DNA from: an uncultured Pseudomonadota bacterium
GTDB lineage: Bacteria; Myxococcota_A; UBA796; SXON01
Assembly (NCBI GenBank): GCA_903921785.1
Contig: CAIXRH010000286.1
Location: 1-33,171, forward strand
Length of the DNA: 33,171 nucleotides
Direction of reading: 5' to 3'
Shown: positions 1-33,171 of the stretch, one piece after another
Layout of the letters: every line of letters begins with the position of its first letter
Position numbering within the stretch: position 1 is the stretch's first letter
Translations under genes and position numbers: made by a program
Notes under the pieces: model-generated
Told to the model about the DNA's origin: nothing
Seen by the model: the letters and a program-made list of their open reading frames with translations, nothing else
Database searches by the model: none

Positions 1-62
1 CCGCGATCGCCCCCGCGGCCGTGCACAACGCCCGGAGGTTCGTGAACCTCGACGCGTTGTGA
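1..62 (+). CDS. C-terminal end of an upstream gene (partial)
   Basis: One frame is open from the left edge to a TGA at 60-62 and reads AIAPAAVHNARRFVNLDAL before the stop. Third positions are nearly all G or C, as in the other real genes here. The fragment is too short to assign a family. It could also be chance read-through, since any frame of this GC-rich DNA has few stops. Confidence 0.4.
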   Translation, partial: AIAPAAVHNARRFVNLDAL

Positions 63-427
63 GCGCCTGGAGGCCGCGAACCGTGCACAACCCGCAGCGG
101 TTGCCCCGACCTCGCCGACTTCTGCTCGTCGGCGGGCGTCGGCGGCCCCCGGAAGGCCCCGCCCGCCGCCGCCAGCGCGTAGCGCCCTCATCCGCGCGCG
201 TCAGCGCGCGCGGCAGGCGGACTGGAACGCGGCCGGCCGCACCGGGCGCCCCGATGGCCACCCCCACGAACGGCCGGACGGTCGCGGGCCGCGCAGGCCC
301 GCGACGGAGGCGCTCCGCGCCGACCGTGGAAGGAGGCCGGCGGCGTCAGCCGCGCCGCCCACGCCGTCCGCCCTCGAAGCCCCGGCCCCCTCCCCGCGTT
401 GTACACTCCGCCCACTCCGGGAGCCTC
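63..427. other. Non-coding stretch upstream of the permease gene
   Basis: About 365 bases with no convincing gene. The plus-strand frame is open throughout, but its translation is an Arg/Pro-rich string typical of GC-rich non-coding DNA. The permease homology begins only at 428. An 11-base repeat, CCGTGCACAAC, lies at 19-29 and 81-91. The only regulatory-looking site is TACACT at 402-407. Confidence 0.5.
402..407 (+). promoter_or_regulatory. Putative -10 element of the permease gene
   Basis: TACACT preceded by TTG, 20 bases before the ATG at 428. It fits the TANNNT pattern seen before several other genes in the window. No convincing -35 is visible. Confidence 0.35.
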
Positions 428-1984
428 ATGCGCTGGTTCGTTCGTGGTGACCTCGACGGCTTCTTCGGCCTCGCCCTCGACAACCTCGTGCAGCTGCTGC
501 TGATCGTGTCGTTGTGCCACTTCGTCCTCGGCTTTGACGACACGCTGGTCTATGCGCGCATCCTCCCCGGCGCCGCCATGAGCCTCCTCGTGGGCAACCT
601 GTACTACGCCTGGCAGGCCCGGAAGCTCGCCGCCGCGACCGGCCGCACCGACGTCTGCGCCCTCCCGTACGGCATCAACACCGTGTCGCTTTTCGGGCAC
701 GTGTTCCTCATCATGCTCCCAGCGAAGCTCGCGGCGGCGCAGGCCGGCCATCCCGACCCGGCGCGCGTGGCGTGGCAGGCGGGCCTCGCGGCGACGATGG
801 CCGGCGGCGTGCTGGAGGCGCTCGGCGGGCTGGTGGCGGAGCGCATCCGTCGCGGAACCCCGCGCGCTGCGCTGCTCTCCACCCTCGCCGGAATCGCCCT
901 GTCCTTCATCGCGCTGGGCTTCCTCTTCCGCACCTTCGCCCGGCCCGTGGTCGGCCTCGCCACCCTCGGCGTCGTGCTCCTCACCTACTTCGGCGGCGTG
1001 AAATTCAAGGGCGGGCTGCCCGGCGGCTTCGTCGCGGTAGTGCTCGGGACCGCGCTGGGCTGGGCCACCGGCATCGCCCCGGGCGCGGACGCCCCGCCCG
1101 CCCCGAGCCTCCACCTCCCCGTGCCCGTGCTCGGCGACCTCTGGGCGTCGCTCCCCCAGGTGATGCCGTACTTCGCGGTGATCGTGCCGATGGGCCTGTT
1201 CAACCTCATCGGGTCGCTCCAGAACCTCGAGTCGGCCGAGGCCGCGGGCGACCGGTACCCGACGGCGCCGAGCCTCGTCGTCAACGGCGTCGGCAGCGTG
1301 GTCGCGGCGTGCTTCGGCTCCGCGTTTCCCACGACCATCTACATCGGCCACCCGGGGTGGAAGGCGATGGGCGCGCGCGCCGGGTACTCGGTGCTCAACG
1401 GCGCCTTCGTCACGATCATCTGCCTCACCGGCACCCTCGCCCACATCGCCTGGGCGGTGCCGATCGAGGCGGGGATGGCGATCGTCCTGTGGATCGGCAT
1501 CGTCATCACCGCCCAGGCGTTCACCGCCACCCCACGCGAGCACGCTCCGGCGGTGGTCGTGGGGCTCCTGCCCGGCGTCGCGGCGTGGGGAGCGCTCATG
1601 GCCAAGGACGGGCTCCGCGCGGCCGGCTACGGCGACACCATCCCCTTCTCCGAGGCGATCATCGGCAAGTTCCAGGCCGCGGACGTGTGGATCCACGGCG
1701 CGTTCTCGCTGGAGCAGGGGTTCATCCTCACCAGCATGGTGCTCGCCGCGATCACGGTCTACATCATCGAGCGGAAGTTCCACCGCGCGGCGGCGTGGGC
1801 CGCAGGCGGCGCCGTGCTCAGCGCCATCGGCCTCATCCACGCCTACCAGTGGACCTTCGGGGACGCCGCCCTGGCGCTGAAACCCGCCTGGGAGCACGCG
1901 ATCGGGTACGCGGCGATGGCCGCGCTCCTCTTCGTCGCCCCCTGGATCACCGAGCGGGACGAAGCCGGGCACGGGGCGCACTGA
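428..1984 (+). CDS. NCS2-family nucleobase (xanthine/uracil-type) permease
   Basis: A 518-residue polytopic inner-membrane protein, probably a proton-coupled uptake carrier for purines or related compounds. Seen: about a dozen hydrophobic segments starting at NLVQLLLIVSLCHFVLGF, the motif CALPYGINT near residue 77, and a conserved half-helix region GSAFPTTIYIGHPGWKAMGA near residue 300. These match the NCS2/AzgA-like superfamily, and the length is usual for the group. The open frame extends upstream to 59, but that part is Arg/Pro-rich and unlike any transporter, so the ATG at 428 (MRWFVRGDL) is chosen. The substrate cannot be read from the sequence. The gene stands alone, facing the phosphoesterase gene tail to tail. 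Confidence 0.85.
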   Translation: MRWFVRGDLDGFFGLALDNLVQLLLIVSLCHFVLGFDDTLVYARILPGAAMSLLVGNLYYAWQARKLAAATGRTDVCALPYGINTVSLFGHVFLIMLPAKLAAAQAGHPDPARVAWQAGLAATMAGGVLEALGGLVAERIRRGTPRAALLSTLAGIALSFIALGFLFRTFARPVVGLATLGVVLLTYFGGVKFKGGLPGGFVAVVLGTALGWATGIAPGADAPPAPSLHLPVPVLGDLWASLPQVMPYFAVIVPMGLFNLIGSLQNLESAEAAGDRYPTAPSLVVNGVGSVVAACFGSAFPTTIYIGHPGWKAMGARAGYSVLNGAFVTIICLTGTLAHIAWAVPIEAGMAIVLWIGIVITAQAFTATPREHAPAVVVGLLPGVAAWGALMAKDGLRAAGYGDTIPFSEAIIGKFQAADVWIHGAFSLEQGFILTSMVLAAITVYIIERKFHRAAAWAAGGAVLSAIGLIHAYQWTFGDAALALKPAWEHAIGYAAMAALLFVAPWITERDEAGHGAH

Positions 1985-1992
1985 CGGGTCTA

Positions 1993-2062
1993 CCGCTCGC
2001 CCGGCGAGGACGCGGCGCCGCCGACGCGCGAACGATGCTCATCCGGCGAGGACGCGGCGCCG
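1993..2062. repeat. Two near-identical copies of an intergenic repeat between convergent genes
   Basis: A 26-base unit lies at 1995-2020 and again at 2037-2062 with two differences; the shared exact core is CCGGCGAGGACGCGGCGCCG. The first copy contains a hairpin, CTCGC-CCG-GCGAG. Bases 1993-2017 recur exactly, inverted, at 15230-15254, again between two convergent genes. This suggests a dispersed palindromic element, perhaps acting as a bidirectional terminator. No T-run follows. Confidence 0.65.
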
Positions 2063-2077
2063 GGGTACGGAATTTCC

Positions 2078-3055
2078 CTAGGGCTTCGCCCACCGCTGGG
2101 TGTACGCCACCTTCGACGCCCCCGCTTCGTCCACCGCGACCATCGCGAGCGTGGCGTTGACTGGGTTGAGCACGAGGTAGCCGAAGCCATTGCTGGAAGC
2201 GAGGTACTTCGTGGTGGGCTGTGCGGGGTTGACCTTGCGCACGTCGCCGCCGCCGCCGGAGACGATCTCCACCGGCGGCTTGCCGTCGTCGAGCACCTCC
2301 AGGTCGTGGTCGTGGCCGCAGAGCCAGAACTGCACGCCGAGCTCCGTGAGCAGGGGCTCGAAGTCGCGGACCATCGCCGGACCGTCGCCGTGGAGCCCCG
2401 AGCTGTGGATCGGGTGGTGGCCGTAGGCGATCTTCCAGGGGGCCGAAGACTTCTTCACCTCCCCCTTGAGCCACTCCACCTGGTCCGAGGGGACCACGCC
2501 CTCCTCCTCACCGCCGCTGTCCACCACGTAGAAGTCGGCCACGCCCTGGGTGAACGTGTACCAGGCGGCGGGCATCCGCCACTTCTTCGACTTCTTCGCA
2601 TACTCGATCTCCGCCTGCGCCACGCCGTAGTGGTCGTGGTTGCCGAGCGCCACCATGAACGGCACGTCGAAGCCCTCCCAGTACTTTTCGAACTTCTCCT
2701 GGAAGATCGGGTCGTCCGCGGACTGGGCACCCTTGGGGTAGAGGTTGTCGCCGAGGTAGGCCACAAAATCGCAGCGGCGCTCCTTGCACCACGCCTTCAC
2801 GGCGTCGGCCGTGTGCTTCTGCCCGTCCGTGCCCTTGCCGGTGTCGCCCAGGAAAACGAACGCGGTGCTCAGGTGCGGGTCGGCGTCCGGAACCACGCTG
2901 GCGGGATCAACCGCCAGCGAACCCGCCGTGCTGACGACCGGGGCCGGCGCGGGGGCCAACTCGGACGCCGGGTGCGCCTTCGGCGGCTTGATCACCGGGG
3001 TGGGCGACTTGGGGGGCGACGCGGACGTACACGCGAGGGCGAGCGCGAGGATCAT
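2078..3055 (-). CDS. Calcineurin-like metallophosphoesterase lipoprotein
   Basis: A 325-residue exported lipoprotein. The N-terminus MILALALAC is a very short lipoprotein signal with Cys9 as the lipid site, followed by a Pro/Ala-rich linker to about residue 60. The catalytic domain carries the binuclear-metal motifs in order: GDTG (Asp71), GDN (Asp103), GNHD (139-141), GHHP and GHDH. This spacing resembles purple-acid-phosphatase-like calcineurin enzymes, which hydrolyse phosphomonoesters. The substrate is unknown. It begins 24 bases after the DUF692 gene, so it may be the last gene of that run. A TACGCT at 3065-3070 could also drive it separately. The stop is TAG at 2078-2080. Confidence 0.88.
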   Translation of the reverse strand: MILALALACTSASPPKSPTPVIKPPKAHPASELAPAPAPVVSTAGSLAVDPASVVPDADPHLSTAFVFLGDTGKGTDGQKHTADAVKAWCKERRCDFVAYLGDNLYPKGAQSADDPIFQEKFEKYWEGFDVPFMVALGNHDHYGVAQAEIEYAKKSKKWRMPAAWYTFTQGVADFYVVDSGGEEEGVVPSDQVEWLKGEVKKSSAPWKIAYGHHPIHSSGLHGDGPAMVRDFEPLLTELGVQFWLCGHDHDLEVLDDGKPPVEIVSGGGGDVRKVNPAQPTTKYLASSNGFGYLVLNPVNATLAMVAVDEAGASKVAYTQRWAKP

Positions 3056-3064
3056 GGGAGGCCG

Positions 3065-3070
3065 AGCGTA
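3065..3070 (-). promoter_or_regulatory. Putative -10 element close to the phosphoesterase start
   Basis: On the minus strand GC-TACGCT ends 9 bases before the ATG at 3055. A transcript from it would have only a 2-3 base leader. It fits the TANNNT-near-start pattern of the window. Confidence 0.35.
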
Positions 3071-3079
3071 GCGCGCCGC

Positions 3080-4723
3080 TCAATCCAGGACGAGGAGCCC
3101 GTCGGCGACGAGGCCGTCGACGATGTCGCCCGCTTCGTCGAGCGGCGCACCGAGGGCCACGGCTTCGGCCACCACCGCCGCGCGGGTGCCGCCCTCGCCG
3201 ACGCTGGCGAGGAGCTCGCCGACCGCGTCCGGAAGGGCCTCCACGGCGCAGCCTGCCGCGTTCACGCGCACGAAGATCCACTCGCTCGCCTCCCCCTCCT
3301 CGGGGCGACGCGCGCGGAGCCCGGCGGCCACACGCTCGGGGAGCGCGGGACCGTGCTCGGCGTGGAGGGCCTCCCAGGCCGAGTAGGCGCCATGGGGGAG
3401 CACGAGGAGCTCGGCGGTGGCGGGGAGCCGGAGGTGCCCGTCCCTTCGCGGCGCCGGGCGTGCCCGTCGGGCGCGCGCCACCGCGAGCTCCAGCCGCGCG
3501 AGGGCGCCGGCGTGGCCGGTCACCCAGTCGCCGAAGGTGAGGCCGAGCGACCCCCGCTCGCGGATACAGGCGCGCCACTCCAGCGAATCGAAGAACGTGT
3601 CGACCGCGGGCAGCCCCACCACGGCGATGCTCGCCGGGTACTCCTCGAGGAGCGACCCGACGAGGCGGCGCTGACGGAGGCGATCGGTGCGGAAGGCCCG
3701 CGCGTCCACGTCGGCGAGGGCGGCCGGCACGGGGGCGTCGACGGCGGGGGCGAAGAGGCGTTCGACGAGCTGGTGCTGAAGGTCGCGGGCGGCGTCGAGG
3801 GACATCGCCTTGCCGCGGCGCACCTCGGGCGTCCCGAACGGCTCCCCGACGTGGCGGCCGCGCTCGGCCCACAGCCGCTGCATGCGCCCCATCGCCGGCA
3901 GGAGGTCGTGCAGGCGGTTGCGCTCACACTCGAACACGATGGCCTTGAGGTTGGGCGCACGCGCGACGACGTGCTCCACGATCCGCCAGGTCTCCGGAAG
4001 GATCTCCAGCCCATGGTCGTCTTCGATCCACCCGTAGCCGTCGGTGCTGCGGCGCTTGCCGCCCGCCACGTGCAGCTCCACCACCCGGTCGATCGGGAAG
4101 TCGCCGAAGCCGGCGAGGGCGTCGAGCCCGGCGTAGGCCTGGTAGATCGCGAGGTGGGCGACGTCGAGCACCATGCCGGTGTCGGCGCGCTCGCACAGCT
4201 CCCCGAAGAACGAGAGCAGGTGGCGGTCGCCCAGGTACACCGCCCCCGGCGGGTTCTCGGGGAGGACCTCCCGGCCGAGCTCCTCCCGCAGTCGCACGAC
4301 ACCGGGCGCCATCGCCTCGGCCACCGCGGAGGTGAGGACAGGAGGCAGGAGCAACATCTGCCCGCGATCGCGGCGACCGAAGTGCCACAACCCGGCGTCG
4401 CCGCACACCCAGGCGGGGCGGAGGGTCTTCACGAAGGCCCGCAGCTCGGCGAGCCAGGGGCCGTCGAAGTCGTCGGGCTCGTCGAGGTTCACGTCGAGGA
4501 AGTGGTAGGTCGTGGGCGCGCCGGAGGAGAGCCACTCGCGGGCATGGGCGTCGAGCCCCACGGCGGTCTCCACGCCCACCTCCAGGAAGGCGCCGTACTG
4601 CGGAAACCGGTTGCGGAGCGCCCGAAGGTCGAGCGACCCCGCCTTGTCCCCCGCGCCGAACTCCGTGGACACCCCGAGGCCCAGCGTCGGCAGCGACTTC
4701 ACTCGTTCGAGGAATCCGGCCAT
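3080..4723 (-). CDS. DUF692 / multinuclear iron oxidase (MNIO)-like protein with an extra C-terminal region
   Basis: 547 residues. Residues about 10-290 follow the DUF692 TIM-barrel pattern: GLGVSTEFG at the start, LPENPPG (Glu156), TGMVLDVAH (Asp187, His190), VVELHVAGG (His218), IEDDHGLEI (Asp236, His237) and FECERN (Glu265). In the family these acidic and His residues bind two or three irons, and characterised members (MbnB, TglH) modify Cys residues of peptides. Residues 300-547 have no obvious name; the last 50 (DAVGELLASVGEGG to LLVLD) look like a small winged-helix or PqqD-like fold. No Cys-rich precursor gene was found nearby. The start is ATG with GAGGTGAGGGG just upstream. The gene begins 28 bases after the YdeI gene stop. 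Confidence 0.75.
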   Translation of the reverse strand: MAGFLERVKSLPTLGLGVSTEFGAGDKAGSLDLRALRNRFPQYGAFLEVGVETAVGLDAHAREWLSSGAPTTYHFLDVNLDEPDDFDGPWLAELRAFVKTLRPAWVCGDAGLWHFGRRDRGQMLLLPPVLTSAVAEAMAPGVVRLREELGREVLPENPPGAVYLGDRHLLSFFGELCERADTGMVLDVAHLAIYQAYAGLDALAGFGDFPIDRVVELHVAGGKRRSTDGYGWIEDDHGLEILPETWRIVEHVVARAPNLKAIVFECERNRLHDLLPAMGRMQRLWAERGRHVGEPFGTPEVRRGKAMSLDAARDLQHQLVERLFAPAVDAPVPAALADVDARAFRTDRLRQRRLVGSLLEEYPASIAVVGLPAVDTFFDSLEWRACIRERGSLGLTFGDWVTGHAGALARLELAVARARRARPAPRRDGHLRLPATAELLVLPHGAYSAWEALHAEHGPALPERVAAGLRARRPEEGEASEWIFVRVNAAGCAVEALPDAVGELLASVGEGGTRAAVVAEAVALGAPLDEAGDIVDGLVADGLLVLD

Positions 4724-4751
4724 CCCCTCACCTCGCGGCCTCCTACCTCGT

Positions 4752-5372
4752 CTACGGCGCGGGCGTCGAGGGGGGCTTCGCCCGCCCGTCACCCGTGAAT
4801 CTTCTCCCCCCGCCCAACATGGCGACCAGCTGCTCGATCCGCCGCGCCCGCGTGGCCGGGAGCTTCGCGCTGTGCACCCGGAAGAGCACGGCGTAGCGGT
4901 TGGCGCCGTCGATCTTCGCGAAGAACTCCGCCGCGGGCGGGTTGGCGTCCAGCGCCGCGCGGAGGTCGTCCGGGACCTCGATGGTCCGGGCTCCCGCGTA
5001 GGCGCTGGCCCAGCGACCGTCCGCCTTGGCGCGCTCCACCTCGGCGAGGCCGGCCGGGAGCATCCGGCCGGCGGCGATGAGCGCTTCGGCCTTGTCCCGG
5101 TTGATGACCGACCAGATGCTCCGTCGCGCCCGCGGGGTGAAGCGCTGGATGAACGTGACGTCGTCAAACGCCTTTTTGTGCCCGTCGATCCACCCGTGGA
5201 TCAGCGCGGCTTCGACCGCCTCGGCGTAGGTGACCGTCTTCGGCGCGCCCGGCGCCTTCTTGCCGAGCCGCAGCCACACCGCGGACGTGGTGGCGCCGTG
5301 CTCGGTCAGCCACGTCAAGAACGCGGCTTGATCCGGGAGGAGGACGATCGGGTCGGAGGCGCTCGGCGGCAC
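4752..5372 (-). CDS. YdeI/OmdA (OmpD-associated) family protein
   Basis: A 206-residue cytoplasmic protein. The N-terminal half contains TSAVWLRLGKK, TYAEAVEAALIHGWIDG and RFTPRARRSIWSVIN, the pattern of the YdeI/OmdA family. The C-terminal half has a helical region, FFAKIDGANRYAVLFRVHSAK, where relatives also have one. Some members are linked to bacteriocin or peptide resistance, but the biochemical role is unknown. The start is GTG, chosen because it lies four bases after the der stop; translational coupling is likely. The C-terminal tail (GRAKPPSTPAP) is encoded across a GC-rich hairpin at 4773-4783. Confidence 0.82.
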   Translation of the reverse strand: MPPSASDPIVLLPDQAAFLTWLTEHGATTSAVWLRLGKKAPGAPKTVTYAEAVEAALIHGWIDGHKKAFDDVTFIQRFTPRARRSIWSVINRDKAEALIAAGRMLPAGLAEVERAKADGRWASAYAGARTIEVPDDLRAALDANPPAAEFFAKIDGANRYAVLFRVHSAKLPATRARRIEQLVAMLGGGRRFTGDGRAKPPSTPAP

Positions 5373-5376
5373 CGGG

Positions 5377-7008
5377 TCACTCGTCCCCTTCGTCCTCGGA
5401 CCCGTCCTCGGACTCGACGTCGGGCACGTCGTCGCCGTCGTCCATCAGGGCGTCGTCACCGTCGTCCACCAGCGCGTCGTCGCCGGCTTCGTCTTCGCCC
5501 GCGTCGTCCCACGGCTCCAGCGCCGGCTCGTCGTCCTCGCCGATGACGTACTCCACCGCGCCTTCGCCCGGGACGAACGCGTCTTCGGCCTCCAGACGGG
5601 CGAGCTCGGCGGCCTCGTGCGGATCGAGCTCCTCGCCCTCCACGAAGGGCTTGATGATCTCGCCCATCACGTCGGTGCGCGCTTCGCCGATGCGGCGACG
5701 GCGGCGGTACTCGATCTTCAGCGGCGTGCCGCCGAAGCCGAATTCTTCGCGGAGGCGGTTCTTGAGGTAGCGGTCGTAGCTCTCGACCACCCCTTCCGGA
5801 TTGTTGACGAAGATGCAGAACGTCGGCGGACGAACGCGCACCTGCGTCATGTACTGGTAGCGGATCGGGTGGTTGTGGAGCTGCGGGGGGCTGTGCGCCG
5901 CCACACACCCGCGGAGGAACTCGTTGAGCCGCGCGGTGGCGATGCGCGTGTTGAACGACGCATACACCTGCTTCGCGAGGTCGAGCAGCTTGCTACAGCC
6001 TTTTCCGCTCAGCGCGGAGATGTAGAGCACCGGGGCGAAGCTGGCGTGGGGGAGCTTGCGGGAGAACTCGTCCTCCAGCACCATCACGTTGCGGTCTTCG
6101 GTTTCGCGCACCGCGTCCCACTTGTTCACCAACATCACCAGGGCGCGACCGCGCTCCACGACGAGGCCGGTGAGCCGGGCGTCCTGCTCCGTGGGACCCT
6201 CCACGCCGTCGAGCACCACGAAGACGATGTGGCAGCGCTCGATCGTGCGCAGCGCGGCGCCCACGGCGAGCTGCTCCACGGCGTCGTCCACCCGGGCGCG
6301 GCGACGCACACCGGCGGTGTCCACGAGGCGGAAGACCTGACCATCCACCTCGATGACGGAGTCGGTCGCGTCCATCGTGGTGCCGGGCATGTCGTGCACG
6401 ACGTGGCGGTCTTCGCCGAGGAGGCGGTTCATCAGCGTGGACTTGCCCACGTTCGGCCGGCCGAGCACCGCCACGCGGATCTCGCCTTCCACCTCGGGTT
6501 CGGGCCCGGAGTCCTTGGGGAAGCGCGCGATGAGGGCGGTCATGAGCTCCCAGAGCCCGCGGCCGTGCTCGGCGGAGACCGGCACCACCTCGTCGAACCC
6601 GAGGGACCAGAATTCGGCGGCCTGATCGTCGTGCATCGGCTCGTCGCACTTGTTCACCGCCACGACCACCGGCTTGCCGGCGCTGCGGATGAGCTGGGCG
6701 GTGGCTTCGTCGGGCGGGGTGATGCCGGACTGGGCGTCCATCAGCAGGATCACCACGTCGGCCTCGGCGACCGCCGCTTCGGACTGTGCCCGCATCGAAG
6801 CGAACAACGTGTCGCCCGGCTCGGGCTCGAACCCCCCGGTGTCCACCAGCATGAACTCGTGTTCGAGCCAGGCGGCGGGGCTGTAGTTTCGATCCCGGGT
6901 CACCCCGGGGCGGTCGTGGACCAGCGCCTTCTTCTCGCCGAGCAGGCGGTTGAACAGGGTGGACTTACCGACATTGGGGCGACCGACGATGGCGACGACT
7001 GGGAGCAC
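5377..7008 (-). CDS. der: GTPase Der (EngA), ribosome assembly factor, with a long acidic tail
   Basis: 543 residues; Der is usually about 440-490. It has two GTPase domains in tandem, each with GRPNVGKST (9-17 and near 180), DTGG or DTAG Switch II motifs, and NKCD and NKWD specificity motifs. A KH-like C-terminal domain ends near LKIEYRRRR. Der binds GTP and acts in maturation of the 50S ribosomal subunit. After the KH domain come about 110 extra residues that are mostly Asp, Glu and Ala, including an internal duplication of ALVDDGDD. The start is GTG (MLPVVAIVGRPN). It heads a leftward run with the YdeI-family and DUF692 genes. Confidence 0.96.
   Translation of the reverse strand: MLPVVAIVGRPNVGKSTLFNRLLGEKKALVHDRPGVTRDRNYSPAAWLEHEFMLVDTGGFEPEPGDTLFASMRAQSEAAVAEADVVILLMDAQSGITPPDEATAQLIRSAGKPVVVAVNKCDEPMHDDQAAEFWSLGFDEVVPVSAEHGRGLWELMTALIARFPKDSGPEPEVEGEIRVAVLGRPNVGKSTLMNRLLGEDRHVVHDMPGTTMDATDSVIEVDGQVFRLVDTAGVRRRARVDDAVEQLAVGAALRTIERCHIVFVVLDGVEGPTEQDARLTGLVVERGRALVMLVNKWDAVRETEDRNVMVLEDEFSRKLPHASFAPVLYISALSGKGCSKLLDLAKQVYASFNTRIATARLNEFLRGCVAAHSPPQLHNHPIRYQYMTQVRVRPPTFCIFVNNPEGVVESYDRYLKNRLREEFGFGGTPLKIEYRRRRRIGEARTDVMGEIIKPFVEGEELDPHEAAELARLEAEDAFVPGEGAVEYVIGEDDEPALEPWDDAGEDEAGDDALVDDGDDALMDDGDDVPDVESEDGSEDEGDE
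5428..5475. repeat. Two tandem 24-base repeats inside the der acidic tail
   Basis: Units 5428-5451 and 5452-5475 differ at only three bases and encode ALMDDGDD and ALVDDGDD. A partial third unit follows. The repeat keeps the frame and lengthens the acidic tail, suggesting expansion by slippage. Confidence 0.7.
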
Positions 7009-7014
7009 GGTCGG

Positions 7015-7020
7015 CGGCTA
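7015..7020 (-). promoter_or_regulatory. Putative -10 element of der
   Basis: The minus strand reads GTTAGCCGCCGACC then GTG. TAGCCG ends 6 bases before the start codon. The same GTTAGCCG string precedes the gene at 12702, which supports a shared element. It lacks the T at the sixth position. Confidence 0.3.
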
Positions 7021-7123
7021 ACGGATCGGGGGCGGAGAGGCGAACATCCCTTTGCCCTGACCTCCCGGCCTGGCGAGACCGTCGCGAGCCAGGACAGGCG
7101 TCGGCGGCCTCCACCCCCCACGT

Positions 7124-7129
7124 TACCTT
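7124..7129 (+). promoter_or_regulatory. Putative -10 element of the FG-GAP lipoprotein gene
   Basis: TACCTT ends exactly 7 bases before the TTG start at 7137, implying a near-leaderless transcript. This 7-base gap recurs at 12870 and 26161. Confidence 0.4.
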
Positions 7130-7136
7130 CCCCGCC

Positions 7137-8645
7137 TTGTCCCTCCCGCTCCCCCTCCTCCTCGCCGCCTGCGCCACCGCGCCCGGTGGCGACGTGTGGG
7201 CGCCCTGGCACGACAACGCCGTCCCCCGCGCCGACTACGCGCCCGACCCCGTCGACACCGCGGACACGGCCCCCGACCCCAGCGACTCCGCCCCGCCCGA
7301 CACCGCCGCGGACACCGCCGACTCCGCCAACGACACCGCCGACTCCGCCCCAGTCGACCCGATCGACGCCGACGGCGACCGTTACGACGCGGACCGCGAC
7401 TGCGACGACGCCGATCCCGCGGTCCACCCCGGCGCCGACGACCCCTGCGGCGGCCCGGACGCCGATTGCGACCCCACCTTCTGCATCCCCGAGGGGCTCC
7501 GCCTCGACTTCGCCTCGTCGGACTGGGACGCCTACTGCGGTTTTCCCGGTAGGTCCCTCGCCACCCTCGCCTGGGACGTCGACGGCGACGGCGCGGACGA
7601 CCTCGTGGTGAGCGACGCGTCCGCGAACCAGTACTTCTACAACTATTTCGTCACGCCGGTCTCCGACGGCGTGTGGACCATCCCCGCCGGCAGTGCGGGC
7701 GACCAGTCCGCCAGCGCGGTGTCCAGCTTCCACCTCGACGAAGGCGGCGAGCTCACCGGCCTCACCCTGGCGCGCATTCCTGACGTGGACGGCGACGGGG
7801 TGGACGAGCTCCTCGCCAGCGATCCTGGCTATTACCCCTACTACTCGGGGAGCCGCCTCGTGGTGGTCAGCGGGGCGACGCTGGCGACCGGCGGCGCCGT
7901 CAGCGACGCCACCTGGACGCTCACGTCCGCGGCCTACTCCGCGATCACCTCCTTCGCGGCCGATGATCTGGACGGCGACGGCGAGCCGGACGTGCTCCTC
8001 GACGACATCTACACCTGGAGCGCCCTCCCCCTCGCGGACATCGCCGCCGGCGTGGACCTCGACACCCTCGACCGGAACATCGGCGCCCCGCTCGGGCTGG
8101 CCGTGGACCTCGACGGAGACGGCGCGGCCGACCTGCCGTTTATCGATGTTGGCGGCGTCGTCACCCTCGGTACGCCCGCCCTCGGCCTCGACGATTGGGC
8201 CACCCTGCCCGACACCTACGAGTACGGCGCCTTGGCCCTCGACCTCGACGGGGACGGCCTCCCGAGCCTCATGGTGTGGGACGGCACGGACATCACCGGT
8301 TGGGACGTGTCGGGGCAGTCGGGCGTGATCGCCGCCCCTGTCGTCACCGTGACCCCAGACGGCGATGAACTCGATGGGTTCTTCGCCGCGGGAGACGGCC
8401 TCGGCGTCCAGGCCGTCCGCGACGACCACGAGGTGGCGTTCTGGTTCTCCCCGGAGGCGCTCACCGGCACGGTCGTTCCCGCCGACGCCGCCGGATGCGT
8501 CTGGGGGGACGTGGATTTCGCGATTGACGGCTGGTTCGGCCACGGTCTCGCGTTCGGTGGCCCCATCGAGCCGGACGGCGAGCCGACCCGATGGCGCCTC
8601 CTCGACCCCGAGCTGGCCCCGGAAGGAGAAGGCTGTACGCCGTGA
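7137..8645 (+). CDS. FG-GAP/VCBS-repeat lipoprotein with MopE-like metal-binding motif
   Basis: 502 residues. The short signal MSLPLPLLLAAC has Cys12 as the lipid site. Residues about 35-75 form a stalk of Asp, Thr, Ala and Pro. Residues 77-116 (DADGDRYDADRDCDDADPAV and on to CGGPDADCDPTFC) match the putative metal-binding motif first noted in copper-binding MopE-type proteins. After that come at least five FG-GAP-like repeats with the calcium-binding core D-x-DGDG: DVDGDGADDL, DVDGDGVDEL, DLDGDGEPDV, DLDGDGAADL and DLDGDGLPSL, probably a beta-propeller on the cell surface. The start is TTG, supported by the promoter spacing and the lipobox. Its 3' end meets the next gene with one base between stops. 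Role unknown; adhesion or binding is possible. Confidence 0.85.
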   Translation: MSLPLPLLLAACATAPGGDVWAPWHDNAVPRADYAPDPVDTADTAPDPSDSAPPDTAADTADSANDTADSAPVDPIDADGDRYDADRDCDDADPAVHPGADDPCGGPDADCDPTFCIPEGLRLDFASSDWDAYCGFPGRSLATLAWDVDGDGADDLVVSDASANQYFYNYFVTPVSDGVWTIPAGSAGDQSASAVSSFHLDEGGELTGLTLARIPDVDGDGVDELLASDPGYYPYYSGSRLVVVSGATLATGGAVSDATWTLTSAAYSAITSFAADDLDGDGEPDVLLDDIYTWSALPLADIAAGVDLDTLDRNIGAPLGLAVDLDGDGAADLPFIDVGGVVTLGTPALGLDDWATLPDTYEYGALALDLDGDGLPSLMVWDGTDITGWDVSGQSGVIAAPVVTVTPDGDELDGFFAAGDGLGVQAVRDDHEVAFWFSPEALTGTVVPADAAGCVWGDVDFAIDGWFGHGLAFGGPIEPDGEPTRWRLLDPELAPEGEGCTP

Positions 8646-8646
8646 A

Positions 8647-9636
8647 CTACGGACAGCGGGCGGAGACGTCCTCGTGGATCACCGCGCCCCACTCGAGGTT
8701 CAGGGTGTCGGCGACCAGCGCGCCGGAGAGCGTGCCGGCGCTGGTGTAGGCGCCGTCGGGCGCGAAGACCACGGCGTTCATCGTGGCTCCGTTGGCGAGG
8801 CTCACCGTGCCGTTCCCCACCACGTAGATGCGCAATTGGGAGGGCGAACCCTCGCTGTTCATCTCCGAGCCCCAGACCACCGTCGTGTCCCCGGTGACGT
8901 ACACCTCGAGCGACGCGCCGGGGGCGATGCTCAGCGGCGCGCCCTCGTTCGAAAACTCTTCGGTGACGATGCGCGACGGCGCGGTGACGGTGACGGTGCT
9001 GCCGTAGGCGAAGCGCAGGCTGTCGAAGGTCTCATCCCCCGCGAAGCTCCGGGTTTCGCCCCAGTTGAGGTAGACGGAGCCCTGGGTGGCGGGCATCCCC
9101 GTCGGCACCGCGACCGTAGGCACCTCCGCGGGACCCGGGAGCTGGTGCACCCCACCGCTCACCGCAGCGCCCCACTCTTCGCAGTAGCCGGCGGCCGGGT
9201 CCAGGCTCACGTACAGGTCGCCCGCGACGGTGGCGCCGCTGGTCAGGGCACAATCCCCCGCGCCGTTGACCGCAACGGTCGCATCACTCCCCATGTTCTC
9301 CCCGCCGTACACGCCTATCGAAGCGTCGTAGCTGTCGAGGCTCGCGCCGTACGCGAGCGTGGCGCTGCTCACGGCGATCACCCCGTATTCCACGCAGTCG
9401 GCCGGGTCGCCGGGCGGGTCGGTGTCGGCGGTGTCCGCCGTGTCGGCCGAGTCCGTGTTCCCACTCGTGTCGGTGCTGTCACCGGTGGAGCTCGTGTCCG
9501 CGGTTTTCCCGGTATCGCCACCCGGATCGGCACCGTCGCCAGAACCGTCGACCACGACGGTGGACGGACCACAGCCGCCGAGAGCGGAGAGCGCGAGGAG
9601 CAGGGCGGTTGCGGCGATCGGGGCAGGCTTGATCAT
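8647..9636 (-). CDS. Lipoprotein with Asp/Thr-rich stalk and DUF7305-like beta-helix domain
   Basis: 329 residues. The signal peptide MIKPAPIAATALLLALSALGGC is of normal length, unlike its neighbours, with a Lys and lipobox Cys22. Residues about 30-80 are a low-complexity stalk of Asp, Thr, Ser and Gly (GDTGKTADTSS, DTADTADTD). The rest is a run of short beta-strand repeats such as GATVAGDLYVSL, GNGTVSLANGATMNAVVFAP and GTLSGALVADTLNLEWGAVI, ending HEDVSARCP. This resembles the DUF7305 domain of pilus-assembly or polymer-forming proteins, which predict a right-handed beta-helix. Four Cys in the mature part may form disulfides. Function unknown. The start ATG is followed by clear signal sequence. 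Confidence 0.75.
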   Translation of the reverse strand: MIKPAPIAATALLLALSALGGCGPSTVVVDGSGDGADPGGDTGKTADTSSTGDSTDTSGNTDSADTADTADTDPPGDPADCVEYGVIAVSSATLAYGASLDSYDASIGVYGGENMGSDATVAVNGAGDCALTSGATVAGDLYVSLDPAAGYCEEWGAAVSGGVHQLPGPAEVPTVAVPTGMPATQGSVYLNWGETRSFAGDETFDSLRFAYGSTVTVTAPSRIVTEEFSNEGAPLSIAPGASLEVYVTGDTTVVWGSEMNSEGSPSQLRIYVVGNGTVSLANGATMNAVVFAPDGAYTSAGTLSGALVADTLNLEWGAVIHEDVSARCP

Positions 9637-9642
9637 GGGACA

Positions 9643-9659
9643 GGGGGGCTTCGCCCCCC
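9643..9659. terminator. Perfect GC hairpin between the EEP-family gene and the next lipoprotein gene
   Basis: GGGGGGC-TTC-GCCCCCC, a 7-base-pair stem with a 3-base loop, 36 bases after the EEP stop and 7 bases before the next ATG on the minus strand. There is no T-run, so it may pause, protect or attenuate rather than terminate. Related cores lie at 2081-2091 and 4773-4783. Confidence 0.35.
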
Positions 9660-9695
9660 CGTAACGCCCCCCCGCGGCCCCCGTGAAGCCCCGCC

Positions 9696-10451
9696 TCAAC
9701 CGGGCTCGACGAGCCCCACGACGCCCTGGTGATCGGAGCCGGGCACCACGAACGTGGTCACCTGCGCCGCGCTCCACGAAGCGGGCACGAAGACGTGGTC
9801 CAACCACTGATGGACGGGCCCCATCGACCACGTCGACAGGGTGCGCCCGGCCTTCTCGCCGATCTCCGCGAGGCCGACGGCGCGGAGCGGGTCGAGCTGC
9901 TTCTTCTGGGAGCCGAGGTCCCCCGCGAGGATCACGGCGTCGCCGACGCGGGCGGGACCGAGGTCCCGCACGAGGCGGCCCTCCTTCACCAGCCCCGCGA
10001 GGGCGAGCACGGCGCCGTCGGTGCTCGCTTCGCAGACTGGCACGCGCGGGGGAAGGTGGACGCCGATCATCGCGACCTTTTTGGTGCCAATCGTCATCCG
10101 GGAGACCGCCATCGGGCCGACGCAGGGACCGCCCCAGAGGGCGGGCACCACCGCGGTGTCGCCCTCCACCTTGCCCACCAGGCAGATGCCCCAGGGGCTC
10201 GGGTCCCGCCCGTCGACCAGGAGCTGCATCCCGACGGCTTCGAGCGTCTCGGCGGCGACCGCCTTTCGCGTACACTCGGTGAGCACCATCAGGTCGGCGC
10301 CGACCCGCCCCAGGGACTCCGCCACGGCCCGCGGATCGTCGCTCTCCCCCTTGAGGTGCGCGGTGGCGACCACCACCGGCTCACTGTCCGCAGCGAGCGC
10401 GGGACCGGCGACGAGGAGGAAGAACGTGCAGGAAGCGAAGCGAGCGGACAT
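9696..10451 (-). CDS. Exported endonuclease/exonuclease/phosphatase (EEP)-family protein
   Basis: 251 residues. The signal peptide is MSARFASCTFFLLVAGPALA, cleaved near AA. EEP landmarks in order: LTECT (Glu59, metal ligand), VAMIGVHLPP, LAGDLGSQ (in place of the usual GDFN), LDHVFV and GSDHQGVV (Asp240, His241, the catalytic dyad). The family hydrolyses phosphodiesters or phosphomonoesters in nucleic acids, lipids or inositols. The Asn of GDFN is missing here, so activity is uncertain. It follows the rsmB-like gene by 9 bases with AGAGGT 5 bases before the ATG, so it is in that operon. Confidence 0.78.
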   Translation of the reverse strand: MSARFASCTFFLLVAGPALAADSEPVVVATAHLKGESDDPRAVAESLGRVGADLMVLTECTRKAVAAETLEAVGMQLLVDGRDPSPWGICLVGKVEGDTAVVPALWGGPCVGPMAVSRMTIGTKKVAMIGVHLPPRVPVCEASTDGAVLALAGLVKEGRLVRDLGPARVGDAVILAGDLGSQKKQLDPLRAVGLAEIGEKAGRTLSTWSMGPVHQWLDHVFVPASWSAAQVTTFVVPGSDHQGVVGLVEPG

Positions 10452-10460
10452 CGGGACCTC

Positions 10461-11678
10461 TCACGCGGGCGCGCGCAGCCGGCAACCCCAGAAGACGTCC
10501 GCCCCCTCCGCGTTGCCCGCGTTCGAGTACACCGCCTCGATGGGCCACCCGAGCGTCGCCGCCACCTGCGGGCCTTCTTCCGGCTCCGGAGAGCAGACCG
10601 CGTAGACCAGGGCGCCGCCCGGCTCCACACACTTCGCGGCGTTGGCGAGGATCGCCTTCTGCCGGATCGCGGCCGCCAGGACGTCGGCCTCGGTGCGGCG
10701 CCAGCGCAGCTCGGGGTGCCGACGGATGAGCCCGAGGGCGGTGCAGGGGGCGTCCACCAGCACGGCGGGCCAACGTTCGGCGAGCGGGCCGGCGACCCAG
10801 TCGTGGGCCTTCCGCCGCACCGTGAGCCCCACCCGCTGGGCGTTCTCCTCCACACGCTTGAGCCGCTCGGGCTTGAGGTCGGTGGCCGACACGGCCATCC
10901 CTCGGGCCGCGAGCCGCAGGCTCTTCCCGCCGGGCGCCGCGCACGTGTCCAGCACCCTGTCCACCTGGGGCACGAGGTCCGCCACCGCGACGGCGGCGGG
11001 GTCCATGACCCACCAACGCCCCTCGCGGAAGCCTGGGAGTTCCTCGATCCGACCGGCGCGGGGCGGGAGCCGGAAGACCCCCTCCCCCACCGGCACCAGC
11101 GGCAGCTCCGCTCGCTGGAACGCCGCAGCGACGCCCGCGGCGTCCTCCCGGACGACGATGTGCACCGGCGCGGGGTCGGCGCAGGCGCGTAGCCACGCGT
11201 CGGCCTTCTCCACCCCGAGCGCGGCGCGCCAGCGGGTGATCATCCACTGCGGAAAGCCCAGGGTGATGTCCCCTTCCCGAGGCACTTCACCGCGACGCAA
11301 GACCGCGTTGACGAAGCCGCCCGCGTGCCCGACGCCGAGCGCCCGGGTGGCCTCCACGCCCTGATCCACGGCGGCGTGCGGTGGCGTGCGGGTGAAGGTG
11401 CGTTCGTAGAGGCCCATCCGGAGGATGGTCGCGACCTGAGGATCCAAGGTCCAGATCGCGCGACGGGCGGCCTGCACGATCGCCTCATCCAGCGCCGCAC
11501 GGTTGCGCAGCACGCCGAACGCGAGGTTCCAGGCAAGCGATCGATCGGCGGGATCGCGCGGGACCAGCTCCGCGAGCGCCTCCTCGACGTTCTTCCCTTC
11601 TTCCACCGCGAGCAGCGCACGGGCCGCCGCGAGCCGTCCGGGGTTCAACCTCGGCGGACCGCCCCGGGGCTCAGCCAC
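10461..11678 (-). CDS. rsmB: RsmB-type 16S rRNA (cytosine-C5)-methyltransferase
   Basis: 405 residues. An N-terminal helical NusB-like domain (about 12-140, with RSLAWNLAFGVLRNR) is followed by a NOL1/NOP2/Sun methyltransferase domain. Seen: the SAM-binding motif DTCAAPGGKS, the acidic loop SATDLKPERL, the motif-IV Cys in DAPCTALGLIRRHPE and the motif-VI Cys in VYAVCSPEPEEG. The two-Cys arrangement is that of m5C RNA methyltransferases; RsmB modifies C967 of 16S rRNA in E. coli. The start is GTG, overlapping the end of the upstream DsbA-like gene by 8 bases. The target base is inferred from the NusB fusion only. Confidence 0.85.
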   Translation of the reverse strand: MAEPRGGPPRLNPGRLAAARALLAVEEGKNVEEALAELVPRDPADRSLAWNLAFGVLRNRAALDEAIVQAARRAIWTLDPQVATILRMGLYERTFTRTPPHAAVDQGVEATRALGVGHAGGFVNAVLRRGEVPREGDITLGFPQWMITRWRAALGVEKADAWLRACADPAPVHIVVREDAAGVAAAFQRAELPLVPVGEGVFRLPPRAGRIEELPGFREGRWWVMDPAAVAVADLVPQVDRVLDTCAAPGGKSLRLAARGMAVSATDLKPERLKRVEENAQRVGLTVRRKAHDWVAGPLAERWPAVLVDAPCTALGLIRRHPELRWRRTEADVLAAAIRQKAILANAAKCVEPGGALVYAVCSPEPEEGPQVAATLGWPIEAVYSNAGNAEGADVFWGCRLRAPA

Positions 11679-12702
11679 GATCGGCCAGCTCAGCCTCGAT
11701 GATGCGCTCGAACGCCTCGGGCGGCTGGGCGCCCTTGATCTTGTAGCCGTTCACGAAGAAGGTAGGGGTGGAGGTGATCTTCCACTTCTCGGCGCGGGCC
11801 TGGTCGGCGGCAACGGCCGCGTCCACGTCGGTAGACTTGCGGTCGCTCTCCCACTTCGGCACGTTCAAGCCGACTTCCTTGGCGATCGCGACCAGCCGCT
11901 CTTCGTCGAGCCCCTGGGAGGAGAAGAGCGCGTCGTGGTATTCCCAGAACTTGCCCTGCTTGTCGGCCGCCATCGCGGCGAGCGCGGCCGGCCGGGCCAT
12001 CTTGTGCATCGCGAGCGGCTGGTTCATGAAGACGATGCGCACCTTGTCGCCGTACTTCGCTTCGACCGCCTTCACGTTCGGCTGCGCCTTCTTGCAGTAT
12101 GGACACTGGAAGTCGCTGTACTCGATGATGGTGATCGGCGCGTCGGCCTTGCCGAGCGAGGGGGCCGTGGAGGGGTCGAGCGGGAGCCAGGGCTGCCCAA
12201 AGTCCACCGCGCTGCGGATCTCGTCGGGCGACTTCTCCTGCTTGGCGAGCCGCACCACCCGCCGCGACAGCGTGGGCAGGTTGGCGCAGAGCGACTTGTC
12301 GAGGAGCTTCGGCGCCCGCTCGATACACTTGCCGAGGCTGTACTGCTGGTCCACGCAGGGGGCACAGGCGCCGACCACGTTGTTGAACGCGTACACCGCC
12401 TTGGTCTGGGCCTCGCCGCGGAGCGTGCCGATGTCGGGAACCAGGGCCGCGAGCGTGTCCGCCGTGTAGTCGGTGGGCTCGAAGGCGGGCTTGTCCTTCT
12501 TGCCGCCGCCCTCGCCGTCGCCCTTGGGCGCGGCCGCGGCGGCCGTCTTCGCGTCCGCGATCTCCTTGTCCTTCGCGGCGAGCTCCACCTTCGCTTCGAG
12601 CGAAGCGCGGTCATACCCGACCTTGTAGCCGCCATAGGAGCCCACGCCGCCGAGGAGGAGCGCGAAGGCGAGCATACCGAAGACCGTGCTGTTCTGGCTC
12701 AT
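11671..12702 (-). CDS. Membrane-anchored DsbA-family thiol oxidoreductase
   Basis: 343 residues. One N-terminal membrane segment (about 8-27) is followed by a charged Ala-rich linker, then a small Cys domain (about 80-170) with CAPC at 113-116 plus two more Cys, then a DsbA-like thioredoxin fold with active site CPYC at 200-203 and the cis-Pro loop TSTPTFFVNG. The fold belongs to the DsbA/DSBA_oxidored_4 group that makes or reshuffles disulfides outside the inner membrane; the many Cys-containing exported proteins nearby would be plausible substrates. An open frame runs upstream to 12807, but the ATG at 12702 precedes the membrane anchor and lies 7-8 bases after a TTAGCCG promoter-like string. 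First gene of a leftward operon. Confidence 0.87.
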   Translation of the reverse strand: MSQNSTVFGMLAFALLLGGVGSYGGYKVGYDRASLEAKVELAAKDKEIADAKTAAAAAPKGDGEGGGKKDKPAFEPTDYTADTLAALVPDIGTLRGEAQTKAVYAFNNVVGACAPCVDQQYSLGKCIERAPKLLDKSLCANLPTLSRRVVRLAKQEKSPDEIRSAVDFGQPWLPLDPSTAPSLGKADAPITIIEYSDFQCPYCKKAQPNVKAVEAKYGDKVRIVFMNQPLAMHKMARPAALAAMAADKQGKFWEYHDALFSSQGLDEERLVAIAKEVGLNVPKWESDRKSTDVDAAVAADQARAEKWKITSTPTFFVNGYKIKGAQPPEAFERIIEAELADRG

Positions 12703-12709
12703 GCGAGCG

Positions 12710-12715
12710 CGGCTA
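12710..12715 (-). promoter_or_regulatory. Putative -10 element of the DsbA-like gene
   Basis: The minus strand reads GGGTTAGCCGCGCTCGC then ATG; TAGCCG ends 7 bases before the start. The same GTTAGCCG string precedes der. Confidence 0.3.
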
Positions 12716-12766
12716 ACCCTCCAAAAGCGAGCGCGCCGCCGCCGCATGCGCCCGGCGTGGCCCAGG

Positions 12767-12815
12767 TGACGCTCAACGGTGCCGTTCCGGTGACGCACGT
12801 GCGTCAAATTGACGC
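12767..12815. promoter_or_regulatory. Cluster of TGACGC half-sites forming two overlapping palindromes
   Basis: TGACGC occurs at 12767-12772, 12791-12796 and 12810-12815, and inverted (GCGTCA) at 12801-12806. TGACGCACGTGCGTCA at 12791-12806 is a perfect 16-base palindrome; GCGTCAAATTGACGC at 12801-12815 is a perfect 15-base palindrome sharing a half-site with it. The array lies between the divergent DsbA-like and CotH genes, upstream of both promoter-like sites, so it looks like an operator for a dimeric regulator. The regulator is unknown. Confidence 0.55.
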
Positions 12816-12856
12816 CCGCCTCCCGGTCAACAGGTGCGCCCTCGCGGCCTTTCAGG

Positions 12857-12862
12857 TACCCT
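12857..12862 (+). promoter_or_regulatory. Putative -10 element of the CotH gene
   Basis: TACCCT ends 7 bases before the ATG at 12870, downstream of the TGACGC array. A transcript would begin almost at the ATG. Confidence 0.4.
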
Positions 12863-12869
12863 TCGCGCC

Positions 12870-14171
12870 ATGTCGCTGTCCGTCGTCCTCACGCTCGTCG
12901 CCTGCTCCTCGACCCAGAGCATCACCATCGCCGGGGGTACCCAGGAAGAGGACAGCGCCGTCGCCGAGGACACCGGCTCCGACAGCCTCCCGGGCGACAC
13001 CTCCGAGGACACCGCGGACACCGGAAAGCCCGAAGAAGAGGACCCCGCGGTGAGCGCCGCCTGGCAGGCCGCGTTCTTCACGGAGGACCAGATCCACGAG
13101 ATCGAGATCACCCTCTCCGACGACGCCTACCATGACATCCGTCGCGATGGGCACACCTACGTCCCGGCGGACGTGACGGTCGACGGCGAGACGACCGCCA
13201 ACGTGGGCATGCGCCTGCGGGGCAAGATCGGTTCGTACCGGGAGATCTCGGGCAAGCCCAAGTTCAAGCTCGACCTCAGCCAGTACGTGAAGGGCCAACG
13301 ATTCCATGGGCTTCACTCCATGGCCCTCAACAACGAGGTCGTGGACTGCTCCTACCTCCGTGAGCCGCTCGCCTACCGGGTTTTCCGGGATGCCGGCATT
13401 GTGGCGTCTCGCACCTCGTTCGCCCACGTCACCGTCAACGGCGACGACTACGGGCTCTACGTGATCATCGAGGTCCCGGACAAGTCGTTGCTCAAGGATC
13501 GCCTCCCCGAGGACGCCGACGGCAACCTCTACGACGGCAAATACATCTACAACTGGTCCAACGGCACGTACACCCTCCTGGACTTCGAGAGCAACGTCGA
13601 CAACCTCTACGGCCTGGAGGAGGGCACCGACGTGGGCAACGCCGACATCGCGGCGATCTCCGCCGCGATGGACGCAGCGCCCTACGGTCCCGGGTACACC
13701 GAGGCGATGGACCCGCTCCTGGACTGGAACCAGTGGCACACCTCCTGGGCCGTGGAGCAGTGGGTCGGCCACCTCGACGGTTACCAGATGAACAAGAACA
13801 ACTACCGGGTCTACTTCCGCCCGTCCGACGGGAAGATGATCTACCTCCCCACCGACTTCGACTACGGCTTCCTCGGCGACGGCGGCTGGGGCGTCGGCTG
13901 GACCGGCCCCATCGGCACCCTCTCCAGCCGCTGCTTCCTCGATCAGTCCTGCCTCGCCGCCCACAAGGCTTCGGTGGACACCCTCCTCGACGGCATCGAC
14001 GCGACCGCCCTCGACCAGATGCTCACCGACATGGGCACGCTCACCCACGACCTCGCCGCCTCCGACCCCCGCCGCGAGTGTTCCACGCGGGACGTCTGGG
14101 CCACCCAGGACTACCTCCACAGCTGGGTTCAAGGCCGCGAAGCAACGGTCCGGGCGACCTGGGGGCTCTGA
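12870..14171 (+). CDS. CotH-kinase family lipoprotein
   Basis: 433 residues. The short signal MSLSVVLTLVAC (Cys12) is followed by an acidic Asp/Thr/Glu-rich stalk to about residue 60. The CotH domain follows: VGMRLRGKIGSYR with the conserved RLRG, KPKFKLDLSQYV, YLREPLAYRVFRDAG, DYGLYVIIEVPD, NNYRVYFRP and PTDFDYGF, the last being the equivalent of the metal-binding DxD of CotH kinases. CotH proteins phosphorylate spore-coat proteins in Bacillus; many bacteria encode exported relatives of unknown target. An in-frame start at 12834 would add 12 residues (MRPRGLSGTLRA); the ATG at 12870 is preferred because a TACCCT lies 7 bases upstream and the signal begins there. Confidence 0.87.
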   Translation: MSLSVVLTLVACSSTQSITIAGGTQEEDSAVAEDTGSDSLPGDTSEDTADTGKPEEEDPAVSAAWQAAFFTEDQIHEIEITLSDDAYHDIRRDGHTYVPADVTVDGETTANVGMRLRGKIGSYREISGKPKFKLDLSQYVKGQRFHGLHSMALNNEVVDCSYLREPLAYRVFRDAGIVASRTSFAHVTVNGDDYGLYVIIEVPDKSLLKDRLPEDADGNLYDGKYIYNWSNGTYTLLDFESNVDNLYGLEEGTDVGNADIAAISAAMDAAPYGPGYTEAMDPLLDWNQWHTSWAVEQWVGHLDGYQMNKNNYRVYFRPSDGKMIYLPTDFDYGFLGDGGWGVGWTGPIGTLSSRCFLDQSCLAAHKASVDTLLDGIDATALDQMLTDMGTLTHDLAASDPRRECSTRDVWATQDYLHSWVQGREATVRATWGL

Positions 14172-14259
14172 GCCCGGCTCGCACCGCGTCCGGGGATCGA
14201 CGATCGAGGTTCGCGCACCACGCCAGGCCCCTCGATGCGCGAGTCCGGTTCGCTGGAGC

Positions 14260-14265
14260 TACACT
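14260..14265 (+). promoter_or_regulatory. Putative -10 element of the HExxH lipoprotein gene
   Basis: GC-TACACT lies 18 bases before the GTG at 14284. A possible ribosome site, GAGGTAGG, lies between them, so this gene would have a short leader. Confidence 0.35.
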
Positions 14266-14283
14266 TCGCGCGTGAGGTAGGTC

Positions 14284-15195
14284 GTGCTGGTCTTGCCGCT
14301 GGTCATCGCGTGCGTCGTCCCCGACAGCTGGACCCCCGCCCGCGAAGCATGCGGGCTGGACGCCCCCTTGGTCCTCGACGACCTGGAGCCCACCGCGGAC
14401 GGTCGCCACGGCCTCGTGTTGCCGACCGGGTGCCCCGAGGTGCTCCTCGCGGACCTGGGCGGCGACGCCGACGTCGTCACGGCCGACCTGACCCTGACCG
14501 GCACGCTGGATGAACACGTCGAAGCCGTTCGGACCGGCGACGCGCCCCTGGACGGCCTGGTCGTCGCCCTCTGGGGCATGTACTGGCTCGCCGGCGTGGA
14601 CCTCGGAACGGTTGGCGCGCTGGCTCCGGGCGCCTACACCGACCCCGTCTGGGTCGAGGACTTCACCGCCCGCGCCGAGGAGCAGGGCGGCGGCGCGGAC
14701 AGCCCCCTCGCGGAGGTGCTCTACAACGACGTGGCGGAGCGGATCACCGAGCTCGGTTGGCTACCGAATTCGACCCCCGTCGACGCCGCAATGGGCGTAC
14801 CGGGAGGCACCGGTCAGCTCCTCCTCCCGCGCCCAACGCAGATCGTCACCGACGCGGTGTGGCCAACGGACAGCTACGGGCCGAATGTCACGGCCTGGGG
14901 GCTCGTGCACGAGTCCGTGCACTCACGGGTCGACAGCCACCCGCATGTCGAGTGCGGGCCGCCTGCATCGAGCTCCGGGAGGGTCTGCGACGCCGACCTG
15001 ACTGGAGCCTACGGCGCGGAGTTCGCCGCGGCCTGGGCGGAGATCACCGTCGCCGCCGACGGCGGAGCCTGCCTTGCGGACAGCATGGCTCGTGACGTGG
15101 CCGCCGTCGACCTGCAGACGCTGCAGTTGTGGTGGCAGCAGCAGGTGATGCTCCCGCTGCCGGACCAAACCATCCCCGCGTGCGAGTCGCCGTGA
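14284..15195 (+). CDS. Lipoprotein with HExxH metallopeptidase motif
   Basis: 303 residues, no family recognised. The signal MLVLPLVIAC ends at Cys10. The C-terminal half has HESVH at 209-213 in the context TAWGLVHESVHSRVD, a hydrophobic helix ending in HExxH as in zincin metallopeptidases. Glu246 or Glu253 in YGAEFAAAWAEI could be the third zinc ligand (gluzincin style). Cys224 and Cys235 flank the loop after HExxH and may form a disulfide. The start is GTG preceded by GAGGTAGG. It follows the CotH gene by 112 bases, with its own promoter-like site. The peptidase role is inferred from the motif alone. Confidence 0.72.
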   Translation: MLVLPLVIACVVPDSWTPAREACGLDAPLVLDDLEPTADGRHGLVLPTGCPEVLLADLGGDADVVTADLTLTGTLDEHVEAVRTGDAPLDGLVVALWGMYWLAGVDLGTVGALAPGAYTDPVWVEDFTARAEEQGGGADSPLAEVLYNDVAERITELGWLPNSTPVDAAMGVPGGTGQLLLPRPTQIVTDAVWPTDSYGPNVTAWGLVHESVHSRVDSHPHVECGPPASSSGRVCDADLTGAYGAEFAAAWAEITVAADGGACLADSMARDVAAVDLQTLQLWWQQQVMLPLPDQTIPACESP

Positions 15196-15229
15196 TCGGG
15201 CGGCAAGGTGGGCGCGGAGGCGATCCAGC

Positions 15230-15254
15230 CGCCGCGTCCTCGCCGGGCGAGCGG
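15230..15254 (-). repeat. Inverted copy of the 1993-2017 intergenic repeat
   Basis: The minus strand here is identical over 25 bases to 1993-2017. It includes the hairpin CTCGC-CGG-GCGAG. It lies between the HExxH lipoprotein gene (stop at 15195) and the subtilase gene (stop at 15274), again a convergent pair. Confidence 0.7.
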
Positions 15255-15273
15255 AAATCAGGGGCAGACCGTA

Positions 15274-17214
15274 TCAGTGCTGGATCACCCGCACCGGACA
15301 GCTCGACTGGATGCCGTTGTTGTAGACCACGAGGTGCGCGATGGTCGCGTCGCTGCGAGCGTTCCCGAGCTTCACCCACTTCTCCCCGGTGCGGGTGAGG
15401 TCGAAGCCGCCGTAGACGTAATCCTGACCGCCGGCCCGGAGCACGAGGCTCGCCGGCGTGGCGTCCGTCGGGTGTTTCACGGGCGCGTCCTTCACGAAGA
15501 GCACGCCGTTGGCCGGATCGAAGAAGCAGTAGGGGCAGTAGGGCGGCGGCGGCTGCGGGAGCACCCAGGGGTGGGCCGTCCCCGAGAGCGGGTCGAGCTC
15601 AGGGCAGTCGATCGCGCCGGCCGGGGTGGGCGCCCCGTTGCACCCGGAGGCCGGAAGGGCGCACCAGGAGCCCTGGAGAGGGGCGCTCACGCCGCTCGGG
15701 CACACGTTCACGGCGCTGGGGTAGGCGGTGCAGGTGAGCTCGGGAATCCCGCTCGGCGGCGTGGGAATGAAGGCCGCGGGCGGCGCTCCGCCGGGCTCCG
15801 CGCACACGTCGGTGCCGCGGGTGCTGCAATCGCCCACCACGTTCCCCGGCCGCACCACCACCGTGGCGCCCGGCGCCAGCACGTTTCCCAGCGGCGGCGA
15901 CGACGAGCTGGGGCAGCCGGCCGCGAGATCGTTCATCACCTGATCCGCCGGGTAGGGCGAGGTCTTTGCCGCAGGGTCGGGGGCGCCGCACGAGCCGGGG
16001 CCCGCCTCCCACCGGGCCGCAGCGGCGGCGGCGACCACGAGCGTGGCCACGGAGGAGCCCGCCAGGGAGGTGCTGAGCTCTCCGGACCCGGGCGCGGGCG
16101 TGCTGACCGGCGCCAGGGCGCTCGCGGTGGCAGCGCCGTAGCCGCGGAGCCGGCTCCCGGTCGGCAGCGCGTTCCGGAGCGGGGCGCCGGTTCGGTCCAC
16201 CCCCCCGACCGCGTAGATCAGGGGCGTCGTCGCGTTCCATTGGCCGGGCGCGCCCCCGAGGTACTCACTGCAGACCGGCGCCTTCGGCCACGTCGCGGGA
16301 TCGCTCCACGCCGCCGGATACAGCACCGCCCCGGCCGGACCGCTCCGGTCGTTGTTCCCTTCGGCGGCCACCAAAAGCGCGCCGGAGCAGCGAGCGTAGA
16401 CCAGCGCGTCGAACAGCGCGAGAGTCTCGGCGCCCCAGACGGTCGGCGCGGCGGGGTCGGGATGCGTCCACCGGGCGTCGAACCCGGCGGAGATCGACAA
16501 GACCAGCCCCCGGCCGGGCGCGCCGCTCCACGCCTGCGTCTCCGCCACGACGGCCTGGCTCAGGTCGCTGACCGCGCCGAACGTCCCGCCGGTGGTCCCC
16601 GGGATCGGGGTCGCCCCCCCGGGGGACAGGTTCACGTCGCTGTCGGGCAGGGCGAGGCGCGTGCGGATCGCCGCGGCGCACCCCGGGCCGCCGGTGGCGG
16701 TAGACGGTCCCCCCGCCCCGCAGAGCAGCGCGCCCGCGAGGTTCGCCAGGGTTGCGCCGTGCTGGGAGAACGTATCATGGTCGAAGCTGCCGAACGTGCG
16801 CCCCTGGAACGCGCTGCCGGTGGTCGGCGAGGTGTCGAGGATCGCCAACCGAACCGAGGCTCCGTACGCCGCGGGACCATGGAGCCGCCCCATCGCCGCC
16901 ATCGCCTCGTCGCGATCATGCGCCGCGAAGTCCTGCTCGAGCCCCGCCGGCGCGAGGGCGAGGTGGCTCGCCTCGGTCGGGGCGACGCCCTCGGTGGCCC
17001 CCGATGTCCGGCACCAGCGACCCAAGGGGTTCTCCGCCCCGTCGACACCGGCGAACAACGGCTCCGCACAGCCGCTCGGATCGTCGGTGATCCGCACCCC
17101 GGCCTCCACCTCGGCGTGCCCGGAGCGGATGAGCACGATGGCGGGGTCCCGCGGGGTGGGAGCCACGCTTGCGGCGGTCGTGTCGCAGGCGGTGAAAAGC
17201 AGGGCGAACCACAT
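15274..17214 (-). CDS. Subtilisin-like (S8) serine protease lipoprotein
   Basis: 646 residues. Signal MWFALLFTAC, lipid site Cys10. The protease domain spans about 115-405: Asp127 in VRLAILDTSP, His152 in FSQHGATLANLAG, the oxyanion Asn in AAEGNNDRSG (287/288), and Ser388 in SLAGSSVATLV, which replaces the usual GTSMA. The triad is therefore complete, although the Ser motif is variant. After about 410 is a Cys- and Pro-rich region, then a beta-rich C-terminal domain ending in VRVIQH. It starts 15 bases after the CHAT gene stop, so it is the last gene of the sigma/anti-sigma/CHAT operon. It should be anchored in the envelope facing outward. Its substrate may be the CHAT protein, the anti-sigma factor or outside proteins; none is shown. 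Confidence 0.8.
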   Translation of the reverse strand: MWFALLFTACDTTAASVAPTPRDPAIVLIRSGHAEVEAGVRITDDPSGCAEPLFAGVDGAENPLGRWCRTSGATEGVAPTEASHLALAPAGLEQDFAAHDRDEAMAAMGRLHGPAAYGASVRLAILDTSPTTGSAFQGRTFGSFDHDTFSQHGATLANLAGALLCGAGGPSTATGGPGCAAAIRTRLALPDSDVNLSPGGATPIPGTTGGTFGAVSDLSQAVVAETQAWSGAPGRGLVLSISAGFDARWTHPDPAAPTVWGAETLALFDALVYARCSGALLVAAEGNNDRSGPAGAVLYPAAWSDPATWPKAPVCSEYLGGAPGQWNATTPLIYAVGGVDRTGAPLRNALPTGSRLRGYGAATASALAPVSTPAPGSGELSTSLAGSSVATLVVAAAAAARWEAGPGSCGAPDPAAKTSPYPADQVMNDLAAGCPSSSSPPLGNVLAPGATVVVRPGNVVGDCSTRGTDVCAEPGGAPPAAFIPTPPSGIPELTCTAYPSAVNVCPSGVSAPLQGSWCALPASGCNGAPTPAGAIDCPELDPLSGTAHPWVLPQPPPPYCPYCFFDPANGVLFVKDAPVKHPTDATPASLVLRAGGQDYVYGGFDLTRTGEKWVKLGNARSDATIAHLVVYNNGIQSSCPVRVIQH

Positions 17215-17229
17215 GGAGCACCACGGAGA

Positions 17230-19953
17230 TCAAGGGACGAAGAGCCGGAAGAGCGTCGCCTCGCGGTCGGACAGCTCACGCAGAGAACGAACGAGCGCCT
17301 CCGCCGTCTCACGCACATCCCCAGAAAACCCGCCTCCGTCGGGAGTGTAGAAAGAACGCGTGACCCGCAGGGCCGTGGCGGTGGGCACGTTCGCCGTCGT
17401 TGCGACGACCTGCTCGGCGCCCGAGATCACGAACGCCTGCGCGAGCCCCAGGGCCAGGCCCTCGCCGCGGGACGGCGTTCCCGAGCCGCAAGCAGACAGG
17501 TAGACCCACCGAGGCGGCGCACCGGGCAACAGCAGGGTGTCCGCAGCCGACCAGGAGAGGCGCCCGCCGGCCCCCAAAACCAGCCCGCTCGTCTCCGCGT
17601 GGCCAACGAAGTGAAACCCGTCGCCGGTGGCCAGGGCGGCGCGCGTCGCGCTGATCGGGTCGCTGCCCGGAACGACGGGCGACGCCGACAGACCCCGGGT
17701 CCCGGCCCAACGGCTCACGGCTTCCGCCTCGTCGGCGGCGGTCGGCACAGACCCGGTGGGGTCGACGAGCACCGTGAAGGAGCGAGCGCTGGGCAGGGCG
17801 CCGGGCGCCGCCCGGGGCAGGTCCAGGCTGTAGACGGTCGCCTTCTGGGCGACGAGCGGCCGCGCTCGCCAGGTTGGAGGCGTCTCCTCGCCGCCGGGGG
17901 GCAGCGCGCCGGTCAAGAGGGTCACCTGCTCGGCCGCAGCGATCTCGGCGTCGAAGGGCGCGGTCCACCCACCGTCCTCCGCGCTGGCGACCGGCACCAT
18001 ACGGGACGCGTGGTCCGTCACCGCGAAGGCAACCCATCCGGAGTCGAGCTCGAACCAACCCAGGATCAGCTCCCCGGGGGTCGGGGTACGCAGCGGATAC
18101 CCCTCACCTCGCTGCCCTCCAAGGGCGGCATCCAAGAGCCGCAGCCCCTCCTGGAGGAGCTTCTGCGAGTCGTCCCGCGCCTTGGTGACCTCCACGACCG
18201 AGGCGTCAGCGCTCCCGGCGAGGAGCTCGGCCTGCGCCGCACGAAGCCCGTACCAGCGGCGCTGGAGCTGGTCCCAGCGTGCAGCCCGGCCCGTGTCGCC
18301 GAGGCGCCGGGCGGTCCAGGCGCTGATGGCGAGGGTCCGGCCGACGTCTCGCACCACGCGGATCGCTTCGTCCTCGTCGCCGCGGGCGATCAGCAGGGAG
18401 ACCTCCGCACGCGCGGCGCTGCGCCACTCTGCGGCGACCGCGTCCCGCCCAAGCGACGCCGGCACCCACAAGGTGAGCTCCGCATACCGCTCCCGCGCCT
18501 CCGCGAAGCGCGCCGCTGCCGCGTCGTCGTCGCCGCGGGCAAGCGCCACCCGCGCGCGCCCGAGCAGCGCCCGCCACTCGAGGTCCAGGCGCGCCGTGTG
18601 GCGCGGGCTCTCCGCCAACAAGGTGACGAACGCGCGGTCGGCGGCGTCGAGGTGGCCCGCCGAGAGCTCCACCCGCCCCTGCGTCAACCAGTACCACGCC
18701 CGGTCTTCGGGGCGTGCACCTCCGTCCAGCGCCGCTGCCTTCACCGCCTCCAGGGTCGCCGCAGCGATCGGAGCGTCCCCCGCCTGGTGCAGCGCCCGGG
18801 CCAGGTTCAAGCAAGGGTTCAGGAGCGCGGCTTCCGAACATCGCCGCGCCCCGATTCGCCGCCGGAGCAGCGCGACGGGCTCAAAGTCCGGCCCGCGGAG
18901 GGCTCCATCCGTGGGCGCCCCCACCTCCCGGGCGTCGAGCACCACCCAGCTGTAGGCCTCGATCGCCTCCGCGAGCGCGTCGGGGTCGGGCGCCTCGCTG
19001 GCGAGCAGGTGGCGTAGACGCGCGCCGTGGTAGCGGATCGCCTCCCCTCGTTGACCCACCACGGCGAAGAGGTCGGCGCGGAGCTGGGCTCCATCGTCAG
19101 CACGCGCTGCATCCGGGAACGCATCGGCGACCCGATCGGCGTGTTCAAGCACAGCGAGCGCCTGATCAATCCGACCGGCGCGGCGATCCAGGACCGCTTC
19201 GGTGAACGCCCCGTAGTAGGGGGGCGCGAGGTCACCTGCGCTCAGCTCGGTCCGCGCCAGAGAAGGTTCGAGCTCGTCCAGCCGCGCCGCGAGCGGGTCT
19301 GGCAGGGCGACCAGCTCATCACTCGCGAGCACGTCCACAAACAGACCAAGGTTCGCCGCGAGCATCTCTTCTCGCACGTCGCCGCGGGCGCGGGCCGCGT
19401 CCCAGGCCTTCAACGTCGCGGCCACCGGGATGGAGTAGTCCGGGCTCCCTGGGGTCCCCCGGGCCTGGCGGAGTCGCAGCCGCGCGAGGAGCAGGTCGCG
19501 GAGCGCCAGCGCGGAGTCGTGGATCGACGCGCGCTCGAGCTCCGTCGCGGCCCGCGTGGGGTCCTCCGCTGCAGCCCATCGCCGCCACTGCCTGGCGGAG
19601 ACGCCGCCGATCGAGCCCGCGAGCGGAAGCGCCCATTGCGCCCCGTTCGTTCCCCGGATCACCACGGCGGTTGCCCCGTCACAGGCGGGAAGGCGGACCT
19701 CGGCCCCCACTCCCCCGGGGGCCGTCGTTGACACCACCCGCGCGGGACACGTACCTGGATCGGTCCCTCGAACGTCCACCGTGAGCGCTCCCGCGTCCGC
19801 AGGCACGGACAGGAACAGCCCCCCCGGCTCCACGAGGCAGGCGCCTTCCTGGACGGCGAGGCACCCGAAAAAGTCGGGGCGAGGCGCCGGCGACTCCGAC
19901 CACACGGTGAGCGCCGCCATCGTCGCCCACCATGTCGCCCGTGAGGCTCGCAT
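17230..19953 (-). CDS. Exported CHAT-domain (caspase-like) cysteine protease
   Basis: 907 residues. The N-terminus MRASRATWWATMAALTVW looks like a signal peptide, followed by a Cys-containing beta-rich region (about 20-110), then a long helical repeat region rich in Ala, Leu and Glu with TPR-like periodicity (about 115-640). The CHAT domain occupies the last 200 residues: strand and loop near SARSFTVLVDPTG, catalytic His785 in FHFVGHAETSG and catalytic Cys822 in WVYLSACGSGT. This His/Cys dyad is the separase/caspase-type active site. The ATG overlaps the anti-sigma stop by one base (TGATG), which fixes the start; an upstream extension to 20145 is rejected. The export signal implies it acts outside the cytoplasm, unlike most CHAT proteins described. 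Confidence 0.87.
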   Translation of the reverse strand: MRASRATWWATMAALTVWSESPAPRPDFFGCLAVQEGACLVEPGGLFLSVPADAGALTVDVRGTDPGTCPARVVSTTAPGGVGAEVRLPACDGATAVVIRGTNGAQWALPLAGSIGGVSARQWRRWAAAEDPTRAATELERASIHDSALALRDLLLARLRLRQARGTPGSPDYSIPVAATLKAWDAARARGDVREEMLAANLGLFVDVLASDELVALPDPLAARLDELEPSLARTELSAGDLAPPYYGAFTEAVLDRRAGRIDQALAVLEHADRVADAFPDAARADDGAQLRADLFAVVGQRGEAIRYHGARLRHLLASEAPDPDALAEAIEAYSWVVLDAREVGAPTDGALRGPDFEPVALLRRRIGARRCSEAALLNPCLNLARALHQAGDAPIAAATLEAVKAAALDGGARPEDRAWYWLTQGRVELSAGHLDAADRAFVTLLAESPRHTARLDLEWRALLGRARVALARGDDDAAAARFAEARERYAELTLWVPASLGRDAVAAEWRSAARAEVSLLIARGDEDEAIRVVRDVGRTLAISAWTARRLGDTGRAARWDQLQRRWYGLRAAQAELLAGSADASVVEVTKARDDSQKLLQEGLRLLDAALGGQRGEGYPLRTPTPGELILGWFELDSGWVAFAVTDHASRMVPVASAEDGGWTAPFDAEIAAAEQVTLLTGALPPGGEETPPTWRARPLVAQKATVYSLDLPRAAPGALPSARSFTVLVDPTGSVPTAADEAEAVSRWAGTRGLSASPVVPGSDPISATRAALATGDGFHFVGHAETSGLVLGAGGRLSWSAADTLLLPGAPPRWVYLSACGSGTPSRGEGLALGLAQAFVISGAEQVVATTANVPTATALRVTRSFYTPDGGGFSGDVRETAEALVRSLRELSDREATLFRLFVP

Positions 19954-20615
19954 CACTCCGACTGTAGCACCTCCACCGTACAGCGTTGCCACGCGCGCGA
20001 CGCGCCGCCCGCCCGCAGCTCGCGCACGGTGGCCTCGTCCGGCGCCGCGTCTCCTCGACCCACATAGACCTCCGCCCGTCGAGTCGGCCCCAGCGCGGCC
20101 ACCCCCGTCGTCCACCGGAGCGCACCCGACGCCCCGACCGGCCACAAGGTCACACTCCGCACGCCGTCAACGAAGACCCACCCTCGAACGTCACGACCGG
20201 CGGACTCCCCCGGGCGCAACGTGATGTCGACCCGATCGGCCGCTTCGGCCTTGAGCCGCAACGCACACTCGTCCGAGGACGCGCCGGTGCCAAGCTCCAA
20301 ACGCTCGGTTGGGAGCACCTCCGCTTCGGCCGAGAACCGAGGGAGCGGCGCTGGGAGGAGCACCCAGCCGAGCACGGTGGCCGCCAACGCCAGGACCGCG
20401 GCGGCGGCGATCCACCGCCGCCGAGCCGGGCGCTTTCGCTTTCCCGCAAGCGCGATCGCCTGTCGGAGCACCCGCTCTTCGGCGGCCACCCGCGCGAGGC
20501 GCCCCTCGCAGATCGAGCACGCATCCGCGTGCTCTTCAACGGCAGCACACTCCTCGGCACTGAGGAGACCCGAGGCGTACTCGAGCAGTCGCGCATCTTC
20601 AAGATGAACGTTCAT
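19953..20615 (-). CDS. Zinc-finger transmembrane anti-sigma factor
   Basis: 220 residues. The N-terminal cytoplasmic part has His29-x3-Cys33-x2-Cys36 (EEHADACSICEGRL), the ZAS motif that binds zinc and holds a partner sigma factor. Basic residues KRKRPARRR (about 59-67) precede one membrane helix (about 68-87, WIAAAAVLALAATVLGWVLLP), putting the C-terminal 130 residues outside. That outer domain is beta-rich with two Cys and no named family; it would be the sensory part or the cleavage site. The start ATG overlaps the previous stop as ATGA and has GGAGGAGAA directly upstream, the best ribosome site in the operon. Its stop overlaps the CHAT start. Confidence 0.87.
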   Translation of the reverse strand: MNVHLEDARLLEYASGLLSAEECAAVEEHADACSICEGRLARVAAEERVLRQAIALAGKRKRPARRRWIAAAAVLALAATVLGWVLLPAPLPRFSAEAEVLPTERLELGTGASSDECALRLKAEAADRVDITLRPGESAGRDVRGWVFVDGVRSVTLWPVGASGALRWTTGVAALGPTRRAEVYVGRGDAAPDEATVRELRAGGASRAWQRCTVEVLQSE

Positions 20616-20821
20616 TTCTCCTCCAAAGCCGCGCGCAGCGAGCGACGCACCGACAAGACGATGTCCTGGACCCTCCCGGCGGGGATCCCGTGGGCCACGG
20701 CCACCGCCGTGGGGTCGCCCCCGTTCACGGCGACGGCCTGGTAGACCGCCACGTGCAAGGGGGGCAACGTGTCCAAAATCGCGCCGACTCGCGCGGTGGT
20801 GAGATCGAGGTCGTCTCTCAT
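20612..20821 (-). CDS. Small stand-alone sigma region-4-like helix-turn-helix protein
   Basis: 69 residues. Residues about 18-67 (DTLPPLHVAVYQAVAVNGGD, then GIPAGRVQDIVLSVRRSLRAAL) follow the pattern of sigma-70 region 4: LPP at the start, a helix, then a turn and a recognition helix ending in R-RR-L-AAL. There is no region 2. It sits between the sigma gene and the anti-sigma gene, overlapping both by ATGA. It may bind DNA or core polymerase, assist the sigma factor, or compete with it for the anti-sigma. It could also be a remnant of a duplicated sigma gene. Confidence 0.7.
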   Translation of the reverse strand: MRDDLDLTTARVGAILDTLPPLHVAVYQAVAVNGGDPTAVAVAHGIPAGRVQDIVLSVRRSLRAALEEK

Positions 20822-21420
20822 GGTTCATACCCCTCCCGGCGAAGCCGGGCTTTCAGGTCGCTACGAAATCGGAACACGACGTTTCGAACCACCGCGTCCG
20901 ACACCCCGAACGCCGAGGCCAGCTCCGGCTGGCTGCCCGGGGTCTCGATGAGCCCCCGGATCAGGCGCTGGTTCCGGTCGGACTCTTGCGCGAGCGCCTC
21001 CTCGTAGAGGCGCGAAACCTCGGCGAGGTGGAGCCGGTCGCTCGGCGACGCCCGATGCGCGTCTGCGCCGACCAAGGTGTCTGGATCTTCGTCCCCGAGC
21101 GGCCGCTCGCTCGGACGACGGGCGGCGTCACACGCGACGTTCAGGGCGATGGTCCGGGCGTATTGGGGCATCTTGAGCACCTCCATGCCCCCGCGACACT
21201 GCGTCACGACCCTCGCGAACGCCTCCTGCACGGCCTCCTTGGCATTCGGGTACCGCCTCGCCAGCACCGCCACCAAAACCTCGTCATAATAAACCTCGGG
21301 CAAGGCAGCGATCGCCGCTTCTTCGCCGGCTGCGGCACGACGGCAGAGCTCCGCCCTCGCCAGCGGCTCGGCCGCGCGGGCACGGGCCACCAGCGCCGCG
21401 ATCGAGCCAGGACGGATCAT
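20818..21420 (-). CDS. ECF-like sigma-70 family RNA polymerase sigma factor
   Basis: 200 residues. Region 2 lies about 40-100: VYYDEVLVAVLARRYPNAKE, AVQEAFARVV (equivalent to the DAVQEAFLRV motif) and PQYARTIALNVACDAARR, the core-binding and -10 reading part. Region 4 lies about 145-196, ending in the HTH PELASAFGVSDAVVRNVVFRFRSDLKARLR. There is no region 1.1 or 3, as in ECF sigma factors. The start ATG has GGAGAGGG about 7 bases upstream. Its stop overlaps the next ATG (ATGA). It probably transcribes its own operon when the adjacent anti-sigma releases it; this is inference from gene order. Confidence 0.83.
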   Translation of the reverse strand: MIRPGSIAALVARARAAEPLARAELCRRAAAGEEAAIAALPEVYYDEVLVAVLARRYPNAKEAVQEAFARVVTQCRGGMEVLKMPQYARTIALNVACDAARRPSERPLGDEDPDTLVGADAHRASPSDRLHLAEVSRLYEEALAQESDRNQRLIRGLIETPGSQPELASAFGVSDAVVRNVVFRFRSDLKARLRREGYEP

Positions 21421-21682
21421 CGCCGCGCCCTCTCCACGGCCAGTTCCCGCCTTCCCGGAGGCTGGGGACCCGACGGAGCATCTCTCGATCCCGCGGGTCC
21501 ACCGCCAAGACCGCCCCGGGGAGCGGGAACCGGTAGGTCAGACCTGAGGTCGGGCCAGCGACGGTGAGGGCGGTCGCCCCCACGTAGGTGAAGCGCACGC
21601 GCGGCGGCGTACCTCCCACTGCACCGGGGTGCTGGAGGCTCGCCGACGCCGAAGTTTGGCTTTTGTTTCCACAACAGGCCAT
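21284..21682 (-). CDS. Small CC-motif protein leading the sigma operon, with a likely frame problem at its 3' end
   Basis: The frame begins at MACCGNKSQTS and contains a compact beta-rich core, RVRFTYVGATALTVAGP then TYRFPLPGAVLAVDPRDREM, resembling small proteins seen in phages and other bacteria that start with a CC motif. Third positions are G/C-rich up to about residue 67 (RRVPSLRE). After this the frame runs 137 bases into the sigma gene, giving an Arg/Gly-rich tail. A shift by one base near 21455 would instead end the protein in ELAVERARR and a TGA overlapping the sigma ATG (ATGA), like the other junctions of this operon. So the true end is probably 21417, by frameshift or by an indel in the sequence. 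An in-frame TTG at 21706 is an alternative start. Function unknown. Confidence 0.5.
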   Translation of the reverse strand: MACCGNKSQTSASASLQHPGAVGGTPPRVRFTYVGATALTVAGPTSGLTYRFPLPGAVLAVDPRDREMLRRVPSLREGGNWPWRGRGDDPSWLDRGAGGPCPRGRAAGEGGALPSCRSRRRSGDRCLARGLL

Positions 21683-21697
21683 CGGACGGACTCCGTC

Positions 21698-21722
21698 GAG
21701 GTTCAAAGAATCGGAGGTTCAA
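21698..21722. repeat. Direct repeat upstream of the sigma operon
   Basis: GAGGTTCAA at 21698-21706 and 21714-21722, a period of 16 bases. On the minus strand each reads TTGAACCTC and contains GAAC, as found in ECF -35 elements. A matching CGTC-type -10 at normal spacing is not seen. It may be a regulator site for the operon. Confidence 0.4.
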
Positions 21723-21997
21723 GGGCAATGGGGGCTCGCCGTCCTCCCCACCACGTATCCGCTACGGGTTCGAGCGTGAACAAGCGCTCCGCGTGGTGGA
21801 CCGGGTCGGCCCCCGCGCAGCTCCCCATCGCGCGCGACGCGCCAGAGCCGGGGGGACGTCCCGGAAGGACGGGCGCCCGCGCACCGCCTTCCACCACAAC
21901 GGGCACGGAACAGGTCGCCACGCTCTGCTCCACCGAACCCCTCCGAGGAGCGGACAGCGCCCCTACACGATGGAAACGAGCAGGCTGAGTGATCGTC
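21723..21997. other. Intergenic region upstream of the sigma operon
   Basis: About 275 bases with no supported gene. A GTG-started plus-strand frame (21776-21988, 70 codons) lies 7 bases after TACGGG but has weakening third-position bias and a low-complexity product. Base composition is less G/C-biased than in coding parts. Confidence 0.4.
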
Positions 21998-22729
21998 TCA
22001 GGATTTTTCTCGACGTCGCCACTTCCGCCCCAGGAGGACGCTCCCGACGGACAGGATCCCGGCGACACCCGCCAACGGATAGACCCGGGCGTCGACTCCG
22101 ACGAGCCCCTCGAGCCGATCGGGGAGCGGGCCCGGCGCGTGCGACTCCCAGAGCCGGGTCGGGCGGAAGCCGACGCGAACGCTCCGGCCCGCGTCCTCCC
22201 GGCGCCACGCCCCGTGTTTGTTGTCACGAAGCCGACCGTCCTTGACGCGAGCCAGGTCCGTCGCCTGGATCACCAGCGCCCCGTCCACATCGACGCTCGC
22301 CGCGTAGTAGCAAGGTTCGTCGGGGAAGTTGTCCATGCGCACCTCGAGCGTCCCCCGCTCGACGCCCAACGACGCCGCAGCGGCGATGTGGAACTCGACG
22401 AAGTTGCCCTCCTTCATCGCGGCGGAGTGCTCGACGGCGATCGGGGAGAGCGGTAGTTCGATGTCGTCGAGCCGCACGCGAAGCCCGGATCGGAGGGACT
22501 CGGCTCGACGCCCCGCCCACGTCGAACCCTCGGCCCCCTCGGCCTTTGCCTCTTTGTACAGCCGGATCGCGGCGAGCTCGACGAAGTAGTCCACCCGCAC
22601 GGTGCCCGGAGCGAGGGCGACCTCCACCCGCTGGCCCGGCATGCCTCCGTTCGGATCCGCGGCGCTCCCGCCCATCCCCGGGTGGGCGAGCGCGGGACCC
22701 AGCGACGAGACGAGGAGGAGGGCGAGCAC
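21998..22729 (-). CDS. Exported, C-terminally membrane-anchored protein
   Basis: 243 residues if started at GTG 22729. MLALLLVSSLGPALA is a signal peptide, cleaved before HPGMGG. The outer domain (about 16-215) includes VRVDYFVELAAIRLYKEAKA and LRSGLRVRLDDIELPLSPIA, reminiscent of the extracellular N-terminal part of some nickel/cobalt or HupE/UreJ-like proteins. A single helix, VAGILSVGSVLLG, followed by RKWRRREKS anchors the C-terminus. The signal lacks a basic start. In the neighbouring frame, GTG at 22782 and ATG at 22743 give MVKA just before this point, so a missing base might hide a longer N-terminus. The 233 bases upstream (22730-22962) hold nothing else recognisable. Function unknown. 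Confidence 0.65.
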   Translation of the reverse strand: MLALLLVSSLGPALAHPGMGGSAADPNGGMPGQRVEVALAPGTVRVDYFVELAAIRLYKEAKAEGAEGSTWAGRRAESLRSGLRVRLDDIELPLSPIAVEHSAAMKEGNFVEFHIAAAASLGVERGTLEVRMDNFPDEPCYYAASVDVDGALVIQATDLARVKDGRLRDNKHGAWRREDAGRSVRVGFRPTRLWESHAPGPLPDRLEGLVGVDARVYPLAGVAGILSVGSVLLGRKWRRREKS

Positions 22730-22962
22730 GCCTTGACCATCGCCCGGCGAGGCCGGCGCGGCAAGGTGAATGCCCGAGGCACGCGCCCCGCTCGCGCGGA
22801 CCGTCAGCGCCGCGCGACGTGGCCCCCGGCGACGGACAGGACCCGCGGGCCGGCGCGTCCGGACGCGGGGCGCCGAAACGAAGCCGCCCGCCCGTCGAGC
22901 CAGAAACGGCGCGACAGACGGGCGACGGACAAGCGAGCCAAAGGCCGCTTCGGACGGGCCTT

Positions 22963-24024
22963 CTACAGGCTGTACATGATGTACTGCAACGTCTGCAGCA
23001 TGTCCTCGTTGCCGTTGCGCACCACGCGGAAGGTGCTGTAGGCCACCTTGCCGTCGCCGGAGTTGAAGGTCACCAGGAGCGGCACGCTGGAGAGCGTGTA
23101 GTCGCTGAGGCCATCGGAGTAGGGCACGGTGCCGGTGAGATGCACGGACACGGTGCGGCTGGTGGTCTCGATGGGCGGCCACACCGGGAGGTCGTACTCC
23201 ACGCTGATGTACTGCTTGCCGAGGTACTCGCTGAGCGACGCGTCGGTGACGGCGGCGTCGAGCAGGTCGTAGTCGCCCTTCTGCGCGTCGTCCGGGACCT
23301 CGTCGGCGCCCACGAAGTCGATCTTGTCGGGCCAGCCGATCTCGACGATGTCGTAGCTCCAGTCGGAGGCGTAGATGCTGCCGCCGTTGTCGACGTAGGC
23401 GCGGATGTTGTCCATGATCAGCGTCGGCACGGGGTTGCTGGCGTTGGTCGTGTCGTAGAACACGCCGTCTTCCACCAGACCGCCGTTGAAGAAGATCAGG
23501 TCATACTTCGCGAGCTCCTCGGGGCTGGAGAGGAAGTCGGTGAGCTCGGTCTGGTCCCCACCGTTGATGGTGTGGTAGCTGACGAAGCCCATGTCATCGA
23601 GGACGCGGCCGAAGTCGTCGTAGTCGCCCTTCACCACCGCCACGTCGAGCTGCAGCGGGTCGAAGCAGCTCGGCTCTTCGAGGGTGACCGACTCGCCATT
23701 GCCGACGTGCACCGGCTCCGCCATGAGCTGATCGGGGCCGTAGGTGACGTAGACCGTGTAGTCCTTGTTGCCGGGCAGGCCGTCGATGATGAAGTAGCCA
23801 TCAAGGTCCGTGAACGCCTTGCGGGTCTCGTAGATGAGACCTGCATCGTCGGTCACGTTGACGTAGGCCAGCGCGTCCGCCAACCAGGTGCGTCCCGTGG
23901 GATCGCACACCCGCCCGGTGATCGAGCCGGGGCTCACCACCTCCGCGTGCGGGACGGTGGTCTGCAGGTTGTTCTCGTTGTTGCAGGCGACGAGGAGGAA
24001 CAGGGCGGGGACCAGGACGCGCAT
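22963..24024 (-). CDS. Lipoprotein with carboxypeptidase-regulatory-like and ThuA/GATase-like domains
   Basis: 353 residues. Signal MRVLVPALFLLVAC, lipid Cys14. Residues about 33-110 (SITGRVCDPTGRTWLADALA, then TDLDGYFIIDGLPGNKDYTV) form a beta-sandwich of the CarboxypepD_reg/CnaB type. Residues about 125-330 resemble a class-I glutamine-amidotransferase-like fold: LDVAVVKGDYDDFGRVLDDM, YDLIFFNGGLVEDG, and IRAYVDNGGSIYASDWSYDI. The nucleophile elbow Cys of true amidotransferases is not present, so a binding rather than a catalytic role is likely. Start ATG at 24024 with GGAG 8 bases upstream and a TATACT 20 bases upstream. Sits alone between the sulfatase-like gene and the previous exported protein. 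Confidence 0.72.
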   Translation of the reverse strand: MRVLVPALFLLVACNNENNLQTTVPHAEVVSPGSITGRVCDPTGRTWLADALAYVNVTDDAGLIYETRKAFTDLDGYFIIDGLPGNKDYTVYVTYGPDQLMAEPVHVGNGESVTLEEPSCFDPLQLDVAVVKGDYDDFGRVLDDMGFVSYHTINGGDQTELTDFLSSPEELAKYDLIFFNGGLVEDGVFYDTTNASNPVPTLIMDNIRAYVDNGGSIYASDWSYDIVEIGWPDKIDFVGADEVPDDAQKGDYDLLDAAVTDASLSEYLGKQYISVEYDLPVWPPIETTSRTVSVHLTGTVPYSDGLSDYTLSSVPLLVTFNSGDGKVAYSTFRVVRNGNEDMLQTLQYIMYSL

Positions 24025-24044
24025 CTACATCTCCGACGCCGCGC

Positions 24045-24050
24045 AGTATA
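24045..24050 (-). promoter_or_regulatory. Putative -10 element of the ThuA-like lipoprotein gene
   Basis: The minus strand reads GGC-TATACT, one base off the TATAAT consensus, 20 bases before the ATG at 24024. A GGAG ribosome site lies in the short leader. Confidence 0.5.
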
Positions 24051-24137
24051 GCCGAGACGGGCGTGCGTGGCGCCTGTTCTACGCTCGGTCGCGCTTTGGT
24101 GTGACAAGGACAACATCCGCGACGCGATCGCGGCGCC

Positions 24138-26114
24138 TCAGCGCCCCGCCTTTGGACAGTCCGCGCAGTCCGCTTCCGCCCCGTATCCGAGCGCGCAGAG
24201 CCGGCAGCGCTCTTCGGGGTCGACCTCCGGCTGACCGGGCGCCTTGCGCCGCCGATCTTCCACCAGCGACTCCAACGCCGCTTTGTAGGCTGCTTCATCG
24301 CCAGTCCCGCTACCGGCGAGGTTTCGTTCTTCCCGCGGGTCTGCCTTCAGATCGTACCAGCCGACGGCGGGCATGTTCCGAGGATTGCCCGCGGGGACGC
24401 GGAGCGCTTCCACCAGCTTGCGCCCCCCGCGGCGGATCGCCTGGAGGCGGTAGCCGTCGAGGTCCTCCTCCACCAGCGCGTCCCGGCTCGCGGGGTGCGT
24501 GCTCCAGTCCGGCGCACGCCAGCCCGGGAGCGGCTCGTCCCCCGGAGGCGGGCTCGAGAGGGCGAGGTCGGCGTCGAAGCTGTCGGGGAACAGCTCGACC
24601 CCCTGCCACGCCGACGGCGGGAGCGCTCCGGCGGCGTCAACGAGGGTCGGGGCGATGTCCACCGAGCGCACCTGCCAGGGAACGCGGGTGCCGCCGCGGG
24701 TGTTGCCGGGGAGCTTCACCAGGAGCGGCACGCGGATCGCCTCATCGCGCAGCGTTGTGCCATGCCAGAACACGCCCGAGTCGCCGAGCTCCTCGCCGTG
24801 ATCGCCGGTGACGACGATGAGCGCGCCGTTGTAGCGGCCGTCTTCGCGTAGCGCTTGGAAGAACTTCCCCAGCTCCTCGTCCGCGTGCTGAACCTCCGCC
24901 GCGTAGCGCCGATGGAGCTCGGCCACCTCGGCGGCGCTGGGGAAGGCGTGGTCCGAGCGCGAGTAGGACCGTCCGTCATAGGGGTGGTCGAACCAGGGTT
25001 CGTGCGGCTCCATGAGGTGTACGAACAGGAACGTACGCTCGTCGTGGTGGGCCTGGAGCAGCGCCCGCGCCCGCCCCAGCTGGGTCTCGGCCGGCTCGTA
25101 GTATCGCTCCACCCGTTGGTGAGCGTCGAGCCGGGCGTGGAGCTCCAGCAACGCCCGATACAGCGACAGCGAATGGGTGGACTCCGCAGCGCCCGCCGGA
25201 AAGTCAGGGTCGTAGGGGTACGCGGAAAAACCCTGCCCGAAGCCCTGCGCCGCGCTCACGCTCGCGCTGTCCGGCAGGCCCAGGGTGACGTATCCCCGCT
25301 CGGAGAGCGCCTCGGCGAGCGTGGTCACGTCCGGAGAGAGCACGTCTTCCGGGCGAGCACAGCGGTGGGTGGAGGGCGCCACCGAGGTGAACAAGGAGGC
25401 CATGGCGGGGCGGGTCCACGCGGCGGCGGCGATCGTCTCCTCGAACACGAGGGAGTCGCGGGCGAACGCGTCAAGCGCGGGCGTCGCGGTAGCCGGGGCG
25501 CCATAGGCGCCGAGCGCGTCCGCCCGCAGGGAGTCGATGACCACGAAGACGATGTCGGGGCGGTCGACCAGGGCCGGTGCGCGGCCGGTGGGCGGCTCGC
25601 CCGGGGCGGCGGGCGCCGGCGAGAGCGCGAAGATCCAGGCGAGGACGAGGCCGCCGCCCCACGCGGCGACGGCGCCGCGGGCGGTCGTGAGCGCTCGAAG
25701 GGGGGTCTTCGTGAGGAGGTTGGCGCCGATCCACACCCCCAACGCCACCACGAGGAGCATGCACCCCGCCAGCGCCACGCTCACCCCGAGCGGCACCCCT
25801 CCCTCGTCGTACCCCACGCGGTCCAGCAGGTGATGCACCAGGGCGAACGACAGCGGGAAGAGCACCGCGGCGAAAACGAGGCACCAGGTCCAGGCCGCGT
25901 CCAGGCGGCGGCCCACCGGGATGAGCAGAACCCCAAGGATGAAGCCAGTGATCCCACCGACCAGCCCGTACAGCGTCCACCCGTACCCGAACGCCTGATA
26001 CTCGGCAGGCGTCGTCGATTGCAGCACGTAGAGCGCCTCGAGGGCCCCCAGGAGGGAGCCCCCGCACAGTCCGGCGCTGACGGCCAATCCGAGTACCCGC
26101 ACCGCTGCGCCCAT
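24138..26114 (-). CDS. Five-TM sulfatase-fold (LtaS-like) membrane enzyme
   Basis: 658 residues. Five hydrophobic segments (about 5-30, 44-66, 75-95, 108-132, 146-166) precede an exported alkaline-phosphatase-superfamily domain. Seen: metal Asp194 in VFVVIDSLRADALGAYG, WTRPAMASLFTS with Thr234 at the nucleophile position, HLMEPHEPW, and VVTGDHGEELGDSGVFWHG. True sulfatases use Cys or Ser converted to formylglycine; Thr is used by phosphoglycerol and phosphoethanolamine transferases such as LtaS and EptA. A transferase decorating envelope glycans or lipids is therefore likely, not sulfate removal. The C-terminus carries five Cys in RCRLCALGYGAEADCADC, possibly a metal site. ATG 26114 is chosen; a TTG at 26138 would add eight residues. 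Confidence 0.83.
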   Translation of the reverse strand: MGAAVRVLGLAVSAGLCGGSLLGALEALYVLQSTTPAEYQAFGYGWTLYGLVGGITGFILGVLLIPVGRRLDAAWTWCLVFAAVLFPLSFALVHHLLDRVGYDEGGVPLGVSVALAGCMLLVVALGVWIGANLLTKTPLRALTTARGAVAAWGGGLVLAWIFALSPAPAAPGEPPTGRAPALVDRPDIVFVVIDSLRADALGAYGAPATATPALDAFARDSLVFEETIAAAAWTRPAMASLFTSVAPSTHRCARPEDVLSPDVTTLAEALSERGYVTLGLPDSASVSAAQGFGQGFSAYPYDPDFPAGAAESTHSLSLYRALLELHARLDAHQRVERYYEPAETQLGRARALLQAHHDERTFLFVHLMEPHEPWFDHPYDGRSYSRSDHAFPSAAEVAELHRRYAAEVQHADEELGKFFQALREDGRYNGALIVVTGDHGEELGDSGVFWHGTTLRDEAIRVPLLVKLPGNTRGGTRVPWQVRSVDIAPTLVDAAGALPPSAWQGVELFPDSFDADLALSSPPPGDEPLPGWRAPDWSTHPASRDALVEEDLDGYRLQAIRRGGRKLVEALRVPAGNPRNMPAVGWYDLKADPREERNLAGSGTGDEAAYKAALESLVEDRRRKAPGQPEVDPEERCRLCALGYGAEADCADCPKAGR

Positions 26115-26147
26115 AAAGGGCGGCCCCGCCGATCGCAACGGCCGCGC

Positions 26148-26153
26148 TACAAG
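26148..26153 (+). promoter_or_regulatory. Putative -10 element of the exported protein gene at 26161
   Basis: GC-TACAAG ends 7 bases before the ATG at 26161, the same gap as before 7137 and 12870. It lies in the short divergent region with the sulfatase-like gene. Confidence 0.4.
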
Positions 26154-26160
26154 GGGCGTG

Positions 26161-27180
26161 ATGAATCTCGGGCCGCTGCTCGTCGCCGCCGTCGCCCACG
26201 CGTCGCCGTGTATCGAGTGGGAGACCTGCCCGGTCGCCGCCGCCCTGCACCCGGTCTCGTGGAGCTACGCGCAGGCGTACCAGTCGGGGCTCGAAGAGGT
26301 GATGTCGGGCAAGCACGCCAGCCCCTTGTTCTCGCCCACGCTCAACGAAGCGGAGGCGCACTGGCGGCTGTTGGCGGCGACGGGGCGCGGCCTCCGTCTT
26401 CCCAGCGACACCCCGTCGAAGTGGCGCGACCTCGCGCTCGCCGGGGCATTCCTCTCGTTCAACCGGGTGGTGGACGTGACCACCGCCCGGTCGGACGAGG
26501 CAGCCGCCCTGCGCACCGCGGCCGACACCATGATCTCCCCGTCGGCCGAGCTCGTGGTCCCGACCAACGGCCGTGCAGCGCACCTGGAGCACCACACCGG
26601 CGGCGAGACCCGCACCCAATTCGAGCGCGCCGAGGAGGAGGAAGCGCTCGACCCCGACGAGATCCCTTCTTTCAAGCAGCCACACCCGCCCGTGCGGGTG
26701 GGGGCCGCGGTCGGATGGAAGCTCCGGGAGCTCGACGCCCCGACCACCGCGCCCATCCTCACCTGGGACGCCGACCTCTCGGTGCACAACGCCGGCATCA
26801 CCCTCTGGCGCGCCGACCTCGACCTCCTCCACCTCCACTGGGACGCCGCCGCCCGCGAGCGGATCTTCGACGGGGTGAGCCTTGGGGTCGGTGCGCACAG
26901 CGCCGACACGGGTCCCGAGCCCGAGCGGTGGTCCGCCGGCGTCTACTGGAACCCCCGGCCGAACTGGGTGGTCAGCGCGCAGCGCTCCGCGCCGTTTGAC
27001 GAGCGCTCCTGGCGGTTCGACGTCGCGCTCCGGGTCGAGCTCGGCACGTTCCTCCCCGGTCGGCTGGACCCGTCCCTGGCCGGCGTCCCTTCCGTCGTGG
27101 ACACCGGCCCCAACCTGCTCGTACTGCCCGGCGCCAGCCCCTCACCCGGACGACCCGCCTTCCTGCTCGCGCCTCGGTGA
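26161..27180 (+). CDS. Exported protein of unknown function, possibly an outer-membrane protein
   Basis: 339 residues, no family recognised. MNLGPLLVAAVAHA is a short signal peptide, cleaved before SPCIEWETC; the two early Cys may pair. Residues about 20-130 are helical (SWSYAQAYQSGLEEVMSG, EAHWRLLAATGRGLRL). An acidic linker follows near 160-170. From about 180 the sequence alternates polar and hydrophobic residues in short strands (AAVGWKLRELDAP, LTWDADLSVHNAGITL, SLGVGAHSAD, WSAGVYWNPRPNWVVSAQRS), consistent with a beta-barrel or beta-sheet domain. A GTG directly before the ATG is a possible earlier start. It converges on the HEAT-repeat gene with three bases between stops. Confidence 0.65.
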   Translation: MNLGPLLVAAVAHASPCIEWETCPVAAALHPVSWSYAQAYQSGLEEVMSGKHASPLFSPTLNEAEAHWRLLAATGRGLRLPSDTPSKWRDLALAGAFLSFNRVVDVTTARSDEAAALRTAADTMISPSAELVVPTNGRAAHLEHHTGGETRTQFERAEEEEALDPDEIPSFKQPHPPVRVGAAVGWKLRELDAPTTAPILTWDADLSVHNAGITLWRADLDLLHLHWDAAARERIFDGVSLGVGAHSADTGPEPERWSAGVYWNPRPNWVVSAQRSAPFDERSWRFDVALRVELGTFLPGRLDPSLAGVPSVVDTGPNLLVLPGASPSPGRPAFLLAPR

Positions 27181-27183
27181 GGC
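27171..27183. terminator. Small hairpin at a convergent gene junction
   Basis: GCCTC-GGT-GAGGC, a 5-base-pair stem over the stop codon of the 26161 gene and directly before the opposite stop. It has no T-run; it could be chance. Confidence 0.2.
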
Positions 27184-27714
27184 CTACTTGAGCGTGCGGA
27201 GCGCCGCCGTCGCCTGCCACTTGACGTACTTGTCGGTGGTGGTGTCGCGAAGGGTGCCGAGGCAATCGAGCACCACCTGCTTGTCGGGGGCGGGGAGCCC
27301 TTCGGAGCCGATGTTGCCGAGCGCCCAGACCCCGGCGAGCTGGTCCCGGTCCTCGGGACCGAAGCTGTGCACGTACTCCACCAGCGGAGCCACGCTCTCC
27401 TTCACCTTGAGCCGGCCCAGCGCGTCCGCCGCGGCACGGCGAACCTTGGGCTGGTCGTCGTGCTGGAGCCGGTCGACGAGGGCGGGTCCCGCGGTGGTCG
27501 CTTCGATCTCCGCGAGGGACTCGATCGCGTTGAGTCGGACGGGCGCCGAACTGTCGGCGATGACCCCGATGAGCGCCTTCTCCACCACCGGGTCAGCATA
27601 GTTCTGGGCGATCTTGGCGCCGTCTTCGCGCATGACCGGGTTCTTGGAGTTGATCGCCGTGGCGATCTCCTCCGCCGACGGCGAGCAGCCGATCAGGAAA
27701 AGCAGGGTGATCAT
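27184..27714 (-). CDS. HEAT-repeat lipoprotein coupled to the Wzz/BY-kinase gene
   Basis: 176 residues. Signal MITLLFLIGC, lipid Cys10. The rest is four to five HEAT/PBS-lyase-type helical pairs: NPVMREDGAKIAQNYADPVV, SAPVRLNAIESLAEIEAT, QPKVRRAAADALGRLKVKES and KYVKWQATAALRTLK. HEAT repeats make protein-binding solenoids. The ATG overlaps the stop of the Wzz/BY-kinase gene (ATGA), so the two are translated together. That suggests a periplasmic scaffold or regulator for the polysaccharide export machine; this link is inferred from gene order only. Confidence 0.82.
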   Translation of the reverse strand: MITLLFLIGCSPSAEEIATAINSKNPVMREDGAKIAQNYADPVVEKALIGVIADSSAPVRLNAIESLAEIEATTAGPALVDRLQHDDQPKVRRAAADALGRLKVKESVAPLVEYVHSFGPEDRDQLAGVWALGNIGSEGLPAPDKQVVLDCLGTLRDTTTDKYVKWQATAALRTLK

Positions 27715-29825
27715 GCCGTCTTCCCCCGCTTCTTCTTGCTTTCATCGGTCTTGTAGTGATTGGCGTAGTACCCGTAGTACGCCTGGTTGCCCGCCCGCAC
27801 ATCCACCTTGTTGAGCACCACACCGGTGGGCTCGATGCCAGCGGTTTCGGCGCGGATCTTCAAGTCGGCGAGCATCCGCCGGGAGGTCTTCCCGGCTTCG
27901 ATCACGATCACCAGCCCCTTCGCGGCGCGGGTGAGCGCGATGCCGTCGCCCACCACGAGGAGCGGCGGCGCGTCGACCAGCACCATGTCGAACTGACCGG
28001 CGAGCTGGGAGAGCACCTGCCGCAGTCGGAGGCTCTCGACGAGCCGACCCGGGTTGGCGGGGACGGGACCCGAGGTGAGCGTGAACAGGTTCTCGTGCGG
28101 CGTGGCCTGAAGCGCGTCGTCAATCGAGCAGCCGCCCGTGAGTACGGTGGAGAGCCCCTTCTCGTTGGAGAGGGTGGGGAACATCCGGTGCTGGGTGGGC
28201 CGCCGGAGGTCGCAGTCCACGATCACCACCCGCTGGCCGTCCTGCGCCATGCAGATCGCGAGGTTGGTCATCACCGTGCTCTTGCCTTCGCTGGGAACGC
28301 AGGAGGTGACGGTGAGGATGTTGATCGCCTGATCCACCCCGGCGAAGGCCACGCCGTTGCGGATGTTGCGGAAGGCTTCGTAGAGCGGATCGGTGGCGGG
28401 GAGCGCGTCGATCAGGGTGCGCTTGTCCTTCAACCGGTAGAACGGGACGATCCCGAGCACCGGCAGCGGCCAGACCTCCTTGAGGTCGCCGCTCTCCTTC
28501 ACCGAGTCGTCGATGTACTCGGCGAGGAAGACGAGGCCCACGCCCATGGCGTTACCGACGAAGAACCCGAGGATCAGGTAGACGAGGAGCTTCGGTGCGG
28601 CGGCCTTGTCGGGCGCCTTCGCCGGCTCCACCGACTTCAGGTCGGTCACGGTCATCGCTTCGGCGACGGCGATCTGGTACTGCGTCTCCAACAACGACTT
28701 GTAGATGGACTCGGTGGCATCGGCCGCGAGCTGCAGCCCGGCGATGTCCCGCATCTTCTCGGGGTAGTGCGCGAATTCGTCGATCGTGGCCTTTACCGCG
28801 GCGTCGATCTGGGCGCGGCGCTGGACGAGCCCCGCGAGCTGCACGCGGAGGGACACGATCTCGGGATCGAGGTCGTGCTGCTCCTGGAGAGCGAGGGTGA
28901 GCTGGCCTTCGACGGTACGCACCTCGGTGTCGAGGAGCACCACGTCGGGGTGCTTGGGCGTCTTGTCGAGGAGCTCCTTCGCGCGTTCCTGCTGGAGATC
29001 GGAGAGGGCCTTCTTCAGCTCCCGAACGAGCGGGTTCGTGGACTGCGTGGACGGCGAGACGAGATCCACGGTCTCATCGGCGTTGTCCGCGCCGTGCTGG
29101 TGCATCTGCGCGCGGAGGTCCGCGATCTGGGCATCGGCCTCTTCACGTGCGCCATAGAGCTCGCTGACACGGCCGACCGCCGACTTCACCTCGGAGTCCA
29201 GGTCGATCACCTGCTCACGGGCCTTGGCGTCGGCCACGGTCTTGAGCGCGGTGTCGAAGTCGCCGCGGAGGCGCACCAGCTCCCCGGTGACGAACTTCAG
29301 CGCGTCCTTCGTGTCCTGCTTCGCCATGTCCTGGGACTGGGAGAGGTACACGTCGACCATCGTGTCCGCGAGCAGGGCGCTGAGCTCGGGGTTGTTGGTG
29401 GTCGCGGTGATCACCAAGATGTCGGTGCCCTGAAGGGTGTCGATCTCGATGAAGGGATAGGCGAGGATCTCCCCGTCGATCCCGGGGACGAGCAGCTTCT
29501 CGGCGGGGAGGAGCTCGCCGTCGCCATCGCGCAGCTGCAAGCGCCAGATCACCTCGTCGAGCACCGGACGCACTTCAGCGAGCGCGATCTTGGTCTCGGC
29601 GTCGGTACTCGCGCCGGTGAGCGACTGCGCCATCTCGCCGAGGTCCATGTCCGAGAGGATGGACATGGAGGCGTCGGAGCTGTCGATATTGACCTTGGCA
29701 GCCGCCTCGTAGCGCTTGGGGAGCACGAACGAGAGCACCGAGGCGCCTACAGTAAAATACACGACGGCCTGGATGAACAGCCACTTGCGGCGGAGCAGGG
29801 CGGCCCAGACCTTGAGGAGTTCCAT
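27711..29825 (-). CDS. Wzz-type polysaccharide co-polymerase fused to a BY tyrosine kinase
   Basis: 704 residues. TM1 near 13-36 (KWLFIQAVVYFTVGASVLSF), a large periplasmic Wzz region with coiled-coil stretches (about 40-390), then TM2 (LLVYLILGFFVGNAMGVGLV). The C-terminal cytoplasmic kinase has Walker A SCVPSEGKST (508-517), Walker A' VVIVDCDLRRP (about 533-543) and Walker B MVLVDAPP. The tail has a Tyr cluster, AYYGYYANHY (Tyr683, 684, 686, 687, 691), the autophosphorylation site of BY kinases. The protein controls chain length and export of exopolysaccharide in Wzx/Wzy pathways. The ATG at 29825 is chosen because TM1 follows it; an upstream frame to 30017 is Arg-rich. It diverges from the export gene. 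Confidence 0.93.
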   Translation of the reverse strand: MELLKVWAALLRRKWLFIQAVVYFTVGASVLSFVLPKRYEAAAKVNIDSSDASMSILSDMDLGEMAQSLTGASTDAETKIALAEVRPVLDEVIWRLQLRDGDGELLPAEKLLVPGIDGEILAYPFIEIDTLQGTDILVITATTNNPELSALLADTMVDVYLSQSQDMAKQDTKDALKFVTGELVRLRGDFDTALKTVADAKAREQVIDLDSEVKSAVGRVSELYGAREEADAQIADLRAQMHQHGADNADETVDLVSPSTQSTNPLVRELKKALSDLQQERAKELLDKTPKHPDVVLLDTEVRTVEGQLTLALQEQHDLDPEIVSLRVQLAGLVQRRAQIDAAVKATIDEFAHYPEKMRDIAGLQLAADATESIYKSLLETQYQIAVAEAMTVTDLKSVEPAKAPDKAAAPKLLVYLILGFFVGNAMGVGLVFLAEYIDDSVKESGDLKEVWPLPVLGIVPFYRLKDKRTLIDALPATDPLYEAFRNIRNGVAFAGVDQAINILTVTSCVPSEGKSTVMTNLAICMAQDGQRVVIVDCDLRRPTQHRMFPTLSNEKGLSTVLTGGCSIDDALQATPHENLFTLTSGPVPANPGRLVESLRLRQVLSQLAGQFDMVLVDAPPLLVVGDGIALTRAAKGLVIVIEAGKTSRRMLADLKIRAETAGIEPTGVVLNKVDVRAGNQAYYGYYANHYKTDESKKKRGKTA

Positions 29826-29841
29826 GAGTACTCGGGGCGCG

Positions 29842-29847
29842 CGTATA
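29842..29847 (-). promoter_or_regulatory. Putative -10 element of the Wzz/BY-kinase gene
   Basis: The minus strand reads GGC-TATACG, 16 bases before the ATG at 29825. It resembles the GGC-TATACT before 24024. No clear -35. Confidence 0.4.
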
Positions 29848-29875
29848 GCCGTGCCCGCGGTGTGCCGCCACCGCC

Positions 29876-29905
29876 TTGACGTGGGGGGGCTCCAAAGGCT
29901 ACCAC
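29876..29905 (+). promoter_or_regulatory. Putative promoter of the polysaccharide export operon
   Basis: TTGACG at 29876-29881 and TACCAC at 29900-29905, 18 bases apart. The -10 ends 8 bases before the ATG at 29914. It is the only site in the window with a good -35 match at proper spacing. Confidence 0.5.
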
Positions 29906-29913
29906 GCCCCCCG

Positions 29914-30624
29914 ATGCTCGCTCTGCTCCTCGCCCTGGCGTGCGTTCCCTCGCAAGCCCCCCCCAACGTGGCGGACGCGGGGGAGGACATCCGCCTGCCT
30001 CCGCAGACCGCGTTCACGTTCGGCGCCGGAGATGCGCTGAAAATCTGGGTCTGGCGTCACGACGACCTCACGGTCGAGGTCACGGTCGCCCCCGACGGCG
30101 CGATCACCTACCCCCTGGTCGGGCGGGTGGTCGTCTCCGGGCTCACCTACGAACAGCTGGTCGACACCCTCCAGAAGAAGGTGTCCGAGTACTACGTGGA
30201 CGCGACGGTGCAGGTCAACGTGGTCACGGTGACCAACCAGAAGGTCCTGATCCTCGGGGAGGTGCAGCAGCCGCAGGTGATGCAGGTCAAAAATGATCTC
30301 AGCATCCTCGAGGCGCTGGTGATCTCCGGCGGCATCAACCCGGACGCGCGCACCAGCAACGTCCTGCTCATCCGCGGCGGGCTCGACAACCCGAAGCTCT
30401 ACACCGTGAATGTGGACGCGCTCTACGGCCGCGGGGACATGAGCCAGATGGTCTACCTCCAGCGCGGGGACATCGTGGTGGTGCCCACCAAGACCATCAC
30501 CAACGTCGACCGGTTCTTCCGCCACATCCAGGCGATCCTCGCGCCAGCCGTCGGCGGTTCCGCCGTGTACCGGAACTTCCTCGGCAGCGGCGCCCAGGGT
30601 ACCTCCTCCTCCCTCTCCGACTGA
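29914..30624 (+). CDS. Polysaccharide export lipoprotein (Wza/OPX family)
   Basis: 236 residues, shorter than E. coli Wza (about 380). Signal MLALLLALAC, lipid Cys10. Residues about 35-115 form the Poly_export domain (FGAGDALKIWVWRHDDLTVE, VAPDGAITYPLVGRVVVSGL, YYVDATVQVNVV). A SLBB-like domain follows (VLILGEVQQPQVMQV, LSILEALVISGGINPDART, LQRGDIVVVP). It lacks the C-terminal amphipathic helix that makes the outer-membrane barrel in Wza, so a separate outer-membrane partner may exist. The ATG at 29914 is set by the lipobox and the promoter spacing. It starts the operon with the glycosylphosphotransferase, 6 bases downstream. Confidence 0.9.
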   Translation: MLALLLALACVPSQAPPNVADAGEDIRLPPQTAFTFGAGDALKIWVWRHDDLTVEVTVAPDGAITYPLVGRVVVSGLTYEQLVDTLQKKVSEYYVDATVQVNVVTVTNQKVLILGEVQQPQVMQVKNDLSILEALVISGGINPDARTSNVLLIRGGLDNPKLYTVNVDALYGRGDMSQMVYLQRGDIVVVPTKTITNVDRFFRHIQAILAPAVGGSAVYRNFLGSGAQGTSSSLSD

Positions 30625-30630
30625 GGGCCC

Positions 30631-32064
30631 ATGCGGCGCCTCGTCGGCCCCGCGCTCGCGCTCCTGGACGCGCTCTGCGTGGCGATGGGCCTCCTCGGCG
30701 CGTGGGCCTTCTGGACCTGGCGTTCGCCGAACCTCGGCGTGCTGGTGCAGGTCAGCTATGGTGCCCTCTGGGTCCCCAACCGGTTCATCACGGCGGGCTC
30801 GGTGCTGGTCGTCGCGTGGATCGTGGCGCTGCGAAACCAGGGACTCCACGACCCGGCCCGCCAGGAGAACAGCGCGCGCATCGCCACCGCGGTCACGCGC
30901 AGCGCCGCATGGATCGCGGTGCTCATCGTGGTGGAGAACTTCCTCCTCGGGGAGCGGGTGTACCCGAAGGGGCTCGTGGTCCCCTTCGTGGCGCTGACCT
31001 GGGCCACGCTCCTCGCCGCCCGCCTCAGCGTCTTCCGCGTCCTCCTCCGCCTCGAACGCCCGCCGACGGCGCTCAACGCCGCCATCGTGGGGGTCAGCGA
31101 AGACGGCCTCGCCATGGCGGAGCGGATGGCCCGCGATGCCCGCCACGTCGTCCGGCTCACCGGCTACCTGCGCACCGACCTCTCGGGCGACCCGGCCGTT
31201 CCCGTCGATGAGATCCTCGGCCACGTCAATGAGCTCCCGGCCCTGGTGAACCGACACCATCTTGGGCTCCTGATCATCGCCACCCGGCGGCTCCCCCGGC
31301 AGGACGCGATGCAGCTCGCGGTGACGGCCGATCGGATGGGGCTCCGGGTGCTCCAAGCCCCGTTCTCCTGGGGCGTGGTCTCCCCTCGCCTCGGGTTCGC
31401 GCGCCTCGGTGGGCTCGATCTCATCGACCTCACCGGCATCCAGTACCCGACGCTCGCGGAGCAGCTCAAGCGCGCCACCGACCTCTTCGTGGTGGTGGTG
31501 GGCGGCGCGCTCATCAGCCCGTTCCTCCTCGCGATTGCCCTGGCGGTGAAGCTCCAGGACGGCGGCCCGGTCCTCTATGTGAGCCCCCGCACCGGTCGCG
31601 GCGGCCGGATTTTCGGGTTCTACAAGTTCCGCTCCATGGTGGTGGACGCCGAGAAGCTGCGCGACGGACTCCCCAACGAAGCCGACGGCCGGCTCTTCAA
31701 GCTGAGCAACGACCCCCGCGTCACCCGGTTCGGCCGGTTCCTCCGCAAGTACAGCCTCGACGAGTTCCCGCAGTTGCTCAACGTCCTCCGCGGCGAGATG
31801 AACCTCGTGGGCCCCCGGCCGCTGCCGGCCCAGGACCTCGAGGGCATCGAGGCGGACGCCGAGATGCGCTACTGGTTCGACCTGCGCAGCAAGGTGAACC
31901 CCGGGATGACCGGGCTGTGGCAGGTCTCCGGGCGGAGCGATCTTGGCTTCGCCGAGATGGTGCGCCACGACATCCACTACATCCAGGACTGGTCGCCGTG
32001 GCTCGACCTGCAGATCCTGGTGAAGACCCTCCCGGCGGTGCTCCGCGGGCGCGGCGCCCGGTGA
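30631..32064 (+). CDS. Polyprenyl glycosylphosphotransferase (priming enzyme for exopolysaccharide)
   Basis: 477 residues. N-terminal membrane helices (about 5-25, 35-62, 88-108, 115-135) and a Rossmann-like region ([20 protein letters not shown]) precede one further membrane segment ([21 protein letters not shown]) and the catalytic bacterial sugar-transferase domain. That domain shows [48 protein letters not shown] and [14 protein letters not shown]. This is the WbaP/EpsZ-type layout: it puts the first sugar-1-phosphate on undecaprenyl phosphate at the inner membrane. The sugar cannot be read. The stop overlaps the next GTG (GTGA). Confidence 0.93.
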
Positions 32065-33095
32065 ACGGGCTCGATCGGCTCGCCGAGCTCGACGCGGCGC
32101 CGCTTTCGCCGACCCTGAGCCCCGCGAACACACGCGCCTGTTGGGCCGCGGCGGTGGACGGCGCCCGGCGGGTCGACCTCGGGCGACCGCTTCCCGGTCC
32201 CCTCCCCGCTTGCGTCACGATCGTGGCCAGCGCGAACGTCTTCACGGCGCCGATGGAGTGGGCATGGGCGCTCGGGAGCCGCGGGGTGCACGTGATCCTG
32301 AAGTCGGCACGGGGGCTCACGGCGGTCGGGGAGGCGCTCGCGTCGGCCCTGCCGAACGTGGAGCACCGGGGCTGGCGGGGCGGCGACGAAGCGGCTGAGG
32401 CCGAGGCGCTCGCCGAGTCGAACGCGGCGATCGTCTTCGGCAGCGCCGAGACGATCGCGGCCATCCGCGCCCGGTCCCCTGTCCCCGTGCTCGGCTTCGG
32501 CCCTCGTTTCGGCCTGGGCTTCCTCGACCGCGAGGACCACGGTCTCTTCCGCGGCGTCGCGCGCGACCACGCGCTCTACGATGGACGCGGCTGCATGTCC
32601 CCGGCGGCGGTCGTGGTCTCGCCGGAGGTGGACGTCGACGACGTCGCGCACGGGATCGCGGCGGCGATGGAGGCCGCGGAGGCGGCGCTGCCGCTCGGGG
32701 AGATCACGGCGACGGAGGCGGCGGAGCTGCGGGCGCTCGCGCTGCTGGGACGGGTCGAGGGGCGGGTGCACAGCGGCCGCGGCTGGCTGGTGGTGACGCT
32801 CCCGCTCGCCCGGCTCCGGCCGCGCGCGCTGCCGCGGGCGGTGGTGCTCCACTCCGCTACGCTCGCCGCGGTCGCGCCCGCGATCGCGCCCTGGCGGGCG
32901 GAGCTCGGCACGCTTGCGGTCGGCGACGCCGCGGAGGACGACCTCCGGAATCGCCCGGACCTGGCGGCCGCGCTCGGCCTCATGGGCCTCCCGCCCGCGC
33001 GCGTCTGCGCGCTCGGCGAGATGCAGCGCCCGCCCGGCGATCGGGCGCTTCACGACGGGATCGACGTGCTCGCGGCGCTCGCCCACCGCGGCTGA
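32061..33095 (+). CDS. LuxC-like acyl-CoA reductase
   Basis: 344 residues; LuxC proteins are usually 450-480, so the N-terminal part is short. It is an aldehyde-dehydrogenase-fold protein: the nucleotide-binding region VTIVASANVFTAPMEWAWAL, SRGVHVILKSARG, then AAIVFGSAETIAAIRA, and the catalytic Cys178 in YDGRGCMSPAAVVV, matching the GCMSP motif of LuxC. LuxC reduces acyl-CoA or acyl groups to fatty aldehydes with NADPH. The GTG start overlaps the glycosylphosphotransferase stop by four bases, so the two are co-translated. Its role in a polysaccharide operon is unknown. An upstream frame to 31917 lies inside the previous gene and is rejected. Confidence 0.8.
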   Translation: MNGLDRLAELDAAPLSPTLSPANTRACWAAAVDGARRVDLGRPLPGPLPACVTIVASANVFTAPMEWAWALGSRGVHVILKSARGLTAVGEALASALPNVEHRGWRGGDEAAEAEALAESNAAIVFGSAETIAAIRARSPVPVLGFGPRFGLGFLDREDHGLFRGVARDHALYDGRGCMSPAAVVVSPEVDVDDVAHGIAAAMEAAEAALPLGEITATEAAELRALALLGRVEGRVHSGRGWLVVTLPLARLRPRALPRAVVLHSATLAAVAPAIAPWRAELGTLAVGDAAEDDLRNRPDLAAALGLMGLPPARVCALGEMQRPPGDRALHDGIDVLAALAHRG

Positions 33096-33115
33096 GTCGA
33101 GGGCCGCGCTCCCCG

Positions 33116-33161
33116 CTCACGCCCGACCCTCTCCTCGGGCGCCGCCGCGGCGCCGCGTGAG
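33116..33161 (+). terminator. Nested GC-rich hairpin after the exopolysaccharide operon
   Basis: CTCACGC (33116-33122) pairs with GCGTGAG (33155-33161). Inside, GGCGCCG-CCG-CGGCGCC (33138-33154) forms a perfect 7-base-pair stem. It starts 20 bases after the LuxC-like stop. No T-run follows, so termination may be factor-assisted. Confidence 0.4.
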
Positions 33162-33171
33162 GGGGAACGGA

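Follow-up and report, generated by a model that had tools for sequence, protein, structure and literature searches.

A predicted envelope-sensing ECF sigma/anti-sigma module of Myxococcota with an exported TPR-CHAT protein and a CxxC-bearing subtilase lipoprotein

The window, by which we mean the whole 33,171-nucleotide stretch of DNA that was analysed (contig CAIXRH010000286.1), contains five coupled genes on the minus strand, encoding an ECF sigma factor, a sigma4-like protein, an anti-sigma factor, a TPR-CHAT protein and a subtilase lipoprotein:

20818-21420, minus strand: ECF sigma factor (200 aa; TIGR02937, E=6e-9)
20612-20821, minus strand: orphan sigma4-like protein (69 aa; weak match to PRK09645 region 4)
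19953-20615, minus strand: membrane anti-sigma factor (ZAS residues H29/C33/C36, TM segment at ~69-87, periplasmic domain of ~130 aa)
17230-19953, minus strand: TPR-CHAT protein (907 aa), predicted to be exported (PF12770, E=6.8e-14; dyad H785/C822)
15274-17214, minus strand: divergent S8 subtilase lipoprotein (646 aa; PF00082 matches of its relatives; triad D127/H152/S388)
15274-15550, minus strand: C-terminal 'PQP-x5-CPYC' domain of the subtilase (C560/C563; CxxC in 50/50 homologues, stand-alone copies in relatives)

A coordinate check reproduced exactly the coupling reported in a preliminary description of this DNA, with overlaps of 4, 4 and 1 bases and a 15-base gap before the subtilase gene. 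Each of the five frames was backed by codon usage, as judged by a gene caller trained on the genes of the window; the caller placed the CHAT start slightly later than the start of the reading frame. The end of the operon had been put at 21682, which is not the sigma start and proved to be the ATG of another ORF (21682-21284). This ORF begins with MACCGNK, overlaps the sigma gene in a different frame and looks protein-like for ~76 residues before entering it; a search for its phage relatives found none. The genes at 2078-3055, 7137-8645, 14284-15195, 15274-17214, 27184-27714 and 29914-30624 start with unusually short lipoprotein signals, consisting of a very short hydrophobic stretch with little or no positive charge that ends in the lipobox Cys (e.g. 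MILALALAC, MITLLFLIGC). The gene at 12870-14171 encodes a lipoprotein that presumably resembles a CotH-type kinase.

The sigma factor matched TIGR02937 over residues 44-192 with 35.7 bits, below the cut-off of 42.9, and all of the 23 aligned module sigmas matched the same model. It carries sigma2 and sigma4 regions only, which places it among the ECF factors. The match of the small downstream protein to sigma region 4 of PRK09645 was weak (E=0.004); its best match within the module was the sigma4 end of the ECF factor at L023 3552-4211 (32% over 68 aa). No separate sigma4-like gene lay between sigma and anti-sigma at any other locus read, and on this ground we dropped the protein as a core component; judging from these gene orders, it is probably specific to the window and outside the module core. 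Since sigma and anti-sigma are joined directly at the other module loci, the 69-aa gene may be a detached second sigma4.

A ZAS motif and a single TM segment had been ascribed to the anti-sigma factor, and both were borne out: H29-x3-C33-x2-C36 lies in the cytoplasmic domain as an HxxxCxxC motif, ahead of one TM segment at ~69-87, which identifies a ZAS-type protein. Its zf-HC2 score (21.1 bits) fell just under the cut-off of 22.2, and besides zf-HC2 no Pfam family was found in the search made for the periplasmic domain. The anti-sigma domain aligned with 28 module anti-sigmas. The ZAS motif was missing from most relatives in the module. At the module loci, a 4-base overlap was found in 22 of 34 adjacent ECF/anti-sigma pairs and in 13 of 23 adjacent anti-sigma/CHAT pairs.

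The CHAT protein scored 52.4 bits with PF12770, for which the cut-off is 24. Together with the His785/Cys822 dyad that had been read from the sequence and that we found kept, at each position, in 57/57 homologues, this assigns it to the CHAT family. It consists of an N-terminal beta domain with a C31/C39 pair (positions kept in 44/57 and 47/57 CHATs), TPR helices at ~120-610 and a CHAT domain at 625-907; a structural model (mean pLDDT 60) also contained the beta domain, TPR helices and CHAT domain. The signal peptide claimed for this protein is weak in the copy of the window itself; homologues and fusions give the stronger evidence of export. A simple test of N-terminal hydrophobicity was passed by 35 of 57 CHAT and 42 of 50 S8 proteins, some failures being truncated or mis-started gene predictions, and a lipobox was matched in 23 and 29 of them, respectively. 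At three loci from large-genome relatives (L075, L076 and L079), anti-sigma, TM segment and TPR-CHAT are fused in one protein, in the order cytoplasmic domain, TM, anti-sigma periplasmic domain, TPR, CHAT. This domain order would place CHAT beyond the membrane, and the fusions thus argue against a cytoplasmic CHAT protein, in line with the predicted export. In the same three related genomes, the gene for the anti-sigma-CHAT fusion is separated from the subtilase gene by one for a secreted protein of 975 aa (L075 5954-8881, L076 5480-8407, L079 10709-13636), which ends in a hydrophobic/RRRR tail.

The preliminary description had overlooked a resemblance to DdvA, the transmembrane anti-sigma factor of the ECF sigma DdvS in Myxococcus xanthus, which has a CHAT domain (PDB 8rot, 8rw5). 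With the CHAT model as query, Foldseek returned DdvA as the top match (E=1e-11), followed by Csx29 and separase. VIA-align gave Z 15 over 499 residues between model residues 240-906 and DdvA 402-991 (TPR + CHAT), a score that many TPR proteins reach. With the family profiles, DdvA ranked first among CHAT-containing PDB chains: the CHAT-domain profile placed 8rot at rank 1 (E=1.4e-13), and the full-length profile matched DdvA at E=8e-12, behind designed TPR proteins.

The TPR-CHAT fold is also shared with Csx29, which cleaves Csx30; CASP-sigma is the sigma factor that Csx30 inhibits (PMC10028731). This likeness suits a conflict or defence module in which invasion sets off CHAT and S8 as a caspase-like pair that kills and the sigma factor serves as an amplifier, as in Craspase. 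We consider such a role improbable. A PADLOC search for defence families gave zero matches for the module proteins, a plasmid search with the CHAT of a relative gave no match, and the CHAT protein is predicted to be exported. The window also holds no Cas7-11 partner gene, since the largest gene called in it is 896 aa.

The triad Asp127/His152/Ser388 proposed for the subtilase was confirmed, being kept in 49/49, 49/49 and 50/50 homologues (the Asp127 and His152 counts cover the 49 sequences with a letter at that position); a lipobox, FTAC, lies at residues 7-10. The subtilase of the window alone gave no PF00082 match; it was assigned to the S8 family on the strength of its relatives, 37 of 39 of which did match, and of the family profile, which matched mycosin (E=2.8e-18) and subtilisin. 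Its structural model had a mean pLDDT of 39, and we therefore used only secondary structure from it; Foldseek matches were weak, with subtilisins on top at E 0.03. Both catalytic sites, of CHAT and of the subtilase, are essentially invariant, so that nothing in the alignments suggests pseudoenzymes.

A C-terminal domain of the subtilase had gone unmentioned in the preliminary description. A CxxC motif occurs near the C-terminus in 50/50 subtilases, in 46 of them as P-x-P-x(2-9)-CxxC with 40-140 residues after it; the low-confidence model of the window protein contains seven strands in this domain, and no Pfam family covers it. At CHAT loci without S8, small lipoproteins, predicted to be exported, often adjoin CHAT and carry a CxxC equally far from the C-terminus. 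Genes of this kind made up 12 of 37 small genes beside CHAT at these loci vs 6 of 264 elsewhere (p=2e-8). The small proteins at L091, L104, L105 and L106 matched the profile of the subtilase domain, with E 1e-4 to 5e-9 before and 1e-9 to 8e-20 after iteration; L091 has a subtilase besides its stand-alone CxxC protein. For the CxxC proteins of L102, L108, L109, L110, L112, L115 and L117, the assignment was made from the motif and the position of the gene alone. In the CHAT tree, the presence of S8 changes at least five times across well-supported branches, one fully supported clade mixes CxxC-only and S8 loci, and 8 of the 55 CHAT loci have neither S8 nor a CxxC protein. The CxxC domain can thus stand beside CHAT without the S8 domain, which makes it a candidate direct partner of CHAT.

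With the family profiles we searched 379 genomes from the phylum of the window (Myxococcota). S8 was found in 29 genomes (28 at E<1e-20, G206 at 5e-15) and CHAT, at E<=1e-30, in 40. CHAT was present in 28/29 S8 genomes vs 40/379 overall (Fisher p ~8e-32); in the sole S8-only genome, G049, a CHAT frame broken by frameshifts lies between anti-sigma and S8. A set of 74 relatives yielded CHAT matches, weak to clear, in 12 genomes, S8 in four, and one contig with both, adjacent; a scan of genome contigs with the S8 alignment gave only four loci. An intact CHAT gene lay near S8 in 35 of 45 S8 loci read (the coordinates of L088 being taken from the phylum-wide profile search), and several of the remaining loci are at contig edges. 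CHAT was found within 6 kb at 34 of 50 S8 places, vs ~0.003 expected per place; 25 of these 34 were co-directional, 8 convergent and 1 divergent. The module is patchy, occurring in 1 of 11 genomes of the genus of the window.

Four well-flanked S8 loci lack CHAT (L062, L064, L067 and L089). The CHAT-less subtilases at L062 10403-14077 and at L067 adjoin a ~1200-aa protein and an ECF sigma factor; this protein is possibly a different partner. At L023, the CHAT gene (4970-7818) and a second S8 copy (10013-11761) look broken by frameshifts, through assembly error or as pseudogenes.

The commonest order was sigma, anti-sigma, CHAT, S8; convergent and split arrangements also occurred, which argue against the simple inertia of an old operon. 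Distances in the CHAT and S8 trees were correlated (r=0.70; 0/2000 permutations as high); the common history of the species would account for part of this. That these are neighbouring genes with separate functions, a reading to which the low identity among proteins of relatives (~25-30%) might lend itself, is very hard to credit: the linkage is kept at that identity and through rearrangements, and there are fusions and domain swaps besides. As far as linkage in the genome goes, this reading is refuted for CHAT with S8 and for CHAT with sigma/anti-sigma. The co-occurrence with sigma/anti-sigma on which the preliminary description had made its proposal depend is present phylum-wide. Co-occurrence and fusions also support its suggestion that the sigma factor, the TM anti-sigma and the two putatively exported proteases form a closed unit. 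The set recurs across the phylum and inhibitor and CHAT are fused in some relatives; it therefore has the look of a genuine switch that senses the envelope, and not of genes clustered by chance.

The sigma/anti-sigma pair might instead only control the transcription of CHAT and S8, which would be effectors directed at foreign proteins or those of the envelope, with general RIP proteases releasing the anti-sigma. Both active sites are kept, which fits effectors, and CHAT and S8 sometimes occupy transcription units of their own, mutually convergent. We regard this as rather unlikely, given the fusion of CHAT to the anti-sigma at L075/L076/L079 and the resemblance of CHAT to the anti-sigma DdvA. 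A search of the DNA ahead of the transcription units of sigma, CHAT and S8 also showed no enrichment of a shared ECF promoter motif over other transcription units; autoregulation is thus not supported, and we claim no feedback.

Gene order, co-occurrence, fusions, catalytic-site conservation and the domain swap were observed directly. We propose, with a probability of about 0.6, that the genes belong to an ECF sigma/anti-sigma module that is conserved in Myxococcota and senses the envelope, with a split DdvA-like sensor, a TPR-CHAT arm and a CxxC lipoprotein/subtilase as partner or substrate. The anti-sigma, spanning the membrane once, would hold the sigma factor in the cytoplasm by its N-terminal domain. 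TPR-CHAT would be its extracytoplasmic arm, a separate exported protein here, fused in some relatives and in DdvA of M. xanthus; on the evidence of the fusions and gene coupling, the two probably work as one transmembrane sensor. The CxxC beta-domain lipoprotein, usually fused to an S8 domain with intact active site, would be the partner of CHAT, and TPR-CHAT would most likely sense the state of the periplasm, perhaps through the CxxC domain, which it might bind or cut. CHAT and/or S8 would then destabilise the anti-sigma by proteolysis and free the sigma factor, as RseA/DegS and Csx29/Csx30/CASP-sigma suggest by analogy. Binding, substrate, direction of proteolysis, signal and sigma targets are the parts of this model that we infer.

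A narrower form, advanced tentatively as one possible version, is that a periplasmic cascade of CHAT and subtilase gates the anti-sigma via the CxxC lipoprotein, as CHAT substrate or redox-sensitive ligand, and is an extracytoplasmic counterpart of Csx29/Csx30/CASP-sigma. If the proposal is right, exported CHAT proteins gain a definite function, as the arm with which an anti-sigma senses or cuts, and S8 and the CxxC lipoprotein become testable partners for DdvA-like anti-sigma factors. Craspase would then no longer be the only case in which a caspase-like protease is tied to sigma control; this second one would be extracytoplasmic.

Release by proteolysis of TM anti-sigmas with a periplasmic domain, of the RseA/DegS and RsiW types, is the general model. 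The unit in the window shares such an anti-sigma and differs in its proteases, CHAT and S8, whose action on it is our proposal. With DdvA it shares a TM anti-sigma linked to a TPR-CHAT; the two CHAT domains are related, with the His/Cys positions kept in the profile alignment. In the window, however, anti-sigma and CHAT are separate genes, the one-protein DdvA arrangement being found at L075, L076 and L079, and there is in addition an S8 lipoprotein that carries a CxxC domain (DdvA was compared as a protein only). As of 2015, the inactivating signal of DdvA was described as unknown (PMC4374960). According to a review, sigma factors of the ECF54 group (actinobacterial example) have conserved CHAT, subtilase and carboxypeptidase genes close by but no anti-sigma, and proteolytic control has been proposed for them (PMC8999054). 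The conserved CHAT and subtilase context is the same; a TM anti-sigma in the operon of the window and at most module loci sets it apart from ECF54, which was compared by description only. Craspase likewise combines a TPR-CHAT protease with a sigma-factor inhibitor, cleavage in our unit being by analogy only, but Csx29 acts with Cas7-11 and a guide RNA, whereas the CHAT protein of the window is predicted to be exported and has no such partner. Among the papers within reach (most subscription papers lay beyond it), we found none on the four-part set with anti-sigma, on the S8/CxxC fusion or on the CxxC protein alone. CHAT and subtilase near an ECF factor were thus already known from ECF54, and a TM anti-sigma with CHAT from DdvA; new here is the four-part set, including the anti-sigma, the S8/CxxC fusion and the stand-alone CxxC protein.
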